Assembly: GCF_035573695.1 (NCBI RefSeq) | Contig: NZ_CP121694.1 | Span: forward strand, 1,216,501 to 1,280,500 | Direction of reading: 5' to 3' | DNA: 64,000 bases | Origin: Metallumcola ferriviriculae | GTDB lineage: Bacteria; Bacillota; JADQBR01 | Position numbers and translations under genes: made by a program | Notes under the pieces: generated by a model | What the model was told of the DNA's origin: nothing | The model's database searches: none | Seen by the model: the letters and a program-made list of their open reading frames with translations, nothing else | In this document: positions 1 through 64,000 of the stretch, in pieces | Numbering within the stretch: the stretch's first letter is position 1 | Layout of the letters: the number at the start of each line of letters is the position of its first letter

Positions 1-601
1 TCTGTTTGGAACCGGCGGTCAGGCATTACGCCAGCTGGAAGCAGTACTAGAAGAAAGAAATATAGAAGAAGTTTTTATATTTGATATTAATGTGCAGCGG
101 GCGACGGACTTTATAAAGCTTTGTGAAGAAGAGTTAGCAGGGTTTAGTTTTTCCGCGGTATTGGCAAACTCCCCAGCCCAAGCGGTACAAGATGCTGACA
201 TTGTAATGACTGCAACCACTTCCAAAACACCGGTGTTTTCCGGCAATGATATTAAACCGGGAACCCATATTAATGGAATAGGGTCTTTTACCCCGGAAAT
301 GCAGGAAATCGATGAAATAACATTGGCAAGAGCTGAAAAAATAGTGATTGATTCTTTTGACGCCTCCTTTAAGGAAGCGGGTGACCTGATTATACCGATG
401 GAGAAAGGCGTGCTAAGTAAAGCGGATATTTATAGTGAAATCGGTAAAATTACCAGCGGTGAAATGCCCGGCAGAGAAAGTAACGAGGAAATTACCTATT
501 TCAAATCCGTGGGTATAGCAGTGCAGGACATAGCGGTTGCAAAGATTATTTATGAAAATGCAAAGGTAAAGAGACTTGGACAGGAGATAGAAATATTTTA
601 A
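1..601 (+). CDS. Ornithine cyclodeaminase / mu-crystallin family protein (5' truncated)
   Basis: The reading frame is open from base 2, so the true start lies before the window; the ATG at 92 is internal. The visible part opens with a Rossmann nucleotide loop (GTGGQA) followed by an acidic strand end (FIFDIN), and later has the TATTSKTPVF and HINGIGS segments typical of the family. Family members deaminate ornithine to proline with NAD, or act as alanine dehydrogenases or ketimine reductases; which one applies here cannot be told. The gene ends 45 bases before a GntR regulator. Its position beside proline-type dehydrogenases makes an imino-acid role attractive, but that is inference. Confidence 0.85.
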   Translation, partial: LFGTGGQALRQLEAVLEERNIEEVFIFDINVQRATDFIKLCEEELAGFSFSAVLANSPAQAVQDADIVMTATTSKTPVFSGNDIKPGTHINGIGSFTPEMQEIDEITLARAEKIVIDSFDASFKEAGDLIIPMEKGVLSKADIYSEIGKITSGEMPGRESNEEITYFKSVGIAVQDIAVAKIIYENAKVKRLGQEIEIF

Positions 602-646
602 AATATTAAGTGGCATTATTATAATATCTGAGGGTTAGGTGACGAA

Positions 647-1399
647 ATGGATATAGCACGGAAAAAGCGAACAAGATTATACAGGGATATTGTAGCTCAA
701 GTAAGAAAGCTGATTCAAGAAGGCACCTTGGCTCCGGGTGATCAGCTATTGCCGGAGCGGCAGCTGGCCGAAAAATTGGGAGTAAGCCGTTCGGCCCTGC
801 GGGAAGCACTGACAGCATTGGATGCTATGGGCTTAATAGAAATTACGCCCGGTGGGGGCACATATGTCAAAAAAGTGAGTATGGAAAGTATGGTCGAACC
901 TTTAGCCAGTATTATGCTGAAAGAAAGGGAAACAGTGTTTGATTTTTTAGAGACTCGTAAGATTTTGGAAGCAGAGATAGTTAAGTTGGCAGCAGAGAGG
1001 GCGGGTAAGTCAGACTTACAGACCATACGGGAAGCAGCTGTAGAAATGCAAAATGATGTAAATGCGGGAAGAGATGCGGACGATTCTGATGAAAGATTCC
1101 ATATTGCTTTAGCGCTAGCAACCCAGAATTCAGTTTTATACCACACCATGGTGATGTTGACAAGCTTAACCAGAGAGGCGTATGCGCCGTTAAGAAGGGA
1201 ATTGTTAAAAGGGCCGATACAGACTTGGTGCGAACAAAATTTTCAGATTTACGAGGCAATAAAAAACAATAAACCGCAAAAGGCAGCAGAGTTGGTTATA
1301 AAGCATCTGCAAATGTCAGAAGAAGAACTCCATAGTTTGATTAATGAACAATCAGATAAGAAGGATGACGGGGATTTGAACCTAAATCTGACGAAATAA
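647..1399 (+). CDS. FadR-subfamily GntR transcriptional regulator
   Basis: A 250-aa protein with an N-terminal winged helix-turn-helix (about residues 8-75, including ERQLAEKLGVSRSALREAL and GGGTYVKK) and a C-terminal all-helical FCD domain (about 90-225) with the D-x3-H and distal H that usually bind a metal or carboxylate effector. Family members repress catabolic operons until an organic or amino acid binds. The start is the ATG after GGGTTAGGTGACGAA. Three copies of a TGGTNNNACCA operator, typical of this family, lie upstream of the downstream transport and dehydrogenase operons. It is therefore the likely local repressor of the amino-acid oxidation genes. Confidence 0.9.
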   Translation: MDIARKKRTRLYRDIVAQVRKLIQEGTLAPGDQLLPERQLAEKLGVSRSALREALTALDAMGLIEITPGGGTYVKKVSMESMVEPLASIMLKERETVFDFLETRKILEAEIVKLAAERAGKSDLQTIREAAVEMQNDVNAGRDADDSDERFHIALALATQNSVLYHTMVMLTSLTREAYAPLRRELLKGPIQTWCEQNFQIYEAIKNNKPQKAAELVIKHLQMSEEELHSLINEQSDKKDDGDLNLNLTK

Positions 1400-1525
1400 A
1401 GAACCACTCTTGAAAAGGAAAGAATTAATCTAATTTGCAGAACCACAGGGCACCAATGAACGAAAATTCTTAAAATTTGCGCAAACAGGAAGGATATTTG
1501 AAAAATTTACCGAAGGAATATCTTA

Positions 1526-1541
1526 CAATTGGTCCTACCAT
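1526..1541 (+). promoter_or_regulatory. GntR/FadR-type operator, copy 1
   Basis: The core TGGTCCTACCA (1530-1540) sits in the larger conserved block AATTGGTCNNACCATGATAAAC. It fits the TGGT-N3-ACCA pattern of FadR/LldR-type regulators and lies between the GntR gene and the transporter operon. The identity of the binding protein is inferred from family and proximity. Confidence 0.7.
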
Positions 1542-1646
1542 GATAAACTATCTGAATTTTGCAAAATAATTAGCCGCTTTAATTATGCAGTTATTAATGA
1601 TGAGCCCAATGTCGACAATTGTCGCAATATTAGAAAAAGTATATCA

Positions 1647-1662
1647 AAATTGGTCATACCAT
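1647..1662 (+). promoter_or_regulatory. GntR/FadR-type operator, copy 2
   Basis: The core TGGTCATACCA (1651-1661) lies in the same 22-base context as copy 1, 121 bases downstream, including the trailing ATGATAAAC. Two widely spaced copies in one control region suggest cooperative or looping repression of the transporter operon. Confidence 0.7.
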
Positions 1663-1879
1663 GATAAACAATGCAGGTCATATTATACTGAGAGCTTATG
1701 TATATTTTACAGAAGGTGACCGCGATGGTTATTCAGATAGGAATAGCATAGAAAAGAAGACATATGATCCACTTTTAGAAAATATTGCAAAAAGAGGGGG
1801 GTGTTCACAAAAACGCTAAATGTGGGCCCGTTTGGGTTCAATGGTTTTAAATCCAGGTAGGAGAAAAAGGAGGATAAAC

Positions 1880-3079
1880 ATGGGTAAAAAATTAGTATTG
1901 TTATTACTGGTGGGTGTATTAGTGCTTGGCTTGGCCGGCTGCGGTGGCCAGCAGGCAGCTGAAGAGCCCGGTCAGGACCAGGACGCTAAGGAAGAGCCGG
2001 CTGCTTCCAATGAGCCAATTAAAATAGGCATTCAGGGACCGATTACCGGTAAATGGGCTATTGAGGGCACCGGTTTTGTCAATGGGGCAACTATATTGGC
2101 GCAACAGATCAATGATGAGGGTGGCCTTTTAGGACGCCAGGTTGAAATTGTTGAGGGTGATGACAAAGGGGAACCGAAAGAAGCAGCGCTGGTTGCCCAG
2201 AAAATGATTTCCAGTGGCGTTGTGGCTGTAGTAGGTGCATATAATTCGACTAATACAGATCCTATTTCCGATATGTACAATGAGGCAGGTTTATTGCACA
2301 TAACTCCTTCATCCACCGCTACACACCTAACTGAAAAGGGATATACCCATTTCTTCAGAACCGCATTCCTGGATAACCGCCAGGGGCTTTTCGCTGCTGA
2401 GTTTATGGTCAATGATTTAGACAAGAAAAAGATTGCCATAATTCATGACAATACTACTTACGCCAAGGGGCTCGCTGAGTGGACTCAAAAATATATTGAA
2501 GAAAAAGGCGGAGAAGTGGTATTTATTGATGCAATTAAACCGGGAGAATTGGACTTTAATCCCACTTTGACAAAAGTAAAAGATACTAATCCGGAGGCAC
2601 TTTGGTTTACAGGCTATTTTTCCGAAGGCGGGCTTTTATTGAGCCAGGCACGGGATATGGGTATGATGGTACCATTTGTGGCTGGTAATGCCAATAATAA
2701 CCCGGACTTTTTCAAGATCGCTGGTAAAAGTGCCATCATGGAAGGTGGGGGAACCTTCATTATTTCTGAGCCGGGACCCTCTGACCTTGACAACCCTGAA
2801 GCAAATAAATTCGTTAGCGATTATGAGTCAAAATACGGGGAAATCCCTCCCAGCGTATGGACTTTGAGTGCTGCTGATGCTTTCAGATTGATAGTTAGCG
2901 CCATCGAAGAGACTGAAAGTACCGACGCTGATACTTTGGCAGAATACCTGCGTAATGTTAAAGATTTCCCGGGCATCACAGGTCCTATTAACTATGATGA
3001 GAAAGGTGACCGCAAGGGGACAATTCATAAAGCTTACAAATTCGATGAGAATGGTAGTTTGGTTAACTGGAACGCTTAA
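1880..3079 (+). CDS. Branched-chain amino-acid-type ABC transporter substrate-binding lipoprotein
   Basis: About 399 aa. The chosen start is the ATG preceded by AAGGAGGATAAAC, which gives a clean lipoprotein signal: a hydrophobic run ending in LGLAGC, with Cys21 as the lipidated residue. The mature part is a type I periplasmic-binding fold (IKIGIQGPITGKWAIEGTG, then VVAVVGAYNS and ITPSSTAT). It captures an amino acid or small carboxylate outside the membrane and delivers it to the LivHM channel encoded next. It is the first gene of a five-gene transporter operon. The family binds Leu/Ile/Val but also amides, urea and aromatic compounds, so the substrate is open; proline or another amino acid would suit the downstream enzymes. 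Confidence 0.9.
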   Translation: MGKKLVLLLLVGVLVLGLAGCGGQQAAEEPGQDQDAKEEPAASNEPIKIGIQGPITGKWAIEGTGFVNGATILAQQINDEGGLLGRQVEIVEGDDKGEPKEAALVAQKMISSGVVAVVGAYNSTNTDPISDMYNEAGLLHITPSSTATHLTEKGYTHFFRTAFLDNRQGLFAAEFMVNDLDKKKIAIIHDNTTYAKGLAEWTQKYIEEKGGEVVFIDAIKPGELDFNPTLTKVKDTNPEALWFTGYFSEGGLLLSQARDMGMMVPFVAGNANNNPDFFKIAGKSAIMEGGGTFIISEPGPSDLDNPEANKFVSDYESKYGEIPPSVWTLSAADAFRLIVSAIEETESTDADTLAEYLRNVKDFPGITGPINYDEKGDRKGTIHKAYKFDENGSLVNWNA

Positions 3080-3178
3080 TAATCAATTGCCTATAAGACT
3101 CACATTTTTGGTCCTGTTGGGAGAGATCGCCATGGTTTCTCCCGGGACCAACTATGATGCTCCTTTAGGAGGTTAGTT

Positions 3179-4087
3179 ATGGATGTTTTTTTTCAACAAA
3201 TAATTAATGGAATTACAGTGGGTTCCATCTATGCATTGGTCGCTCTAGGCTATACCATGGTTTACGGCATTTTAAAACTGATCAACTTTGCCCATGGAGA
3301 ATTGTTTACATTGGGTGCTTATTTTGCACTATCACTTATCGTTAGTGCAGGGTTGGTTAACATCATTCCTAATTTAGTTATAGGCCTGTTGGTATTAGTG
3401 GTTCTTATTGGCGGCTCCGTGGCTGTGGCTGGTGTAGTTCTGGAAAGAGCCGCCTACAAGCCCTTAAGAAATGTGGGGCGTTTGCCCCCTCTTGTATCTG
3501 CTCTTGGTGCTTCAATATTTTTTCAAAATGCCATTATGCTCCTTTATGGTCCAAACTATAAGGTGATGCCAGAAAATATAGTCCCGGCAATTACATGGGA
3601 AATTTTTGGCATACAAATTACATTAATGCGGTTAATAATACTTTTAGTTTCAGTAAGCTTAATGCTTGGTCTTTATTTCTTAATTCAGAAAACGCTTTTA
3701 GGTTCGGCTATTCGTGCCAGTGCACTAGACCATGATACTGCTCGATTAATGGGTATCAATGTAGATGGTATTATAAGCATGGTGTTCATTATTGGACCTG
3801 CGCTAGGTGGAATTGCCGGGATGATGGTGGGCCTATACTATCGACAAATAAGTTTTATGATGGGATGGTCTTATGGACTTAAGGCATTTACCGCTGCTAT
3901 TTTGGGTGGAATAGGTAATATCCCCGGTGCTATGCTGGGCGGCTTGATTTTAGGGGTGGTGGAATCTTTAGGAGCGGGTTATTTTTCTGCGTCATGGAAA
4001 GATGCTATCGCCTTCTTTATTTTAATTGTAATCCTTATCTTTAGGCCTACCGGTTTGCTGGGTGAAAGAGTTGCAGATAAGGTATAG
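3179..4087 (+). CDS. livH: Branched-chain amino-acid ABC transporter permease LivH
   Basis: A 302-aa polytopic membrane protein with about eight hydrophobic segments and the LivH signatures GYTMVYGILKLINFAHGE near the N terminus and LGGIGNIPGAMLGG near the C terminus. It forms the inner-membrane channel with LivM. The ATG follows a good site (AGGAGGTTAGTT). The 99-base gap after the binding protein shows no gene. Confidence 0.93.
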   Translation: MDVFFQQIINGITVGSIYALVALGYTMVYGILKLINFAHGELFTLGAYFALSLIVSAGLVNIIPNLVIGLLVLVVLIGGSVAVAGVVLERAAYKPLRNVGRLPPLVSALGASIFFQNAIMLLYGPNYKVMPENIVPAITWEIFGIQITLMRLIILLVSVSLMLGLYFLIQKTLLGSAIRASALDHDTARLMGINVDGIISMVFIIGPALGGIAGMMVGLYYRQISFMMGWSYGLKAFTAAILGGIGNIPGAMLGGLILGVVESLGAGYFSASWKDAIAFFILIVILIFRPTGLLGERVADKV

Positions 4088-4164
4088 AAAAGATTAGGAA
4101 GAACCTCTTTATTTTATTGTTAGTAATGACGGTACAAAATTAGTAACAGAGAGGATCATGGGAT

Positions 4165-5157
4165 ATGTTGCAAAGATTAAAGGATTTAGGTAAGTGGTGG
4201 TATTTGATTCCGGCTCTGCTTGTACTGGCTTATCCTCTCAAGGCCAATTCCTATTGGATTGACGTAGGATTTTTCTTCGGGCTATATATTCTTTTAGGCT
4301 TGAGTTTAAATATTATAGTTGGGCACGCCGGATTGTATAATCTAGGTCACGCGGCATTTTATGCTATAGGTGCTTATGTGACAGCAATCTTAAATACCCA
4401 GTTTGGCATTCCCATCTTTTGGTTACTGCCGGTCTCCGCATTAGTGGCCGCGGCAGTTGCATTTGTGATTGTCAGACCTATTTTACACCTCCGTGGAGAT
4501 TATCTGTTGATTGTTACCCTTGGCTTTTCGGAAATTGTTCGCATTGCATTAATTAATGACCCGTTAGGATTGACCGGAGGGCCCAACGGAGTTTTCGGTA
4601 TAGCTAGGCCATATTTATTTGGTTTTAAGCTAAGTCAGCCCAATCATTTTTATTATCTTATTTGGTTGCTGGTAATTATAGTTATTCTAGCCCAACGCAG
4701 GTTAGATAACTCACGCATTGGCAGAGCCTGGAACTATATCCGCGAGGATGAGCTGGCGGCTGAGGCTATGGGAATAGATACTACAGGGGTTAAGCTGCTT
4801 GGCTTTGTAGTGGGGGCTGCTTTGGCAGGTGTGGCTGGAAACGTTTATGCTGCCAAGATGATGATTATTTCTCCCGATAGTTTCACAATATGGGAATCGG
4901 TAATTATGTTCGCCATTGTTATTCTGGGTGGAGCTGGCTCTATTCCGGGTGTGATAATAGGTACATTTGGGATGGTGGTACTCCCCGAGATATTCAGAGA
5001 ATTCGCCGAATATCGTATGCTGATATTTGGTGGAGCTATGATCATTATGATGATTTTCCGTCCGCAGGGGCTGTGGCCTAGTCAGCGTATGAGACGGGCA
5101 ATGGAAGATGATGAAGTGGAGCTGCCGGAACCGGAACAATCAGCTGTTTCGATTTAA
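4165..5157 (+). CDS. livM: Branched-chain amino-acid ABC transporter permease LivM
   Basis: A 330-aa polytopic membrane protein containing the LivM-type motifs GLSLNIIVGHAGLYNLGHAA and ILGGAGSIPGVIIG. It is the partner of LivH in the transmembrane channel. A charged, Glu-rich tail follows the last membrane segment. Its length and order (binding protein, H, M, G, F) are standard for the HAAT family. Confidence 0.93.
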   Translation: MLQRLKDLGKWWYLIPALLVLAYPLKANSYWIDVGFFFGLYILLGLSLNIIVGHAGLYNLGHAAFYAIGAYVTAILNTQFGIPIFWLLPVSALVAAAVAFVIVRPILHLRGDYLLIVTLGFSEIVRIALINDPLGLTGGPNGVFGIARPYLFGFKLSQPNHFYYLIWLLVIIVILAQRRLDNSRIGRAWNYIREDELAAEAMGIDTTGVKLLGFVVGAALAGVAGNVYAAKMMIISPDSFTIWESVIMFAIVILGGAGSIPGVIIGTFGMVVLPEIFREFAEYRMLIFGGAMIIMMIFRPQGLWPSQRMRRAMEDDEVELPEPEQSAVSI

Positions 5158-5186
5158 ATACAGATAATAAAGGTTAGGGGTATGCC

Positions 5187-5957
5187 ATGAACATTCTTGA
5201 AGTATCGCAATTAACTAAGACCTTTGGTGGTTTAACAGCTGTTAGCTCTGTAGATTTCAACATTAGAAAAGGCGAAATTCTTGGATTGATAGGTCCGAAC
5301 GGGGCTGGCAAGACGACGGTATTCAACCTAATTACGGGAATATATCAGCCTGACCAGGGAGATGTGAGCCTGGAAGGGAAAAGCGTGGTGGGGTCTAAGC
5401 CCCATGTTATTGCCGGCAGCGGGATAGCTCGAACTTTTCAGACCATCAGGCTATTTGGAACCATGACAGTTCTGGAGAATGTTATGTCCGGCCAGCATGT
5501 AAGAAGTAGAGCAGGGCTGTGGGCATCTATTTTTCAATCCCGTCAGCAAAAAAAAGAAGAAGAGCAGATATATCAGGTTGCTGAAGAAAAGCTTAAGTTA
5601 GCAAAAATTTGGCATGTTCGCAATGAATTGGCTAAAAACCTGGCTTATGGGGACCAAAGACGGTTGGAAATAGTTCGGGCATTAGCTACATTTCCCAAAT
5701 TAATTATTTTAGATGAACCTGCCGGCGGCTTAAATGAGCAGGAAAGCTTCGAATTAATGGGACTTATCAAAACTATCAGAGATTCCGGGATTACCGTACT
5801 ACTAATCGAACACGACATGAGTGTAGTAATGAATGTATCTGACCGAATCGTAGTACTGGATAACGGCGAAAAAATAGCCGAGGGAACCCCGGAGGAAATA
5901 CGAGCCAACGAGAAGGTTATTGAGGCTTATCTAGGAAAACAAGAGGATGATTTCTAA
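5187..5957 (+). CDS. livG: Branched-chain amino-acid ABC transporter ATP-binding protein LivG
   Basis: A 256-aa cytoplasmic ATPase. It has Walker [10 protein letters not shown], a signature region [16 protein letters not shown] (the YGDQRR variant usual in LivG rather than LSGGQ), Walker [12 protein letters not shown] and a switch histidine in LLIEHDM. It powers LivHM together with LivF, whose ATG overlaps its stop. Confidence 0.94.
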
Positions 5958-6676
5958 TGACTTTATTAAAAATAGAAAATTTACACATTAATTATGGTCA
6001 TGTCCATGCACTTAAGGGTGTTTCCCTTGAAGTAGGTGAGGGAGAAATTGTGACACTGCTCGGCGCTAATGGTGCAGGAAAGACTACAACTCTTAGAGCA
6101 ATCTCCGGATTACTAAAAGCTGTTAAAGGGGATGTTCTGTTTAATGGCGATTCTCTAAAAACTGTTAAGGCACATGATAGAGTTGAATTGGGTATTTCCC
6201 AATCCCCGGAAGGCAGACGGGTTTTTTCCACCTTAACTGTACACGAAAATCTTAGTTTAGGTGCTTATTCGAGAAGAAAAAAAGACTGGAATGTAGTAGA
6301 AAAAACTCGGCGTTTTGTATACGATCTCTTTCCGCGGCTAGAAGAACGCAAGAATCAAACTGCCGGAACTCTCTCCGGGGGCGAACAGCAGATGCTGGCT
6401 ATTGGGCGTGCCTTGATGGCCAAACCAAAGTTGATGCTGCTGGATGAACCATCGTTAGGCCTCGCGCCTTTATTAGTACAAAATATTTTTAAAACTATCA
6501 GGGAGATCAATAAACAAGGCGTTACTATTTTATTAGTGGAACAAAATGCGCGGGCTGCATTAAAAGTTGCCAGCAGAGGGTATGTGTTAGAAACGGGGAA
6601 CTGCGTTCTTAGTGGTAGTGCCGATGATTTACTTGCCGACGAAGCTGTGCGGAAGGCTTACTTAGGCGAAAAATAA
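5957..6676 (+). CDS. livF: Branched-chain amino-acid ABC transporter ATP-binding protein LivF
   Basis: A 239-aa ATPase with Walker A GANGAGKTT, signature LSGGEQQMLAIGRAL and Walker B LMLLDEPSLGLAP, the last being the usual LivF form. Its start overlaps the LivG stop, so translation is probably coupled. It is the last gene of the transporter operon; a 209-base gap with a GntR-type operator separates it from the dehydrogenase genes. Confidence 0.94.
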   Translation: MTLLKIENLHINYGHVHALKGVSLEVGEGEIVTLLGANGAGKTTTLRAISGLLKAVKGDVLFNGDSLKTVKAHDRVELGISQSPEGRRVFSTLTVHENLSLGAYSRRKKDWNVVEKTRRFVYDLFPRLEERKNQTAGTLSGGEQQMLAIGRALMAKPKLMLLDEPSLGLAPLLVQNIFKTIREINKQGVTILLVEQNARAALKVASRGYVLETGNCVLSGSADDLLADEAVRKAYLGEK

Positions 6677-6830
6677 AAATGCAACCATGCACCAGCACAA
6701 GTTACTTATCAAGGTTTTCCTTATACAAAAGAAACTAAGTCACCAAAGAGGTTCTGCCTGCGCCAGGGTTTTAATAAGAATTAACATGATAAATGCAGGC
6801 GATACTTTTTATTGGATACGTTGGCTGACG

Positions 6831-6846
6831 ATGGTCAGACCAATTG
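6831..6846 (-). promoter_or_regulatory. GntR/FadR-type operator, copy 3 (inverted)
   Basis: The reverse strand reads CAATTGGTCTGACCAT and matches copies 1 and 2 at all conserved positions of AATTGGTCNNACCAT. It ends 39 bases before the start of the dehydrogenase operon. It suggests a second promoter here under the same GntR repressor. Confidence 0.7.
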
Positions 6847-6885
6847 ATCGGTTCGCGGCAGGTTACTAGTTAGGGGGGGATAATT

Positions 6886-7200
6886 TTGCGGGTGGAGGAA
6901 CATCCCATTATAAATTTTACCAGGGGTAAGAAGGTTAATTTTTTCTTTAACGGACGGGAAGTAGAAGGTTATGAGGGAGAACCTATTGCCGCGGCACTAC
7001 ACGCTGAGGGAATTAAAGTCCTACGGCATACTCATAACAAAAACCGGCCTCGGGGATTTTATTGTGCGATTGGAAATTGTTCTTCCTGCTTAATGAAAGT
7101 GGACGGGATTCCCAATGTGCGTGTTTGTGTAGAAGCACTAAGGGAAGGGATGCATGTCCAAACCCAGTCCGGAAGGGGTGAACTGCGTGATAACAACTGA
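6886..7200 (+). CDS. [2Fe-2S] ferredoxin-like subunit of amino/imino-acid dehydrogenase complex
   Basis: 104 aa, starting at TTG after a GGGGGGATAA ribosome site. It carries C60-x4-C65-x2-C68-x12-C81, the plant-type [2Fe-2S] pattern found at the N terminus of sarcosine-oxidase alpha, HcnA and related subunits. It should pass electrons between flavin centres of the complex encoded by the next four genes. In many relatives this domain is fused to the FAD/NAD subunit; here it is a separate gene whose 3' end overlaps the next start. Confidence 0.85.
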   Translation: MRVEEHPIINFTRGKKVNFFFNGREVEGYEGEPIAAALHAEGIKVLRHTHNKNRPRGFYCAIGNCSSCLMKVDGIPNVRVCVEALREGMHVQTQSGRGELRDNN

Positions 7201-8263
7201 TATCGTAGTGATCGGTGCCGGACCCGCCGGTTTAAATGCTGCTATCACTGCAGCTTCCATGGGTGCAAATGTTCTTTTACTGGAGCGTAATGTCTTGGAA
7301 GGTGGGCAGTTAATTAAACAGACCCATAAATTCTTTGGGTCTAAGGCGCAGCATGCTGCTGCCCGGGGTATTGACATTGCTAAGGCTCTTTACCAAAGTG
7401 CCAGTCAATACCCTAATGTTACCATGAAATTTGGGGCAACAGTACTTGGCTATTATGAAGATGGGGTCATAACTGCGGAGCACCACGAGAGCATCATCAC
7501 CATCAAGGCAAAAAAATACATTGTGGCCACTGGAGCCGCGGAAAAGTCACTGCCTTTTCCCAATAACGATCTGCCCGGAATTTATGGAGCAGGGGCGGTT
7601 CAGACGCTGACAAACGTATATGGGGTTCTACCGGGAAAGAAAGTGCTCATGATAGGGTCAGGTAATATCGGACTGATTGTAAGCTATCAATTGCTGCAGG
7701 CCGGGGTCCAGGTCGCAGGCATAGTAGAGGCGGCGCCGGAAATAGGTGGTTATCTTGTGCACGCAGCGAAAATAAGGCGAGCCGGAGTACCTATTTACAC
7801 TTCTTATACCATAAAGGAAGCTTATGGAACGGAGATGGTGGAAGGCGCATTAATTATGCAGCTTGATAAGAATTGGCAGCCACTTTCGGGAACGGAGATA
7901 GATATTCCGGTTGACGTGGTCTGTATCGCAGTGGGACTGACGCCGCTGACTGAACTGTTGTGGCAGGCCGGGTGCAAAATGAAGTATGTGCCGCAATTAG
8001 GCGGGCATATTCCCGTCAGGGATGAGAACCTTACCACCACTGTTTCGGATATATATGTAGCGGGTGACGTCAGTGGCATAGAGGAGGCCAGTGCGGCTAT
8101 GGTAGAGGGGAAACTGGCCGGGGCAGCTGCAGCAAGTAGTCTGGGTTATGGCAGCGGTAAATTTGCTGAAATACGCCGGGAGGCCCTGGCACAGCTAGCG
8201 GAGCTGCGCTCCGGTCCGGCAGGGGCAAAGATACGCAAGGGATTAAAACTATTAGTTGGTTAG
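7187..8263 (+). CDS. FAD/NAD(P)-binding oxidoreductase subunit (HcnB / PDH1-alpha-like)
   Basis: About 358 aa. The GTG at 7187 is preferred to the ATG at 7154: GGAAGGGGTG lies six bases before it, and the protein then begins directly at the FAD-binding strand (DIVVIGAGPAG). A second dinucleotide loop (MIGSGNIG) and the late VYVAGD-type segment (IYVAGDVSG) mark a pyridine nucleotide-disulfide-type fold. In HcnABC, octopine oxidase and archaeal proline dehydrogenase PDH1, this subunit transfers electrons to or from NAD(P) or a carrier. It overlaps the preceding ferredoxin gene by 14 bases. Confidence 0.85.
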   Translation: MITTDIVVIGAGPAGLNAAITAASMGANVLLLERNVLEGGQLIKQTHKFFGSKAQHAAARGIDIAKALYQSASQYPNVTMKFGATVLGYYEDGVITAEHHESIITIKAKKYIVATGAAEKSLPFPNNDLPGIYGAGAVQTLTNVYGVLPGKKVLMIGSGNIGLIVSYQLLQAGVQVAGIVEAAPEIGGYLVHAAKIRRAGVPIYTSYTIKEAYGTEMVEGALIMQLDKNWQPLSGTEIDIPVDVVCIAVGLTPLTELLWQAGCKMKYVPQLGGHIPVRDENLTTTVSDIYVAGDVSGIEEASAAMVEGKLAGAAAASSLGYGSGKFAEIRREALAQLAELRSGPAGAKIRKGLKLLVG

Positions 8264-8277
8264 AAAGAAGGGTTAAC

Positions 8278-8781
8278 ATGCTAGCCAAAACGGGAGTGCC
8301 GACAAACGAAGACATTCAAAAAGTTATGCCAACCGAGAAGAGGGCGGAGCAGGGTCCGGTGGCTGTCATGGAATGCTTTCAAAAAATACCCTGCGATCCC
8401 TGTTTTACCGCCTGTCCCAAGGGAGCAATAAAAGAGTTTTCTGATATAAATGATACTCCGTCCATGATTGAAAGCAAATGTACCGGTTGTGGAATTTGTG
8501 TGGCGTACTGCCCGGGGCTTGCGATATTTGTTATTGATTACACTTATTCTGACGATGAGGGGTTATTAAAAATGCCCTATGAATATCTGCCGCTGCCCGC
8601 TGAAGGCAGCCGGGTGGAGACTCTTGACAGGGAAGGACGATTGGTTGGGACTGCTAGAGTTGTCAAAGTACAGCGGATTAAAGGCCAGCAGAAGACACCG
8701 GTTGTTTGGTTGGCAGTACCAAAAGAATTATTAATGACAGTTAGAAATATTCTGGGAGGGGGGATAAGTTGTGGCGGATAG
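8278..8781 (+). CDS. 4Fe-4S ferredoxin-type subunit (PDH1 PdhF-like)
   Basis: 167 aa with a classical CTGCGICVAYCPG cluster motif and an earlier atypical one (CFQKIPCDPCFTACP), so two [4Fe-4S] clusters are likely. The C-terminal 60 residues are not cysteine-rich. It lies between the FAD subunit and the small BFD-like subunit, the same relative position and approximate size as the 19-kDa PdhF subunit of Thermococcus PDH1. Its 3' end overlaps the next gene by 11 bases. Confidence 0.8.
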   Translation: MLAKTGVPTNEDIQKVMPTEKRAEQGPVAVMECFQKIPCDPCFTACPKGAIKEFSDINDTPSMIESKCTGCGICVAYCPGLAIFVIDYTYSDDEGLLKMPYEYLPLPAEGSRVETLDREGRLVGTARVVKVQRIKGQQKTPVVWLAVPKELLMTVRNILGGGISCGG

Positions 8782-9037
8782 AACTATAGTCTGTCGCTGC
8801 GAGGATATTAGCATGGCAGAGATAAGGGATTTGATCAAACAAGGTCACACAAGCATTGATGAAATTAAGAGAATTAGTCGTAGTGGGATGGGACCCTGTC
8901 AGGGAAGGGGCTGCCGTCAAATTATTGCCGCTGAGATTGCTAAAGCCACAGGTTGCCCCATAGAACAGGTAGCAGTACCCAAATTCCGGCCGCCTATTAA
9001 ACCAATTAGACTTGGCTATTTATTAGGTGGTGAATAG
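8771..9037 (+). CDS. BFD-like [2Fe-2S]-binding small subunit (PdhX-like)
   Basis: 88 aa from a GTG start that follows GGGAGGGGGG. C8-x-C10 and C43-x4-C48 form the CxC...CxxxxC pattern of bacterioferritin-associated-ferredoxin-type [2Fe-2S] domains, present as a domain or a small subunit in sarcosine oxidase, HcnB and PDH1 complexes. It probably relays electrons within the complex. Its size and position match the 8-kDa PdhX subunit. Confidence 0.83.
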   Translation: MADRTIVCRCEDISMAEIRDLIKQGHTSIDEIKRISRSGMGPCQGRGCRQIIAAEIAKATGCPIEQVAVPKFRPPIKPIRLGYLLGGE

Positions 9038-9039
9038 GG

Positions 9040-10194
9040 ATGCGTAAAACTGCAGGTGCTGTTATTATTGGCGGCGGAATTCACGGTTGTTCCATTGCTT
9101 ATAATCTGGCAAAAAAAGGGATGAAAGACGTAGTGCTGCTGGAGAAAAGATTCCTTTGCAGCGGCGGGTCGGGTCGGTCGGCTGCGGGAATACGTCACCA
9201 GTTTGGCACGGAAATTAACATTCGCTTGGCCGCTGCCAGCGTACGCATGATGGAAAGTCTAGCCGAAGATTTGGCATATCCCCGGGGCATCGATTTAATG
9301 CAGGGCGGATATATGATGCTGGCTTTTTCAGATTCTCAACTGGATCAGTTTAAAAAGAACGCGAAGCTGCAAAATTCCCTAGAGGATGTAAATACCCGTA
9401 TCTTATCGGTAAATGAAGTAGAGCAAATTGTCAAAGGAATTAATCCTGAAGGGCTAGTGGGTGCTTCATTCAATGATCGAGATGGACACATAGATCCATT
9501 TCATGCTACTCAGGCCTACGCCAATGCGGCAAGGCGTTTGGGTGCGGATATTTACACCGGGACAGAGGTGGTGGATGTTCTTGTTCAGGGGGGAGCGGTT
9601 ACGGGAGTGGTCACGGATAAAGGGGATGTTATTAGTACGCCCATGGTGATTAATGCAGCCGGCCCTTATGGAGGGGTTGTTTCTGAAATGGTTGGTATTC
9701 AAGTGCCATTATACCCTGAAAGACACCAGATATTAGTGACTGAACCGTTGGAAATGTTTTTACCCTGTATGGTTATTTCCTTTACCCACGGAACATATTT
9801 TAAGCAGACACCGCACGGCAGCTTATTGCTGGGTGTAGGTGACCCCGACCATGAGGTAAAGGACTTCAATGAGGAATCAACCTGGCAGTTTCTGAAGGAT
9901 GTAGCCCAAAAGGTTACTTATCATTTACCGTTGTTAAAGGAAGTTCGGGTGGTGCGTCAATGGGCAGGATTATATGATATTACTCCGGACTCCCAGGCTA
10001 TTTTAGGCAAAACTGATGTTGAAGGTTTCTATTTGGATATTGGCTGGAGTGGCCATGGACTGCAGTTGGCTCCAATTGTCGGTAAAATGATGGCTCAGTT
10101 AATCACCGGTGAAAAACCTGACATCGATATCTCATGCATGGATATTAACAGGTTTAAGCAAGGCAGATTGATACCTGAGCCAGCGTGCGTTTAA
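9040..10194 (+). CDS. DAO-family FAD-dependent amino/imino-acid dehydrogenase subunit (PdhB/HcnC-like)
   Basis: 384 aa with the N-terminal FAD loop GGGIHGCSIAYNLAKKG, a GGSGRSAAGIRHQF segment near the flavin, and the C-terminal GWSGHGLQLAPIVGK motif of the D-amino-acid-oxidase/glycine-oxidase/sarcosine-oxidase superfamily. It should be the catalytic subunit oxidising the C-N bond of an amino or imino acid. Candidates are L-proline (as in PDH1), sarcosine or another N-substituted amino acid, or a D-amino acid; sequence reading cannot decide. It begins two bases after the BFD-like gene and closes the five-gene set. Confidence 0.87.
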   Translation: MRKTAGAVIIGGGIHGCSIAYNLAKKGMKDVVLLEKRFLCSGGSGRSAAGIRHQFGTEINIRLAAASVRMMESLAEDLAYPRGIDLMQGGYMMLAFSDSQLDQFKKNAKLQNSLEDVNTRILSVNEVEQIVKGINPEGLVGASFNDRDGHIDPFHATQAYANAARRLGADIYTGTEVVDVLVQGGAVTGVVTDKGDVISTPMVINAAGPYGGVVSEMVGIQVPLYPERHQILVTEPLEMFLPCMVISFTHGTYFKQTPHGSLLLGVGDPDHEVKDFNEESTWQFLKDVAQKVTYHLPLLKEVRVVRQWAGLYDITPDSQAILGKTDVEGFYLDIGWSGHGLQLAPIVGKMMAQLITGEKPDIDISCMDINRFKQGRLIPEPACV

Positions 10195-10249
10195 CAATAG
10201 CTTAGTGCTGCCAAACAAGTCAAATAATGATTTGGGTGAGGTGAAAATC

Positions 10250-10642
10250 GTGAAGGTTTTAAGAGTAAAGGGTGAGTTATGTACTCAGTGTTATGCTTGT
10301 GAGGAAGTATGTTCAACTAATGTTTCCAAGGAAAGGGACCGCTCAAAGTCAGCCATCGGTATTGGTGAGAAAGCGGTGGATACCGGGCGGGTGGACATCA
10401 CTACTTGTGATCAGTGCGGGCAATGCATCGAGGTTTGTCCTACCAATGCGCTTTATCGGGCAAAAAGCGGTGTAGTGCTTCTTAATGAGGATGATTGTGT
10501 CGGGTGCCTTTCTTGTGTGGGCTTTTGTCCGAGCGGTGCGATGTTCCGGCATGAAGACTTATTGGAACCTTTTAAGTGCACTTCTTGTGGGAAATGTGTC
10601 AAGGAATGCGCCGAGGGTGCGTTGTATCTGGAGGACCTATAA
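10250..10642 (+). CDS. Four-cluster polyferredoxin (aldehyde oxidoreductase electron carrier)
   Basis: About 130 aa. The GTG at 10250 is chosen because GGTGAGGTG lies just before it; an upstream GTG at 10205 lacks such a site. Four complete motifs occur in order: CTQCYACEEVC, CDQCGQCIEVCP, CVGCLSCVGFCP and CTSCGKCVKECA, so four [4Fe-4S] clusters are expected. Such proteins partner AOR-family enzymes (AorA, WOR-S types). The next gene is an AOR, so this is its likely electron acceptor. Confidence 0.85.
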   Translation: MKVLRVKGELCTQCYACEEVCSTNVSKERDRSKSAIGIGEKAVDTGRVDITTCDQCGQCIEVCPTNALYRAKSGVVLLNEDDCVGCLSCVGFCPSGAMFRHEDLLEPFKCTSCGKCVKECAEGALYLEDL

Positions 10643-10688
10643 AATAAACACCCAGTGCGTAGCAAAGTTATTATAGGGAGGTTTTAAA

Positions 10689-12863
10689 ATGTGTGGAGGG
10701 TGTAAAACTGTCCCCGTTGATAAATTAAAAGAAAGCCATAAAGTGTATAAGACTTTTAACTACCAGTTACAACCGGTGGATAAGGGGTATGCAAATAGAA
10801 CACTGTATATAAATCTGTCAGAGCAGAGCATAAGAGAAAAGCCGGTTACACAAGAAATGAAAGACATCTTTACCGGTGGTCGTGGTTTTGGCTTATACCA
10901 TCTTTGGCATGCCGTAACCGGCAAGACAAAGTGGAATGACTCAGAAAATGAAATTGTTATTTCCAGTGGACCCTTAGGTGGAATTACTCAATATCCCGGT
11001 GCCGGCAAATCTATTGTTGTCACTCTTTCTCCGGCTACCGGTACAGTCATTGACAGTAATGTTGGTGGGTTTTTTGGACCATTCCTAAAGTTCTCCGGTT
11101 TTGATGCCCTGGAAATTCAAGGCAAGTCAGAAAAAGATGTAATAATCTTTATTGATGGTGATAAAGGAACTGTTTCAATTGAGGATGTTGAAGTTACTGA
11201 TATGAATACCCACGTCTTGGTGGAGCAGCTATCCACTCTGTATGCAGATAATGATGAAGATAAGAAAAACATTGCCATTGTTTCTACCGGCGAGGGCTCT
11301 GAAACTACATTTATGGGTATGCTGAACTTTTCCTTTTATGATAAAAAACGTAATGTCATCAGAATTAAGCAGGCCGGCCGCGGGGGTACAGGTACCGTCT
11401 TTCGGGACAAAAAAATTAAAGCACTGGTGGTTAAATTTAGCAGCCTAAAGGGGAATTCCAATCACCCGGCTGATAAAAATCTCCTAGATGAAACCGGCAT
11501 TAAAATGCACCGAGAAATTGCAACCTTGGATCACAAGCAAAACAGCATGCGTAAACGCGGTACCATGCATTTGCCGATAATTATGCATGACCACGACCTG
11601 CTTCCTGTGCATAATTTCAAACACGGCTCCCATCCCGATGCTGCGCCTATTCTTAACTGGGATACCCGCTTAACTCATTCCGGTGCCGATGGCTGTTGGT
11701 TTGGTTGTACCTTAAGCTGTGCTCAAGTAATTCATAACTATGAATTGAAGACGGGGCCCTATATAGGTGACAAGGTCTATGTGGACGGTCCGGAATATGA
11801 GACTATAGCCGGTGTTGGTTCTAACTTAGGCATTTTTGAACAGGACCATATTATAGAAACGAATTTTTACTGCGATACCTACGGGATAGATACCATTTCA
11901 TTCGGTACGGCTACTGCCTTTGCTATGGAATGTTTTGAAACCGGGATTATAAACAAGGAAATAACCGGTGGGTTGGATTTGAGCTTTGGCAATTCCGAGG
12001 TCGTACTTGAATTGCTGCACCAAATGGCTCGCGGCGACGGGTTTGGCAAGGTAGTTGGCCGGGGTGTGCGGCGTATGAAGCAGCTATTCGTTGAGAAATA
12101 TCAGGCTGACCCGCAGTTTTTGAAGGATATTGGGATGGAAACAAAGGGGCTTGAGTATTCGGAATATGTATGTAAGGAATCTCTGGCTCAAAAGGGTGGT
12201 TATGGATTAGCTAATAAAGGGCCGCAGCATGATGAAGCGTGGTTGATATTTATGGATATGGTGTTAAATCAAATACCTACCTTTGAAGCTAAGGCAGAAG
12301 CCCTGCATTATTTCCCGATGATGCGCACCTGGTTTGGGCTTAATGGATTGTGCAAATTACCTTGGAATGACATTGTTCCCGAGGATAACGCTGACCAGCC
12401 AGAGCCGGAAAAAGTACCGGAACATGTACAAAATTATGTAAACCTTTTTACTGCAGTGACCGGACGCGAAATAACTAAAGAGGGTCTTATTGCTCAGGCT
12501 GAAACCGTGTATAACTTCCAGCGCGTATTTAATTTAAAAATGGGCTTTGGCACCAGGCGGTACGATGCAATTCCTTATCGCTCTGTGGGACCCGTTACGG
12601 TGGAAGAGTACCAGTCCCGGGCTGAGCGTTACGACAATCAGATGAAAGAGATAATAGGTGTGGACCCTGCGGATAAATCCGTAGAGGAAAAGTTGGCAAT
12701 AACCAGGCAATACCGGGAGAAACAGTATGAGATGTTGTGTGATTCCGTATATAAACGGCGCGGTTGGACCGCCCAGGGGGTGCCCACTTTAGAGACGCTT
12801 AAACGGCTGAAAATTGATTTCGTTGACGTGGTTGAGGTGGTAAGCCAACACTTAGATGTTTGA
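10689..12863 (+). CDS. aor: Tungsten-dependent aldehyde:ferredoxin oxidoreductase family protein
   Basis: 724 aa against about 600-650 for classical AOR. The AOR N-terminal fold begins near residue 36 (NRTLYINLSEQ, then FTGGRGFGLYHLW), followed by the bis-pterin loops (SSGPLGG, GGTGTVFRDKKIKAL). The [4Fe-4S] cysteines appear as CWFGCTLSC (C-x3-C-x3-C), with a distal Cys in LNGLCKLPW. The first 35 residues are an unusual extension starting with CGGC. Members oxidise aldehydes to acids and reduce ferredoxin, or reduce aromatic acyl-CoA (BamB type). Neighbouring polyferredoxin and MoaD/ThiS genes fit an aldehyde enzyme needing tungstopterin. The substrate is unknown; glutamate semialdehyde or a keto-acid-derived aldehyde is inference. 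Confidence 0.9.
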   Translation: MCGGCKTVPVDKLKESHKVYKTFNYQLQPVDKGYANRTLYINLSEQSIREKPVTQEMKDIFTGGRGFGLYHLWHAVTGKTKWNDSENEIVISSGPLGGITQYPGAGKSIVVTLSPATGTVIDSNVGGFFGPFLKFSGFDALEIQGKSEKDVIIFIDGDKGTVSIEDVEVTDMNTHVLVEQLSTLYADNDEDKKNIAIVSTGEGSETTFMGMLNFSFYDKKRNVIRIKQAGRGGTGTVFRDKKIKALVVKFSSLKGNSNHPADKNLLDETGIKMHREIATLDHKQNSMRKRGTMHLPIIMHDHDLLPVHNFKHGSHPDAAPILNWDTRLTHSGADGCWFGCTLSCAQVIHNYELKTGPYIGDKVYVDGPEYETIAGVGSNLGIFEQDHIIETNFYCDTYGIDTISFGTATAFAMECFETGIINKEITGGLDLSFGNSEVVLELLHQMARGDGFGKVVGRGVRRMKQLFVEKYQADPQFLKDIGMETKGLEYSEYVCKESLAQKGGYGLANKGPQHDEAWLIFMDMVLNQIPTFEAKAEALHYFPMMRTWFGLNGLCKLPWNDIVPEDNADQPEPEKVPEHVQNYVNLFTAVTGREITKEGLIAQAETVYNFQRVFNLKMGFGTRRYDAIPYRSVGPVTVEEYQSRAERYDNQMKEIIGVDPADKSVEEKLAITRQYREKQYEMLCDSVYKRRGWTAQGVPTLETLKRLKIDFVDVVEVVSQHLDV

Positions 12864-12893
12864 AAAAGTACCGAGACGCCTGGAGTTGGTAAC

Positions 12894-13127
12894 ATGAAGA
12901 TTGTAGTTAAGGCCATGGGTATGGCAGACAAAGTATTGGGGGGCAAGGATGGGCTTGTGCTAACCTTGGAGGAACCGCTGACGATAAAAGAAATATTGAG
13001 CACAAAGCTGGGCGTAGACCCGGGAGCAGTTATGGCTGTTTTAGTTAATGGGCACTATCAGAAAAGAGATTATGTACCCCGCGAGGGGGATGAAATAGTG
13101 CTGGTGCCGCCGCTTGGAGGGGGGTAA
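12894..13127 (+). CDS. MoaD/ThiS-family sulfur carrier
   Basis: 77 aa with a beta-grasp fold and the diagnostic C-terminal Gly-Gly (PPLGGG). MoaD-type proteins carry sulfur as a C-terminal thiocarboxylate for the pterin dithiolene. Lying directly behind the AOR gene, it is likely dedicated to tungstopterin assembly. A ThiS-like or cysteine-supply role cannot be excluded. One extra Gly follows the usual GG. Confidence 0.8.
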   Translation: MKIVVKAMGMADKVLGGKDGLVLTLEEPLTIKEILSTKLGVDPGAVMAVLVNGHYQKRDYVPREGDEIVLVPPLGGG

Positions 13128-13201
13128 TTGGAAAGGACCTTTCGCGAGGGCTTGACTGGGAAGTTTGAGCAGTGTGAGTATGGGGGAATGAGGGAAAAGA
13201 T

Positions 13202-14935
13202 GTGAATCTTTCGAGCATTAGGAACTTCAAAGCCAAAGACGCTTTGGCAGGTCCAGTGATGGTTGTGAAAGATACCATTAAAATAGCCGAATTAAAACAG
13301 GGTCAATATTCATGGCTGGTAGTGGTGGATAATAAAGGGGCAGCGCTGGGTATCGCTCACAGTACCGATCTAATAGGTGCAGCGGAAGAAAAGCATCTAT
13401 CCAAGATGATGTCCGATAAGTTTATACCGGTACAGCCAACGGCATCATTGTTTGATCTGCTGGAACTAATTAAAACTGAGGATAAGCTGGAGTTCTTTTT
13501 GGTGCAGTTTAATGGACACATTCAAGGTGTAATTGATATTAAAATATTACTGGAAGAAATATGGAAGATAGCTTTGGAGACCGAGGCAAAGTTAGATGCT
13601 GTGCTTAATTCGGTTCAGGAGGCCGTGACCGTCATCAATGATAAAGAAGAGGTAGTGGGTTGGAATGAAAAGGCCCAAGAACTATATGGGATAAAGTATC
13701 AAGACATTTTGGGGAAGAAACTAGGTACTTTTTTTGAAAATTTGGTTGTAACTAAGGCAAAAAATGAAAATAAGGAATTTAGGGACTCTTACCACCAATC
13801 GCGTAATAACACCCATGTACTAATTAATGCTAAACCAGTAAAGCTAGAAGGGAGAGTAATTGGTGGTGTTTCTTCCGAACGTGATATCACCGAGTTGTTC
13901 TACCTGCATAAGAAGCTATCTAAAACAGACTATCAGCTACGGAAATGGGAAAAAAGAATGGATGAAATAAGAGGTGACGATGACCCATTTGTTAAGATAG
14001 TTGGCCGAAGCAAGAAATTAAACATGGTATGCAGTATGACAAGGAGAGTAGCCAAGACCAGTGCTTCGGTACTGGTCAGGGGCGAAAGTGGAGTGGGCAA
14101 AGAATTGTTTGCTGATGCTATCCACAGTACAAGTTCACGCAAAGACAGGCCTATTGTTGTGGTTAATTGCGCAGCTATCCCCCAGACATTGTTTGAGAGT
14201 GAACTATTTGGCTACCAGAGCGGTTCATTTACCGGAGCAGATAAAAGCGGTAGAGCTGGAAAGTTTGAACTTGCAAACAAGGGAACAATATTTCTGGATG
14301 AAATTGGTGAACTGGAACTAAATATGCAAGCGAAACTGCTTCGGGTACTGCAGAGTAAGGTGTTTTATCGGGTAGGGGGGCAAGAACCAATAAAAGTGGA
14401 TGTACGCATAATCACTGCCACAAACCGAGATCTAGAAAAGATGGTAGCTGAAGGCACTTTTCGAGAGGACTTATATTACCGGCTGAATGTGGTGTCACTT
14501 GACATTCCACCGTTACGGGAACGCAGAGAAGATATAACTGATTTAGTTGAACTGTTTATGAACGAATTCTGTCGATTATATGGCAGAAACGGGTTGGAAG
14601 TTGAGCAGGAAGTGATGGCATTACTGGTTAATTATCATTGGCCAGGAAATGTGCGTCAGTTGAGAAACGTGGTCGAAAGAATGGTAGTACTGACAGAAGA
14701 CAGCACTGTGCAAAAACACCACCTGCCTCGGGAAATAAGAATATCGGCGTTGGAAAGTAACACGGAAGAATTCAGTTTGCCCGGTAGGACTGAACGCACT
14801 GAGAGAGACTTGATTTTTAAGGCACTGGAAGAAACCAATGGCAATAAAACAGAAGCTGCGAAAAAACTTGGCATACCCCGTAGTACTCTTTATTATAAAT
14901 TAAATTCATATAAAAAAGATATTCAAGAAAAATAG
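13202..14935 (+). CDS. Sigma-54-dependent activator with CBS and PAS sensor domains
   Basis: 577 aa from a GTG start. The order is a CBS pair (about 8-120), PAS (about 130-240), AAA+ domain (about 260-500) with Walker A GESGVGKE, sigma-54 loop GSFTGA and Walker B IFLDEIGE, and a C-terminal Fis-type HTH ([22 protein letters not shown]). The sigma-54 contact loop is GSFTGA rather than GAFTGA. CBS domains often sense adenine nucleotides and PAS may bind a substrate. It follows the AOR/MoaD genes and precedes a group of sigma-54-type promoters (16121, 16987, perhaps 15938) with GTC/GAC dyads upstream, which are its likely targets. Confidence 0.92.
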
Positions 14936-14943
14936 GTATTGGC

Positions 14944-14967
14944 ACCGGGGGTCTGGGTTTCCCCGGT
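14944..14967. terminator. Hairpin between convergent genes
   Basis: ACCGGGG and CCCCGGT form a 7-bp stem with a 10-base loop, followed by TTTATTA. It lies between the convergent ends of the sigma-54 activator and proline dehydrogenase. The T-run is short, so this is a modest terminator. Confidence 0.5.
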
Positions 14968-14970
14968 TTA

Positions 14971-15888
14971 TTAATGTTTAAAATAGTTTTTTAGAATAAA
15001 CATAACGTTGGCCGGCCGTTCGGCAAGTCTGCGGGTGAAATACGGGTACCAATCTTTTCCATAAGGCACATAGCACCGGACAGTATAACCATCTTGGGCT
15101 AATTTTTCCTGTAGGTTGGTAGAGATACCAAACAACATTTGAAATTCAAAAAGAGAACGAGGGATGTTGTGGCCATTAGTAAAGCGGATGGTGTGGTCAA
15201 TTATAGCTTCATCATGGCTGGCTATGGCAGCGTAATTACCTTCCAGCAGGTGCTGTTCAATGATATTTTTTAAATTATCATCAACATCTTCTTTATTGGG
15301 ATAGGCGACATCTTTGGGTTCTTTGTAAGCACCTTTGACAAAGCGGTAGTTTGCTTTTAAGTAGGATAGTTCTTTCATGTCAGCTACAGTCCGGTATAAG
15401 TACGATTGCAATACTAAACCCACATTATCTGGATAGTTTTCTTTTAAGCGTTTAAATATGCTGATAGTTGCTGCCAAATGACCATGGTCTTCCATATCAA
15501 TACGAACAAAGTTGTTCAATTGACGTGCTTTGCTGACAATACGTTCTACATTGCTGCAGCAAAAATTATCGTCAATATCCAGTCCCATCTGAGTTAGTTT
15601 TAAAGAAACGTTACTATTTATCTTCGACTGAGCAATACCCTCAAGTGTTTTTATATATTCATCTGCTGCCCCGGCGGCTCTGTCGAGGGAGAGAATACTT
15701 TCGCCCAGATGGTCCAAAGTCGCTATTATTCCTTTACTATTAAGTATTTTTACATTTTCTATAGCTGTTTCTAAAGTTTCTCCCGCCACAAAACGCTTGG
15801 CGCCTAGCTCAAGACCATGCTTATTTGCAAAGCTGGAAATCACTTTATTGTTGGTAACGCCTAAGACAAGAGAGCGAGCTACTGACAT
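14971..15888 (-). CDS. Proline dehydrogenase (PRODH/PutA catalytic domain)
   Basis: 305 aa, the length of the monofunctional bacterial enzyme (PutB/FadM type). It is a TIM barrel with the conserved ATLDHLGES, NVSLKLTQMGLD, VRIDMEDHG and RFVKGAY segments and a C-terminal YGKDWYPYFTRRLAERPAN that holds the RRxxERP-like substrate arginines. It oxidises L-proline to pyrroline-5-carboxylate with FAD. The start follows AGGAGGTAAGTAAA. No P5C dehydrogenase lies in the window. It is divergent from the 130-aa gene; a weak -24/-12 element lies upstream. Confidence 0.9.
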   Translation of the reverse strand: MSVARSLVLGVTNNKVISSFANKHGLELGAKRFVAGETLETAIENVKILNSKGIIATLDHLGESILSLDRAAGAADEYIKTLEGIAQSKINSNVSLKLTQMGLDIDDNFCCSNVERIVSKARQLNNFVRIDMEDHGHLAATISIFKRLKENYPDNVGLVLQSYLYRTVADMKELSYLKANYRFVKGAYKEPKDVAYPNKEDVDDNLKNIIEQHLLEGNYAAIASHDEAIIDHTIRFTNGHNIPRSLFEFQMLFGISTNLQEKLAQDGYTVRCYVPYGKDWYPYFTRRLAERPANVMFILKNYFKH

Positions 15889-15937
15889 TTTACTTACCTC
15901 CTGATAACTTGTTTTAATAGTATTAGATATAACTATT

Positions 15938-15952
15938 GCAAGTTTCAGACCA
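15938..15952 (-). promoter_or_regulatory. Possible weak sigma-54 promoter or operator half-site before proline dehydrogenase
   Basis: On the minus strand TTGGTCTGAAACTTGCA has GG and GC exactly 12 bases apart, as in a -24/-12 element, but the -24 box is TTGGTC instead of TGGCAC. The forward bases 15945-15956, TCAGACCAATTG, are identical to 12 bases of GntR operator copy 3. The site could therefore be a promoter, a repressor half-site, or both. Confidence 0.4.
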
Positions 15953-16032
15953 ATTGAGGGAATGGGTTACAGGAGGAAATATAACGGTATAACTACCACC
16001 AAAGGGTGTCTCTTTGATAGCAATTGTGTCCA

Positions 16033-16070
16033 ATGTCAATCAACTGACATTACTGTGCAAAAAACTGACA
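16033..16070. promoter_or_regulatory. Candidate enhancer dyads between proline dehydrogenase and the 130-aa gene
   Basis: ATGTCA-N6-TGACAT (16033-16050) is a perfect inverted repeat. TGTG-N9-GACA follows at 16054-16070, with centres about two helical turns apart. The first is about 105 bases before the predicted start of the sigma-54 promoter at 16121, a typical enhancer distance. The binding protein is inferred to be the neighbouring CBS-PAS activator. Confidence 0.4.
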
Positions 16071-16120
16071 TCAGACTGTTGATGCCCCCTGCAGAAGCCC
16101 GGTGTTTATGGTCTTTCCCT

Positions 16121-16136
16121 TGGCATCATTTTTGCT
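16121..16136 (+). promoter_or_regulatory. Sigma-54 (-24/-12) promoter of the 130-aa gene
   Basis: TGGCATCATTTTTGCT has the GG and GC dinucleotides 12 bases apart and closely matches TGGCAC-N5-TTGCW. Transcription would start near 16146, directly before a GCAGGGGG ribosome site and the ATG at 16162. Confidence 0.75.
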
Positions 16137-16161
16137 ATATTAAGATGCAGGGGGTGTTAGG

Positions 16162-16554
16162 ATGAAGCTGTTGGAACTGATGGATTTATTTCCAAAAATC
16201 GTAGCTATAAACTATAACCCAGATGCGTTGGAAAAAGATATAAAAAAGGTGCTAATGTATGGAGAAGAAACGGAAACAGGGAGTGTTATTTTCTTAGAGG
16301 CCGGGAGACTTCCTTACTCTGGGGAAAATCTATCGTTTGATGATGTAGTTGCAATAGCAGTCTACTGCCGGGAAAAGTCAGTTATAGATGGTCAGATATT
16401 GGCTGCACTTTTGGCTGCAAATGTACAGTTGTTGATGTTACCTTCGGAAGTTAATTTTAATGTTTTATCATCTATTGTGAAAGGGCAATATGCTGGGCAA
16501 GATTTCGCAGCTCAGAAAGAAGAATGGTGGTATGATGAACTTTTAGCGTATTGA
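16162..16554 (+). CDS. Uncharacterised 130-aa cytoplasmic protein under a sigma-54 promoter
   Basis: Not recognised. It has a good ribosome site (CAGGGGGTGTTAGG) and normal codon usage. No signal peptide, membrane segment or cysteine cluster is seen; there is one Cys, in VAIAVYCREK. The pattern of alternating helices and strands (AINYNPDALEKDIKKVLMYG, SVIFLEAGRLPYSG, ILAALLAANVQLLMLP) slightly recalls ligand-binding N-terminal domains of PucR-type regulators, but this is too weak to call. It lies between proline dehydrogenase (divergent) and the ior operon and has its own -24/-12 promoter, so it is probably co-regulated with amino-acid oxidation. Confidence 0.75.
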   Translation: MKLLELMDLFPKIVAINYNPDALEKDIKKVLMYGEETETGSVIFLEAGRLPYSGENLSFDDVVAIAVYCREKSVIDGQILAALLAANVQLLMLPSEVNFNVLSSIVKGQYAGQDFAAQKEEWWYDELLAY

Positions 16555-16608
16555 CTCCGCAAGTTGTACTGAAAAATTGTGTGTGGTTTTTACGCTGTAA
16601 TTTAGTAG

Positions 16609-16797
16609 GTTATTACAAACCCCACTCGTGGTCTGTCTAATATTATAGGCGGATTTTTTTATGCCAAAAAGAGCTTTGCCTATCTATCGGAAGTGCCGGA
16701 GTTTCATGATAAGTTGATTGTACCGGGACAGCCGCAATTTATTGCTTGTGATTTATCTGACTGGCTAGCTAGTAAAGGTGGAAGGACTGTTTGCTAG
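16609..16797 (+). pseudogene. Open coding-like remnant without start codon
   Basis: A frame open for 62 codons to a TAG at 16795 encodes a protein-like stretch (FAYLSEVPEFHDKLIVPG, then PQFIACDLSDWLASKGG) but has no usable start or ribosome site. It looks like the 3' end of a lost gene. The family was not recognised. Confidence 0.35.
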
Positions 16798-16826
16798 ATA
16801 TGACTTTTAATAAACAAGAAAAGCTG

Positions 16827-16864
16827 GAAAATGGTGGTGAGATGATGCACCATTTTCGTTTTTC
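16827..16864 (+). terminator. Rho-independent terminator
   Basis: GAAAATGGTG and CACCATTTTC form a perfect 10-bp stem with an 11-base loop, followed by GTTTTTC. It insulates the ior operon control region from upstream transcription. Confidence 0.7.
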
Positions 16865-16897
16865 TCCCCTAGTATCAGAGAATTCCCACATCATTTG

Positions 16898-16914
16898 TGT
16901 CCCGCTATGGGACA
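16898..16914. promoter_or_regulatory. Enhancer dyad 1 upstream of the ior sigma-54 promoter
   Basis: TGTCCCGCTATGGGACA is an inverted repeat with 6-bp arms. It matches the reverse complement of the second dyad at 13 of 17 positions. Its centre is about 106 bases before the predicted transcription start. Confidence 0.6.
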
Positions 16915-16939
16915 GTTTATCGTGTACTATGGTCAATAG

Positions 16940-16956
16940 TGTCGCATAACGAGACG
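16940..16956. promoter_or_regulatory. Enhancer dyad 2 upstream of the ior sigma-54 promoter
   Basis: The forward strand is TGTCGCATAACGAGACG; its reverse complement fits TGTCNCGNTATGNGACA of dyad 1. The two centres are 42 bases apart, four helical turns, which puts both on one face of the DNA. Confidence 0.55.
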
Positions 16957-16986
16957 GTTGCGACGGCAAACCGGGGTATAATCGTT

Positions 16987-17002
16987 TGGCATCTGTTTTG
17001 CA
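16987..17002 (+). promoter_or_regulatory. Sigma-54 (-24/-12) promoter of the ior operon
   Basis: TGGCATCTGTTTTGCA has GG (16988) and GC (17000) at the required 12-base spacing. A start near 17012 gives a very short leader with AGGAGGTGA before the TTG codon at 17030. Confidence 0.78.
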
Positions 17003-17029
17003 TCTAAGTAATGTAGGAGGTGATTTGTT

Positions 17030-18136
17030 TTGAAAGCTAGATACGGATCTATTGCATTAGGACAGGAAGTAATGGATCAGGGCTTATGCACGGGCTGCGG
17101 CCTCTGCGTGGGGATGTGCCCATACATTAAGTCAATTAATGAACGGGTGGCGGTAATTCACCCCTGTGGCAAGGAGGATGGCAACTGTTATAAGATTTGC
17201 CCTAAAACGCTCACTGATTGGGTAGAGATGGATAACCAAGTTTTTGGCGGTCGCCGGCAGGACCATATTTTGGGAAATTACCAGAAAATTCTGTTCGCTC
17301 GCACCAGGCAAGCGCATGTTCATGAAAAGGGGCAGTATGGCGGGGTGGCCACCAGCCTTCTATCTTTAGCGATTGAGAAAGGGCAGGTTGATGCTGCTGT
17401 AGCTACCGGGGGCCCGGCAGGGGAGATTCCAAAACCAACAGTGGCTCACAGCAGAGAGGAAGTTTTGGCCTGCGGCGGTTCCCATTATTCAGCCAGTCCA
17501 TCCATGGGCGCGGTTAATCAGGCCGTTAAAGAGGGAGCAGCCAGAGTAGCAGCTACAGGTCGCCCCTGCCAAGTGTTGGCGTTAAGAAAGATGCAGGCGC
17601 TGGACGGGGATAGCAGTCACAATCTTGCTGCGAATAAGGTAAATTTTATTGTCGGCCTCTTTTGTTTTTGGGCTTTGGACAGCGCTATTTATTCTTTTTT
17701 ATCCAAACAGGTGGGTGTCAAAGGGATACTCAAAGTGGACATTCTCGTTGACGGTATCGAAATTACTACATCTACAGGTAAAATAAAAATTCCCGTGGAT
17801 AAAGTGCGGCCCTATATCCGCAGTACCTGCCAGGAATGTTTTGACCCCACATCGGAATTTGCCGATGTATCTGTCGGTTCTACAGAGTATGACCCCGGTT
17901 GGAATACGCTGATCGTCAGAACCAAAAAAGGTGAGGAAATGGTGGATATGGCTGTTAACGAAGGAATTATTGAAACTAAGGCCTATCCGGAAGAACGACT
18001 GCCCATGCTTTATACCGCTGTACGCAATAAAAAACTGCGGGTGCTGCAGCAGAAGGAACAAAATACCGCGCGCTATTTACAATTGGACGATGAATACAAG
18101 CAGGGAATTATTGATCAGGGGGTGAGGAGAGTATGA
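17030..18136 (+). CDS. FrhB/FdhB-family (coenzyme F420 hydrogenase beta-like) iron-sulfur flavoprotein
   Basis: 368 aa, starting at TTG nine bases after AGGAGG. The N terminus carries a ferredoxin motif (CTGCGLCVGMCP). The FrhB-type core follows, with GQYGGVATSLLSLAIEKGQVDA, a cysteine in ATGRPCQVLALRKM and the STCQECFDPTSEFADVSVG block. Family members are flavin/Fe-S electron-transfer subunits of F420, formate, glutamate synthase or heterodisulfide-linked enzymes. The gene overlaps iorA by four bases, so it probably joins IorAB in a complex and routes its electrons; its actual partner is unknown. Confidence 0.85.
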   Translation: MKARYGSIALGQEVMDQGLCTGCGLCVGMCPYIKSINERVAVIHPCGKEDGNCYKICPKTLTDWVEMDNQVFGGRRQDHILGNYQKILFARTRQAHVHEKGQYGGVATSLLSLAIEKGQVDAAVATGGPAGEIPKPTVAHSREEVLACGGSHYSASPSMGAVNQAVKEGAARVAATGRPCQVLALRKMQALDGDSSHNLAANKVNFIVGLFCFWALDSAIYSFLSKQVGVKGILKVDILVDGIEITTSTGKIKIPVDKVRPYIRSTCQECFDPTSEFADVSVGSTEYDPGWNTLIVRTKKGEEMVDMAVNEGIIETKAYPEERLPMLYTAVRNKKLRVLQQKEQNTARYLQLDDEYKQGIIDQGVRRV

Positions 18137-20064
18137 GTTTCTTAAGCCTGCAGGTTAATGAAGTAGGTAAACAAGTGCTAATGACAGGTAATGAAGCGGT
18201 TGCTCGTGCCGCCATTGAGGCCGGAGTAAGTTACGCTTCGTCATACCCAGGGTCTCCATCCTCTGAGATTTTGGGAAACTTGGGTAAGCTGGCTAAGCAG
18301 CATAACCTATATGCAGAGTGGTCCACCAACGAAAAAGTGGCTCTGGAAGGAGCCGCCGCCGCCTCATTTGCCGGTGTACGGGCCATCTGTATTGTCAAAC
18401 CGGACGGGTTAAATGTTGCCTTCGATACCTTAAAAAGCTTGACGTCGTCAGGCACTAAAGGCGGACTGGTGCTGGTGGTTAGCGACGACCCATCTGCGCA
18501 CTCAAGCACCAACGAGGAGGATTCACGTTACCTGGAAAAAGTGGCGCACATGCCCATTTTGGAACCCAGCACTCCCCAGGAAGCCAAAGACATGACGGTC
18601 GCTGCATTTGATTTATCGGAAAAGGTCAAGCTGCCAGTCTGTATTCGCTCGGTAACCAGGATATGTCACGCCAGTGGCAACGTAACCATTGGGCCGGTTA
18701 ATAAATCCATTAAGCAGCCTGTAATGGGTCCCGAGGACCGGTTCGTTACCAACATTTTATTCCATGCTGTCCAGGAGAAGAAGTTAGCCATGCTGGCACA
18801 GCTGGCGGAACAATGGCCCTTTAACCGTTATCAGGGCCCGGAGAATGCAAGAACCCTGATAATCACGGCGGGACCGGGCTTCGTCTATGCCCAAGAGGCT
18901 CTATCGGTGTTGGGTGTTGAAGAACAGGTGGGCATTCTCAAATTGGGTATTTCCTGGCCCCTTCCCGAAAATTTTATTGTCAATCATCTTGAGCATGCTG
19001 ATCAGGTAATTTTTTTAGAAGAAATAGAGCCTTTTAATGAAGAAAATATCATGCGTTTGGCGGCGCACCGGCTGGAGGAAGTTTATCCCATTAAGTTTTA
19101 CGGGCAAAAGTCGGGGCATGTTTCCGGTCAATTGGGACCGGGTTTAGGCGAAATAAATCCAGACACGGTAATCAGGGCATTAGCGGGCATTCTCAATCTT
19201 AGCTATACGGCCCAACCTAAGGGCTACGGTCAAGAGGCAGCCAGTCTGGTGCAAAATGTACCAGAACGAGAATTGGCTTTCTGCGCCGGCTGTCCTCATA
19301 GAGCTTCTTTCTGGGCAGTCAAATCGGCATTGGCCATAAATGGCAGAAATGGTGTCGTTATGGGCGACATCGGCTGTTATACCATGGGGCTGCTCAGAAC
19401 CGGATATAAGCTGCTTCAAGCGGTATTGGCCATGGGCTCCGGTGTAGGCCTTGCTCACGGTTTGGGTAAGTTGGACCGGTTTGGTTTTGAACAACCCGTT
19501 GTCGCCATGGTCGGCGATTCTACTTTTTATCATGCCGCCATACCCGCTCTGATTAACGCCAAATACAACAAATCCAATTTCCTGCTGGTAGTGTTGGATA
19601 ATGAGACCACGGCAATGACCGGGCATCAACCGCATCCGGGTTTGGGGCTAAATGCTATGGGGGATGAAACTGAACATATGCCCATTGAGAAGGTGGTAAA
19701 TGGTCTCGGGCTGCCGGTAGAAGTATACGACCCTTATGATGTGGATGGAACGACAAAGATGGTTTTTGATATGCTGCAGGAACAAGGGACCAAAGTATTG
19801 GTGCTGCGCCGTACCTGCGCATTGGTAACAGCGAAAAAAGAAACCAAGCCTAAAGTCTATGTGGACCAGAAGCTTTGTATCGGTGATGAATGCGGTTGTA
19901 ATCGCTTCTGCAGTCGAACCTTTGCCTGCCCGGCGAGTATATGGGACAAGAAGGCACAGAAGGCAATTATTGATGAAGCAGTATGCAACCGCTGCGGAGT
20001 CTGCGTCAGCCTTTGTCCACAAAACGCGATAAAACTGGAGGGGGTTGAAGCCGGTGAGTACTAG
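18133..20064 (+). CDS. iorA: Indolepyruvate:ferredoxin oxidoreductase alpha subunit
   Basis: 643 aa. N-terminal pyruvate-oxidoreductase fold (LMTGNEAVARAAIEAGVSYASSYPGSPSSEI), C-terminal TPP-binding half (VMGDIGCYTMG, MVGDSTFYHA) and a terminal two-cluster ferredoxin region (CIGDECGCNRFC; CNRCGVCVSLCPQNA). With IorB it converts aryl- or branched 2-oxo acids to acyl-CoA and CO2 and reduces ferredoxin. The enzyme class acts after deamination of amino acids, which fits the island's transporter and dehydrogenases. Confidence 0.93.
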   Translation: MSFLSLQVNEVGKQVLMTGNEAVARAAIEAGVSYASSYPGSPSSEILGNLGKLAKQHNLYAEWSTNEKVALEGAAAASFAGVRAICIVKPDGLNVAFDTLKSLTSSGTKGGLVLVVSDDPSAHSSTNEEDSRYLEKVAHMPILEPSTPQEAKDMTVAAFDLSEKVKLPVCIRSVTRICHASGNVTIGPVNKSIKQPVMGPEDRFVTNILFHAVQEKKLAMLAQLAEQWPFNRYQGPENARTLIITAGPGFVYAQEALSVLGVEEQVGILKLGISWPLPENFIVNHLEHADQVIFLEEIEPFNEENIMRLAAHRLEEVYPIKFYGQKSGHVSGQLGPGLGEINPDTVIRALAGILNLSYTAQPKGYGQEAASLVQNVPERELAFCAGCPHRASFWAVKSALAINGRNGVVMGDIGCYTMGLLRTGYKLLQAVLAMGSGVGLAHGLGKLDRFGFEQPVVAMVGDSTFYHAAIPALINAKYNKSNFLLVVLDNETTAMTGHQPHPGLGLNAMGDETEHMPIEKVVNGLGLPVEVYDPYDVDGTTKMVFDMLQEQGTKVLVLRRTCALVTAKKETKPKVYVDQKLCIGDECGCNRFCSRTFACPASIWDKKAQKAIIDEAVCNRCGVCVSLCPQNAIKLEGVEAGEY

Positions 20065-20668
20065 AGAATGCAACATTATTGTCACGGGTGTCGGCGGACA
20101 GGGTAATGTATTGGCCTCGCAAATAATTGCCACTGCGGCTGTGGGCAGCGGCTGTCAGGTGGCAGTAGGAGAGACGTACGGCGCGTCGCAAAGGGGGGGC
20201 TCGGTAATGAGCCACATACGGGTTTCATCCGATACAAATAAAGGGCCGCTTATTCCTAAGGGACAGGCGGATGTGGTGCTCAGCTTCGAACCTGTTGAGG
20301 CACTACGCGTGCTGCAAACTTATGGTCAAGATAGCACTACGGTTATAACCAACCTTCGCCCCAACTATCCGTTGAGCGTGCTGGTTGAGGAACAGGTATA
20401 TCCAGAGGTTGAGGATGTATTGACAGCCATTGACAGTATGTCAAGTCAATTGGTCACGGTAGAAGCTACCCAATTAGCTTTAGATGCCGGTTCGGCGGTG
20501 GCGGCCAATATGGTGATGACCGGTGCTTTTGCCGGCTGCGGTATTTTGGATATACCAGAGAGTACTTACCTAGAGGTTATTCGCGGTCTCTTTTCGGGTG
20601 AGGCACTAGTCCTTAATGAAAGGGCCTTCACTTTAGGAATCGGGGTTGCGGCGGTGAACAGTAAATAA
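20054..20668 (+). CDS. iorB: Indolepyruvate:ferredoxin oxidoreductase beta subunit
   Basis: About 204 aa. GTG 20054 is chosen because GGAGGGG lies nine bases before it; the in-frame TTG at 20045 is too close to that site. It shows the IorB/gamma-POR fold signatures IIVTGVGGQGNVLASQI, GETYGASQRGGSVMSHIR and ADVVLSFEPVEALR. It overlaps iorA by 11 bases, so translation is coupled. Confidence 0.93.
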   Translation: MSTRECNIIVTGVGGQGNVLASQIIATAAVGSGCQVAVGETYGASQRGGSVMSHIRVSSDTNKGPLIPKGQADVVLSFEPVEALRVLQTYGQDSTTVITNLRPNYPLSVLVEEQVYPEVEDVLTAIDSMSSQLVTVEATQLALDAGSAVAANMVMTGAFAGCGILDIPESTYLEVIRGLFSGEALVLNERAFTLGIGVAAVNSK

Positions 20669-20691
20669 TTGCAGGAATAAAAGAAAGTTTT

Positions 20692-20735
20692 GGGCCGGTT
20701 CTTAACTTGCAAAGAAGCAAGTTAAGAACCGGCCC
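20692..20735. terminator. Long perfect hairpin after iorB
   Basis: Two 19-base arms, GGGCCGGTTCTTAACTTGC and its complement, are separated by AAAGAA. The T-tract is weak on both sides, so it may act as a bidirectional transcript end or an mRNA 3' stabiliser rather than a canonical terminator. Confidence 0.65.
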
Positions 20736-20862
20736 TGTCAATTTCAGCATGATCAAATAGCTGAACGACCTCTTCCAGGTAGATCGGGTCTGCAAAAATA
20801 AACTCGCCGCTCACCAGGCATTTAATACACCCATGGAAATCCACTACTTCTACGTGCAGCAT
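20722..20862 (-). CDS. Possible 46-aa small protein
   Basis: An ATG-initiated frame gives a protein-like sequence: MLHVEVVDFHGCIKCLVSGE, then FIFADPIYLEEVVQLFDHAE. It has a C-x2-C pair (GCIKC). The ribosome site is weak (ACGGGGCATTGTT). Its last codons and stop lie inside the right arm of the post-iorB hairpin, so the ancestral end may have been altered. Expression and reality are uncertain. Confidence 0.4.
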   Translation of the reverse strand: MLHVEVVDFHGCIKCLVSGEFIFADPIYLEEVVQLFDHAEIDRAGS

Positions 20863-20988
20863 AACAATGCCCCGTTCTTGTGAAGGTTTTCACTTTCGGT
20901 TGGTTGCAGCATCGCGTTATTGTGAATTGTTTCACTTACCCTTCTAATAATATGATATGCGCTTCGTCAGTAATTAGTAATTGGTATT

Positions 20989-21375
20989 TTATTCCTTCCT
21001 GTTTAGCATCAGCGCTTCATAGGTTTCGATAATTTTTTCCACTGCCTTAGGGGGCAGTTCTTTGGACTTGAGCTTATGGGCCAGGATAATGTAATCCATA
21101 TTTTCACTGTTTAAAATAAAGTCTCTGATATGGTCAGGCAGGTGAGATGTAAGTTCTAATGGAGTGACCGTATCTTCTTCCAGGAAATACTGAGAAGACA
21201 CCCGCAGCGCTTTGGATAATTGTTGAATAGTTTTTACTGAAGCAGACTTTTGCTTTCCATTTATCAAATCACTGACAGTAGCTTTGGATAGCCCTGATAA
21301 CCGCACCAACTCTGCTTGGTTTAGATTTCTGACCGCCAATAAATGCCTTATTTTTTGTGCAAGATTATTGCTCAT
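20989..21375 (-). CDS. XRE/HipB-type transcriptional repressor
   Basis: 128 aa. An N-terminal helix-turn-helix occupies residues about 5-65 (LNQAELVRLSGLSKATVSDLINGK), followed by a short helical tail that may dimerise. The start follows GGGAGGG. It is divergent from the small-protein/formate dehydrogenase genes, and two palindromic operators lie between. It therefore probably represses itself and the formate dehydrogenase operon. Confidence 0.88.
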   Translation of the reverse strand: MSNNLAQKIRHLLAVRNLNQAELVRLSGLSKATVSDLINGKQKSASVKTIQQLSKALRVSSQYFLEEDTVTPLELTSHLPDHIRDFILNSENMDYIILAHKLKSKELPPKAVEKIIETYEALMLNRKE

Positions 21376-21419
21376 AGTTCTGCCCTCCCAACAAATTCCA
21401 GAGATTAAGTGACACCGAA

Positions 21420-21433
21420 TTCGGTATACCGAA
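21420..21433. promoter_or_regulatory. XRE operator 1
   Basis: TTCGGTATACCGAA is a perfect 14-bp palindrome between the divergent repressor and the small-protein gene. A TATAAT box (21436-21441) begins two bases downstream, so binding should block rightward transcription. Confidence 0.7.
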
Positions 21434-21481
21434 CATATAATGTACTAAAACATGCCAGAGGCACATTTGATGGCTGACTTG

Positions 21482-21495
21482 TTCGTTATGCCGAA
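21482..21495. promoter_or_regulatory. XRE operator 2
   Basis: TTCGTTATGCCGAA matches operator 1 at 12 of 14 positions, 62 bases downstream, in front of the small-protein gene. The pair supports cooperative autoregulation. Confidence 0.6.
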
Positions 21496-21549
21496 CACAA
21501 CTCTGGATCTAACAGCCCCCGGCGCAATTACGAAAGGGGGCTTTATGTG

Positions 21550-21741
21550 ATGTGCCCGTACGTGAGAAAAGGCCAAAATATTAACGGTTGGTACTATTAC
21601 TGCGATGCAGTGGCCATGGGTATTGTCCTAACAGCAGAGGAACTCATGAGTATCGGCTGCACTGACGAACAGCGAAAGATTTGCAAAATGCTCATGGAGC
21701 TTGCCGTAGGCACCGGCATAGTTCCACAACCTGCAGATTAA
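21550..21741 (+). CDS. Small four-cysteine protein, paralogous to the C-terminal domain of the next gene
   Basis: 63 aa; the ATG nine bases after AAGGGGG is preferred to the adjacent GTG at 21547. It has MC near the start, YYYC, then GCT and a later C, and ends in GTGIVPQP. The same pattern recurs in the second half of the following gene (NGWxYYC, LTAxEL, GCT, CKxLME, GTGIVPxP). The four conserved cysteines suggest a bound metal or Fe-S cluster. The family was not recognised. It lies directly upstream of the formate dehydrogenase genes, so a regulatory or accessory role is likely. Confidence 0.75.
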   Translation: MCPYVRKGQNINGWYYYCDAVAMGIVLTAEELMSIGCTDEQRKICKMLMELAVGTGIVPQPAD

Positions 21742-21819
21742 TCCTATTAATATTTATATGCAGACAGTGGTGATTTTGGCAAAGAAATTAACAATTTTTT
21801 AAAAAGCAGGCGATTAACT

Positions 21820-22239
21820 GTGTTAAACGGCAAGAAAATAAAGGCCTTGCGCAAAAAACGGGGTTTAACTTTGAGGCAGCTTTCCGAGTTAACCTGCGGT
21901 AAGGTGAGTATCAGCCGCCTATCAGAAATAGAAAACGGTAAAGTCGCTAACCCAACTAAAAAGACCATCCATGCCCTTGCCCTGGTACTGGGAGTTGCCG
22001 AATGGGAACTGTTTCTACATGATGAATTCCTAAAGGGGGATTTAAGAATGTGTATCCACCGACGTGAGTACATTACTATGAATGGTTGGGTGTATTATTG
22101 TGAGCTTGCTGCACTGGGCAAGCGACTTACAGCAGACGAACTAAAGAAATTGGGCTGTACAAAAGAAGACAGGACTAGGTGTAAGCAATTGATGGAATAC
22201 ACCTGCGGCACGGGTATTGTGCCTGAGCCCGAAGAATAG
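21820..22239 (+). CDS. XRE helix-turn-helix fused to the small four-cysteine domain
   Basis: 139 aa from a GTG with a poor ribosome site (GCAGG). Residues about 3-65 are an XRE HTH (LRQLSELTCGKVSISRLSEI). Residues about 77-139 repeat the preceding small protein, including its four Cys positions, with two more cysteines (RCK and YTC). The fusion suggests the cysteine domain is a sensor (redox, metal or Fe-S) that controls DNA binding. The formate dehydrogenase gene starts 33 bases downstream. Confidence 0.75.
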   Translation: MLNGKKIKALRKKRGLTLRQLSELTCGKVSISRLSEIENGKVANPTKKTIHALALVLGVAEWELFLHDEFLKGDLRMCIHRREYITMNGWVYYCELAALGKRLTADELKKLGCTKEDRTRCKQLMEYTCGTGIVPEPEE

Positions 22240-22272
22240 TGCTTAGCACTTTAGTTGACAGGGGGAAGAACT

Positions 22273-24309
22273 ATGAAAGAAGTATTTACTATCTGTCCTT
22301 ACTGCGGCTGCGGCTGCGGTATGCACCTATTAGTGGATAAGGATGAGGTGGTGGGTGTAATACCCAGCAGCACCCACGCCGTCAACCAAGGCCAACTATG
22401 CGTAAAAGGCTGGCATGCACACGAGTTTGTCAATAGTCCCGATAGATTGCGCTCGCCGCTGATCAAAACTTCCCAGGGCTTTAAAGAAGTGCCTTGGGAA
22501 GCTGCCCTTAATAAAATTGCCTCAGAACTAAAAAGGATAACAGCACATGATGGGCCTGATGCAATAGGTTTTTTTAGCTCCGCAAAGTGCAGCAATGAAG
22601 AGAATTACCTGCTGATGAAGTTTGCCCGAGCAGCGGTAGGAACCAATAACATTGACCACTGCGCACGGTTGTGACACTCCGCTACCGTCGCCGGTCTGGC
22701 GGCTTCCTTTGGCAGTGGAGCCATGACTAATTCAATCGAAGAGATTGGGCAGGCAGATGTGATGCTAGTGACGGGGTCTAATACCACCGGACAGCATCCT
22801 CAGGTTGGTTCGCGCTTGATAGAAGCCGTAAATAATGGTGCCAAGCTGATTGTAGTAGATCCCAGGCGCATCCCGCTGGTGGAAACAGCTGCAGTCTATC
22901 TACAGCCCAAAGCAGGGACCAACGTGGCCTGGCTAAACGGCTTGGCCCATGTAATTATTAATGAAAACCTCTACAACCGTAAATTTGTCAGAGAATGTAC
23001 GGAAGGATTTGAGGAGTTATGCAAGATAGTAAAGCATTATACACCGCGCTATGTTGAGGAGATAACAGGCATACCTGCGTCAGAATTAATAGAGGCGGCA
23101 CGTCTTTACGCCGGTGCACACAGGGCTATGTTCTTTTATTGCATGGGAATTACCCAATTCACCTCGGGTGTGGATAACGTCAGGGCCTGCGCAAACCTGG
23201 CCATGCTGACGGGCAACATTGGCCGGCCGGGTACCGGGGTAAACCCGCTGCGAGGTCAAAATAATGTCCAAGGCGCCTGTGATATGGGGGCTTTGCCAAA
23301 TGTTCTTACAGGCTATCAAAAAGTCGAAGATCAAGAAGTAAGAAGAAAGTTCGAAAAAGCATGGCGTAAACCAATTCCGCCAAAACCGGGACTGACCATA
23401 ACGGAAATGGTAAACAGCGCTGCGGTTGGTGAGTTAAAATGCCTTTATATCATGGGCGAAAATCCCTTGGTCAGTGAGCCAAACCTGAACCATGTGTGCG
23501 GTGCATTCGATAATTTGGACTTCCTTGTTGTCCAAGACATCTTTATGACGGAAACTGCGGCAAAAGCAGATGTGGTTCTTCCGACCGCCTGCTTTGCTGA
23601 AAAAGACGGTACTTTCACCAATACCGATAGAAGAGTCCAAAGAATAAGACAGGCGGTGCATCCTAAGGGAAAAGCTGTAGAGGACTGGCGCATTATCTCG
23701 GCCTTGGCATGTAAGATGGGCTACATGATGGGCTACGAAAATCCTGAAGAGATTATGGAAGAAATATCCCTCTTGACCCCCTCCTACGGAGGCATAAATT
23801 ACTACCGTCTCCAGGAGAATGATTACCTGCAGTGGCCCTGCCCTGACAGCAGTCACCCCGGTACTCCTTTCTTGCATAAGAATAGTTTTGCCAGGGGCAG
23901 GGGACAATTTCACGCCGTTCATTACAAGCAACCCTGGGAAGTGCCTGACAATGACTATCCATTAATCCTGATCACCGGACGAACCGCTTTTCAATTTCAT
24001 ACCGCCAGCATGACCGGACGAACCACCATTACCAACAGGGAAACTCCAGAAGCGTTTGTGGAAATAAATCCTATCGATGCCCATCGTTATCGAATCAGAC
24101 ATAACCAGATGGTAAAGGTCAGCTCCCGCAGGGGTGATATCAGGTGTAAGGCAGCAATTAGCGACATCGTTACTAGTGGTTCAGTTTTTGTCCCATTTCA
24201 CTTTGCCACAGCTGCTGCCAATATGCTGACTGGGAGTTTTGTGGACCCGGTTGCAAAAATTCCCGAATATAAGAGTTGTGCTGTAAAAATTGAGAGGGTG
24301 GAGAGATGA
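22273..24309 (+). CDS. fdhF: Selenocysteine-containing molybdenum/tungsten formate dehydrogenase catalytic subunit
   Basis: A continuous gene read through an in-frame TGA at 22672-22674 (selenocysteine 134). Flanking residues DHCARL-U-HSATVAG match the formate dehydrogenase active site, and a SECIS-like hairpin follows. The start is the ATG after GGGGGAAGAACT. An N-terminal [4Fe-4S] motif (CPYCGCGCG plus a distal Cys in QLCVKGW) precedes molybdopterin-binding domains (GSNTTGQHP; GENPLVSEPN; ADVVLPTACFAEKDGTFTNTDRR) and a C-terminal dinucleotide-binding domain. About 678 aa, like FdhF. It oxidises formate or reduces CO2; the next two subunits should link it to NAD(P). Confidence 0.93.
22675..22720 (+). 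promoter_or_regulatory. Bacterial SECIS-like hairpin for UGA recoding
   Basis: Directly after the TGA, CTCCGC (22677-22682) pairs with GTGGAG (22715-22720). An inner CGCC/GGCG stem presents the apical loop GGTCT (22693-22697), about 18 bases from the codon. Loop sequence and distance resemble the E. coli fdhF element recognised by SelB. Confidence 0.75.
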
Positions 24310-25340
24310 CTTTTATTATTGCCAAGGAACGTATTACATCCTGGCTGCGCAAACTGATAAAGCAGGGGATATTGGTGGCCCCTGTTTCCTTAGCCAACGG
24401 GGATGTGATATTTAAAGAACTGTTGACACCCGATAATATCTTGCTGGAATATGACCAGCCTTTGTTTTCACCAAAGAACTTTTTCTTTCCGCAGCAGGAA
24501 ACATTATTTAAGTTTACTAAACAATCACCGCAAAACTTAGAAGCGATTTTTGATAAGTTTCCCAGAGTGTTTTTTGGCCTTCGCCCGTGTGATGTAAAAG
24601 CACTAAATCAGGCAGATGTATTCTTCTCCGAGTACTACCCAGACCCGTACTATTCTTGGAGGCGAAAACGGACATTAATAATTACCAATAGCTGTACTCA
24701 GCCGCTGTCTAGGTGCTTCTGCAATTTAATGGGCTGTAGTCCGTCATATCAACAGGGTTCCGATGTATTTCTTTTAGACATTGGTGACGTCTTTTTGGCT
24801 ACTGCCCATAGCGAAAAAGGAGAGAAAGCGATTGAAACCTTCCGTCACTTTTTCGCCGAAGCGGACATCTGCCAGCTAGAGTGTGCTAAGCATTTAGTAT
24901 CGGAAGCAGAGGCCACACTAGAGAACCATATACCAGCTTCAACAAAAATACCGGATATTACCCAAATGCCAAGTGCTTTTTGGGAGAAAATTAGTAAAAG
25001 GTGCTTTAGCTGCGGCAGCTGCTCGTATAACTGCCCCCTGTGTTTTTGTTATAACATCGTCGATCGAGCGGATGGAAGCTTCGGCAAACGGATTCGAACG
25101 TGGGACTCCTGTATCTTTGAAGGTTTTTCCCGCATGGCGGGCGGTCATAACCTTGACAAAAACAAAGCACAGCGTTTGCAGAAAAGGTTCACCCACAAGT
25201 TAAAACTATACCCGGAAAAGTATAACACCCCCGGATGTACCGGCTGCGGCCGCTGCAGCAGTGCCTGCTTGGGTAGGATCGGCATGAAAGAAGTGCTGCA
25301 AGCAATGGACAAGGAGGTGAGCGGTGATGCCCAAAAATGA
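24306..25340 (+). CDS. HydB/AsrA-like iron-sulfur subunit
   Basis: 344 aa overlapping the formate dehydrogenase stop by four bases. It contains the 4Fe-4S dicluster region CFSCGSCSYNCPLCFCYN and CTGCGRCSSACLGR plus an upstream cysteine-rich part (CTQPLSRCFCNLMGC). This is the pattern of sulfhydrogenase beta and anaerobic sulfite reductase A subunits. It should conduct electrons between the formate dehydrogenase and the flavin subunit encoded next. Confidence 0.87.
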   Translation: MTFIIAKERITSWLRKLIKQGILVAPVSLANGDVIFKELLTPDNILLEYDQPLFSPKNFFFPQQETLFKFTKQSPQNLEAIFDKFPRVFFGLRPCDVKALNQADVFFSEYYPDPYYSWRRKRTLIITNSCTQPLSRCFCNLMGCSPSYQQGSDVFLLDIGDVFLATAHSEKGEKAIETFRHFFAEADICQLECAKHLVSEAEATLENHIPASTKIPDITQMPSAFWEKISKRCFSCGSCSYNCPLCFCYNIVDRADGSFGKRIRTWDSCIFEGFSRMAGGHNLDKNKAQRLQKRFTHKLKLYPEKYNTPGCTGCGRCSSACLGRIGMKEVLQAMDKEVSGDAQK

Positions 25341-26151
25341 ACTCTTACCTCATCCGGCAGTGATAACGTCAATTCATAAAGAATCACCTGATATAAAGAC
25401 ATTTACCTTAAATTTTGTAAATGAGAGCCAGCAAAAACACTTCACTTATACACCGGGACAATTCATGGAGATATCCATCATGGGCGCAGGAGAAGCACCG
25501 ATATCAATTACCTCTTCCCCTACCCAACAGGGTATCCTTGAACTATGTATCCGGCAGGTAGGCACCTTGACCACATTACTGCACCAGCTGCAGCCTGGAA
25601 GTAAAGTGGGAATACGCGGACCCTACGGAAACGGTTTTCCGCTGGAAGAATTAAAAGGATACAACCTGCTTTTTATTGCCGGCGGTATTGGTTTGGCCCC
25701 GCTTCGCTCACTAATTAATTATGTTCTTTATCATCGCCAAGATTATGGTACAATTCACATCCTTTACGGAGCTAAGGCACCCGGTGAGTTAATCTTTTAC
25801 CGGGAACTTATCTGCTGGAATGGCAGGCAGAGTACCAATGTTCTTACCACAGTAGACCAAGGCAGTTATACATGGAAGGGAAATGTCGGTCTGGTAACAT
25901 CCCTATTAGATACACTTCGTGACATAGACCGGAATTTCAAAGCGATAGTCTGCGGACCGCCGGTAATGATACCTTTTGTGGTTAATGAGCTGCTAAAATT
26001 GGGCCTACCCGATGAGCATATCATCTCTACCCTAGAGAATCACATGAAATGCGGTATTGGCAAATGCGGTCACTGTTTAACCTGTGGTAAATACATTTGT
26101 ACCGACGGGCCGGTATTTAGTTATAAGGAGATGAAGTCTATGGGTTACTAA
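25327..26151 (+). CDS. HydG/AsrB-like FAD/NAD(P)-binding subunit
   Basis: 274 aa. ATG 25327 is eight bases after AGGAGGT; a GTG at 25324 is the alternative. Ferredoxin-NADP-reductase fold: FAD motif (SITSSP, after YTPGQFMEISI), NAD(P) loop (FIAGGIGLAPLRS, VCGPPVMIP) and a C-terminal [2Fe-2S] region (CGIGKCGHCLTCGKYIC). It is the usual partner of HydB/AsrA and makes the complex NAD(P)-reactive. It closes the formate dehydrogenase operon before a strong terminator. Confidence 0.9.
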   Translation: MPKNELLPHPAVITSIHKESPDIKTFTLNFVNESQQKHFTYTPGQFMEISIMGAGEAPISITSSPTQQGILELCIRQVGTLTTLLHQLQPGSKVGIRGPYGNGFPLEELKGYNLLFIAGGIGLAPLRSLINYVLYHRQDYGTIHILYGAKAPGELIFYRELICWNGRQSTNVLTTVDQGSYTWKGNVGLVTSLLDTLRDIDRNFKAIVCGPPVMIPFVVNELLKLGLPDEHIISTLENHMKCGIGKCGHCLTCGKYICTDGPVFSYKEMKSMGY

Positions 26152-26180
26152 AAGAAGCGCCGTAATTACGGCGCTTCTTT
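26151..26180. terminator. Terminator of the formate dehydrogenase operon
   Basis: A perfect inverted repeat with 15-base arms (AAAGAAGCGCCGTAA and its complement) ends in CTTCTTTC. It begins at the stop codon of the flavin subunit. Confidence 0.85.
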
Positions 26181-26228
26181 CAATGGGCAGCCGCCTGCCC
26201 GGTTAATAGCCTTAATATTCCATGTAGA

Positions 26229-26265
26229 AATAAATCCTTTTTTGTCGAACAAAAAAGGATTTATT
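26229..26265. terminator. Second long A/T-flanked hairpin
   Basis: 17-bp perfect arms with a CGA loop. The outer part is A/T-rich and the core is TCCTTTTTTGT/ACAAAAAAGGA. It probably works in both directions and isolates the PrpR-like gene from the formate dehydrogenase operon. Confidence 0.6.
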
Positions 26266-26369
26266 CTTTATTGTGTAGAAATGTGCTCATTACTTTACGT
26301 ATTTTCTGAAAGACACGAATATTTAGAATGTGAGTATAGTCAATAACATGAAGGGGGCTTTCTTTACCT

Positions 26370-28265
26370 ATGTCAAAGGTCAAGATTGGAGTAATTTCCA
26401 CCTATCCGGGGTTATCGGATTCCATCGCCAAGATGGCCGAGGGGATGGACGTGGAATTAATAATCAAAGAGGCTATTTTGGATGAGGGCGTGGCTACTGC
26501 CTACCAGATGGAGAAAGATGGAGTAGATGTAATAATCAGTCGGGGTGTAACGGGGAGGAAAATAAAAAAGGCACTATCCCTTCCTGTGGTTCTGATAGAA
26601 ATAACTTCATTCGATATTCTCCAAGCCCTTTATTCAGCCAAAAGTATGGGCCAGCGAATCGCTTTCCTGGGTCACAGGACCCAAGATTTTTGCGATTTTG
26701 AAAATATTATTAAAATCCTGGGTGCCGACGTGGTGCGTTATCCATATGGCGACACATTTGAAATGGAGGAGCAGGCTTCTAAACTATTAAGATCTGATGT
26801 GGATGTTTTGGTAAGTACCGGCCTATGTATTTATGAGATGGCTAAACGCTCAGGGATAAATGCCGTATTGGTACAGTCGGGATACGATGCCATTTACGGG
26901 TCAATTTATCGTGCGCTAGAATTAGTAAACGGTATTCGCAGAAATCAGGAACAATATAAGAAGTTCGGCTCCGTCCTAGAACTTTCCAACGACGGAATTT
27001 TAATAGTGGATAAGCACAACGAGATATCGTTTATGAATCCGGCGGCAGAAAATCTTTTGGATATGAATGCGGCCAAAATCGTAGGTAAATCATTGGACGA
27101 AATTCGGGAGTCAACTGTACTTGAGTCCTTAATCACTAATGTCAAAGGTGAAGAAGTTTTTAAAGAAGTTGGCAAAAGAAAATTTTTGGTCAACAGCATG
27201 TTACTAAATACTGGGGACGATTTATTGATATTGTTTCAAAGTGCAGACCGGATTCAAGTGATGGAACAAAATATTCGGCGGCAGCTATTTAAAAAAGGTT
27301 TATATGCCAAGCATTCTTTCAATAACATTATTGGCAATAGCGATGCTTTAAAAGAGGCGATAGAGGGGACGAAAAAGTTTGCCACCGCCAATGCCACGGT
27401 ACTGATCATGGGTGAGAGCGGCACCGGCAAAGAATTATTTGCCCAGAGTATTCATAATGAGAGTGATAGAAGGAAAGCGCCCTTTGTCGCAATTAACTGC
27501 GCGGCCCTGCCCGAAAGTCTATTGGAAAGTGAATTGTTTGGGTATGAAGAAGGTGCCTTCACCGGAGCCAAAAAGGGCGGCAAAATAGGTTTGTTTGAAA
27601 TGGCCCATGGGGGGACAATTTTCCTCGATGAGATTGGCGAAATGACACTGCCTGTCCAAGCCCGACTGCTGCGCGTGCTTCAAGAGCGGGAAATAATGAG
27701 GTTGGGCAGCGACAGGGTAATTCCGGTGGATGTAAGAATTATTGCTGCCACCAATTATGAATTGTACCAGGCGGTAGCGGAAGGAAATTTCCGCAATGAC
27801 CTTTACCATCGTCTGGAAGTATTAAATCTAGACATCCCTCCTTTACGAAATCGGAAAGAGGATATTAATTCACTGGCCAATTATTTTGTTGACCTTTATT
27901 CCTTTGAAGAAAAAAAGAAAGTGCCCCTGCTGACGAAGGGTGCTTTAGAGACTTTAAAGAAGTATGATTGGCCCGGCAACATAAGGGAGTTACAGAATAT
28001 TATTCATAAATACGTCTTATTATGGGAAGAGCAGCAACCCTGCGAGGAGCTCATAACTAAATTAATAAATGAAAAAATCAGAAAGACCTATAAAGTTAAG
28101 TCCATGGACGAAGATACCATAACGTTAAAAATCGGCAAAGTAGAAGACATGGAAAAACAGGTAATAGATTACTTATTGGCTACCGGAGCCAGTGTCAAAG
28201 ACATATCTGAAAAGATAGGCACCAGCCGGACGACTTTATGGCGGAAGACAAAAGCCGGTAATTAG
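26370..28265 (+). CDS. PrpR-like sigma-54-dependent activator
   Basis: 631 aa. A PrpR-type effector domain (about 1-190, starting KIGVISTYPGLSDSIAKM) is followed by PAS (about 200-310), an AAA+ core (about 325-565) with GESGTGKE, GAFTGA and IFLDEIGE, and a short C-terminal HTH (VKDISEKIGTSRTTLWRK). PrpR N-terminal domains sense acyl or carboxylate metabolites. Matching enhancer dyads and -24/-12 promoters stand before the TRAP transporter and the beta-oxidation operon, so this is their likely activator. Confidence 0.93.
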   Translation: MSKVKIGVISTYPGLSDSIAKMAEGMDVELIIKEAILDEGVATAYQMEKDGVDVIISRGVTGRKIKKALSLPVVLIEITSFDILQALYSAKSMGQRIAFLGHRTQDFCDFENIIKILGADVVRYPYGDTFEMEEQASKLLRSDVDVLVSTGLCIYEMAKRSGINAVLVQSGYDAIYGSIYRALELVNGIRRNQEQYKKFGSVLELSNDGILIVDKHNEISFMNPAAENLLDMNAAKIVGKSLDEIRESTVLESLITNVKGEEVFKEVGKRKFLVNSMLLNTGDDLLILFQSADRIQVMEQNIRRQLFKKGLYAKHSFNNIIGNSDALKEAIEGTKKFATANATVLIMGESGTGKELFAQSIHNESDRRKAPFVAINCAALPESLLESELFGYEEGAFTGAKKGGKIGLFEMAHGGTIFLDEIGEMTLPVQARLLRVLQEREIMRLGSDRVIPVDVRIIAATNYELYQAVAEGNFRNDLYHRLEVLNLDIPPLRNRKEDINSLANYFVDLYSFEEKKKVPLLTKGALETLKKYDWPGNIRELQNIIHKYVLLWEEQQPCEELITKLINEKIRKTYKVKSMDEDTITLKIGKVEDMEKQVIDYLLATGASVKDISEKIGTSRTTLWRKTKAGN

Positions 28266-28269
28266 CTTC

Positions 28270-28307
28270 TGTTTCAGGAGGAAACATCATCAGTTACAAA
28301 ATGAAAG
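28270..28307. promoter_or_regulatory. Tandem enhancer dyads before the TRAP operon
   Basis: TGTTTC-AGGAG-GAAACA (28270-28286) is a perfect inverted repeat. GTTAC-AAAAT-GAAAG (28293-28307) is a weaker copy with its centre 22 bases on, two helical turns. The first centre is about 131 bases before the predicted start site. The same motif precedes the beta-oxidation promoter. Confidence 0.7.
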
Positions 28308-28382
28308 AAGAGTACTAATGAAATTTTCGGATTAATTTAATTTTCTGAGAGTTTTAAACGATTTTTTAATTTCAAAAAATAA

Positions 28383-28398
28383 CGGCACGCTTCTTGCT
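28383..28398 (+). promoter_or_regulatory. Sigma-54 (-24/-12) promoter of the TAXI-TRAP operon
   Basis: CGGCACGCTTCTTGCT matches TGGCACG-N4-TTGCW at all positions but the first, with GG-GC spacing of 12. The predicted start is near 28409. The roughly 110-base leader contains an early AGGAGG before a five-codon frame, then the real gene. Confidence 0.85.
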
Positions 28399-28521
28399 TC
28401 TATACTAGGGCGAAAGATATTTTAAGGAGGTGTGTGATCATCAAGGCTTAGACTAATTGGACTTTTATTATTATTTGAATTTTAAAAAATCAGCAAAAAA
28501 TGGAACAGGAGTGAGAGTTAA

Positions 28522-29556
28522 ATGAAAAAAAAGAGAAGTCGTATCATATTATTAATATGTGTATTTGCTTTGGTTAGTTTGGTTGCCGGTTGCGGCGGTG
28601 GAGAAGGTTCTGCGCAGCTGCAAAACTTAAAATTCTTATCAGGTCCTACAGGGACAACCTGGTATTCTCAAGCCTCGGCTTTTGCGGGGATAGCTTCTAA
28701 AGACATGGGTACTACTGTAGATGTTTTAACTGGTTCAGCTATTAGTAATGTTATTCAAGTAGAAAACGGTAAAGCTGACATGGGTCTGACATTTGCATCT
28801 TACTTACCGGCTATGGCCAATGGTGAAGTAGTGGCCGAGATCGGCGATAAAGCATATTTTAGTGAACCAGTGAAAAATGTAAACACGCTGTTTAACTCAA
28901 CCACAGCAGCGTACGTTTTTCTAGTAAGTGCGGATTCCCCGTATCAGACGGTATCTGATTTAAAGGACCAGCCCATTAAATATGTGACATATCCCGTAGG
29001 TTTTACTGCCCGTTTTGTACCGGAGCAAATTCTCGCGGCACACGGTATCACCTATGACAACATCGAAGCAGCAGGCGGCAAGGTTGATATCGTTGGTAAG
29101 TATAAGGAAGCATGCGATCTTCTGGCAAAGGGCCAAACTGATGTTATCGCCTATACTATGGCGGTAAATGCTCAGTCAGCTGCCTTGGCTGAATTAGAGT
29201 CACAAAACGAATTTAGAATATTGAAGCTTGACCAGGATGCAGTGGAAAAGGTTACGAAAGAGCTGCCGCTGGTAGTAGCTACAGTGCCTAAGGGACTGCA
29301 TACCAGTATTAAAGAAGATGTAGATGTAATGGCCGATATCACTACTTGGGTAGTACGGGCCGATATGCCGGACGAAACTGTAACAAAAATTTTAGATGCT
29401 GTCATCGCTAACATGGATACCATGGCTCAAGTGGGCAACAGCGAATTTAAGGGCTTCACTGCCAAGGAATTAAGCAGACTGTACGGAAAAGGTTCGCAGA
29501 TTCCTTTCCATCCAGCAGCTGTCGAGTACTTCAAGGAAAAAGGAGCAATCCAATAA
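28522..29556 (+). CDS. TAXI-family TRAP transporter solute-binding lipoprotein
   Basis: 344 aa with a lipoprotein signal (basic N terminus, hydrophobic run, LVAGC). The mature sequence begins in the TAXI pattern (FLSGPTGTTWYSQASAFAGI) and continues with GKADMGLTF and DVIAYTMAVNAQS. It binds a carboxylate or amino acid outside the cell for the fused permease encoded next. It is the first gene after a sigma-54 promoter. The substrate is unknown; a fatty or organic acid would suit the beta-oxidation operon. Confidence 0.9.
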   Translation: MKKKRSRIILLICVFALVSLVAGCGGGEGSAQLQNLKFLSGPTGTTWYSQASAFAGIASKDMGTTVDVLTGSAISNVIQVENGKADMGLTFASYLPAMANGEVVAEIGDKAYFSEPVKNVNTLFNSTTAAYVFLVSADSPYQTVSDLKDQPIKYVTYPVGFTARFVPEQILAAHGITYDNIEAAGGKVDIVGKYKEACDLLAKGQTDVIAYTMAVNAQSAALAELESQNEFRILKLDQDAVEKVTKELPLVVATVPKGLHTSIKEDVDVMADITTWVVRADMPDETVTKILDAVIANMDTMAQVGNSEFKGFTAKELSRLYGKGSQIPFHPAAVEYFKEKGAIQ

Positions 29557-29597
29557 AGCATCGGAAAAAAATTTAAGTTAGAATACTTCTAAAGTGT

Positions 29598-29661
29598 GGA
29601 CCTCTTGCCTGTAAAATCCTTATAGTTTTCCAAATTTGGAATATAGCGCAGAGGTCCTTTT
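29598..29661 (+). terminator. Structured element between binding protein and permease (possible attenuator)
   Basis: GGACCTCT and AGAGGTCC form a stem followed by TTTTAT, enclosing an inner palindrome TTCCAAATTTGGAA (29628-29641). It could lower permease expression relative to the binding protein, a usual need in TRAP systems. Confidence 0.5.
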
Positions 29662-29717
29662 ATGTAAAAATATGATTTTTTCTAGCATCTTCAGCTAGTT
29701 GGTGGAGGGTTGAATTA

Positions 29718-31619
29718 ATGAACAGGAATCTACAAGGTTCAGTGGGAAAGATAATTGATATCTTAGCAGTATTATTAACACTATTTGCCCTGCAAATAAT
29801 AGTTGTCGGCCCAACCCTAGGATACAATGTATCTTTGGCAATATTCTTGGCTATTGCATTGCCCATGACGTTCTTTATTTATGCCGGCGGTCATAGCGAA
29901 TTCATGAAAAAGATCAATGTGGTTGACATGATTTTTGCTGTGCTTTCCGTGGTATCAATTGGATATTTGGTGGTCAGGGCCAACTATATTTTAACCAGGG
30001 TTGAGTACGTATCTCCTCTTTCAATAACTGATTATATTATGGGAATTATAGCCATAATAGCTGTTTTGGAGGCTACACGCCGAGCTATTGGTTTACCCAT
30101 GTCAGTTGTCGTATTAGTCTTATTTGGCTATGCAAGCTTCGGACAGTATTTACCGGCGCCCTTTGGCCATGCCGGGTTCACTTTGGATTGGATCATCGAT
30201 ACCATGTATCTGACTTCCCGAGGTATCTTTGGCAGTCCCTTATGGGTAGTAATCACTCTGGCATTTCCCTTTATATTTTACGGCGTAATTTTGGAACAGA
30301 TGGGGGTATTGAAATCCTTTTTGGATTTCGCCAACAGACTGTTTGGTAAATCTCAAGGTGCGCCTGCTAAGACGGCAATTGTAGCCGGAACATTTATGGG
30401 GATGGCCAGTGGGATGCCCATGTCCACAACCTACCTAATCGGATTTCCTACAATCCCGGAAATGAAAAAGGTGGGCTACCCTGGCAGGACGGCGGGGGCG
30501 ATAGCTGCGGTAGTAGGTACTGCAGCACAATTAATGCCGCCCATGTTGGGTGTAGCAGCTTTTATTGTGGCTCAATATATGGGAGTGCCATACATTAAAG
30601 TTGCCCAATACACTTTGCTGCCCGCCTTGCTTTTCTATTTCGTATTTTTTATTACAGTGCATTTGGAATCGAAAAGGTTAGACATCAAAGCTGTCGAGAC
30701 GCCTAAGGTCCCTTATAAAGATATCTTGTTAGGCGGCTTCCATATCTTCATCATAACCATTGCTATATTGCTCTATTTCCTGCTCAAGTTTTACCCGGTT
30801 GGGTTGGCCGCGTTCTACGCTTGTACGGTGGCGCTGTTATTCGGGGTGGCACGGAAAAAAGACAGGCTGACCTTAAAGGGTTTATATGCGATATTTGCTA
30901 AGACAGGAAAAACTTCGGTTTATATTGCCATTGCCTGTGCATCAGCTGGTATCATCACTGGCTTTTTGGTGGAGACAGGGTTAAACCTAAAATTTGCTAA
31001 CATGGTAATCACTTTCGGTCAAAACAGTCTCTTTCTAGCCTTAGTTTTATCAGCGATAGCCATCTTGGTGATGAGTATGGGGATGCCTTCTATCCCTGCG
31101 TATATCACCAGTATCGCAATTTTTGGTCCGGCTTTGATTAGACTTGGAGTAATTCCAGAGGTTGCTCATATTTTCTCCTTTTATTATGCAACTTTATATT
31201 CCATTACTCCTCCCGTAGCTTTTGCTTCTTATGCCGGGGCCCAAATCGCCGGTGAAGACCCGATGAAGACCGGCCTTGTAGCAGTAAGGCTGGGGATTAT
31301 GACTTATATCATTCCCTTTGTATTTGCCTATTCCCCGGCCTACTTGATGATTCCGGAATATTGGAATGCGTATGAGGTGTTCAGACTACTGGTCTTTGTA
31401 TTGCCCGGCTTAGTAGTATTTGCTGCCGGTATCAGCGGCTATCTCACCAGGACCCTTACCTCCTTGGAACGGTCCATGGCAGTTGCGGGCGGTTTAATGC
31501 TATTGCTTCCATTCAGCATCCTTGATTATATAGGATTTGTCTTAATGGTAGTGGTATTTTTTAAGCAAGGGGTATTCACCATGCTTTTCAACCGCAAAAA
31601 GCAGGAAAGTGCAGCATAG
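29718..31619 (+). CDS. TRAP transporter fused permease (DctQ-DctM, TAXI type)
   Basis: 633-aa polytopic membrane protein. The N-terminal four-helix DctQ-like part (about 1-160) is fused to the large DctM-like part with MGMASGMPMSTTYLIGFPTI and VMSMGMPSIPAYITSI repeats. It uses an ion gradient to import the ligand delivered by the TAXI protein. The ATG follows GGTGGAGGG. A strong terminator follows the gene. Confidence 0.92.
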   Translation: MNRNLQGSVGKIIDILAVLLTLFALQIIVVGPTLGYNVSLAIFLAIALPMTFFIYAGGHSEFMKKINVVDMIFAVLSVVSIGYLVVRANYILTRVEYVSPLSITDYIMGIIAIIAVLEATRRAIGLPMSVVVLVLFGYASFGQYLPAPFGHAGFTLDWIIDTMYLTSRGIFGSPLWVVITLAFPFIFYGVILEQMGVLKSFLDFANRLFGKSQGAPAKTAIVAGTFMGMASGMPMSTTYLIGFPTIPEMKKVGYPGRTAGAIAAVVGTAAQLMPPMLGVAAFIVAQYMGVPYIKVAQYTLLPALLFYFVFFITVHLESKRLDIKAVETPKVPYKDILLGGFHIFIITIAILLYFLLKFYPVGLAAFYACTVALLFGVARKKDRLTLKGLYAIFAKTGKTSVYIAIACASAGIITGFLVETGLNLKFANMVITFGQNSLFLALVLSAIAILVMSMGMPSIPAYITSIAIFGPALIRLGVIPEVAHIFSFYYATLYSITPPVAFASYAGAQIAGEDPMKTGLVAVRLGIMTYIIPFVFAYSPAYLMIPEYWNAYEVFRLLVFVLPGLVVFAAGISGYLTRTLTSLERSMAVAGGLMLLLPFSILDYIGFVLMVVVFFKQGVFTMLFNRKKQESAA

Positions 31620-31628
31620 ACATGTTAC

Positions 31629-31660
31629 AAAGGCCATCGTTTAAAGCGGTGGCCTTTTTT
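31629..31660 (+). terminator. Rho-independent terminator after the TRAP permease
   Basis: AAAGGCCA(TCG) and (CGG)TGGCCTTT form a stem followed by six T residues. Confidence 0.85.
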
Positions 31661-31680
31661 CGTGTTTACTCATTTACAAC

Positions 31681-31716
31681 GTTCTATTAGGCAACCTATT
31701 TGTTTCATTATGAAAC
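31681..31716. promoter_or_regulatory. Tandem enhancer dyads before the beta-oxidation operon
   Basis: GTTTCAT-T-ATGAAAC (31702-31716) is a perfect dyad within the TGTTTC-N5-GAAAC pattern. A weaker copy at 31681-31695 matches it at 11 of 15 positions with its centre 21 bases upstream. The main centre is about 139 bases before the predicted start, nearly the same geometry as at the TRAP promoter. Confidence 0.7.
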
Positions 31717-31822
31717 CTCCCAAGGGCCTTTGGCAGTAATGCAAGAATGAGATAGTCACGTGCAGGGCGAATTTGTTAGTGTTTTCTAACTTTTTAGCAT
31801 ATTCAATATATATAAAGGACAT

Positions 31823-31838
31823 TGGCATGAGTCTTGCT
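31823..31838 (+). promoter_or_regulatory. Sigma-54 (-24/-12) promoter of the beta-oxidation operon
   Basis: TGGCATGAGTCTTGCT matches the consensus with the 12-base GG-GC spacing. Transcription should begin near 31848 and run through at least ten genes. The leader up to the ATG at 31964 shows no supported gene. Confidence 0.85.
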
Positions 31839-31963
31839 ATTTAATTACATAAAGTTCAGACTATTTTAAGAGATAGAGCCGTTGGGAGGGAGACGGAGTT
31901 TAAAGTAAGAATTACTAAAGAGGGCAAGTCTCAATTTGTAACAAACAATAGGAGGGGTATGAA

Positions 31964-33802
31964 ATGGCAGAATTTGCCTACGATTTAAGGGACTTAAAAT
32001 TTATTCTTAATGAATGGCTTGATATGGAAGAGATTTTCGGCCTGGAAAGATTCAAGGATACTTATGAAATGGACGATGTGGATTTCATCTTAAATGAAGT
32101 TTATAAAATTGCCAAAGAGGTTGTTTCTCCGATTAATAAGCAGGGGGACGAGATCGGTATCAAATTTGAGGACGGGAAGGTTACGCTTCCGCCCGGTTAT
32201 GTGGATGTATTTAAATTTTTACAGGAAAACGGTTGGGGTTCAGCCAATGAATCTTTAGGTTCAGAAATGCTGATGCCGCTAACTTTATATCGAGCTTACA
32301 ACGAAATGTTGATGGCTGCCTGTCCGGCGCTGACCTCATATATCAAACTAACTACCGGTGCATCTAACCTTATTCACCGATTTGGTACCGACAAAGACAG
32401 AGAAATATTTATTGAGAATATGCTTAATGGCAAATGGAGCGGTACGATGTGTCTCACCGAACCTAACGCCGGCTCTGATGTGGGTGACTCCACTACCAGG
32501 GCTTATCCCACAGATGACCCCAGGATATATAAGATTAAAGGGACCAAGATGTTTATCACCGGCGGCGAGGTGGATCTGTCAGACAATATCATCCACATGG
32601 TTTTGGCTCGTCCAGAAGGCGGTGCCCCCGGTTCTAAGGGATTGGGACTATACATCGTACCGAAGATTTGGGTGAATGAAGACGGCAGCTTAGGAGAGCC
32701 CAATGATGTTACTTGCATCGGTATCGAGCACAAGATGGGTCTTAAGGCCTCTGCTACCGCTATGTTAAGTTTTGGTGAGAACGAAGGCTGCCGCGGAATT
32801 TTGGTGGGCAATCCCGCGGATGAAAAAGGCTTCTCGAAGGGTTTGGCCATGATGTTTCATATGATGAATGAATCCCGGATTGGCACAGGCCATAATGCTC
32901 TTGCCCAAATGGCCGAAGCATATTGCCTGTCTGCTCAGTATGCCACTGAACGTATTCAGGGGCGGCTGTTTACTGACCCCAAAGCCGGGCGCGTAGAGTT
33001 AATTAAGCACGAAGATATAAAAAGAATGCTGTTGGAAATCAAAGCACAAACAGAGGCCATTAGGGCGATGATATTTAAAGGTTTCTATTATTTGGATGTA
33101 GCCGAACACAGCGGTGATAAAGAGAAGGCCACAAGATATCAGGGTTTAGCGGAGATATTAACACCGCTGATTAAGGCCTACGCCAGTGAAACTGCTTGGC
33201 AGATGATTGGCCAAGCGATTCAAGTCTACGGTGGTGTTGGCTATACAGAGGAATATCCGGTATCTCAGTATGCAAGGGACGTTAAAATTCTTTCCATCTG
33301 GGAAGGGACATCCTTTATTCATGCTATGGACTTAGTAGGCCGTAAGATGCGGATGAAAGATGGAGTACCCTTTGCTAACTGGATGAGTGACCGGAGAGAA
33401 TTTATTGACCGGAATAAAGACGCTGAAGGATTTGGTAAGGAAATGCAGCAGTTGGAGAACGCGTATCAGTGCGTGGCTGAAATCAAGGACCTCTATGCAT
33501 CTTATTATGCTAACAAGGATGAAAAGGGAGAACTAATCCCGCTTTATGCTCCACGAGTGCTTACCTGCTGTGCCCAGCTTTTCGCCGGAGAAGCCATCAT
33601 GGACCAAGCGATGATAGCCAAGAAGAAGATTGCTGAGTTAGGCACTGACCACCATGACTATGCTTATTACACGGGAAAACTGGCCACGGCAAAATTCTTT
33701 ATTAATAATATCCTGCCTAACGTAAAAATGCAGGCGGAGCTGATTAAAAACGCTGATGTGTCGGCTATTGAATGTCCTGAAGAATCTTTGATAATCAGTT
33801 AA
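31964..33802 (+). CDS. Acyl-CoA dehydrogenase
   Basis: 612 aa, the long form with a C-terminal extension beyond the 380-aa core. It has the flavin/substrate segment MCLTEPNAGSDVGDSTTRA, ITGGEVDLSDNI, QVYGGVGYTEEYPVSQYARD and IWEGTSFIHAMDL, where the Glu is the likely catalytic base. It introduces the first double bond in acyl-CoA and passes electrons to ETF or another carrier; no ETF genes are in the window. The ATG follows TAGGAGGGGTATGAA. It leads the operon. Confidence 0.92.
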   Translation: MAEFAYDLRDLKFILNEWLDMEEIFGLERFKDTYEMDDVDFILNEVYKIAKEVVSPINKQGDEIGIKFEDGKVTLPPGYVDVFKFLQENGWGSANESLGSEMLMPLTLYRAYNEMLMAACPALTSYIKLTTGASNLIHRFGTDKDREIFIENMLNGKWSGTMCLTEPNAGSDVGDSTTRAYPTDDPRIYKIKGTKMFITGGEVDLSDNIIHMVLARPEGGAPGSKGLGLYIVPKIWVNEDGSLGEPNDVTCIGIEHKMGLKASATAMLSFGENEGCRGILVGNPADEKGFSKGLAMMFHMMNESRIGTGHNALAQMAEAYCLSAQYATERIQGRLFTDPKAGRVELIKHEDIKRMLLEIKAQTEAIRAMIFKGFYYLDVAEHSGDKEKATRYQGLAEILTPLIKAYASETAWQMIGQAIQVYGGVGYTEEYPVSQYARDVKILSIWEGTSFIHAMDLVGRKMRMKDGVPFANWMSDRREFIDRNKDAEGFGKEMQQLENAYQCVAEIKDLYASYYANKDEKGELIPLYAPRVLTCCAQLFAGEAIMDQAMIAKKKIAELGTDHHDYAYYTGKLATAKFFINNILPNVKMQAELIKNADVSAIECPEESLIIS

Positions 33803-33831
33803 GGATCCCATTGGTGCAAGGAGGACGACAG

Positions 33832-35181
33832 ATGAATCGTTATCAAAAGGAGTACAAAAATAAACTGGTCACTGCCGACGAGGCAGTAAAAGCGGTCCAA
33901 CCAGGAGATTGGGTTGCATACAGTCATTTTGCCATGACCCCAAAGGTATTGGATGAGGCCTTATCAAGAAGAAAAGCAGAACTTAGTGATGTGAAGGTGA
34001 GAGGGGTATGCGCTGTTCACCCACTGCAGGTGGCCCTGACAGATCCAGACCAAAAGCACTTTATTTATAACAGCGGCTTTTTCAGCGGCGTGGAAAGAAA
34101 ACTGCAGGATGGGGGAATGGCCTTTCATATTCCTGGTCTCTATCAGGAGTCGCCGATAACTATGAGAAGCGGCCAGGCAAGTAAACCCCAAGTAACAATG
34201 CTCGTAACAACACCCATGGATGAAAATGGATTTTTCAATTTAAGTGTCTCCAATTCATATGAGCATGCAGCGTTTGAGCGGGCTGATACGGTGATTGTGG
34301 AAGTGAATAAGAATGTTCCCCGGTGTTTGGGCGGAGACCATGAGAATATCCACATCAGCGAGATAGATCATATTGTAGAGGGTAATAACGAGCCGTTGGT
34401 TGAAATTCCTCAACACCCCGCCAGTGAAATTGATAAGAAAATTGCCTCCCTTATTGTGGAGGAAATTGAGGATGGGGCGTGCCTGCAGCTGGGCATTGGC
34501 GGCATGCCCAACACAGTTGGTCAAATGATCGGCGAATCAGACTTGAAGGATCTAGGTGTCCATAGTGAGATGCTTTGCGGCGCATTTGTTGATTTATATG
34601 AAAAAGGGAAAATCACCGGAGCAAAGAAAAGCATTGACCGTTATAAGATGACATTTACCTTTGCCTTGGGTGATAAAAGGTTATACGATTTTATTCATAA
34701 TAATCCGGCCTGCGCCATCTACCCTGTGAATTATACGAATTCTACCGAAACCATCTCTAAAAACGATAAACAAATATCTATTAACAATGCCATAGAAATA
34801 GACTTATATGGGCAGGTTTGTTCCGAGACGGTGGGTGCCCGGCAGATTTCCGGCACCGGCGGACAGTTTGATTTTACTTACGGAGCAGTACGTTCTAAAG
34901 GTGGTAAAGCGTTTATCTGCTTAAGTTCAACTAAGAAACTGGGTGACAACACGGTTTCCAGAATTGTGCCCACATTAACACCTGGAAATGTTGTCACCGT
35001 ACCGAGAACGGTGGTGCAGTATGTGGTCACTGAATACGGCAAAGTAAACCTGAAAGGCAAATCCACCTGGCAGCGGACCGAAATGCTGATTAACATTGCT
35101 CACCCTGATTATCGAGAAGATTTGGTGAAGGAAGCGGAAAGATTAAAGATTTGGACCAGGACCAATAAGTTGGTTCTCTAA
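33832..35181 (+). CDS. Acetyl-CoA hydrolase/4-hydroxybutyrate CoA-transferase family protein
   Basis: 449 aa from the ATG after AAGGAGGACGACAG; an in-frame TTG at 33811 lies before that site. It contains the family block INNAIEIDLYGQVCSETVG (Glu is the CoA-bearing residue in homologues), then GTGGQFDFTYGA and GLGIGGMPN-like LQLGIGGMPNTVG. It moves CoA from acetyl- or another acyl-CoA to a carboxylate, so it is the likely activation step for the imported acid. Confidence 0.9.
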   Translation: MNRYQKEYKNKLVTADEAVKAVQPGDWVAYSHFAMTPKVLDEALSRRKAELSDVKVRGVCAVHPLQVALTDPDQKHFIYNSGFFSGVERKLQDGGMAFHIPGLYQESPITMRSGQASKPQVTMLVTTPMDENGFFNLSVSNSYEHAAFERADTVIVEVNKNVPRCLGGDHENIHISEIDHIVEGNNEPLVEIPQHPASEIDKKIASLIVEEIEDGACLQLGIGGMPNTVGQMIGESDLKDLGVHSEMLCGAFVDLYEKGKITGAKKSIDRYKMTFTFALGDKRLYDFIHNNPACAIYPVNYTNSTETISKNDKQISINNAIEIDLYGQVCSETVGARQISGTGGQFDFTYGAVRSKGGKAFICLSSTKKLGDNTVSRIVPTLTPGNVVTVPRTVVQYVVTEYGKVNLKGKSTWQRTEMLINIAHPDYREDLVKEAERLKIWTRTNKLVL

Positions 35182-35209
35182 AAACATTTAATTAAAGGAG
35201 TGTATTAAA

Positions 35210-36079
35210 TTGGCAGCTATCGATGTTAAAAACGTTTGTGTCGTCGGCGCGGGCAACATGGGACACCAAATTTCCCTATCCGCAGCATTGGCAGGTTTTA
35301 AGGTGACCTGCACGGACATAAGTAAAGAGACGTTACAGAAGGCAGAGGAATTTTGTGATAGTTACTTACCCGGGCGTGTAGCCAAAGGGAAACTTTCCGA
35401 GGAAGAAGCGAAAGCGGCGCGGGAAAGGCTGACATTTACTGAAAGTTTGGCAGAGGCCGCCAGGGACGCTGATTTTGTAATTGAGGCCGCTGTTGAAAAA
35501 TTGGAGCTGAAGCGAAAAATCTTCGCTGACTTGGATCGGATTTGTCCAAAACACGCTATCCTGGCTACCAACAGCTCATATATTGTCAGCTCAAAAATCT
35601 GTGATGCAACCGAAAGACCGGAAAAGGTGTGTAATGTGCATTTTTTCAACCCTGCATTGGTGATGAAATTGGTAGAGGTTGTTAAAGGTGCGCATGTGTC
35701 CGATGAAACAGTAGAGACCGCCGTGGCTGTTTGTGAGAAGATGAATAAAGTCCCCGTTGTTTTACAAAAAGAGATTTGGGGATTTTTGGTCAATCGCATA
35801 GTATCAGCTATCAAAAATGAAGCTTTGTATCTTCATGATATGGGCGTTGCCACACCGGAAGACATTGATACGGCAGTGGTGCATGCTCTGGGGCATCCTA
35901 TGGGACCATTTAGATTGTTAGATTTAACCGGAATAGATTTGAGCTACTATGTGGGCACCGAGCGTTATCAGGAAACAGGCGACCCTAAGTATAAACCGTC
36001 GCCAATCATTGTAGAAAAGTACGTTAAGAAAGAATGGGGACGCAAAACAGGTAAAGGATTCTATAATTACTGCAAATAA
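35210..36079 (+). CDS. 3-Hydroxyacyl-CoA dehydrogenase
   Basis: 289 aa from a TTG preceded by AAAGGAGTGTATT. Rossmann loop VVGAGNMGHQIS; conserved VIEAAVEKLELK, TNSSYIVSS and HFFNPALVMKLVEVV with the catalytic His; and C-terminal GRKTGKGFYNY. It oxidises 3-hydroxyacyl-CoA to 3-ketoacyl-CoA with NAD, the third step of beta-oxidation. Its length is that of clostridial Hbd. Confidence 0.93.
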   Translation: MAAIDVKNVCVVGAGNMGHQISLSAALAGFKVTCTDISKETLQKAEEFCDSYLPGRVAKGKLSEEEAKAARERLTFTESLAEAARDADFVIEAAVEKLELKRKIFADLDRICPKHAILATNSSYIVSSKICDATERPEKVCNVHFFNPALVMKLVEVVKGAHVSDETVETAVAVCEKMNKVPVVLQKEIWGFLVNRIVSAIKNEALYLHDMGVATPEDIDTAVVHALGHPMGPFRLLDLTGIDLSYYVGTERYQETGDPKYKPSPIIVEKYVKKEWGRKTGKGFYNYCK

Positions 36080-36109
36080 CTTAATGACTTTAAAAGGAGG
36101 ATACGAAAT

Positions 36110-37294
36110 ATGAGGCCAGTATACTTGGTTGAAGGTGTTCGCACAGGCATAGCAAAATCAGGAAAAAGATCTTGGTTCACCAATGTCAGAGCGGATGATT
36201 TGGCCGCAATGGTACTTAACGAAGTGCTAGAGCGTGCCGAAGTCACTGGAAAGAAGCGGGAGCAGGTTGACGATGTCATCTTAGGCGGAACTTATTTACA
36301 AAAAGAAATGGGCTCGAATATTGGACGTATGGCTGCGGTTATGGCAGGGCTGCCATACCGGGTGGGTGGTTGTACTGTTGACCGCCTTTGCGGCTCAGGC
36401 CTACAATCCATCGCCTTTGGTATTTCATCTATTGCCATGGGTTGGAATGACATGGTTATTGCCGGCGGGGTGCAGCATATGACACATATTCCTATGTTTA
36501 CCGGCGTAGACCCGAACCCCCGGTTGGATGAATTTTGTGACCCGAAAATGGTGCGGATGGGCTATACCGCAGAAATGGTGGCTAGGAAGTTTAACATCAG
36601 CAGAGAAAAGCAGGACCAAATGGCGGTAGAAAGTCACGCTAAAGCTCATAGGGCAACAGAGGAAGGCTTGTTTAAGGGAGAGATTTTACCCATCGAGGCA
36701 GAAGTACCCTTAAAAGAAGGGGGTACTAAAAAAATGGTGGTGGACCGTGACCAAGGGATACGGCCGGGTACCACTATGGAAAGTTTGGCACAATTAGAGC
36801 CGGTATTTATGGATGATGATAAAGCAACAGTTACTGCCGGTAACTCCAGCCAAACAAATGATGCTGCGGCAGCAGTGCTGATTGTCAGTGAAGATAAGCT
36901 CAAAGAATTAGGACTGAAGCCCAAAATGAAACTGGTGGGGTACAAGGTGGTTGGTGTAGACCCAGCCCTGATGGGAATTGGCCCTGCGGCAGCAATACCT
37001 AAGGTTTTACAGCAAGCAGGCATGACCGTTGACCAGATTGACCTGTGGGAGATTAACGAGGCATTCGCTTCTCAAGCGTTATACTGCGCCGAGGAATTGG
37101 GCATCAGAAATCATCCGCTGCTTAATCCCCGGGGCAGCGGCATTGCACTGGGTCACCCATTGGGTTGTACAGGCGCTCGAATAGCTACTACCATCATGCA
37201 TGCTATGCCTGATTATAATGCCAAATATGCAGTGGAAAGCATGTGTATCGGACACGGACAGGGTGCTGCAGCTATTTGGGAATGGGTAGGTTAA
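36110..37294 (+). CDS. Acetyl-CoA acetyltransferase (thiolase)
   Basis: 394 aa with the nucleophilic Cys in VDRLCGSGLQSIA, the NEAFA segment (WEINEAFASQAL), GHPLGCTGAR and the C-terminal CIGHGQGAA loop. It cleaves 3-ketoacyl-CoA with CoA to release acetyl-CoA. The ribosome site is AAAGGAGGATACGAA. Confidence 0.93.
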   Translation: MRPVYLVEGVRTGIAKSGKRSWFTNVRADDLAAMVLNEVLERAEVTGKKREQVDDVILGGTYLQKEMGSNIGRMAAVMAGLPYRVGGCTVDRLCGSGLQSIAFGISSIAMGWNDMVIAGGVQHMTHIPMFTGVDPNPRLDEFCDPKMVRMGYTAEMVARKFNISREKQDQMAVESHAKAHRATEEGLFKGEILPIEAEVPLKEGGTKKMVVDRDQGIRPGTTMESLAQLEPVFMDDDKATVTAGNSSQTNDAAAAVLIVSEDKLKELGLKPKMKLVGYKVVGVDPALMGIGPAAAIPKVLQQAGMTVDQIDLWEINEAFASQALYCAEELGIRNHPLLNPRGSGIALGHPLGCTGARIATTIMHAMPDYNAKYAVESMCIGHGQGAAAIWEWVG

Positions 37295-37323
37295 AAAAAT
37301 ATTCGCTAGTGGAGGAGTTTTGT

Positions 37324-38103
37324 ATGGATTTTAAGAATTTATTAATGGAAAAGGACGGACATATTGCAGTTGTTACTTTAAACCGCCCGGAAGTACGCAA
37401 TGCCCTTGATCCGCAGACCTGGGTAGAAATTCGCGGCGCAATACGGCAATGCCGTTTGGACCAAGATGTACGGGTAGTGATAATTACCGGAGCAGGCGGC
37501 AAGGCCTTTGCTTCCGGAGCGGACATTAAGTCTTTACGAGAACGGGAATCCCTGGCGGTCTTAACCAGTGAAGCCCAGGAATCTTTAAATGATGTTGAAA
37601 ACCTAGAGAAACCGGTGATAGCTGCCATAGACGGATTCGCCTTGGGCGGCGGTTGTGAGTTGGCCATGGCTTGTGATATCAGAATTGCCACCAGCCGTTC
37701 CAAGCTGGGACAGCCCGAAGTCAACCTAGGCATTATTCCCGGTGCCGGCGGCACCCAGCGCTTACAAAGAATTGTGGGTATAGGTAAGGCCAAGGAACTG
37801 ATTTTTACCGGTGATATTTTAAGTGCAGCGGAAAGCAAACAAATTGGCTTGGTTAATCAGGTTGTAGCGGAACCAGAAGAATTACTGCCCACCGCAAAAG
37901 AGATGGCCAAGAAGATACTAGGCAAGGGCCCCATGGCGGTAAGCTTAGCAAAGATGGCCATCAATGTGGGGGCTAATACCGATATGAACTCCGGCTTACT
38001 ATTCGAAAAATTTGCCCAGGTTATTGCGTTCTCCACTGAGGACCGCATCGAAGGGACCACGGCGTTTCTAGAAAAACGCAAACCTGATTTTAAAGGCAAG
38101 TAG
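37324..38103 (+). CDS. Enoyl-CoA hydratase
   Basis: 259 aa from the ATG after GTGGAGGAGTTTTGT; an upstream in-frame ATG at 37243 lies inside the thiolase gene. Crotonase fold with the oxyanion segments ASGADIKSL and IDGFALGGGCELAMACD and the catalytic Glu region QPEVNLGIIPGAGGTQRL. It hydrates trans-2-enoyl-CoA. The frame continues beyond its TAG into an acyl-CoA dehydrogenase remnant. Confidence 0.93.
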   Translation: MDFKNLLMEKDGHIAVVTLNRPEVRNALDPQTWVEIRGAIRQCRLDQDVRVVIITGAGGKAFASGADIKSLRERESLAVLTSEAQESLNDVENLEKPVIAAIDGFALGGGCELAMACDIRIATSRSKLGQPEVNLGIIPGAGGTQRLQRIVGIGKAKELIFTGDILSAAESKQIGLVNQVVAEPEELLPTAKEMAKKILGKGPMAVSLAKMAINVGANTDMNSGLLFEKFAQVIAFSTEDRIEGTTAFLEKRKPDFKGK

Positions 38104-38130
38104 GATTTCTGTACTAAAATCCGATTAAAC

Positions 38131-38205
38131 GGGATTTACGAGGGTACCAATGAAATTCAGAAAATGGTTATCGCAGGCAGACTGCTGAAAGAGATGGAAA
38201 TCTAA
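38131..38205 (+). pseudogene. 3' remnant of a second acyl-CoA dehydrogenase gene
   Basis: The codons here read GIYEGTNEIQKMVIAG, then RLLKEMEI and a stop. This is the conserved C terminus of short-chain acyl-CoA dehydrogenases (IYEGTxEIQ contains the catalytic Glu). No start or upstream part remains. It lies between the hydratase and the next thiolase, so an acyl-CoA dehydrogenase gene has been deleted here. Confidence 0.8.
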
Positions 38206-38228
38206 GTTATGATGGAAAGAAGGTGTAA

Positions 38229-39410
38229 ATGGTGCAAGATGTAGCAATTATCGGTGCAGGGCAAACCCGTTACGGTGATTTTCCGGATAACGGCGTCAAG
38301 GAACTGTTTGCCGAAGCTTATTTGGAAATGATCCAAAGTGTGGATAAAGGTTTGGACCCGCAGCAGATTGGCAGTGCATACATCGGTAATTTAAGTGCCG
38401 GCAGCGGCTACCAACTGGGACAGCTGGCCCCTTTATTGATGGGGCATGTGGGCTTACCCCACGCTCATGCAGTGCGGGTGGAGAATGCTTGCGGCTCCGG
38501 CGGTTATGCTTTATATAGTGCGGCATGTGCTGTGGCTTCAGGTAAATTTGATATGGTCATCGCTGCCGGGGTGGAGAAAATGCGCGATGTATCTTCCACT
38601 AAAGGCAAGTACTGGCTTGGCGTCTCGGGGGATACGGAATATGAACGATTGGCGGGTTCTACATTTGCCGGAATTTATGCCTTGATGGCCAAGCGGTATA
38701 TGCATGAGTACGGGCTTAAAAGAGAACATCTATCTATGGTTGCCGTCAAGAATCATCGTAATGCCGTGGCTAATCCCAAAGCACAGTTTCGGAAGGAAAT
38801 TACGCTGGATAAAGCAATGAGTGGGGTACCGGTTGCCGACCCATTTAACGTCTGGGACTGTAGCCCCACTTCGGACGGGGCGGCAGTAGTCTTATTATGC
38901 AACGCCAAAATAGCCAAACAATTTACCGATAAACCGGTTTATCTAAAAGGATTTGGCGCGGCCAGCGATTATCTGGCAATCCATGATCGGCATACATTTA
39001 CTAGTCTCGTCGCAGCTCAGAAGGCAGCTGCCGAGGCATATAAACAAGCAAATGTCGGGCCAAAGGATATTAACTTTGCTGAGGTACATGATTGTTTTAC
39101 CATAGCGGAGATTTTAGCTTATGGTGACCTAGGCTTTTGTGAGGTGGGGCAGGCTCAGCGACTGTTGGAAGAGGGTACTACCCAACCTGATGGCAGGCTG
39201 CCTGTAAATGCCAGTGGTGGTCTTAAGGCCAAAGGACATCCCCTTGGTGCCACGGGCTGCGGTCAGGCCACGGAAATATTTAAACAATTGCGAGGCGAGG
39301 CCAAGGAGCCCAGCCGTCAAATTCAAAACGGCAGAATTGCCTTATCTCATAATGTGGGCGGTTCCGGCGGCACAGCAGCAGTTTTCATTTATCAGAGGGG
39401 GGACGAATGA
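38229..39410 (+). CDS. SCP2/archaeal-type thiolase
   Basis: 393 aa, begun after GAAAGAAGGTGTAA. Nucleophilic Cys in VENACGSGGYALYSAA, HDCFT (EVHDCFTIAEILAYGDLG) and GHPLGATGCGQ. This subgroup is distinct from the thiolase at 36110 and resembles the thiolases that form a complex with HMG-CoA synthase and a DUF35 protein in archaea. Both partner types follow with 4-base overlap and 10-base spacing. It may make or cleave a special acyl-CoA. Confidence 0.87.
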   Translation: MVQDVAIIGAGQTRYGDFPDNGVKELFAEAYLEMIQSVDKGLDPQQIGSAYIGNLSAGSGYQLGQLAPLLMGHVGLPHAHAVRVENACGSGGYALYSAACAVASGKFDMVIAAGVEKMRDVSSTKGKYWLGVSGDTEYERLAGSTFAGIYALMAKRYMHEYGLKREHLSMVAVKNHRNAVANPKAQFRKEITLDKAMSGVPVADPFNVWDCSPTSDGAAVVLLCNAKIAKQFTDKPVYLKGFGAASDYLAIHDRHTFTSLVAAQKAAAEAYKQANVGPKDINFAEVHDCFTIAEILAYGDLGFCEVGQAQRLLEEGTTQPDGRLPVNASGGLKAKGHPLGATGCGQATEIFKQLRGEAKEPSRQIQNGRIALSHNVGGSGGTAAVFIYQRGDE

Positions 39411-40405
39411 TGACTAAAAGTATCATAGCTTATGGAGCTTATCTGCCGTTCCTCCGTATCAAAAGGGATGAATACATCAGTTCTTTGGGAAGCTGCACAG
39501 CTGCAATCAAAGAGAAGACGGTCATGGATACCGATGAAGATGTAGTAACCATGGCTGTGGCAGCGGGGAGGAAGGCCATTAGAGGAATAGATGCGGCTGA
39601 AATCGGGGCTTTAGCCCTGGCCTCTTCTAATTTCCCATATCAGGAAAAGTTGGCAGCAGGAACGGTAATGGAAGCACTGGGTCTTGATAACAGTATTTTA
39701 ACCGGACAACACAGCGGTTCAACCATGGCAGGAAGCGAAGCATTTATGGCTGCTTTAGGATTATTGGATCAAAGTGACAAGAAATATGCTTTGGTAATTA
39801 TCTCTGATGCTCCAGCCACTGATGCAGCTCAGGACATGGACCATGGCCTGGGTGCGGCGGCTTGTGCCCTTTTGCTTGCTCAGGATGAGCCAGGCCTAGA
39901 GTTTGAAGGGGTTTCTGCCCATGTGACTGAATCTTTAGGACTTCGCTATCGGCTTCCCGGCGAAACCAATCTCCGGGATATTGGGGTTAAGGCCTATGGC
40001 AGTCAGGCATATAATAACACCATGAGTAGTGCAATAACGGGGCTCTTGAATAAGTTAGAACGAAAAGCCGCTGATTATAAGTATGCTGTCCTCCATCAAA
40101 ATGATATTAAAACAGCTGCAGGTCTGGCCAAAAAGATGGGCTTTAAGGATGAGCAGCTACAGAAAGGTGTTACCTATGACCGGGTCGGGGACAGCGGTGC
40201 CTGTTCGCCATTTCTAGGTGTATGTACACTCATGGACAGCATTGGTGCAGGTGAAAAAGTGATAATTTGCTCGTACGGTTCGGGCGGAGGCAGTCAAGCA
40301 CTTAGTTTTACGTGTACGAAGCAGTTAGCAGGTAAATCTTTTGATGATGATGAAAAGAGATATATTGATTATATTCAATACCTTAAAATCAAAAAGAAAC
40401 TCTGA
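39407..40405 (+). CDS. HMG-CoA synthase-like (KAS III fold) protein, apparently lacking the catalytic Cys
   Basis: 332 aa. The pattern is that of archaeal HMG-CoA synthase (SIIAYGAYLPFLRI, GAAACALLLAQ, VLHQND corresponding to HxPN, GDSGACSPFLG, SYGSGGGSQALSF). Where the archaeal enzymes have the nucleophilic Cys, the segment reads TGQHSGSTMAGSEAF, so Ser or His replaces it by visual alignment. It may be a structural or channel partner of the thiolase rather than a synthase. It overlaps the thiolase by four bases. Confidence 0.8.
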   Translation: MMTKSIIAYGAYLPFLRIKRDEYISSLGSCTAAIKEKTVMDTDEDVVTMAVAAGRKAIRGIDAAEIGALALASSNFPYQEKLAAGTVMEALGLDNSILTGQHSGSTMAGSEAFMAALGLLDQSDKKYALVIISDAPATDAAQDMDHGLGAAACALLLAQDEPGLEFEGVSAHVTESLGLRYRLPGETNLRDIGVKAYGSQAYNNTMSSAITGLLNKLERKAADYKYAVLHQNDIKTAAGLAKKMGFKDEQLQKGVTYDRVGDSGACSPFLGVCTLMDSIGAGEKVIICSYGSGGGSQALSFTCTKQLAGKSFDDDEKRYIDYIQYLKIKKKL

Positions 40406-40415
40406 GGTGAATTAA

Positions 40416-40832
40416 ATGGGTGCTCATATATCCATTCCCATGTACCAACGGTCTGTTTCCCAACGTTACCGGCTGGTTGGTCATAAGTGCAAGCACTGCG
40501 GCAGGGTTAATTTCCCTCCCAAAGCTGTTTGCAAATACTGCCTTAAAGGCAGTGAATTTGAAGAAGTGGTATTAAGTGGCCGAGGGACCGTCTACTCATA
40601 TACCGTCATTGCCGGCGGGGGTGCTCCGCCGGAGTTTGCCGAGGAAGCACGCTGTAAAGGAAAATATCCGGTAGCGATTGTGGAACTGGAAGAAGGACCC
40701 CGGATGATAGCGCAGCTTGTTAATCTCCCGGAAGCCGGCATTGAAATCGGGATGAAGGTTGAGGCAGTCTTTAGAAGAATTTATCAGGAAGAGGGTGTCA
40801 TACGGTACGGGTTTAAGTTTAAACCGTTGTAA
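40416..40832 (+). CDS. DUF35 Zn-ribbon/OB-fold acyl-CoA-binding protein
   Basis: 138 aa with an N-terminal zinc ribbon (CKHCG...CKYC) and a C-terminal OB fold (GRGTVYSYTVI, YPVAIVELEEGPRMIAQL). In the archaeal acetoacetyl-CoA thiolase/HMG-CoA synthase complex a DUF35 protein bridges the two enzymes and shares the CoA site. The same gene trio here suggests the same assembly. Confidence 0.87.
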   Translation: MGAHISIPMYQRSVSQRYRLVGHKCKHCGRVNFPPKAVCKYCLKGSEFEEVVLSGRGTVYSYTVIAGGGAPPEFAEEARCKGKYPVAIVELEEGPRMIAQLVNLPEAGIEIGMKVEAVFRRIYQEEGVIRYGFKFKPL

Positions 40833-40854
40833 GAAAGAACTAGGAACTAAGGGA

Positions 40855-40885
40855 TAATCCCCGCCGGACCGGCGGGGATTATTTT
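40855..40885. terminator. Terminator of the beta-oxidation operon
   Basis: TAATCCCCGCCGG and CCGGCGGGGATTA form a 13-base perfect inverted repeat followed by TTTT. Confidence 0.88.
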
Positions 40886-40941
40886 GGCAGGAGAACCGTG
40901 GATACATTGCGAATTAATATGCTTAATAGGAGGGGTGAGGC

Positions 40942-41016
40942 ATGAATATCTTGGAAAAACCCGCCAACGCTAAGGCAAAATGTTTAAGTTTGATAAAGGA
41001 AATATTCAAAAAATAG
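40942..41016 (+). CDS. Possible 24-aa leader peptide or gene remnant
   Basis: An ATG nine bases after AGGAGG begins a 24-codon frame (MNILEKPANAKAKCLSLIKE, then a Phe-Lys-rich end). The strong ribosome site suggests it is translated. It precedes the FabK-like gene by 83 bases. It may be a leader, a remnant or a real microprotein; nothing decides. Confidence 0.35.
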   Translation: MNILEKPANAKAKCLSLIKEIFKK

Positions 41017-41099
41017 AGAATAATATAAAAATACTGCAACGTTGGCCGTATGGTTTAGAGAAAATTTGTTACAAAACTTAAAGCAATGGAGGGAAACAA

Positions 41100-42044
41100 A
41101 TGAAAACAAGTTTAACCAAACTATTAGGCATCAAATATCCCATTATCCAGGGAGCGATGGCCTATATTTCTGAATCCAAGCTAGTCAGTGCCGCTTGTAA
41201 TGCCGGTGCCACTGGTGTGATCGGGTCTGGCGGTAGAGGTGCGGCATGGGTCAGGAGCGAAATCAAAAAGACCAAAGAACTGACAGATAAACCCTTTGGT
41301 GTCAACTTGATGCTGAAAGACCCTGAGAAAGATGATATCATTACCGCAATTTGCGAGGAAAAAGTTGCTTTTGTCACCTTGGGGGCAGGTAACCCGATAC
41401 CCTATTTTAAAATATTAAAAGAGGCAGGGATAAAAGTCATTCCAGTGGTACCCAATGTGCGCAGTGCAACAAAGGTGGCGGAAAACGGTGCAGACGCCAT
41501 TATTATTGAAGGAACTGAGTCCGGAGGTCATATTGGCAATTTGACCACCATGGCGCTGATGACTAATATAATACCCCAGATTGATATCCCTGTGGTAGCA
41601 GCGGGAGGTATTGTTGACGGCAGAGGTATCGCAGCAGCACTGATAATGGGATCTGCCGGGGTGCAGATGGGATCCAGATTCTTAATGACTGACGAATGCC
41701 AGGTCAATCAACGGGTGAAGGAAAAGATTTCACAGGCTACCGATACAGATACAGAGGTAACTGGTATTTTAGCAGGAGTAATGGTAAGAGGCTTAAAAAA
41801 TAATTTCACAGAAAAATTCTTGAAACTTGAACGCAGCGGTGCTGAGCCTATGGTACTTTTCGAGCTGGCAACAGGAACGAACCGCCTTTCAGCCATTGAT
41901 GGGGATATAGAAAATGGTTCAGTACAGGTGGGGCAGAGTCTGAATGTACTTAATAAGATACAAAGTGTCGAAGATGTGGTGCTGGAGTTAATGGAAGAAA
42001 CTAAAACAATTCTTAGCAGTGCAAATGGTATTCTTGCTGATTAA
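41100..42044 (+). CDS. Nitronate monooxygenase / FabK-like enoyl reductase family flavoprotein
   Basis: 314-aa TIM-barrel FMN protein: GIKYPIIQGAMAYISE at the start, GTESGGHIG, and the phosphate site VVAAGGIVDGRGIAAALIMGSAGVQMGSRFL. The family includes 2-nitropropane dioxygenase and the enoyl-ACP reductase FabK; the two are not separable by eye. In an anaerobe, beside acyl-CoA genes, an enoyl-thioester reductase role is more likely. The ATG follows ATGGAGGGAAACAA. Confidence 0.85.
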   Translation: MKTSLTKLLGIKYPIIQGAMAYISESKLVSAACNAGATGVIGSGGRGAAWVRSEIKKTKELTDKPFGVNLMLKDPEKDDIITAICEEKVAFVTLGAGNPIPYFKILKEAGIKVIPVVPNVRSATKVAENGADAIIIEGTESGGHIGNLTTMALMTNIIPQIDIPVVAAGGIVDGRGIAAALIMGSAGVQMGSRFLMTDECQVNQRVKEKISQATDTDTEVTGILAGVMVRGLKNNFTEKFLKLERSGAEPMVLFELATGTNRLSAIDGDIENGSVQVGQSLNVLNKIQSVEDVVLELMEETKTILSSANGILAD

Positions 42045-42131
42045 AGATATTTCTAGGGATGGTTAGGTAAAGAAGTTCTGGCAGCAGGTTTATCATCGTA
42101 TCGCTGTAAATCGGATAGGGGGTCACCGAAT

Positions 42132-42830
42132 ATGAAAAAAGCGATCATCATCGGTGCTTCTTCGGGAATGGGTAAAGAGCTTGCCAAGATTTTGTCCGAG
42201 GACAATTTTGCTGTCGGCCTTATGGCCAGGCGAGAGGATTTGCTTTCAGATTTACAAAAGCAACTTTCCACAACAGCATACATAAAGAAAGCAGATGTTG
42301 CCAAGCCGGAGGAAGCGATGGCCCTGCTTGAAGAATTGATTAATGAAATGGACGGAACTGATATAATTGTCATTAGCGCAGGCGTAGGCCATGGCAATCG
42401 CAACCTGGAATGGGCTAAAGAAAAGGAGACAATCGATATCAATGTCTCGGGATTTACCGCTATGGCTGATGCGGCATTTAAATACTTCGCTGATAAAGGA
42501 GAGGGCCATATTGTCGGAATATCGTCAATAGCTGCCATTAGGGGAAACGCGGCTGGCCCGGCTTACAATGCTTCTAAGGCATTTGTATCCAATTATTTGG
42601 AAGGTTTAAGAATGAAAGCCAAAAAATCAAAATTACCTATCACGGTCACTGATGTACAGCCGGGGTTTGTCCAGACTGACATGCTGAAAGGAAAAGGACT
42701 CTTTTGGGTGTCTACCCCGGAAAAAGCGGCTCAGCAAATTTATGCCGCTGTTAAGGCACGAAAGAATAAAGCGTATATCACCAAACGATGGCGGTTGATT
42801 GCCTGGGCGCTCAAGTTAGGAATTAAATAG
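42132..42830 (+). CDS. Short-chain dehydrogenase/reductase
   Basis: 232 aa with cofactor loop GASSGMGKELAKIL, NAG-like ISAGVGHGN, catalytic Ser in ISSIAAIRG and Tyr/Lys in YNASKAF. It is an NAD(P)-dependent oxidoreductase of unknown substrate. The C-terminal hydrophobic segment (WRLIAWALKLGIK) may touch the membrane. Its end is one base from the convergent LysM gene. Confidence 0.88.
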   Translation: MKKAIIIGASSGMGKELAKILSEDNFAVGLMARREDLLSDLQKQLSTTAYIKKADVAKPEEAMALLEELINEMDGTDIIVISAGVGHGNRNLEWAKEKETIDINVSGFTAMADAAFKYFADKGEGHIVGISSIAAIRGNAAGPAYNASKAFVSNYLEGLRMKAKKSKLPITVTDVQPGFVQTDMLKGKGLFWVSTPEKAAQQIYAAVKARKNKAYITKRWRLIAWALKLGIK

Positions 42831-42831
42831 T

Positions 42832-43158
42832 TCAATCGGGCAGACAAATGGCCTGGCCGATTTGCAAATTAGTGGGGATTATATTTGGGTTAAGCTCTAA
42901 CAGCCGCTCCACTGTGGTTCCTATTGCTTGTGCTATAGTGAATAGGGTATCACCTTGGGCAACGACCCAGAATACACCCGATGGACAACCGGTAGGCGGC
43001 AGGCATAGGGTGCCGCCCACATGAAGGTTACGTGGGTCGACAGTGGGATTAAGCTGCTGCAGTATTTCCTCGGTAGTTCCTATTTGAAGTGCTATCAGGA
43101 ACAATGTATCTCCGGGCCTTATTTCCCAGAAACGATTGGACGGGCAGGGAGTACTCAT
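42832..43158 (-). CDS. Double-LysM protein
   Basis: 108 aa made of two LysM repeats (WEIRPGDTLFLIALQIGTT and WVVAQGDTLFTIAQAIGTT, each followed by LNP and L-x2-G-x3-CLP). LysM binds peptidoglycan or chitin-like glycans. No clear signal peptide is seen, so it may be a spore or cortex protein. The start follows AGGAGTTTATTGCC on the minus strand. Confidence 0.88.
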   Translation of the reverse strand: MSTPCPSNRFWEIRPGDTLFLIALQIGTTEEILQQLNPTVDPRNLHVGGTLCLPPTGCPSGVFWVVAQGDTLFTIAQAIGTTVERLLELNPNIIPTNLQIGQAICLPD

Positions 43159-43359
43159 GGCAATAAACTCCTTTCTTCTAAAGCTTCTATTGCATTTTTA
43201 TTCATGACGTCACTCTATCGTTCGTTTTGCGGTTAAACTAATGAGCATTTTTTTATTTCAAACTTAACAAGCATAACATCATGGATAAAATAGGACAATA
43301 TATTAGCAAAGTGGTTATGGCGACACGGCTTAAATTAAGATTATGAGGAGGTTTTTGAT

Positions 43360-43719
43360 ATGTTTAATCGTATTGAGCATGCTGCTTTTATGGTCAAGGA
43401 CTGCGATGCGTCTAAGCAGTTTTACCAGGAACACTTTGGCTTTAAAGTCCGGCTGGAGATGAATTCACCGGCGCCGGGATTAAAGAAGATTATCTTTATA
43501 ACCCTTGGCGATACGGAGTTAGAACTGATTGAGACCACTGAACCACCGAAAATATCCGGTTGTCACATCTGTTTAGGTACTGATAATTTCGATGACGACT
43601 TCCAGCGGCTTACCGCCGCCGACATAAAGGTAGCTCAACAGCCGGTACCGGCAAGCGCCGACAGGAAAAGAGCTGCGTTTCATGGGCCTGATGGTGAAGA
43701 GATTGAGATAATCGGATAG
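43360..43719 (+). CDS. VOC/glyoxalase-family protein
   Basis: 119 aa, a single vicinal-oxygen-chelate domain: IEHAAFMVKDCDASKQFYQEHFGF, LELIETTEPP, CHICLGTDNFDD and FHGPDGEEIEIIG. His and Glu positions for a metal are present. Members include glyoxalase I, methylmalonyl-CoA epimerase and resistance proteins; the role here is unknown. The ATG follows GAGGAGGTTTTTGAT. Confidence 0.85.
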   Translation: MFNRIEHAAFMVKDCDASKQFYQEHFGFKVRLEMNSPAPGLKKIIFITLGDTELELIETTEPPKISGCHICLGTDNFDDDFQRLTAADIKVAQQPVPASADRKRAAFHGPDGEEIEIIG

Positions 43720-43735
43720 ATAAGTGTAACATTAT

Positions 43736-43767
43736 GCGCCACATCAGTTGATGTAGCGCTTTTTTTT
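43736..43767 (+). terminator. Rho-independent terminator after the VOC gene
   Basis: GCGCCACATCA and TGATGTAGCGC pair with one mismatch, followed by eight T residues. Confidence 0.85.
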
Positions 43768-43960
43768 GGGTGTACCACGTCAACTACCGCACCCGTAATG
43801 GGCGCGCATTTCGAGTAAGGCAGTAAAATTTGCAAGTATTATATGTTGCAAGGCCAAGTGGTCATTTATAAAATTCTTTTCAAGCAAGGTATTCTTAGGT
43901 GCTTTACATAATATGTAAGTAATGAGTGCATGCAAAATCTGTTTTCTTGGGGTGAAGCCT

Positions 43961-44941
43961 ATGTTAAGAAAGCGCTGGGGGAAGGTCTTGCTTGGTTTGT
44001 TGACTATTTGGCTGGTTATCTCTGTATATTTTTACTTCCAACATCGAGTTATGGTGCAGGTAATGAAGGTTCCCGCTTGGTCCCTGGATGACCCCGCAAA
44101 CCAAGGCGTTCTTGTTAAGGAGATAAAGGTTTACCGCTGGGAGCCACAGGGTGATAATTTTGATTCTTATGATAGGTGGTGGCCGGTACTAGAGTTTGCT
44201 AATAAGCTGCCGCGGTCTATCCGGCGGAAGTATAGTGACTTTGTCGGTTCGGTTTTGTATTTTTATACTGACCCGTACCATAAGCTTGAAGACGGCGCCA
44301 GACGTGTCGAGATTATCGGCTATATCCTACAGGGAGCCCCCGGCGGGCTTGAAAATTTCAACCATCCGGCAATACGCGTTTATTCAGGTGAAGATTTGAT
44401 AGCCGGAGTCAGCAGTGAATTTGGGGCTCAGCACAGCGGTGACAGCAACTTCCTTCTTTTTGAGATGGGCGATAAAATTTATTCATCGGTTAAGGATTCT
44501 ATCAAACTTACCTGGCAGTGGGATAATGGACCTACTGTTACCAAATCAATCATTAACAGTAGATTTGAAATAAAAACTTACTCATTTTTCAACCGGCCGC
44601 CAAGGAGATACAGCAACCTCAGGCCGGTACGGAAAGCGTATGAACTGATAAATGTCTACGGGGCCGGCAAGAAGGAAATGGTAACAAGTTTAGTAAGCAC
44701 CAAAGTTTCCGAATTTCCCTGGCATTACATTGATTGGGTCAAGCAACAGGAGAATTATGTCTCATATGCTGAGGCAAATTACTACGGGAAATATAAGGGT
44801 TTTGAAAATGTCTTTACTGTGGATTTGTCTTTTGCCAGGAATGCGCAGGAAATGGATGCCGGTAAAGGTTACGAGCAAAAAGTGTTCTTAGTGGATGAGG
44901 ATGATGGTTGGAAGATAGTTGATGTGAGCCCGTATAAATAA
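43961..44941 (+). CDS. Uncharacterised membrane-anchored extracytoplasmic protein
   Basis: 326 aa from the ATG after GGGGTGAAGCCT; an upstream in-frame ATG at 43922 lacks such a site. A basic N terminus and one transmembrane segment (VLLGLLTIWLVISVYFYF) precede a long extracellular region rich in Tyr, Trp and Phe. Its C terminus (KVFLVDEDDGWKIVDVSPYK) resembles the closing strand of NTF2-like or DUF4829-type stress domains, but this is tentative. The family is not recognised. It stands alone between terminators. Confidence 0.75.
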   Translation: MLRKRWGKVLLGLLTIWLVISVYFYFQHRVMVQVMKVPAWSLDDPANQGVLVKEIKVYRWEPQGDNFDSYDRWWPVLEFANKLPRSIRRKYSDFVGSVLYFYTDPYHKLEDGARRVEIIGYILQGAPGGLENFNHPAIRVYSGEDLIAGVSSEFGAQHSGDSNFLLFEMGDKIYSSVKDSIKLTWQWDNGPTVTKSIINSRFEIKTYSFFNRPPRRYSNLRPVRKAYELINVYGAGKKEMVTSLVSTKVSEFPWHYIDWVKQQENYVSYAEANYYGKYKGFENVFTVDLSFARNAQEMDAGKGYEQKVFLVDEDDGWKIVDVSPYK

Positions 44942-44960
44942 CTGGCAAAAGAAAGTACTG

Positions 44961-45007
44961 AAAGAAGGTCTGCTTATAACCGAACCGGTTATAAGCAGAC
45001 CTTCTTT
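44961..45007. terminator. Long perfect terminator hairpin
   Basis: Two 22-base perfectly complementary arms with loop AAC. The left arm begins AAAGAAGGTC and the right ends GACCTTCTTT, with T-rich flanks for either direction. Confidence 0.8.
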
Positions 45008-45176
45008 GATTCAAGCCAACCGGTATGAAGAAAGTCGCAAGTGTGCTGCGCCCACTTGCTTATCGAGAAAATTTATAAGCTGTCTTAGTTTATTGAAAGT
45101 TTCTATTAGACGAAATTATTGTTCCATGGTAACATAGCTAAAGTATAACGAGCTATAGTTAGCGGGGGAATGCATT

Positions 45177-46073
45177 GTGAAAACAAACAGAGTATTAATT
45201 TTACTATCGATGATCATTATGATTGCCGTTGTCATCGGCGGATGTAGTGATTCTTCAGGCTCGGCAGCAACAAGCGACGCTGATAAAGTGCTGGTGGTCG
45301 GAGCCATCCCTGATCAGAACATATCAGATCTTACCCGGCGGTTCGATTTGTTTGCCGATTATCTTGGCGAGAAGACCGGCCTTGAAGTTAAGTATGCCCC
45401 TTCAGTAGATTATGCAGCCCTGGTTACAGCTTTCAAACGCGGAGAAATTCAATTAGCGTGGTTCGGTGGTTTAACCGGAGTGCAGGCAAGAGAACTGGTG
45501 CCTGGGTCCGATGCTATTGCCCAAAGGCCAAGAGATTCACAATTCCATTCGGTTTTTATTGCCCAAAGCGGACTAAATGTTAAATCATTAAAAAACCTTA
45601 CAGGATTAAGTTTTACCTTCGGCAGTGAAAGCTCCACTTCCGGACACCTAATGCCGAGATACTTTTTACTTCAAGAAGGAATTAATGCCGAAACGGACTT
45701 TGAGGGGATGCCCAATTTCTCCGGTTCTCATGACAAAACATGGAAGCTGGTTGAATCCGGTGCCTACCAAGCCGGAGCACTCAATGAGGCGGTTTGGCAG
45801 GCTGCCCTGGCAGAAGGAAAGGTAGATACTGACAAAGTGGAGATGTTTTATACTACCCCACCCTATTTTGACTATAACTGGACAATTCATGCTGACGTCG
45901 GCGAGATGTTCGGCCCAGGAACCAAGGATAAGATAACCGATGCGCTGTTGTCCATGGGCCAAGAGCAAAAGGAAATTCTGGCACTCTTTGCGGCGGATAG
46001 TTTCGTGGAGACTAACAATGAAAATTATCAGGCGATTGAGCAGGTGGCAGCCGAATTGGGGATTATAAAATGA
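45177..46073 (+). CDS. PhnD/PtxB-like phosphorus-oxyanion ABC transporter binding lipoprotein
   Basis: 298 aa from a GTG after GCGGGGGAATGCATT. Lipoprotein signal with VIGGC. The mature protein follows the PhnD pattern (VGAIPDQNISDLTRRFDLFADYLGEKTG, AWFGGLTGVQAREL, FGSESSTSGHLMPRY). It binds phosphonate, phosphite or a similar oxyanion, and probably supplies the ATPase and two permeases that follow. Substrate not determinable by eye. Confidence 0.85.
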   Translation: MKTNRVLILLSMIIMIAVVIGGCSDSSGSAATSDADKVLVVGAIPDQNISDLTRRFDLFADYLGEKTGLEVKYAPSVDYAALVTAFKRGEIQLAWFGGLTGVQARELVPGSDAIAQRPRDSQFHSVFIAQSGLNVKSLKNLTGLSFTFGSESSTSGHLMPRYFLLQEGINAETDFEGMPNFSGSHDKTWKLVESGAYQAGALNEAVWQAALAEGKVDTDKVEMFYTTPPYFDYNWTIHADVGEMFGPGTKDKITDALLSMGQEQKEILALFAADSFVETNNENYQAIEQVAAELGIIK

Positions 46074-46867
46074 TTACGGCACCAGCAAAGCAGTCAGTGC
46101 CAATGCTTAAGATGGATAATATCAGTAAGTACTATGGAGGGGAAGAAACATTGGCCCCTCTTTCCCTTTCCATTAATAAAGGGGAAACTGTAGCAGTAAT
46201 TGGGCCCAGCGGAGCCGGCAAAACTACATTACTCAATATCCTGGGAACAATAGTTCAGCCGGACAGGGGTCAAGTGCTAATCAACGGCATGTCAAGCAAA
46301 AATTTAAAGCCGGGTCGGCAATTGTCTCGCATGGTAGGGGTAATGCACCAGCAGCTAGACCTTATCGGACAGTTGTCGGTGATTAACAATGTTCTGGCGG
46401 GCCGCTTAGGTGAATGGGGTCTGCTGCGTTCATTGTTATCCTTGATTATTCCCCAGGAAAAGGCACTGGCAGTTAAAGCATTAGAGAGGGTCGGTATTCC
46501 GGAAAAACTTTATCAAAAGACTTCCCGACTATCCGGCGGCGAACAGCAGCGAGTGGCTATGGCCAGAATTTTAGTTCAGCAGCCCCAAGCTATTCTTGCC
46601 GATGAACCGATATCCTCTTTGGACCCGACTCGTGCGGTAGACATCCTCAGCATGCTGGTTAATTTTTCCAGGGAAAACGGCCAAACTCTGGTTGTGTCTC
46701 TCCATTCAGTAGAATATGCGCTGCAGTATTTTAATCGCATTATCGCCCTGCGGCACGGGAAAATATTTTTTGACCGACCAGCCAACCAGGTTACCAGAGA
46801 GGATATGGACCAGCTTTTTCAGATTGAGGAGGAAGCCAATGAAAGGTGCAAACCTTGGCCTGCATAA
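46070..46867 (+). CDS. PhnC-like ABC transporter ATP-binding protein
   Basis: 265 aa overlapping the binding-protein gene by four bases. Walker A GPSGAGKTT, signature LSGGEQQRVAMARIL, Walker B AILADEPISSLDP and the H-loop SLHSVEYAL. It energises the PhnE-like permeases. The 3' end overlaps the next gene. Confidence 0.9.
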   Translation: MITAPAKQSVPMLKMDNISKYYGGEETLAPLSLSINKGETVAVIGPSGAGKTTLLNILGTIVQPDRGQVLINGMSSKNLKPGRQLSRMVGVMHQQLDLIGQLSVINNVLAGRLGEWGLLRSLLSLIIPQEKALAVKALERVGIPEKLYQKTSRLSGGEQQRVAMARILVQQPQAILADEPISSLDPTRAVDILSMLVNFSRENGQTLVVSLHSVEYALQYFNRIIALRHGKIFFDRPANQVTREDMDQLFQIEEEANERCKPWPA

Positions 46868-47633
46868 TAGAACAATTCTTTCAACCGCATTAATCGGGGT
46901 ATTCGCATGGAGTCTCACAACGGTAGACTGGGGAAATAACCTGCTTCATTCCGGCGGTATTGCGGCAATCACCCAGATCGCCAAGGCCGCATTTAAACCA
47001 GATCTTGCTCCGGAAATATTAATTCTGGCTGTGGTCTCTGCATGGAAGACTTTGGCCTATGCAACAGCAGGTATGACATTGGCAGTGCTGCTGGCCATAC
47101 CTTTTGGTATTCTAGCCTCTGGAATCCTATCCAGTTGCAGCTTAAATCGTACAATAGGAGTTATATCTTTTCGCGGGATACTGAATGCCATGCGGGCCGT
47201 TCATGAACTGGTTTGGGCGTGGTTATTTGTTGCCGCTATGGGTCTGTCCCCTTTTGCAGCCATCTTTGCTCTGGCTATTCCTTACGGCGGCACTTTGGGA
47301 CGTATTTTTGCCGACATTTTGCAGGATGTACCAAGGGCACCTCTGGCAGCATTACAAGCCGGCGGGGCCGGTAAGCTGCAGCTGTTGTTCTATGGGTACT
47401 TCCCCATGGCTCTGCCTGATATGGTCAGCTATACTATGTATCGCTTTGAATGTGCGCTGCGCTCGGCAGCTATTATGAGTTTTATCGGTTTGGGTGGGTT
47501 AGGCTATCAAATTCAGATATCTTTGCAGGATCTCCATTATAATGAAGTCTGGACATTTATCTTTTTCCTGGTTTTACTGGTAATGCTGGTTGATTTCTGG
47601 AGTAACCGCCTGCGCAGGAGGCTGACCGCATGA
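46839..47633 (+). CDS. PhnE-like ABC permease, first
   Basis: 264 aa from the ATG after TTGAGGAGGAAGCCA, 29 bases inside the ATPase gene; an earlier in-frame ATG at 46716 is deep in that gene and is rejected. About six membrane segments and the PhnE signatures FRGILNAMRAVHELVWA and ALQAGGAGKLQLLFYGYFP. It forms the channel with the second permease. Confidence 0.88.
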   Translation: MKGANLGLHNRTILSTALIGVFAWSLTTVDWGNNLLHSGGIAAITQIAKAAFKPDLAPEILILAVVSAWKTLAYATAGMTLAVLLAIPFGILASGILSSCSLNRTIGVISFRGILNAMRAVHELVWAWLFVAAMGLSPFAAIFALAIPYGGTLGRIFADILQDVPRAPLAALQAGGAGKLQLLFYGYFPMALPDMVSYTMYRFECALRSAAIMSFIGLGGLGYQIQISLQDLHYNEVWTFIFFLVLLVMLVDFWSNRLRRRLTA

Positions 47634-48448
47634 AAATATCCATTATGCTGGGATTGACACTGATAATTTCTTCCTGGACGTATATCTTTACTGCCGAAGG
47701 AGCTCACTTGTCTCTAATATTCTCCAGCACCACCGGCCAACAGCTTAAGGAATTTATTACCCAGCTTATAGGTAGTGGTGCTCCAGATAATGCATTTTTG
47801 AGTGCGGAAAGCCGACAGCAGGCCATCTTCCTTTCCTTTCAAACCTTGAAGATGAGTATTATGGCCATCGGCTTAGCTGCTGTTGGTATGCTGCTAACGG
47901 TGGTTCCCGCGGCACATAATGTGGCTGACGGTACTTTGTCTCTGTCTCGTTCGGTATATGGCAGAGTAATGTTTTTTATTATCCGCGCTTCATATATCTT
48001 TTCAAGGGCTATACCGGAGCTCATCTGGGCAATGCTGATCATCTTTCTTTTCAGACCTGGCATTATACCCGGTGCCATAGCCTTAGCCATCCACAACTTT
48101 GGTATATTAGGAAAGTTGTGTGCAGAGGTGATTGAAGATCTGGATGAGCGGCCAATCCGTTCCCTGCGAAACTCGGGTGCCGGTAGCGCACAGGTCCTAT
48201 TCTATGGTATTCTTCCCACCGTTGCTCCAAAATTTATTACCTACCTATTATATCGCTGGGAGGTCATCATTCGCACCAGTATTATTGTAGGATTTGTGGG
48301 TGCCGGCGGCCTGGGCAGGCAGTTTAGACTAAGCATGAGCTGGTTTCATTACACCGAAGTTGCTTTGCTGCTCACCTGCTACGCGGTTCTGGTACTATTT
48401 GTAGACCTATTAGCGGGGTTTTTAAGGAAGGTAGTTCAGGAAGCCTAG
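47630..48448 (+). CDS. PhnE-like ABC permease, second
   Basis: 272 aa overlapping the first permease by four bases. It shares the fold and the EAA-like stretch (RSLRNSGAGSAQVLFYGILP) but is divergent, so the transporter is probably a heterodimer. Its stop overlaps that of the convergent acyl-CoA ligase by four bases. No phosphonate-cleaving genes follow. Confidence 0.88.
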   Translation: MKISIMLGLTLIISSWTYIFTAEGAHLSLIFSSTTGQQLKEFITQLIGSGAPDNAFLSAESRQQAIFLSFQTLKMSIMAIGLAAVGMLLTVVPAAHNVADGTLSLSRSVYGRVMFFIIRASYIFSRAIPELIWAMLIIFLFRPGIIPGAIALAIHNFGILGKLCAEVIEDLDERPIRSLRNSGAGSAQVLFYGILPTVAPKFITYLLYRWEVIIRTSIIVGFVGAGGLGRQFRLSMSWFHYTEVALLLTCYAVLVLFVDLLAGFLRKVVQEA

Positions 48449-50145
48449 ACATTCTCTTCCTGTTCCCGCAGTGCTTTTTTCAGCACCTTGCCGATGGCGG
48501 TCTTAGGAAGGGCCTGGCAAAATTCGACATGGCGCGGCACCTTATAGGGTACCAGATGTTCTCGGCAGAAGTTGGTGATTTCATCGGCTTCTGCATTCTT
48601 TTCTTCTTTCAATACAATGAATGCCTTTACCGCCTCACCCCGGTAGTCATCGGCAATGCCGATAACACAGGCCTCCTGAACTGCCGGATGCTGGAAAAGG
48701 ACGTCTTCTACTTCCCGGGGGTAGACGTTAAAGCCCCCGGTTATAATCATGTCTTTTTTCCGATCTACGATAAAGAAGTAACCGTCTTCGTCCATATAGC
48801 CCATGTCACCGGTGTATAACCAGCCGTCGCGGATTGCTGCGGCTGTTTCTTCAGGCTTATTATAATAGCCCAGCATTATGTCCGGGCTTTTTAAGATTAT
48901 TTCGCCTATTTCCCCCGGGGGAAGTTCTTTTTTGCCGGTTTCCATGTCAACCACACGCATAATGGTGTCGGACATGGGAATGCCGATGCTGCCAGTTTTA
49001 TTGACGCCTTTAAAGGGATTGACGGTTTTAGCTGTCACTGCTTCAGTAAGGCCGTAACCTTCCATGAGTTGGCTTCCCGTAAGTATTTCAAACTGGCGTT
49101 TTACTTCCGGGGCCAAGGGGGCGGCACCGACAAAACAGCCATTTAAGGAAGAAAGGTTGTAGCGCCCAAGTTGACGATGGTTTATCAAGCCGATATACAT
49201 GGTAGGTACCCCGGCAAACAGGGTGGGGGAGAAACGGTGAATTGCCTTTAACAGTTCTTCCTCGTTATATCGCGGCAGCAGAATGGCCTGCGCACCGGAC
49301 AGCATGGTGGCGTTCATACAGACACTCATGCCAAAACCGTGGAAAAGGGGCAGTACCGCCAGCAGACTGTCTGCAGAGGACATGTGTACCCATGTTTTAC
49401 AATGGCTGGCATTGACTACCAGGGCATAGTGGGACAGCATTACTCCTTTAGGTTTTCCGGTGGTACCGCCGGTGTATATGATTACTGCCATATCTTTATG
49501 CACGTCTATTTCAGGCGGGGTATGGGTTTCGGCCTTCACGGCAAGCAGTTCTTTTAACTGCCTGGCGCCAGCTAGACGCTTCTTTGCATTGGGGTCAAGT
49601 TTTTGTTTTAAAGGATAGAGAATGTTTAAGGGAAGAGGAAGAAAATCTTTCAGAGAAGTATAGAAGGTATACTCTAGCAGATGGTATTCCCCGTTTTCTC
49701 GACAGCGGTCCCGTACAGTTTCAAGTTTACCGGCTAGGAGGTCCAGACTGATGGCTGCTCGGATGCTGCTATCCCGGACGATGTACAGCAGTTCTTTTTC
49801 AGTGTTGAGGGGATTAAGGGGCACAACTGTTGCTCCCAGCATCAGGATACTGTAGTAGCTGATTACATATTGGGGACAGTTCGGTAACAACAGGGCTACC
49901 CGATCTCCCGGCTGAATACCGCTGTTTTTCAATCCGTTGACCATGCTATTCACTTGCCGACCCAATTCTTCGTAAGTTATGGATTTACCGAAGAACACTA
50001 GGGCTGTTTTATCCGCGTGGTCCCGGACGCTCTTGTGGAACAATTCAAAAATAGGTAGTTTCGGGTAATGCATAGACAAAGGAACCTCTGAGTCATAAAA
50101 GCTGGACCACGGAAGCATATTTGGGGTTACAGCCGAGTTATTCAT
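48445..50145 (-). CDS. Long-chain-fatty-acid-CoA ligase / acyl-CoA synthetase
   Basis: 566 aa of the adenylate-forming family: P-loop IIYTGGTTGKPKGVMLSH, GYGLTEAVTAKTV, hinge YTGDMGYMDEDGYFFIVDRKKD and C-terminal GFNVYPREVED and KTAIGKVLKK with the adenylation lysine. It converts a fatty or aromatic acid, CoA and ATP to acyl-CoA, AMP and PPi. Transcription is opposite to all neighbours; the 249-base space to the helicase gene is a divergent promoter region. Confidence 0.92.
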   Translation of the reverse strand: MNNSAVTPNMLPWSSFYDSEVPLSMHYPKLPIFELFHKSVRDHADKTALVFFGKSITYEELGRQVNSMVNGLKNSGIQPGDRVALLLPNCPQYVISYYSILMLGATVVPLNPLNTEKELLYIVRDSSIRAAISLDLLAGKLETVRDRCRENGEYHLLEYTFYTSLKDFLPLPLNILYPLKQKLDPNAKKRLAGARQLKELLAVKAETHTPPEIDVHKDMAVIIYTGGTTGKPKGVMLSHYALVVNASHCKTWVHMSSADSLLAVLPLFHGFGMSVCMNATMLSGAQAILLPRYNEEELLKAIHRFSPTLFAGVPTMYIGLINHRQLGRYNLSSLNGCFVGAAPLAPEVKRQFEILTGSQLMEGYGLTEAVTAKTVNPFKGVNKTGSIGIPMSDTIMRVVDMETGKKELPPGEIGEIILKSPDIMLGYYNKPEETAAAIRDGWLYTGDMGYMDEDGYFFIVDRKKDMIITGGFNVYPREVEDVLFQHPAVQEACVIGIADDYRGEAVKAFIVLKEEKNAEADEITNFCREHLVPYKVPRHVEFCQALPKTAIGKVLKKALREQEENV

Positions 50146-50394
50146 TTTAACCTCTCCCTTAAATTTTTATATAGCGTAAAAAGTAAGAATTTTCAAACTA
50201 ATTATATCAAGTTGGTAGAAATTAGGCAATACAGGTTGACTAGTATCACGGCATTCATCGATATTTCATAAATTTTCTTAGCGCTGCCGGGTAACCTCAA
50301 CTAACTCAAGATAAATACTCGAAATTTACGGTAAAATAGGATAGAATCTAAAAATAGATGCATTTATTTATGATGACGCAGGTGAGGTGCTTCA

Positions 50395-53300
50395 ATGTTT
50401 TTTTTAACTGATGCAATGATAAGAAAAGCTGCAGGAACTGATGACGTTTATAAGAGAGGCTTACAGTATTTCTCACAAGGGCGAGTGGAGGAATTTGGGT
50501 TTTTCTCAGAAGATATATCTGCTTCCGCGATAGTCATGGGCAGCCGTGGTTATGAGGTGGATGTAGAGTTTTTTGGCAGCGGCGAAATATTGGACATGTA
50601 TTGTAACTGCCTGGCGTTTAGCCAGTACGATGGCGCTTGTAAGCACATTGTTGCCGTGTTGGCAGCGTGCCAGTGGCATCATAAAAATATTAAACCCCAT
50701 GGGACTAAACCCCGGGCAGCGGCCAGGAATGGTGCGACGGCAGAGGCAATCCTGGGATATTTTGGTCAATACGTGAACGAACCCCAAAAAACCCCGCTTA
50801 ATATAGAAGTAAAATTTGAACTTGATTATGTCAATAGGTATTTCTCACAAGAGGTATACCATGCGCTGTCTCTTAGAATGGGCGAAGAAAAACTTTATGT
50901 TGTTAAGAGTGTAAAGAAACTTTTTGAAGCAATGGATAAAGGACAAGAGCTGGAATTTGGCAAGAATTTTATATTTGACCCGGCCGTACATGTGTTTCGA
51001 CCTGAGGATGAGCCACTGATTGATGTTCTCCGGGATATGTACGAAGTGGAAAGCAGCATTTTTCGAGATATAGACCGCTATTCTAGCTATTATAATAGCA
51101 AGAGCAAACTGTTTGACGGTAAACGGGTTCATTTGCCTCAAGTTGTGCTTAAGAAAGTTTTATCTTTGATGGGACAGAAGCGCTTCAATGCAACACTATT
51201 TAATAATGAGTATACTGACCTTACCATAGTTGAACAAGATTTACCGCTTGATTTTAAAGTGGATAGTGAGGGCAAGGCCCTTATTTTGGGATGGGAACGT
51301 TTAAATATGATACCCATGATTCCCACAGGAGAGTACCTCTACTTTGACGGTAAAGTTCATAAAATTTCTGAGCACCAAAGAAAAAATTTCATTCCACTGG
51401 TCAATGCTTTGGTGGAATCGCCTGACGGTATTCACTTTACTTATAACCAAAGAGACCGGTTTGCTTCAGAAATTTTGCCGGCGATTCAAAAAATTGGTCG
51501 GGTGGAGATTACAACGGCGGTACAAGAAAGTTTGTATGCGGTCGATTTAATAACGGAAATTCACCTTGACCGGGTGGATGATACGGTGAAGGCGGAGGTT
51601 AGATTTATCTATGGGGATGTTCGCATCAATCCCTTTACCCATCAGACTGATTACCGGAAAGAAGATAGAATACTGGTTAGAGATTCGGAACGGGAAACAA
51701 CTATTTTAGGTCTCTTGGAGGGGGCGGAATTTCGCACCGTTAACGGGAGTATCTACATTGAGGATGAGGACAATATCTTTGCATTCGTACATGATTTTTT
51801 GCCCGAAATCCAAGAACTGGCCGACGTTTATTATTCCGAAAGCTTTCGCAGTATGAAAATAAGGAATACTGCCAGCTTTTCCGGCGGCCTGCGCCTGAAC
51901 GAACAAAGTGATATGTTGGAAATTTCCTTCAAGTTTGATGAGATCAATCTGGCGGAAATAAAAAATGTGCTTAAATCCCTGCAGGAAAAGAAGAGATACT
52001 ATCGATTGAAGGATGGCTCGTTTCTGCCGCTGGATACAGCAGGTGAAGAAATGCAACAGGTCATAAATATTCTGGATTCTCTTGATATTTCTGACCGCGA
52101 ACTTAAGAAAAGCACCATGGAGCTACCCAAAAACAGAGCTATGTACTTAGATCGTCGTTTACAGGAGTTGAATATGCAACAGGTGGAAAAGAATCCTGCG
52201 TTTACGCAATTCGTGAGGCAAATTAACCAGCCGCAGGATGCGGATTTTGATGTCCCCGATAGCCTAAAAGGGGTGCTGCGTGATTATCAGACAAAGGGTT
52301 TTAAATGGTTGAAGACGCTGGCAATGTACGGTTTGGGAGGTATTTTAGCAGACGATATGGGGTTGGGTAAGACGCTTCAGACCCTTGCTTTTCTCCTAAC
52401 AGAAAAAGAAAAAGTGCAGGCACCTTCGCTTGTGGTTGCCCCGACGTCAGTAATCTACAACTGGCAGGAAGAAACAAGGCGATTTGCCCCCGATTTGAAG
52501 GTTATAGTGATAGCGGGAACACCTCGAGAAAGGGCGGCTCAGCTTAAAGAGGCGGTCGAGTGCGACCTGATAATAACCTCATATGCGCTCATCCGAAGAG
52601 ATATTGAACGTTACCGGGAAATGAGTTTCGGTTACTGTATTTTGGATGAGGCACAGCACATTAAAAATCCAAACTCTCAAAACGCCAAGTCTGTAAAAAC
52701 CGTTAAAGCCAGAGCATATTTTGCCCTCACCGGGACACCTGTGGAGAATAGTCTGGTTGAATTATGGTCAATTTTTGATTTCATCATGAAAGGGCATTTG
52801 TTTTCCAGGCAAAAATTCAGGAAAAAATATGAACTGCCTATTATGAAAAACCAGGATAAAAATGCCTTGAATGAACTGCAAAAGCAGATTGCGCCCTTCA
52901 TTATGCGGCGTATGAAAAAGGATGTTTTGAAGGAGTTGCCGCCTAAGTTTGAAAGTAAGATGGTCACCGAACTGACTGGGGAGCAGAAAAAAATATACCT
53001 CGCTTATTTAAATGAAGCTAAGGGTGAGATCGAGCGGGAAATTGCCACTCGCGGCTTTAACAAAAGCCAAATTAAGATATTGACGTTATTGACTAGATTG
53101 CGGCAAATCTGCTGCCACCCGGGCATGTTCTTAGAGAACTATCGCGGCGACAGCGGTAAACTGCAATATTTGAAAGAAATACTCCAGGATGCCATCCAGG
53201 GAGGTCATAGAATATTACTCTTTTCGCAGTTTACGTCCATGCTGCACATTATAAAAAAACTTCTTGATGACGAAGGGATAGAGTACTTTTATCTGGACGG

Positions 53301-53667
53301 TTCTATCAAAGCGCAAAAAAGAACCGAAATGGTAAAGGATTTTAACAACGGTCAAGGAGAGACTTTTTTAATATCACTTAAAGCAGGGGGCACGGGTCTA
53401 AATCTTACCGGAGCGGATATGGTAATTCATTATGACCCCTGGTGGAATCCCGCTGTGGAAGACCAGGCGGCGGACCGGGCCTATCGCATCGGCCAGAAAA
53501 ATTCGGTGCAGGTTATCAAGTTGATTACCAAGGGTACAATCGAGGAAAAAATATTTGAGCTGCAGCTTAAGAAAAAAGCCATGATTGAGTCCGTCATCAA
53601 ACCGGGAGAAACTATGCTTACCAAGATGACGGAGCAGGAAGTCAAGGAATTGTTTGATGTAGTATGA
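50395..53667 (+). CDS. SWIM zinc-finger SNF2-family helicase/translocase
   Basis: 1090 aa. An N-terminal SWIM finger (CNCLAFSQYDGACKH, about residues 60-85), a bacterial SNF2-associated region (about 250-590), a SNF2 N-lobe (DDMGLGKTLQT, DEAQH, TGTPVENS) and a helicase C-lobe (SLKAGGTGLNLTGA, DPWWNPAVEDQAADRAYRIGQ). It is a dsDNA translocase related to HepA/RapA; its cellular role in Firmicutes is not settled. Full length with no sign of damage. Confidence 0.92.
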   Translation: MFFLTDAMIRKAAGTDDVYKRGLQYFSQGRVEEFGFFSEDISASAIVMGSRGYEVDVEFFGSGEILDMYCNCLAFSQYDGACKHIVAVLAACQWHHKNIKPHGTKPRAAARNGATAEAILGYFGQYVNEPQKTPLNIEVKFELDYVNRYFSQEVYHALSLRMGEEKLYVVKSVKKLFEAMDKGQELEFGKNFIFDPAVHVFRPEDEPLIDVLRDMYEVESSIFRDIDRYSSYYNSKSKLFDGKRVHLPQVVLKKVLSLMGQKRFNATLFNNEYTDLTIVEQDLPLDFKVDSEGKALILGWERLNMIPMIPTGEYLYFDGKVHKISEHQRKNFIPLVNALVESPDGIHFTYNQRDRFASEILPAIQKIGRVEITTAVQESLYAVDLITEIHLDRVDDTVKAEVRFIYGDVRINPFTHQTDYRKEDRILVRDSERETTILGLLEGAEFRTVNGSIYIEDEDNIFAFVHDFLPEIQELADVYYSESFRSMKIRNTASFSGGLRLNEQSDMLEISFKFDEINLAEIKNVLKSLQEKKRYYRLKDGSFLPLDTAGEEMQQVINILDSLDISDRELKKSTMELPKNRAMYLDRRLQELNMQQVEKNPAFTQFVRQINQPQDADFDVPDSLKGVLRDYQTKGFKWLKTLAMYGLGGILADDMGLGKTLQTLAFLLTEKEKVQAPSLVVAPTSVIYNWQEETRRFAPDLKVIVIAGTPRERAAQLKEAVECDLIITSYALIRRDIERYREMSFGYCILDEAQHIKNPNSQNAKSVKTVKARAYFALTGTPVENSLVELWSIFDFIMKGHLFSRQKFRKKYELPIMKNQDKNALNELQKQIAPFIMRRMKKDVLKELPPKFESKMVTELTGEQKKIYLAYLNEAKGEIEREIATRGFNKSQIKILTLLTRLRQICCHPGMFLENYRGDSGKLQYLKEILQDAIQGGHRILLFSQFTSMLHIIKKLLDDEGIEYFYLDGSIKAQKRTEMVKDFNNGQGETFLISLKAGGTGLNLTGADMVIHYDPWWNPAVEDQAADRAYRIGQKNSVQVIKLITKGTIEEKIFELQLKKKAMIESVIKPGETMLTKMTEQEVKELFDVV

Positions 53668-53679
53668 CACATCTTACTG

Positions 53680-54951
53680 TTAGCCTTCAGCATTGATACT
53701 TTCAACCATGTTTTTACCTTTTCTTTTAGCCGTGTATAAGGATGTATCCGCCTTATTTAGCAGTTCATCCCTTAATTTCTTATCACCCATTTGGAAATGA
53801 GTTGCCGTGGCAACCCCAAGGGAAGCGGTGAGATGGATATCAGTATCAGCACCTTTAAACCCACGGTTCGCTACTGCGCTGCGGATACGCTCCGCTGTGA
53901 ATTTTGCGTCTTTTGCTGTTGTTTCCGGGAGAATGACCACAAATTCATCACCGCCATAGCGACCCACTATGTCAATGGAACGGACGTTTTGGCATATGAG
54001 ATTGGCAAACTGTGCCAACACCTTGTCTCCGACAATATGGCCAAAAGTATCATTAACCTCTTTAAAACCGTCCAGGTCCATGATAATAAATGAGAGAGGT
54101 TGACCACCTGCCCGGGACCGATGGATTAAATCCATTAAGCTTTGTAGTATTTGTCGTCGATTAAATACTCCGGTAAGAGCATCGGTTTCGGCAAGGGTTT
54201 TTAGTCTGCTGGAGTATTTGCTTAATTCTTGTTCACCGGCAAGGGTCTTTCTGCCAAATATATAGATCACAGAGAAAAGTATAGCAGCGAATAGGATATG
54301 CTGTATGGCTGCATCGGTCGTGTCCTTCCTGATAGCCTCTTGAAAAGGGGCATACGGGATGTTCACTGATATACCACCGCGAATATCCCCTAGCTTGTAC
54401 CCTTGTTTTGCATGGCATTTGAGGCATTCCTTTTCCATTAGCAGCGGCTCCATATAACGCAGATACGTACTTTTTTTATAACTCTTCACTTCCCAAGTAC
54501 TACTTTGTCTAGTGTCTTCAAATAACTTCAAAGATATTTGTTCCCAGTCGTCCGGCGTATTTCCGGGATTGATAGGATTGAGACTGGTGATGTGGAACTG
54601 AACTGACATATATTCCTTAGCTTTTTCTGACAGTAGTCTGGTCATATAGGCGGGGTTAATCTTAGTCAATGTTAAACTCTCTGAGAATTTAAGGTTTCGT
54701 AAAGGGTCATCTAAGTATTTGTTTGGTTTAGTTTGTTCCGTCACCGGTATATAGACCCCGCCATGATCAGCATTCCAATTTCGCTGCACTAAAATCATTT
54801 GAAAATATGACTTTGCCATCTGTACAGCTAGTTCCCGGTACATTTGTTTAGTTCTAGTCTGATTGATCTTCCAGGAGAGTATTCCTACTGTAATGATCAA
54901 TATTAACGTTAAAGCAATAAAACGCTTGACACTGAATTTTGATGTTAACAT
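53680..54951 (-). CDS. Diguanylate cyclase with Tll0287-like (DUF3365) haem-binding sensor
   Basis: 423 aa: N-terminal membrane segment (FIALTLILIITVGIL), an extracytoplasmic domain with a CLKCH haem-c motif followed by GYKLGDIRGGISV, a second membrane segment (about 215-235) and a GGDEF domain with GRYGGDEFVVILPE. An inhibitory RxxD is not obvious. It should make c-di-GMP in response to redox, gas or ligand at the haem. It is convergent with the helicase gene. Confidence 0.88.
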   Translation of the reverse strand: MLTSKFSVKRFIALTLILIITVGILSWKINQTRTKQMYRELAVQMAKSYFQMILVQRNWNADHGGVYIPVTEQTKPNKYLDDPLRNLKFSESLTLTKINPAYMTRLLSEKAKEYMSVQFHITSLNPINPGNTPDDWEQISLKLFEDTRQSSTWEVKSYKKSTYLRYMEPLLMEKECLKCHAKQGYKLGDIRGGISVNIPYAPFQEAIRKDTTDAAIQHILFAAILFSVIYIFGRKTLAGEQELSKYSSRLKTLAETDALTGVFNRRQILQSLMDLIHRSRAGGQPLSFIIMDLDGFKEVNDTFGHIVGDKVLAQFANLICQNVRSIDIVGRYGGDEFVVILPETTAKDAKFTAERIRSAVANRGFKGADTDIHLTASLGVATATHFQMGDKKLRDELLNKADTSLYTAKRKGKNMVESINAEG

Positions 54952-55277
54952 TACGCATCACCCTTCAAAAAATGGTCTTTTTTTATTTCCAATTTTAATT
55001 GTTTGGGATATTATAGCAATTATTTTGGCAAAAAGACGTGAATTTTGTCACACTAAAGTGTGGGCTATGTCCGGAGGTAGGCGGCAGGGTCTGTGTGAGG
55101 AAGTTAGAATACCTATCACGGTCACGGCGGGGCCGACGACCTATCGCAGCCAAGAAAAATCTATTGACATATTGCTGACATATTACCGTGATATCTTATG
55201 ACTGTATCAAGCATATCAGTCCTTGACCTAAGCCTAAGCGGCTTTTGTACATACTAATTAAGAAAGGGGCGGAGCGC
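54952..55277 (+). other. Intergenic control region of the first two-component system
   Basis: No gene is seen. It contains a CACACT-AA-AGTGTG dyad near 55048 and the 11-bp-period TGACA direct repeat annotated at 55164. The open frame entering from 55245 lacks a ribosome site until the ATG at 55278. Confidence 0.5.
55164..55182 (+). promoter_or_regulatory. Candidate OmpR-type direct-repeat site before the response regulator
   Basis: TTGACA and CTGACA start 11 bases apart and are followed by TAT. A closely related pair stands before the efflux operon. OmpR/PhoB-family regulators bind such 11-bp-period direct repeats, so autoregulation is likely. Confidence 0.55.
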
Positions 55278-55961
55278 ATGAATAGAATCCTGGTTGTAGA
55301 AGATGAGCCGGCTATCTCCCGGGTGCTGAAGGCATATCTAACCAAAGCGGACTTTGCGGTGGAGCAGGCTTTCGACGGCGATGAAGCTTTGGAAAGATTT
55401 ACAGCTTTAAATCCGGCATTGGTTATCCTGGATGTCATGCTGCCGGGTCGAAATGGGTGGGAGATTTTAAAGTTTATTCGCCAAAGAAGCTCCTGCCCGG
55501 TGATAATGCTTACCGCTCTAGGACAGGTAGATCAAAAAATAAGCGGTTTTAAAAAAGGGGCCGACGACTATATCACGAAGCCCTTTAACGCTGAAGAAGT
55601 GGTGGCACGGGTGAAAGCCGTTTTAAAACGTTCAACAAATATTGTGGAAGAGAAAACTAAGTATTACGGCAGTTTAAAAATAGATTTTCAATCGTACGTG
55701 GTTTCCCTGCACGGAGTTGAATTAAAATTCACACCAAGAGACCTTTCTTTATTTTTATTTCTCGCAAAGAACCCCAATCAAACATTTACCAGAGAACAGC
55801 TCATTGAAAACGTCTGGGGAATTGATTATGAGGGGAGTGACCGGGCGGTGGATTTGGCCGTGAAAAGAATTAGGAAACTGCTGCAGAATTGGCCGCCGCC
55901 AGAAGGGGAAATTAAAACTTTAAGAGGATTGGGGTATCAGTTCTGTGTTCGTGAAAAATGA
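55278..55961 (+). CDS. OmpR-family response regulator
   Basis: 227 aa from the ATG after AAAGGGGCGGAGCGC. Receiver domain with the acidic pair EDEP, phospho-acceptor Asp in LVILDVMLPG, Thr in MLTALG and Lys in ITKPFNAEE; a winged-helix effector domain (about 130-225; REQLIENVWGIDYEGSDRAVDLAVKRIRK). The kinase gene overlaps its end by 17 bases. The efflux genes downstream share its candidate binding site. Confidence 0.92.
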   Translation: MNRILVVEDEPAISRVLKAYLTKADFAVEQAFDGDEALERFTALNPALVILDVMLPGRNGWEILKFIRQRSSCPVIMLTALGQVDQKISGFKKGADDYITKPFNAEEVVARVKAVLKRSTNIVEEKTKYYGSLKIDFQSYVVSLHGVELKFTPRDLSLFLFLAKNPNQTFTREQLIENVWGIDYEGSDRAVDLAVKRIRKLLQNWPPPEGEIKTLRGLGYQFCVREK

Positions 55962-57351
55962 TGAACGGAAATCATTACTGCAGATATGGACAATACGTTA
56001 TTTATTGACCCTGGTGATTGGTATCATTGTTATCGGCCTTATTTCCACGTCATGGTTAAGATATAATGCTACCCAGAAACGATTAGACATTATGAAACTG
56101 ATTGCCGAAGAAATCGCCGATCGGACTGTTGATGCCCAAGGGAACGTGAGAGTGTCTCCCGCGCTGTCACTTTTACTGGAAAGACGGCAGCGTTTTTTGC
56201 GCTTGGAGCGGCGTCTTGTGGTTTTTATAATGGATGAACGCGGAAATGTTGTCTTTCGAGATCCCAGGAGAGTCCCAATTGAATTCATAGAGGAGATTTC
56301 CCTAGATAATGAAAAGGATGTTGAAATTCTAAGGAAAAAGGAAGGGGAAAAACTTTATCTAGTAAAACAAGAAATAACCAACGATAACGTGACATCAGGT
56401 TGGGTGTTTATTTTATTGCCGGAAAAGGATGTGACTGCCAATAAGGAGCAGCTACAACTACTTTTCATCATGTTGGGAAGCTTGGCGTTTCTTGGTTTAG
56501 CCGTTATTCACCTGTTGACTCGGAAACTGTCTAAGCCAATAAAAGATGTAGCGGATGCAGCAAAGAAAATTGTTGGTGGGGATTATGACCTTGACTTTGA
56601 CAAAGACATCAAAGAAAAAGAAGTCTACGAATTGACTCAATCTTTTGAAGAAATGGCTGAGCGCTTACAGCAGTTAGAGTTAATGCGTGCAGAATTATTA
56701 GCTGGAGTAACCCACGAATTGAAAACTCCTGTTGCCTCAATTAGCGGCCTGGTCCAAGCGGTGAAAGATGAAGTGGTGGATGGCCAAGAGGCAAAAGAGT
56801 TTATGGAAATGTGTATTAAGGAAGCAAGTAGGTTAGAGAAGATGGTCGAAGATCTACTTGAATTTAATTCTTTTGCAGTAGGAGCCATGAAAGTTTCGAA
56901 AGAAGAGCAAAACATAAATCAATTAGTTAATGAAATTGCTCATCAATGGCTGGTCGGGCAGGACGCCGATGGGCTAAAGCTCAATACTTTATTACCTGAA
57001 CAGCGTCTTGATGCTGCAACCGATGCGCTGCGCGTCCAGCAAATTTTATATAATCTATTCAATAATGCAAAAGAAGCTGCGGGCAAGGACGGGGAGATAA
57101 ATCTAGTTTTAGCTGAAAAAGAAGGCGATATCAGAATTGATGTTACGGATAATGGCCCAGGCATTCCGACGGAGGAGCAAAATCTGGTTTTTGAGCGTTT
57201 TTACAGAGGGAAGGATAAAAAACAAAGCGCTCGCGGTTTAGGTTTGGGTCTGACCTTTAGTAAAATGTTAGCTCAGACACTTGGTGGTGACCTGGTATTG
57301 AAAGAAAGCTCAGATAAAGGAACAACGTTTACACTTATTTTAACCAGTTAA
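55945..57351 (+). CDS. Sensor histidine kinase
   Basis: 468 aa. Two membrane segments (about 15-35 and 170-190) flank an extracytoplasmic sensor. HAMP follows (about 190-245), then HisKA with GVTHELKTPVASI and HATPase with NLFNNAKEAAGKDG, DNGPGIP and GLGLGLTFSKML. The GTG start has a weak ribosome site and probably depends on coupling with the regulator gene. Ligand unknown. Confidence 0.9.
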   Translation: MFVKNDERKSLLQIWTIRYLLTLVIGIIVIGLISTSWLRYNATQKRLDIMKLIAEEIADRTVDAQGNVRVSPALSLLLERRQRFLRLERRLVVFIMDERGNVVFRDPRRVPIEFIEEISLDNEKDVEILRKKEGEKLYLVKQEITNDNVTSGWVFILLPEKDVTANKEQLQLLFIMLGSLAFLGLAVIHLLTRKLSKPIKDVADAAKKIVGGDYDLDFDKDIKEKEVYELTQSFEEMAERLQQLELMRAELLAGVTHELKTPVASISGLVQAVKDEVVDGQEAKEFMEMCIKEASRLEKMVEDLLEFNSFAVGAMKVSKEEQNINQLVNEIAHQWLVGQDADGLKLNTLLPEQRLDAATDALRVQQILYNLFNNAKEAAGKDGEINLVLAEKEGDIRIDVTDNGPGIPTEEQNLVFERFYRGKDKKQSARGLGLGLTFSKMLAQTLGGDLVLKESSDKGTTFTLILTS

Positions 57352-57372
57352 ATTCGAAATGAATAGTTCTTT

Positions 57373-57401
57373 GCGGCATTGTCTTTTGTGATGCCGCTTT
57401 A
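57373..57401 (+). terminator. Terminator after the sensor kinase
   Basis: GCGGCAT and ATGCCGC form a 7-bp stem with an 11-base loop followed by TTTATATTTAT. Confidence 0.7.
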
Positions 57402-57425
57402 TATTTATAGAATTTAAGTGTGGAT

Positions 57426-57444
57426 TTGACACATGTTTGACATC
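57426..57444 (+). promoter_or_regulatory. Candidate OmpR-type direct-repeat site before the efflux operon
   Basis: TTGACA at 57426 and 57437, period 11, followed by TCT. It matches the site before the response regulator at 16 of 22 positions. No -10 box lies 16-18 bases after either TTGACA, which argues against plain -35 boxes. Confidence 0.55.
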
Positions 57445-57509
57445 TAAAGTTGATAGAATGCCATGAAGGTATCTAATTATATCAACTAAATATCTCGGGG
57501 GGGGACCAC

Positions 57510-59123
57510 ATGAAGAAATATTTGAAATATGGCTTAGTTTTATTACTTTGCATCGTTTTCGTCGGTGGAATATATGCAAAATCTTTCTCAGGACAAAAAG
57601 ACACTATCGCAAATGCTGCTCAATATGCAACAGCTGAAGTGCAAAGAGGTGAAATCCAGGTTACAGCAGGCGGAACCGGAAGTATTGAAGCTAGCGTAAG
57701 AAAGGAAATAGCAACATTAAGCGGAGGCACCGTTGATAAGATTTATGTGCAGGAAGGTCAGTTTGTTGAAGAGGGAGATTTAATCCTAATATTTGAAAAT
57801 GATACACAAAATACCGTGGTGGAACGCGCCAAATTAAACATTATCATGGCCGAGAATAAGCTAAAGGACCTGCAGGAAGATTTAAAAAGCTTAAAAATTT
57901 ATGCCCCTGCTTCAGGCGTGGTCCAAGACATAGATGTTAACATTGGGGAGCAGGTATCTAAAGGTATATTGACAACAATAATAAACAAATCCAAGATGCA
58001 GGTAATCGGTAAATTCAATAAAAGTCAGATAAATGCTATCGGTGTTGGTGATGAGGCCAAGATTTTAATGTTATATAACTATCAAGACGTAGCGGGCAAA
58101 GTTATCAAAGTAGGTACGGCACCCACTGCCAGAGATGATGGCGCAGTATTATACGAGGTGACATTTGAGTTGGATAATCCCGGCGGATTTACTCCCGGTA
58201 TGGAGACCCAGATTACGGTGAAAAATGATAAGGGTACTTATGCTGCAGTGGAAAATGAAACATTAACTACTGGAGAACCATACAAAGTAGAGCTGGATAC
58301 CGGCGGTACCTTAATAAAACTCAACGTCGATTCCGAGGACTCTGTAGAAGAGGGCCAGCTAATAGCAGAAGTGGAAAACGATGATTTGCGCATCCAAATT
58401 GATGAACAAATGATTAAGGTGGAAGAAGCTAAATTAGAGTTAAGCGAAAAACTAGAAGATGCGGATAATTCAGCCGTATACGCTCCCATTGCCGGGACGG
58501 TTACTGAGATTGAGGTTACTGAAGGAGAAAGTGTGCGGGAAAATACTGCTGTAACAGTAGTGTCCGATTTAGAAAATTTAAAAGTAGTAATCCCCATTGA
58601 CGAGTTAGACATCAGTAAAGTGAAGGTGGGCCAAGAGGCATCAGTCAGTGTAGAGGCTGTTCCGGATCATAGGTTTAAGGCGGCGGTTGCTGAAGTCGCT
58701 TTAGAGGGTAAGACATCCGGCGGAGTGGCAACTTTTGACGTCACTTTGAGCTTAAATGATAACAAAGGTTTGAGACCCGGGATGACGGCCAACGCCGAGA
58801 TTATCGCCTCTAAGAAAGCCAACGCTTTGCTTTTACCCATACAGGCTGTGCAGCAGCGCGGAAATCAAAGATTTGTCATAACCGGACAACCGGAGCAGGG
58901 CAGGCCCCAAACAACACCCATTAAAATTGGCCTGGTATCAGCAAACTATGTGGAAATAGCTGAAGGTTTAAGTGAAGGCGAGCAGGTATTATATCAGGTG
59001 GTTGGTCAAAACAATTCCCAAGACCAGGGGCCAAATATAAGAATGATGGGAGCTGGAGCAAGACTACCCGGCAGTTGGGGATCAGGTGGAGGCAGAAGAC
59101 CCTCCGGTGGCGGAGGGGGGTAG
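57510..59123 (+). CDS. MacA-like periplasmic adaptor with duplicated lipoyl/barrel modules
   Basis: 537 aa with an N-terminal anchor (YGLVLLLCIVFVGGIY). Two barrel-sandwich/hairpin modules are present (about 45-245 and 250-425): IYAPASGVVQDIDVNIGEQV in the first and YAPIAGTVTEIEVTEGESV in the second. A beta-barrel and membrane-proximal part and a Gly-rich tail (GSGGGRRPSGGGGG) follow. Usual MacA has one module, about 370 aa, so this is an internally duplicated form. It links to the MacB-like ABC genes that follow. Confidence 0.87.
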   Translation: MKKYLKYGLVLLLCIVFVGGIYAKSFSGQKDTIANAAQYATAEVQRGEIQVTAGGTGSIEASVRKEIATLSGGTVDKIYVQEGQFVEEGDLILIFENDTQNTVVERAKLNIIMAENKLKDLQEDLKSLKIYAPASGVVQDIDVNIGEQVSKGILTTIINKSKMQVIGKFNKSQINAIGVGDEAKILMLYNYQDVAGKVIKVGTAPTARDDGAVLYEVTFELDNPGGFTPGMETQITVKNDKGTYAAVENETLTTGEPYKVELDTGGTLIKLNVDSEDSVEEGQLIAEVENDDLRIQIDEQMIKVEEAKLELSEKLEDADNSAVYAPIAGTVTEIEVTEGESVRENTAVTVVSDLENLKVVIPIDELDISKVKVGQEASVSVEAVPDHRFKAAVAEVALEGKTSGGVATFDVTLSLNDNKGLRPGMTANAEIIASKKANALLLPIQAVQQRGNQRFVITGQPEQGRPQTTPIKIGLVSANYVEIAEGLSEGEQVLYQVVGQNNSQDQGPNIRMMGAGARLPGSWGSGGGRRPSGGGGG

Positions 59124-59128
59124 ATCTT

Positions 59129-59809
59129 ATGCTTGAGGTAAAGAACGTTACAAAAGTATATAATTCCGGTGTTGTCCAATTTGAGGCTTTAAAGGGAGTA
59201 TCATTAACAGTGGCTAAAGGCGAGTTCGTCGCTATTATCGGACCCAGCGGCTCAGGTAAGTCTACTTTCATGAATATCTTAGGTTGTCTCGATACACCTA
59301 CAACAGGGAAGTATTACTTTGAAGATACTGAAGTCAGCAACTTCACCGAGGAGCAGTTGGCTTTAATCAGAAACAAAAAGATCGGTTTTATATTTCAAAA
59401 ATTCAATCTCCTGCCCAGGATTAATGCCTATGAAAATGTAGAATTACCCTTGGTATATATGGGCCTTAACAGTAAAGAACGTAGAGAAAGGACATTAAGC
59501 TCTTTGGAACGGGTGGGATTAAGAGAATGGGCCCGACATAAGCCTGCGGAATTGTCAGGCGGTCAGCAGCAGAGGGTGGCCATAGCGCGGGCGCTGGCCG
59601 GTGACCCGCCGTTAATTCTCGCAGATGAACCTACAGGGAACTTAGACAGTAAATCCGGGGAAGAAGTTATGGAAATATTAAAGAACTTAAATGATAACGG
59701 CAGGACAGTATTACTCATCACTCATGACTTAGAAGTAGCAGCTAATGCAAAACGCAGCATATCAATTCAGGATGGGTTGATTATAGAAGGCGGGGTGACA
59801 TCCGGGTGA
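59129..59809 (+). CDS. MacB/LolD-type ABC transporter ATP-binding protein
   Basis: 226 aa from the ATG after GGAGGGGGGTAGATCTT; an upstream in-frame ATG at 59075 is inside the adaptor gene. Walker A GPSGSGKST, the FIFQKFNLLPR Q-loop, signature LSGGQQQRVAIARAL, Walker B LILADEPTGNLD. It drives the FtsX-type permease encoded next. Confidence 0.92.
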   Translation: MLEVKNVTKVYNSGVVQFEALKGVSLTVAKGEFVAIIGPSGSGKSTFMNILGCLDTPTTGKYYFEDTEVSNFTEEQLALIRNKKIGFIFQKFNLLPRINAYENVELPLVYMGLNSKERRERTLSSLERVGLREWARHKPAELSGGQQQRVAIARALAGDPPLILADEPTGNLDSKSGEEVMEILKNLNDNGRTVLLITHDLEVAANAKRSISIQDGLIIEGGVTSG

Positions 59810-60978
59810 ATTTTAAAATGGCCGTCAAGCTCGCTGTTAAGGGAATTGTTGGTAATAAAATGAGGACGTTTCTGACTATGCTGGGTATCATCATTGGCGT
59901 TTCCGCTGTCATAATATTGGTGTCCGTAGTGCAGGGGACAACCGCCAGCGTCACGGAAAACATTGAAAGCATGGGTACAAACTTGCTTACGGTAACTATC
60001 AGGGGCCGGGGAGCGGAAGATGCCTTAACATACGACGAAGCTTTGACACTCGCTGATAAAGAGGGCGTTGAAGGGGTAGCGCCTGTAGCAAGTGGAAACG
60101 TTACCGCCAAATTCGGCACAACAACGATGGATGTGCCCTTAGAAGGAGTGGACGAGAATTACCAAACGGTGCGCAATCATACCGTCCAAAGCGGCAGATT
60201 TATTATGCCTCTCGATGTGGAATTTAGACAGAAGGTAGTGCTGTTGGGCACCGAAGTTGTAACTGAGCTATTTGGTACATCTAATCCTCTTGGGCAAACT
60301 GTGCAGCTTAACGGCACGAATTTCGAAGTGGTTGGGGTGCTGGAGGAAAAAGGCAGTTCAATGGGTGGGAGCAGCGATGACAAAATTCTCATGCCCTTGA
60401 CTACCGCTCAAAGATTCCTAAAATCAACGGGAATACGCAGCCTATATATACAGGCAGAATCTCCTGATATGGTGAATGCCGCATCTGCCCAGGTGGAGCA
60501 GTATTTGTTAAAGAAATTCGAAAACGATGAAGATGCCTACAGAGTCTTTAACCAAACAGAGATGCTGTCCACAGTAAACCAGATTACCACAAGTATGGCC
60601 CTGATGTTAGGTGGCATAGCGGCAATTTCTTTATTGGTTGGGGGAATTGGTATCATGAATATTATGCTGGTTACCGTTACCGAAAGAACAAGGGAAATCG
60701 GCATTAGAAAAGCGATAGGAGCTAGACGCAGAGATATATTGACCCAGTTTTTGATTGAGTCTGCCGTCATCAGTGGAATTGGGGGCATCGTCGGCATTAT
60801 AGTCGGGTTGGCAGGTAATAAATTATTGACTGCAGCAGTGGGGCTCAATGCCCAGGCTTCCCTATTCATTATCTTGCTATCTTTATCATTTTCACTCCTG
60901 GTGGGCATGTTTTTCGGCATCTATCCCGCCAATAAAGCATCCAAACTAAGACCGGTGGATGCACTTAGGTTTGAATAG
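59806..60978 (+). CDS. MacB-type FtsX-like ABC permease
   Basis: 390 aa from a GTG overlapping the ATPase gene by four bases. One N-terminal membrane helix (FLTMLGIIIGVSAVIILVSV), a large extracytoplasmic MacB core domain (about 45-265) and three C-terminal helices with GIMNIMLVTVTERTREIGIR. With the ATPase and adaptor it should export a peptide, antibiotic or lipid-like compound. Confidence 0.9.
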   Translation: MNFKMAVKLAVKGIVGNKMRTFLTMLGIIIGVSAVIILVSVVQGTTASVTENIESMGTNLLTVTIRGRGAEDALTYDEALTLADKEGVEGVAPVASGNVTAKFGTTTMDVPLEGVDENYQTVRNHTVQSGRFIMPLDVEFRQKVVLLGTEVVTELFGTSNPLGQTVQLNGTNFEVVGVLEEKGSSMGGSSDDKILMPLTTAQRFLKSTGIRSLYIQAESPDMVNAASAQVEQYLLKKFENDEDAYRVFNQTEMLSTVNQITTSMALMLGGIAAISLLVGGIGIMNIMLVTVTERTREIGIRKAIGARRRDILTQFLIESAVISGIGGIVGIIVGLAGNKLLTAAVGLNAQASLFIILLSLSFSLLVGMFFGIYPANKASKLRPVDALRFE

Positions 60979-60995
60979 GGGAAAAGGCTTTTATG

Positions 60996-61076
60996 AAATA
61001 AGTGACACCCGTTGGTGCCTGACACCAACGGGTGTCACTTATTTTGTCACTTATTTGGTGCCTGACACCGGGAGAG
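60996..61076. repeat. Palindromic repeat element with tandem pieces
   Basis: A hairpin with 22-base perfect arms (60996-61017 and 61023-61044, loop CCTGA) is followed by a tandem copy of TGTCACTTATTT (61033 and 61045) and a second GGTGCCTGACACC (61057-61069). It terminates the efflux operon and reaches into the 3' end of the convergent kinase gene. It has the look of a dispersed genomic repeat. Confidence 0.75.
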
Positions 61077-62805
61077 TAAAATGAAAACTGCTGCCCCGGT
61101 TGAGGATGCTTTCTGCCCATATGAGGCCGCCATGGGCGTTGACTATTTCTTTGGATATGGCTAAGCCCAGTCCACTGCTGTTTTTGGACGATTCTCTGGA
61201 TTTGGACGCTTTATAAAATCTGTCAAAGATATAGGGGAGGTCTTTTTCAGCTATTCCTGCGCCATCATTTTGGATGGTAATAATTGTTTCTTCTTTGTCT
61301 TGGGCGAACATATAACTTAAGACGATTCTACCGTTAATAGGTGTGTGCTTAAGGGCATTACTAATCAAATTATTAAAGACCTGATCTATTCGGTCGTAGT
61401 CAATAGTCAGGGTATCTTTTAGGCTGGTTTCTACGAAGGTTACGGCATGTGTCTTAGAAGGCCCAGTATAAGCTGCAGGCTTTTCTAGTAACAGCTTTTT
61501 TCCTGCTTGTTCCACATCATATTTATACTTTTCGTAGGTTATATCCATCAACTCTTCTAAAGAAAAACGGGAAAAGTGAAAGGATGTCTGTTGAGTTTCC
61601 AAACGGGTGAGATCAAAAAGGTCCTGAATTAGTCTGTTTATACCTAAGACTCGCGTATGGACTAGTCTCAAGCATTGTTCTCTTTCTTCGGGCTCAGAAA
61701 TCACATTTTCTAATAGGGCTTCAAGATAACCTTGAATGGAAGTTATGGGTGTACGTAAGTCATGAGATACATTAGTTAATAAATCTCGGCGTGATTTCTC
61801 GTTCCGAAGCGCCTTCTCTTCTGCTAGCTTTCGGGCAGTAACATCTCTGGCAATCCCTTCAACAACTAAGGGTTTTCTTTCCTTATTGAGAATAGGGGTA
61901 TTGTATAGTTCGACCCAAATGGTCTTTCCGTCCTTTTTAACCCACCTAAGTATACTCTTTTTCAACATAATATCTGGCTCTAGTGAATGGCTAAAAGCTG
62001 AACGATGTTCTGGGTGAATCAGCCTGACGAACAAATCCGGATCATTGTAAAACTCATCAATTGTATATCCGGTAATAGTGGCGGCAGCAGGACTGATATA
62101 TTCCATACTAGGTTTGGGATTTAGTTGATAACGAAAGATGATGTCTTGGGCATTTTCTGCCAGCAGGCGAAAGCGCTGTTCATTTTTACTTAAATCATCC
62201 CTGATTTTTTGATAATAGACCAATAAAGTACTGTGAGCAAGAACAAAGGCCAAGATGGCAGCGATAATATAACCGATGGCGGCAAGCCATGAAGCTTGGA
62301 CCAAAAACGGATAATCTGCTAGGTGAATGCCCAGGATAATAAAAAGCCAGCCTGTTATATATTTTCCGGTTACCTCAGTTTCTTTTGATTTCAGGAGACC
62401 AACACCGGCCCAAATAAAAATCAGGCCTAGGAAAAAGAAAATGGGAACTAACCTGACCGAATCGGGTAATCCAATAAATAAGGATGCAAAAATCCACAAA
62501 CATAGGGATATAGCGCCGTATGTCCATATACGGGGAAGCTTTTTATCAATAAATTTAAAAATCCCAATGGGCAGCAGGGTGCCGCCTAGAAGCCAGCATA
62601 GCAGAGCAGAGGCATGAATAATAATGGAGTTGTGGCCTAGGAAAGCTAATATTTCATAGGGATATTTTAATGACCATAGCGTCCAAGCAGAGCCCCAGAT
62701 TAAAAGGTATATCTTTCGGTCGTGCCAGTAGTGATAGAAGAAAACTAAGGCAAGTACAGAACTTAAGGCCATTTGTGCTATTTCGGATGGTATAAACCAA
62801 GACAT
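61051..62805 (-). CDS. Membrane-bound PAS sensor histidine kinase
   Basis: 584 aa from the second ATG, which follows GAGGTGTGGTAAG; the first ATG (62820) overlaps that site. About seven membrane helices (residues 10-215), a PAS domain (about 220-345; PAAATITGYTIDEF), HisKA (NVSHDLRTPITSIQGYLEAL) and HATPase (NNLISNALKHTP, DGAGIAEKDLPYIFDRFYK, GLGLAISKEIV). The last residues (VSGTK) and stop are encoded by the palindromic repeat. It pairs with the response regulator upstream. Confidence 0.9.
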   Translation of the reverse strand: MSWFIPSEIAQMALSSVLALVFFYHYWHDRKIYLLIWGSAWTLWSLKYPYEILAFLGHNSIIIHASALLCWLLGGTLLPIGIFKFIDKKLPRIWTYGAISLCLWIFASLFIGLPDSVRLVPIFFFLGLIFIWAGVGLLKSKETEVTGKYITGWLFIILGIHLADYPFLVQASWLAAIGYIIAAILAFVLAHSTLLVYYQKIRDDLSKNEQRFRLLAENAQDIIFRYQLNPKPSMEYISPAAATITGYTIDEFYNDPDLFVRLIHPEHRSAFSHSLEPDIMLKKSILRWVKKDGKTIWVELYNTPILNKERKPLVVEGIARDVTARKLAEEKALRNEKSRRDLLTNVSHDLRTPITSIQGYLEALLENVISEPEEREQCLRLVHTRVLGINRLIQDLFDLTRLETQQTSFHFSRFSLEELMDITYEKYKYDVEQAGKKLLLEKPAAYTGPSKTHAVTFVETSLKDTLTIDYDRIDQVFNNLISNALKHTPINGRIVLSYMFAQDKEETIITIQNDGAGIAEKDLPYIFDRFYKASKSRESSKNSSGLGLAISKEIVNAHGGLIWAESILNRGSSFHFTLPVSGTK

Positions 62806-62894
62806 CTTACCACACCTCAAAACTTTAGTAATACGTTAGCATTGAAGAATATACTACAGGTAGAGTGATTATCTTGCGTTGATAGGATTCGAAG

Positions 62895-63587
62895 CTATAT
62901 AGTAAATCTATAACCGACATTTCTGACCGTTTGGATGTATTTTGGGCGGGAGGAATCCGGCTCAATTTTTTTTCGCAAATTACTGATATGTACCACTACG
63001 GTGCGCAGATCCCCCGAAGCGTCTTCCTGCCAAACATAGTCAAAAAGCTGTGAGGCGGTAAATATTTGATTGGGATGTTGGGCCAAAATATTGAGAATTT
63101 GAAATTCTTTAGCCGAAAGGCATACAGTCTTTCCGTTGGTACGGACTGTGTAACTGGATGCGTCGATTTCTATGCCATGGAATTTTAATACTTGCTTATT
63201 GTCAGGGTTGTTGGTTAAATAACGATGTCTGCGCAGATGGGCTTTTACCCGGGCTACCACTTCGCTCGGGCTGAAGGGCTTTACAATGTAATCATCTCCA
63301 CCAAGTTCCAAGCCTAGGACTTTGTCAGAGGCATCGTCCTTACAGCTGATAAAGACTATAGGTACGGTGCTTTTACTGCGTATTTGTTGACATACTTCAA
63401 TTCCATTTATGTCGGGCAAGAGGATATCAAGGATGATAAGATCGGGTTTTTCGGTATCTACCAGTTGGATTGCCTTTTTGCCACTGCTGGTCACAATAAC
63501 TTGAAACATTTCTCTGGTTAAATACCTATCAAGAAGATGGCTTATTTCCTGCTCATCATCCACTATTAAGATCTTTTCCTTGGCCAT
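62895..63587 (-). CDS. OmpR-family response regulator
   Basis: 230 aa. Receiver: acidic VDDEQE, phospho-Asp in DLIILDILLPD, VFISCKD and KPFSPSEV. Winged helix about 130-228 (ASQLFDYVWQEDASGDLRTVVVHISNLRKKI). It precedes the kinase gene by 89 bases in the same direction. Its ribosome-site region is a run of 12 G, which may make its translation variable. Confidence 0.92.
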   Translation of the reverse strand: MAKEKILIVDDEQEISHLLDRYLTREMFQVIVTSSGKKAIQLVDTEKPDLIILDILLPDINGIEVCQQIRSKSTVPIVFISCKDDASDKVLGLELGGDDYIVKPFSPSEVVARVKAHLRRHRYLTNNPDNKQVLKFHGIEIDASSYTVRTNGKTVCLSAKEFQILNILAQHPNQIFTASQLFDYVWQEDASGDLRTVVVHISNLRKKIEPDSSRPKYIQTVRNVGYRFTI

Positions 63588-63593
63588 ATCGTT

Positions 63594-63605
63594 CCCCCCC
63601 CCCCC
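63594..63605 (-). repeat. G12 homopolymer in the ribosome-site region of the response regulator
   Basis: Twelve consecutive G on the minus strand lie 7-18 bases before the ATG and provide the only Shine-Dalgarno-like sequence. Such tracts are prone to slippage. The assembled length could also be a sequencing artefact. Confidence 0.7.
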
Positions 63606-63887
63606 TTTGGTAACTTATATATTTCCTACCGATCGACAGAAAACCTTTATATCTTCCCAGATAATTTCAAAAATTTATCTACACTTTATATTTACTTTGC
63701 TTCAAGTTAATGTAAGTCCATTAAACTTATAATGTAGCATCTTTGTCCACTGAAATAATATTTTTAAAATTTAAGCATTTTTAATGGTTAATTTACGGGA
63801 GGGGATTTGCCCTTTCCTGGAAAGCTTTTAGCTTTATGGAGGTGTGCATATTTTTTCATCACAGGATTAAATCAAGGGGGGATTAAA
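63606..63887. other. Intergenic region between divergent genes
   Basis: A-T-rich sequence with no supported gene. It must carry promoters for the two-component system (leftward) and the secreted-protein gene (rightward). No clear -10/-35 pair, sigma-54 element or riboswitch was recognised. Confidence 0.5.
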
Positions 63888-64000
63888 TTGACAGGGGTTA
63901 CTCAATTTAAGGGTAAAATTATTTCCTGGCTTACTATTATTGCATTGGTATTTACGTTGGCACCGGGGTGGGCCCTTGCTTCGGTTTCTTATGATAGGGG
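63888..64000 (+). CDS. Secreted protein, 3' truncated by window end
   Basis: A TTG start follows AAGGGGGGAT. The visible residues form a Sec signal peptide: basic N terminus (FKGKI), hydrophobic core (ISWLTIIALVFTLA) and a likely cleavage after WALA. Too little is visible to name a family. Confidence 0.7.
   Translation, partial: MTGVTQFKGKIISWLTIIALVFTLAPGWALASVSYDR

Follow-up and report, generated by a model that had tools for sequence, protein, structure and literature searches.

What does a 63-residue protein with four cysteines do when it is encoded directly upstream of a DNA-binding protein that carries a second copy of it, with a formate dehydrogenase gene behind both? The question is raised by the window, the whole 64,000-nucleotide stretch of Metallumcola ferriviriculae DNA analysed here, in which an earlier note, made from the sequence alone, had described the two proteins as members of a family it did not recognise. 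The family is indeed unnamed in the libraries searched, and the main result of this analysis is that in other lineages the same domain is fused to FNT formate channels. We estimate at about one half the probability that the domain acts in the cytoplasm as a regulatory module of formate metabolism, likely binding an Fe-S cluster or another metal, which is carried by an XRE-type protein or by an FNT channel and is partnered by the free copy. In syntrophic and acetogenic anaerobes, the exchange of formate plays a central part. To our knowledge, the way in which anaerobes sense formate or redox state to adjust their formate channels and dehydrogenases is poorly understood.

Free and HTH-fused copies in the window

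The locus is organised as follows (window coordinates).

20989–21375, reverse strand: divergent XRE-type regulator of 128 residues, candidate binder of the palindromes (PF01381, E 1.9e-9; PF13443)
21419–21434, no strand: operator-like palindrome 1, ATTCGGTATACCGAAC, starting 17 nt before TATAAT
21436–21441, forward strand: TATAAT, probable -10 box of the promoter of the stand-alone gene, at a constant distance from palindrome 1 in four of four loci
21481–21496, no strand: operator-like palindrome 2, GTTCGTTATGCCGAAC, starting 62 bp downstream of palindrome 1
21550–21741, forward strand: stand-alone four-cysteine domain protein of 63 residues (C2, C18, C37, C45), in the same place in four of four HTH-type loci
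21820–22239, forward strand: XRE-type HTH (residues ~4–65; PF01381, E 3.3e-12) fused to the four-cysteine domain (residues 77–139, 22048–22236)
22273–24309, forward strand: formate dehydrogenase alpha subunit (TIGR01591, 900 bits), with an in-frame TGA at 22672–22674 read as selenocysteine (U134)
24306–25340, forward strand: 4Fe-4S dicluster subunit of the formate dehydrogenase operon (PF17179 Fer4_22, E 2e-29), a neighbour in four of four HTH-type loci
25327–26151, forward strand: FAD/NAD-binding oxidoreductase with a DHODB-type Fe-S domain (PF00175, PF10418, PF00970), present in three of four HTH-type loci

The tandem of a stand-alone and an HTH-fused paralogue holds as the earlier note had described it. 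The stand-alone frame begins with ATG and has an in-frame GTG one codon before it; the HTH-fused frame, 139 residues long, begins with GTG. The BLASTP match between the two proteins is ungapped and spans residues 1–63 of the stand-alone copy and 77–139 of the fused one, with 33 of 63 residues identical (52%, 73.9 bits), and the two domains score 181 in local alignment, while the best of 1000 composition-preserving shuffles reaches 48. In the 3.72-Mb, one-contig genome tblastn finds exactly these two copies of the domain. The HTH_3 domain of the fused protein scores 46.7 bits with PF01381, for which the Pfam cut-off is 23. The next gene is that of the formate dehydrogenase alpha subunit, which bears out the claim that the pair precedes such an enzyme.

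The HTH-fused protein has orthologues in three further genomes, so that this form is present in four: the window, G013 (a Thermincola ferriacetica MAG), G097 and G059. The gene order is the same in all four loci and consists of the divergent XRE gene, the free copy, the HTH-fused copy, the selenocysteine FdhA and the Fe-S protein. All four HTH-fused proteins have a fifth cysteine in the domain (C129 in the window protein). The TGA codon of fdhA lies in the same codon context (CARL*HS) in all four loci, as expected for selenocysteine. The Rfam scan of the window gave no matches and thus no SECIS family support, and single-sequence RNA folds 3' of the TGA are no better than those of shuffles in three of the four loci. 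Gene callers would split fdhA at this TGA (CARL-TGA-HS).

The wider surroundings are varied. A PrpR_N and sigma-54 activator (26370–28265) lies immediately 3' of the formate dehydrogenase operon. Next come an NMT1/TAXI-type binding protein (28522–29556) and a large membrane protein (29718–31619) that, judged from its sequence, resembles a fused TRAP permease. On the other side, a 130-residue open reading frame (16162–16554) matches nothing in Pfam and lies upstream of an FrhB/FdhB-like protein (17072–18136), and positions 18133–20668 hold what we take to be indolepyruvate oxidoreductase genes.

Both 16-bp palindromes sit in the gap between the divergent genes (21376–21549). They are the only matches in the whole 3.72-Mb genome when one mismatch at most is allowed, and the reversed control pattern has five matches per strand in the same search. 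With the pattern loosened to accept ATTCG and TGAAC ends, each of the three other HTH-type loci has two such palindromes in the same divergent gap. The start-to-start distance between them is 55 bp in G059 and 62 bp in each of the other loci, and the first palindrome starts 17 nt before the start of TATAAT in all four. The divergent XRE gene is itself present in four of four loci (53–64% identity to the window copy), and its presumed recognition helix (SKATxSxLIN) is nearly identical across them, while that of the HTH-fused protein is more variable. Because its recognition helix varies less, we lean to the divergent XRE protein as the one by which the palindromes may be bound, and not to the HTH-fused protein. 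Directly upstream of the stand-alone gene there is also a stem, AGCCCCC/GGGGGCT (21514–21542), with the likely Shine-Dalgarno sequence inside it; the stem is predicted to form, yet the region folds no better than shuffles. No similar stem was seen by eye in the Thermincola-type loci.

Extent, cysteines and predicted fold of the family

Profile searches covered 553 genomes (G000–G552), all of the phylum of the window, and found the domain in 48 of them. A profile made from a first alignment (A1) had matches in 20 of 398 genomes, of which two short and weak ones were then discarded (G083, E 0.002, 26 residues with an internal stop; G292, E 0.005, 22 residues). A profile from a second alignment (A2) found the domain in 32 of the 97 genomes belonging to the class of G349. 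For the classes of G197, G005 and G013 the counts were 9 of 20, 3 of 82 and 3 of 10 genomes, the class of G059 being a set identical to that of G013. Sequences of the loci were taken from all 48 genomes (the window, L033–L052 and L119–L153, the two discarded matches included); L153, a repeat of L044, was dropped, and L003 and L033, which hold one and the same contig (length 219541), were counted once. After exclusion of partial domains shorter than 54 residues, the set comprises 85 distinct complete domains: 40 stand-alone, 39 of FNT type (among them two contig-edge or frame-broken copies), four HTH-fused and two in one two-domain protein.

No model in Pfam, NCBIfam, PHROGs or the PDB matches the domain, in agreement with the earlier description of the family as unrecognised, and sequence searches of the PDB gave nothing meaningful. 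The best Pfam match of the free copy, HycA (PF11046), has an E-value of 0.1 and 13.5 bits against a cut-off of 25 and is not a match. The weak matches to DUF2769 (0.054) and phrog_16837 (0.021) were treated as chance, as was an isolated one to NF041638 (E 0.0035 in one of 24 members). A phage or plasmid origin was considered and rejected, there being no match in plasmids, phages or viral contigs. A scan of the contigs of the whole collection with the single query P0001, which picks up close relatives only, returned one locus. In the literature searched at the level of titles and abstract openings, no mention of such a domain was found.

Conservation of the cysteines among homologues had been set beforehand as the test on which the family could fail, and all four are kept in 85 of 85 domains. 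C2, G13, C18, A22, G36, C37 and C45 are invariant, the spacing C-x15-C-x18-C-x7-C is identical throughout with no CxxC between the cysteines, and the conserved residues other than cysteines are G13, A22, G36, T38, R42, M49, G54 and P59. A CxxC knuckle is typical of zinc sites. Four invariant cysteines without it are more suggestive of an Fe-S cluster than of a zinc ribbon, and the Fe-S or metal role proposed in the earlier note is plausible on this pattern. The same cysteines could instead form disulfides upon oxidation and act as a thiol switch with no bound metal, which would also agree with the absence of CxxC; we consider this very improbable, as the protein is expected to reside in the reducing cytoplasm of anaerobes and the invariance of all four cysteines and of their spacing would fit a four-ligand metal site better than two disulfides.

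The AlphaFold2 model of the free copy, built from four sequences, is mediocre (pLDDT 69, pTM 0.48). It contains a β-hairpin, with C2 before it and C18 at its end, followed by helices. In the model of the HTH protein the domain is folded differently, with the hairpin region drawn as helices at low confidence. A Foldseek search with the free-copy model gave no fold match; its best E-value, 1.0, carries no meaning for a model of pTM 0.48. The hairpin part invites comparison with SPASM/Twitch domains, whose SPASM motif is given as CX9-15GX4C (PMC6231123). The C-x10-G-x4-C of the domain falls within that motif and is likewise modelled around a β-hairpin with helices after it. The motif occurs in 85 of 85 domains but also in 10% of shuffled domains. 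Unlike SPASM/Twitch, the domain ends with a CX7C pair (85 of 85), has no downstream CX2C or CXC ligands and occurs alone or with an HTH or an FNT channel instead of a radical SAM domain. Membership was rejected, as hhalign gave a probability of 0.5% against 17 SPASM domains and none of 24 members matched SPASM in Pfam; Twitch serves as an analogy only.

Fusion to FNT formate channels

FNT formate channels of two other classes, those of G349 and G197, carry the domain as a fusion at their N-terminus. The two fused proteins scanned match Form_Nir_trans (PF01226) above the cut-off, at 269–279 bits (E 3e-80 and 3e-83), and in the genome scans the FNT matches fall on the same frames as the fused domain. 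When four fused channels are aligned with FocA of E. coli, the residues T91 and H209, which PMC9380403 lists as pore residues of FocA, prove invariant. For 29 of the 32 fused FNT frames of the class of G349, the gene that follows downstream is a free copy, and the other three frames are second channels in FNT–free–FNT triplets. In the class of G197 none of seven FNT frames has an adjacent free copy; each of nine genomes has one FNT-type domain match, two of these being a contig-edge copy and a frame-broken copy.

Across the class of G349, the domain and FNT occur together in 30 genomes; two have the domain only, eight have FNT only and 57 have neither (Fisher p 2e-15, with kinship ignored). 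The two domain-only genomes are G425, in which the FNT-type domain runs off the contig end (L152), and G426. The FNT frames of the eight FNT-only genomes are mostly 285–325 residues long, the exceptions being a fragment in G096 and a 355-residue frame in G436 (L193). The latter has a degenerate N-terminus in which about one of the four cysteines is recognisable, and G436 is devoid of the free copy as well. This single case of joint loss, of the domain on the channel and of the free copy, is compatible with a functional pair.

The channel-fused and HTH-fused forms were not seen together in one genome, since the FNT scan of the four HTH-type genomes found no FNT. Three genomes of one genus (G005, G154 and G505) have the stand-alone form only; neither FdhA nor FNT was identified beside the lone free copy in G005 and G154, and in G505 the domain alone was read. 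Upstream of the orphan copies in G005 and G154 (L036, L037), GTGA-N6-TCAC-like repeats were noticed by eye. A further arrangement is found in G424, where one protein (L122, 1297–1809) consists of a tandem of two four-cysteine domains, the one resembling the FNT-fused type and the other the free type; the locus also encodes histidine kinase and response regulator relatives. The pairing of a stand-alone with a fused copy is thus recurrent, in four of four HTH-type loci and, within the class of G349, beside 29 of 32 fused channels, and not universal, given the nine class-of-G197 genomes without an adjacent free copy and the three genomes with a free copy only.

The tree of the 85 domains is built on 62 columns and leaves many forks open. 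It separates the FNT-fused domains from the others (support 99/98), joins the four HTH-fused domains in one group (99/91) and places the free copy of the window in a group made up of seven free copies (100/97). The two-domain protein is split by the tree, with one of its halves among the fused domains and the other among the free ones. From these groupings, the free and fused partners look like lineages that separated long ago and not like duplicates of recent, local origin.

Formate is the common theme of these contexts because the HTH form adjoins FdhA (four of four) and other forms are fused to FNT. There are two independent physical links to formate, that of the HTH-fused copy with FdhA and the FNT fusion. 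The earlier note had asked whether the genomic neighbours are molybdenum, tungsten or selenium enzymes; a shared theme did emerge from the profile search of neighbours, and it is not that one. Molybdenum, tungsten or selenium is out as the common factor, as most members are on or beside FNT formate channels. With formate as the sole theme common to both contexts, the domain might itself bind formate or a formate-derived species at or near a metal site, with the HTH protein and the channel responding to it. Such a direct ligand sensor is unlikely: no ligand pocket can be inferred, and the conserved residues other than cysteines are mostly structural in kind, R42 and T38 excepted.

The position of the domain on the channel also bears on its role. 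According to PMC11841067, the N-terminus of FocA gates formate translocation, and PflB binds the N-terminal helix of FocA, this binding being required for translocation. The docking of PflB there lends some weight to a different reading, in which the domain would be a structural adaptor, with zinc or Fe-S, that anchors the channel or the regulator to an enzyme making or using formate and senses nothing. Consistent with this, an alcohol dehydrogenase, a histidine kinase and a response regulator are encoded with most of the free copy/channel loci in the class of G349. Counted over 54 distinct fetched loci, which include other lineages and leave out the duplicate L153, relatives of iron-containing alcohol dehydrogenase (PF00465), which recur near class-of-G349 loci, are found in 26, those of the histidine kinase in 26 and those of the response regulator in 24 (one window ORF also matched by the response-regulator query is excluded). 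A docking role is nevertheless rather doubtful, as the DNA-binding form is ill-suited to pure tethering, unless the enzyme titrates a repressor, and the invariant cysteines lack the zinc-typical knuckle.

A proposed role and its relation to known systems

The reading as a regulatory module is preferred because the domain sits both at the gated N-terminus of a channel and on a DNA-binding protein beside a formate dehydrogenase. The four-cysteine domain is probably a switch that tunes formate handling in these anaerobes. Its four cysteines would most likely hold one Fe-S cluster or another metal, and the trigger would be the state of the cluster (redox, O2 or Fe-S supply) or a formate-linked signal. 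In the window, the XRE-borne domain and the free copy would together set the expression of the selenocysteine formate dehydrogenase operon, through a DNA target of the HTH-fused protein that we infer. In the other lineages, the N-terminal domain would open or close the FNT channel on the same signal. The free copy would probably form mixed oligomers with the fused domain and either compete with it or complete it; the sensor/antagonist relation put forward in the earlier note is a guess. A more specific version, in which an Fe-S sensor gates the FNT channel in some bacteria and controls the selenocysteine formate dehydrogenase operon in others, with the free copy as a diffusible, PII-like partner, is offered tentatively and as possible only. 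A compact domain that is exchanged between DNA-binding proteins and formate channels would provide a direct handle on formate regulation, and a protein of 63 residues could reveal whether FNT channels are gated by a built-in metal or Fe-S sensor.

Among known regulators, HycA (PF11046), the repressor of the hyc/hyp operons, resembles the present proteins as a formate-linked regulator by name only, its score being below the cut-off. FNR, IscR/Rrf2 and WhiB are Fe-S transcription regulators. The HTH-fused protein is like them in being a DNA-binding protein with few conserved cysteines in an anaerobic or redox-control setting; unlike them, its HTH is of XRE type and its domain has no library match. 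We know of no Fe-S regulator with the spacing C-x15-C-x18-C-x7-C.

The channel-borne form has different counterparts. PII–Amt fusions exist. In the GlnK (PII)–AmtB system, as outlined in PMC3831643, a small soluble regulator is encoded beside the channel, as is the free copy here beside the channel that it presumably controls, but that system has ammonium and nucleotide sites where this one has formate and four cysteines, and no sequence relation is claimed. The FocA/PflB system of E. coli is similar in that the passage of formate through an FNT channel is controlled from its N-terminus by a cytoplasmic element (PMC11841067). FocA itself has only a short N-terminal helix and is gated by a separate enzyme, whereas the present channels contain a four-cysteine domain of 60 residues as part of the protein and, in one class, have a free copy as the next gene.

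Follow-up and report, generated by a model that had tools for sequence, protein, structure and literature searches.

Computational evidence for joint sigma-54 control of a TAXI-TRAP and a beta-oxidation operon by an adjacent PrpR_N-domain activator in Metallumcola ferriviriculae

Among the sigma-54 activators of anaerobes, PrpR_N is a widespread sensor domain, and the inducer known for its class is 2-methylcitrate. In the 64,000-nucleotide stretch of the Metallumcola ferriviriculae genome analysed here (the window), a gene for such an activator precedes a TAXI-TRAP transporter operon and a beta-oxidation operon. The first-pass annotation had proposed that this protein activates both operons and so couples uptake of a carboxylate to its degradation, which raises the question of whether the two promoters carry sites that belong to this regulator and to no other. 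As set out below, the computational evidence supports joint sigma-54 control of both operons by the neighbouring regulator.

Regulator, operons and promoters

The domain order of the regulator is that of a PrpR_N-domain sigma-54 activator, with PrpR_N (residues 27-190; Pfam PF06506, 3e-36, 125 bits) followed by the AAA+ domain (PF00158, 1.4e-71, 240 bits) and a helix-turn-helix (HTH); the GAFTGA motif is present in its translation. The HTH was assigned by alignment to the segment GTSRTTLWRK, which is nearly constant among 18 orthologs; Pfam HTH_8 gave no match at cut-off in the regulator. This is the only PrpR_N protein encoded in the genome. Since about 28 sigma-54 activators were counted in the whole genome, the presence of rpoN is near certain.

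Both the TAXI binding protein and the fused permease scored above their cut-offs, identifying the first operon as encoding a TAXI-TRAP transporter (Table 1). The terminator-like hairpin and T run that separate it from the second operon were also found in the related genome G342. The nearest solved relatives of the acyl-CoA dehydrogenase are acyl-CoA dehydrogenases of 590-614 aa, including FadE5, and the proteins encoded at 38229-40832 probably constitute a second thiolase complex.

Table 1. Features of the regulator gene, the two operons and their control regions in the window; predicted starts are placed 12 nt downstream of the GC in the -12 box.
Feature	Position	Strand	Remarks
Sigma-54 activator, 631 aa	26370..28265	+	PrpR_N, PAS, AAA+ with GAFTGA, Fis-like HTH
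Promoter 1 upstream (strong) dyad GTTTCAGGAGGAAAC	28271..28285	.	centre about -131; exact match, conserved in relatives
Promoter 1 downstream (weak) dyad GTTACAAAATGAAAG	28293..28307	.	centre about -109
Promoter 1 -24/-12 box CGGCACGCTTCTTGCT	28383..28398	+	one mismatch; predicted start about 28409
TAXI solute-binding protein	28522..29556	+	TIGR02122 138.8 bits, cut-off 84.35
Fused TRAP permease (DctQM)	29718..31619	+	TIGR02123 479.6 bits, cut-off 320.65
Terminator-like hairpin and T run between the operons	31629..31660	+	-18.7 kcal/mol, z -5.4
Promoter 2 upstream (weak) dyad GTTCTATTAGGCAAC	31681..31695	.	centre about -161
Promoter 2 downstream (strong) dyad GTTTCATTATGAAAC	31702..31716	.	centre about -140; exact match, conserved in relatives
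Promoter 2 -24/-12 box TGGCATGAGTCTTGCT	31823..31838	+	perfect; predicted start about 31849
Acyl-CoA dehydrogenase, 612 aa, extra C-terminal domain	31964..33802	+	PF00441, PF12806
CoA-transferase, butyryl-CoA:acetate type	33811..35181	+	TIGR03948 569 of 674.8 bits, below equivalog cut-off
3-Hydroxyacyl-CoA dehydrogenase	35210..36079	+	PF02737, PF00725
Acetyl-CoA acyltransferase (thiolase)	36110..37294	+	TIGR01930 424 bits, cut-off 240.55
Enoyl-CoA hydratase	37243..38103	+	PF00378 5e-69
Thiolase-like, HMG-CoA-synthase-like (no catalytic Cys) and OB-fold (ChsH2/DUF35-type) proteins	38229..40832	+	

The near-consensus -24/-12 boxes (GG-N10-GC) that had been claimed for both promoters were recovered, with one mismatch at 28383 and none at 31823; the former aligned with TGGCATGGTATTTGCT of G342. 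Genome-wide statements here and below derive from pattern searches over 3.72 Mb. The exact pattern TTGGCAYN5TTGCW occurred 14 times in the whole genome, the box of promoter 2 among them, and allowing one mismatch gave 175 matches versus 27 for the reversed pattern.

Two dyads with the core GTT-N9-AAC lie upstream of each box. According to the first-pass annotation, a TGTTTC-N5-GAAAC dyad stands about 130-140 bases before each start and a weaker one 21-22 bases away, and both statements were borne out: the strong dyads are centred at -131 and -140; at promoter 1 the weak dyad begins 22 bp farther downstream, and at promoter 2 it begins 21 bp farther upstream. This opposite order, with the strong dyad farther from the start at promoter 1 and nearer to it at promoter 2, had gone unmentioned. 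It should be added that the weak dyad of promoter 2 is degenerate in the window (GTTCT/GCAAC); its counterparts are GTTTTATTCGGCAAC in G342 and GTTTTAAAAAGCAAC in G251.

Rarity and conservation of the paired dyads

Among the 9 exact occurrences of GTTTCN5GAAAC in the genome, only these two are followed by a sigma-54 box some 110-120 bp downstream, and the 7 others have none at a usable distance. The tandem pattern was found in three places in the 3.72 Mb, namely promoters 1 and 2 and a third place with no sigma-54 site at a usable distance. The other sigma-54-like sites in the genome, about 29 in number, scored at most 11.5, versus 15.25-15.5 for the two promoters, and dinucleotide shuffling gave p <= 0.001 for each promoter. 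A wider regulon, sought genome-wide via exact dyads and tandem sites, was not found; single dyads with one mismatch were not enriched in the genome either (146 versus 179 in the reversed control), which points to a small dedicated regulon and not to a global one.

The comparison set comprised 17 orthologous regulators from 16 further genomes of Bacillota, most of them encoded in the same cluster of regulator, transporter, acyl-CoA dehydrogenase and beta-oxidation genes. In G400, G403a, G428 and G430 the gene after the regulator is divergent or rearranged, so that the regulator is not followed by a promoter. Paired dyads 21 or 22 bp apart were present in 25/25 scored promoters of the orthologous clusters, which come from related sequences and do not represent independent events. 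Their spacing was 21 bp at every promoter 2 and 22 or 21 bp at promoter 1, the 22 bp of the window recurring in G342, G398, G460, G404, G447, G402 and G452. When 704 dyad templates were enumerated with the window excluded, GTT-N9-AAC was the only one found in all 25 promoters and the only tandem template common to at least four; the weak second dyads are thus genuine. Dyad sequence, pairing and spacing were kept in the relatives while the surrounding sequence had diverged. Homologous dehydrogenase operons without an orthologous PrpR_N regulator had sigma-54 promoters and lacked the paired dyads.

The control regions thus possess specific, conserved upstream activator sites, as is expected of a sigma-54 regulon. 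In G398, G404, G402 and G466 the place of TAXI-TRAP behind the same enhancers is held by an unrelated DctPQM TRAP system with a CoA-transferase, an exchange which argues that promoter 1 serves to import the acid that is degraded. In distant PrpR_N relatives, at 33-43% identity, sigma-54 promoters likewise follow the regulator; because their dyads varied (GTTTA types or, in Proteiniclasticum, L059, three TGTTTC dyads), these relatives were left out of the motif. It is this comparative evidence that decides in favour of the predicted paired-enhancer regulon.

Probable assignment of the dyads to the regulator

As the same rare dyad pair occurs at both operons in an arrangement conserved in related clusters, uptake and breakdown very probably switch on together, and we consider it highly likely that a dedicated ligand-sensing activator drives both from the paired dyads. 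With about 28 activators in the genome, another one might bind the dyads and leave the PrpR_N protein with other targets; the sequence at 28270-28286 (TGTTTC-N5-GAAACA) also fits the TGT-N10-12-ACA sites that many clostridial sigma-54 activators use (Nie et al. 2019, PMC6615313). Over all promoters the core is GTT-N9-AAC, with the flanking T/A only partly conserved. Binding by another activator is nevertheless improbable, given that the dyad pair accompanies this regulator across 16 genomes, is absent where the homologous operon has other activators, and has no other tandem target near a sigma-54 site in the genome. Furthermore, among the paralogous activators of plus-strand loci, whose C-termini could be compared, none had an HTH close to that of the regulator (best alignment score 62 versus 210).

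NorR and NtrC type enhancers likewise combine multiple activator sites ahead of a single sigma-54 promoter, but their sensor domains and site sequences differ from those of the present system, in which each promoter has exactly two dyads separated by two helical turns. The clostridial regulons share with the present one a dedicated activator adjoining its operon, palindromic upstream sites, TTGGCATN5TTGCT promoters and control of CoA metabolism, and PrpR_N is among the regulatory domains of sigma-54 activators in anaerobes (PMC6615313). Their sites are mostly TGT-N10-12-ACA or other motifs; 0/39 groups in Table 1 of that study name a TRAP importer together with this beta-oxidation set, and its butyrate groups serve synthesis.

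The description of the regulator as PrpR-like was appropriate for domain layout and half-site, but the protein failed both propionate-PrpR equivalog cut-offs (TIGR02329, 413.4 of 499.2 bits; NF011953, 376.8 of 703 bits). Enterobacterial PrpR of the prpBCDE system likewise combines PrpR_N, AAA+ and a Fis-like HTH with nearly the same recognition segment (GISRTTFWRR in E. coli), and has the GTTTC/GAAAC half-site and a sigma-54 promoter adjoining the regulator gene. In Salmonella, the PrpR enhancer CGTTTCATGAAACG shares the half-sites of the window dyads, but with a spacer of 2 instead of 5 bp (PMC4987338). The agreement in recognition segment and half-sites supports assignment of the dyads to the regulator. 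Here, moreover, the regulator contains a PAS domain, its putative sites are two 15-bp dyads 21/22 bp apart, its gene is co-oriented whereas enterobacterial prpR is divergent, and the predicted target genes are those of TRAP uptake and beta-oxidation and not of the methylcitrate cycle. That the regulator is a genuine propionate PrpR which responds to 2-methylcitrate and acts on the two operons only secondarily is very unlikely: PrpR_N, the matching half-sites and HTH and one MmgE/PrpD protein in the genome would agree with this, but besides the failed models the N-domain has diverged from that of E. coli PrpR, no methylcitrate (prp) genes occur near the regulator, whose neighbours are the TRAP and beta-oxidation genes, and the MmgE/PrpD gene is located at a distance of about 280 kb, in a group of carboxylate transporter genes and next to another activator, of GAF type.

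Finally, the lack of enrichment of single dyads would suit chance inverted repeats, or repressor or global-regulator sites, with sigma-54 boxes acting without them, but this is hardly credible in view of the conservation in all relatives and of the established requirement of sigma-54 promoters for an upstream activator.

Proposed mechanism and its meaning

The preferred reading, a dedicated PrpR_N activator acting on both operons, suggests the following course of events. Dimers of the regulator would bind the two GTT-N9-AAC dyads of each promoter, whose centres are separated by about two turns of the helix and face the same side of the DNA, some 110-160 bp upstream of the start, and a ring of AAA+ domains would reach the sigma-54 polymerase via looping and open the promoter. 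From promoter 1 the TAXI-TRAP importer would then be expressed, and from promoter 2 the enzymes for activation and beta-oxidation of the imported acid. By sensing this acid or its product, the PrpR_N domain would induce uptake and breakdown together. The TRAP substrate is accordingly expected to be the acid degraded by the second operon, and the transporter and enzyme families suggest a carboxylate.

No earlier description of this regulon was found in the openly accessible literature. More tentatively, and with less than even confidence, it may be viewed as a self-contained, horizontally moving cassette of a PrpR_N activator with its own enhancer pair, exchangeable, non-homologous TRAP systems (TAXI or DctP) and beta-oxidation with an unusual second thiolase complex; if so, the substrate would differ from plain butyrate and the PrpR_N ligand from 2-methylcitrate. 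TAXI-TRAP systems have been called neglected, and few of their substrates are known (PMC5812351). Since the regulator and its putative sites are linked to the importer and the degradation genes by sequence conservation in at least 17 genomes, a single reporter strain with this regulator and promoter could reveal both the ligand of a new PrpR_N class and the TAXI-TRAP substrate, and the exact site model allows the regulon to be called in other genomes.

Gene setting and dyads in the genome

The regulator is the sole protein with a PrpR_N domain among about 28 sigma-54 activators encoded by the genome of Metallumcola ferriviriculae (Bacillota, 3.72 Mb, single contig), in which the window spans 1216501-1280500. 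The terminator-like hairpin behind the TRAP gene points to two separate transcription units with a promoter each: promoter 1 ahead of the TAXI-TRAP genes, and promoter 2 ahead of the second operon, which also carries CoA-transferase, hydroxyacyl-CoA dehydrogenase, thiolase and hydratase genes. A strong RNA hairpin (z -5.6) was seen between the TAXI and TRAP genes and may be an attenuator or stabiliser that keeps binding protein in excess of permease.

Features of the locus and its surroundings (window coordinates)
Feature	Position	Remarks
Activator with PAS and CBS domains	13202-14935	near the two further boxes
Further perfect sigma-54 boxes	16121-16136; 16987-17002	precede the next two entries
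Small unknown ORF	16162	
Ferredoxin-type oxidoreductase genes	17030-20668	
Molybdopterin oxidoreductase	22255-22674; 22723-24309	apparently split across two frames; frameshift, sequencing error or in-frame special codon are candidate causes
Regulator	26370-28265	PrpR_N, PAS, AAA+, Fis-like HTH; GAFTGA present
TAXI and fused TRAP genes	28522-31619	3' of regulator
RNA hairpin	29575-29690	between TAXI and TRAP genes
Terminator-like hairpin	31629-31660	after TRAP gene
Second operon	31964 to at least 40832	acyl-CoA dehydrogenase to OB-fold protein
Second thiolase set	38229-40832	consecutive genes for archaeal-type thiolase, HMG-CoA-synthase-like and OB-fold proteins, within the beta-oxidation operon

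The -24/-12 boxes reported at both promoters by the first-pass annotation are real and rare, and the weaker second dyad that it placed 21-22 bases from the strong one was found 22 bp downstream at promoter 1 and 21 bp upstream at promoter 2. Both strong dyads are exact GTTTC-N5-GAAAC, a sequence with nine occurrences in the genome; the remaining seven lie in coding sequence or have no sigma-54 box at usable distance. A relaxed tandem pattern derived from both sites (GTTT-N8-AAC-N6/7-GTT-N9-AA) matched three places, namely promoters 1 and 2 and one without a nearby sigma-54 site. Its reversed control matched two, so that the pattern by itself is near chance level; that it coincides with a strong sigma-54 box at each promoter is what chance would not predict.

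Conservation of the dyad pair in relatives

With the dehydrogenase as query against 398 genomes, copies were found in Desulfoscipio geothermicus DSM 3669 (G342; 86% identical) and G251 (77%). The former has the complete gene order (regulator 78%, TAXI 78%, TRAP 80%, dehydrogenase 85%) and sigma-54 boxes at both promoter positions, and one of its regulators equals that of locus L038. Intergenic alignment revealed retained dyad pairs spaced by 22 (promoter 1) and 21 bp (promoter 2), while the flanking sequence is strongly diverged among aligned relatives. Further searches raised 17 orthologous regulators in 16 genomes (54-77% over the first 200 residues), most with a cluster of regulator, transporter, dehydrogenase, CoA-transferase, dehydrogenase, thiolase, hydratase and second thiolase set.

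A dyad score set in advance from the window was applied to the relatives' promoters. In all 25 that were scored, two dyads were present at 21 or 22 bp from one another, with 13.75-16.5 points and, for each promoter, p <= 0.001 by shuffling; the spacing was 21 in 13 of 13 promoters 2 and 22 or 21 in promoters 1. Elsewhere in the genome of the window, about 29 sigma-54-like sites reached at most 11.5 points. Where a homologous dehydrogenase operon lacked an orthologous regulator, its sigma-54 promoter scored 8.75-11.5, with one exception at 14.5 (G251, locus L243), whose contig has a second PrpR_N regulator. To avoid circularity, 64 half-sites with 11 spacers were enumerated in relatives only: GTT-N9-AAC was present in 25/25 promoters and was the only template in tandem in at least four, in 13 cases with a spacing of exactly 21 bp. 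Owing to common ancestry, these promoter counts are not independent events. The retention of dyad pairs with orthologous regulators upholds the predicted joint activation of both promoters by the adjacent PrpR-like protein.

In the regulator tree the window's protein is nested within the Desulfoscipio/Desulfallas ortholog group (support 100/99), although its genome was placed by the search outside the class of that group; the tree of the dehydrogenase is in loose agreement and is not strongly supported. The module has likely been transferred in full, enhancers included.

Predicted binder, substrate and second thiolase set

The HTH segment GTSRTTLWRK, almost invariant in regulator orthologs, is similar to GISRTTFWRR of Escherichia coli PrpR. 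The Salmonella PrpR enhancer, CGTTTCATGAAACG (PMC4987338), has half-sites identical to those of the window's dyads but a shorter spacer, and several GTTTCA half-sites occur in the E. coli prpR-prpB region. From a similar reading head and an identical half-site, with different spacing, the regulator is predicted to act like PrpR at DNA. "PrpR-like" holds for domain layout, HTH and half-sites, but the protein scored below the cut-offs of the profile models for propionate PrpR and is not that equivalog. In Proteiniclasticum aestuarii, a PrpR_N regulator (37% identical) is separated from its sigma-54 box by three TGTTTC-N5-GAAACA-like dyads in series (L059:11792-11850).

A DctPQM TRAP and a two-subunit CoA-transferase stand in the TAXI-TRAP position in four genomes (G398, G404, G402, G466), with family assignment tested in G398 (Desulfallas sp. 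Bu1-1). The loci recorded for this replacement are L280, L284, L287 and L292, with the enhancer pair unchanged. CoA-transferase lies directly behind promoter 1 in G452 and G466, being the first gene in the latter. That two unrelated binding-protein systems (TAXI, DctP) occupy one position behind the same enhancers supports the view that promoter 1 serves import of the same acid as is broken down by the second operon. Beta-oxidation requires electron-transfer flavoprotein, and putative genes for its subunits, read by eye, are inside the cluster in G251 and G447. Deletion of a Psychrobacter TAXI altered growth on acetate, butyrate and fumarate (PMC5812351), which makes a short acid a plausible candidate substrate by analogy.

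Where the archaeal enzyme 6esq has its Cys (FACKAG), the HMG-CoA-synthase-like protein has none in the aligned segment (GSTMAG), and the same holds for 9/9 of its relatives; the second thiolase set probably does not serve HMG-CoA synthesis but is a thiolase complex of the PhlACB or BbsAB kind.

Overall, the regulatory system is well founded, ordinary in kind and new in its particulars, and its ligand is now open to direct test.
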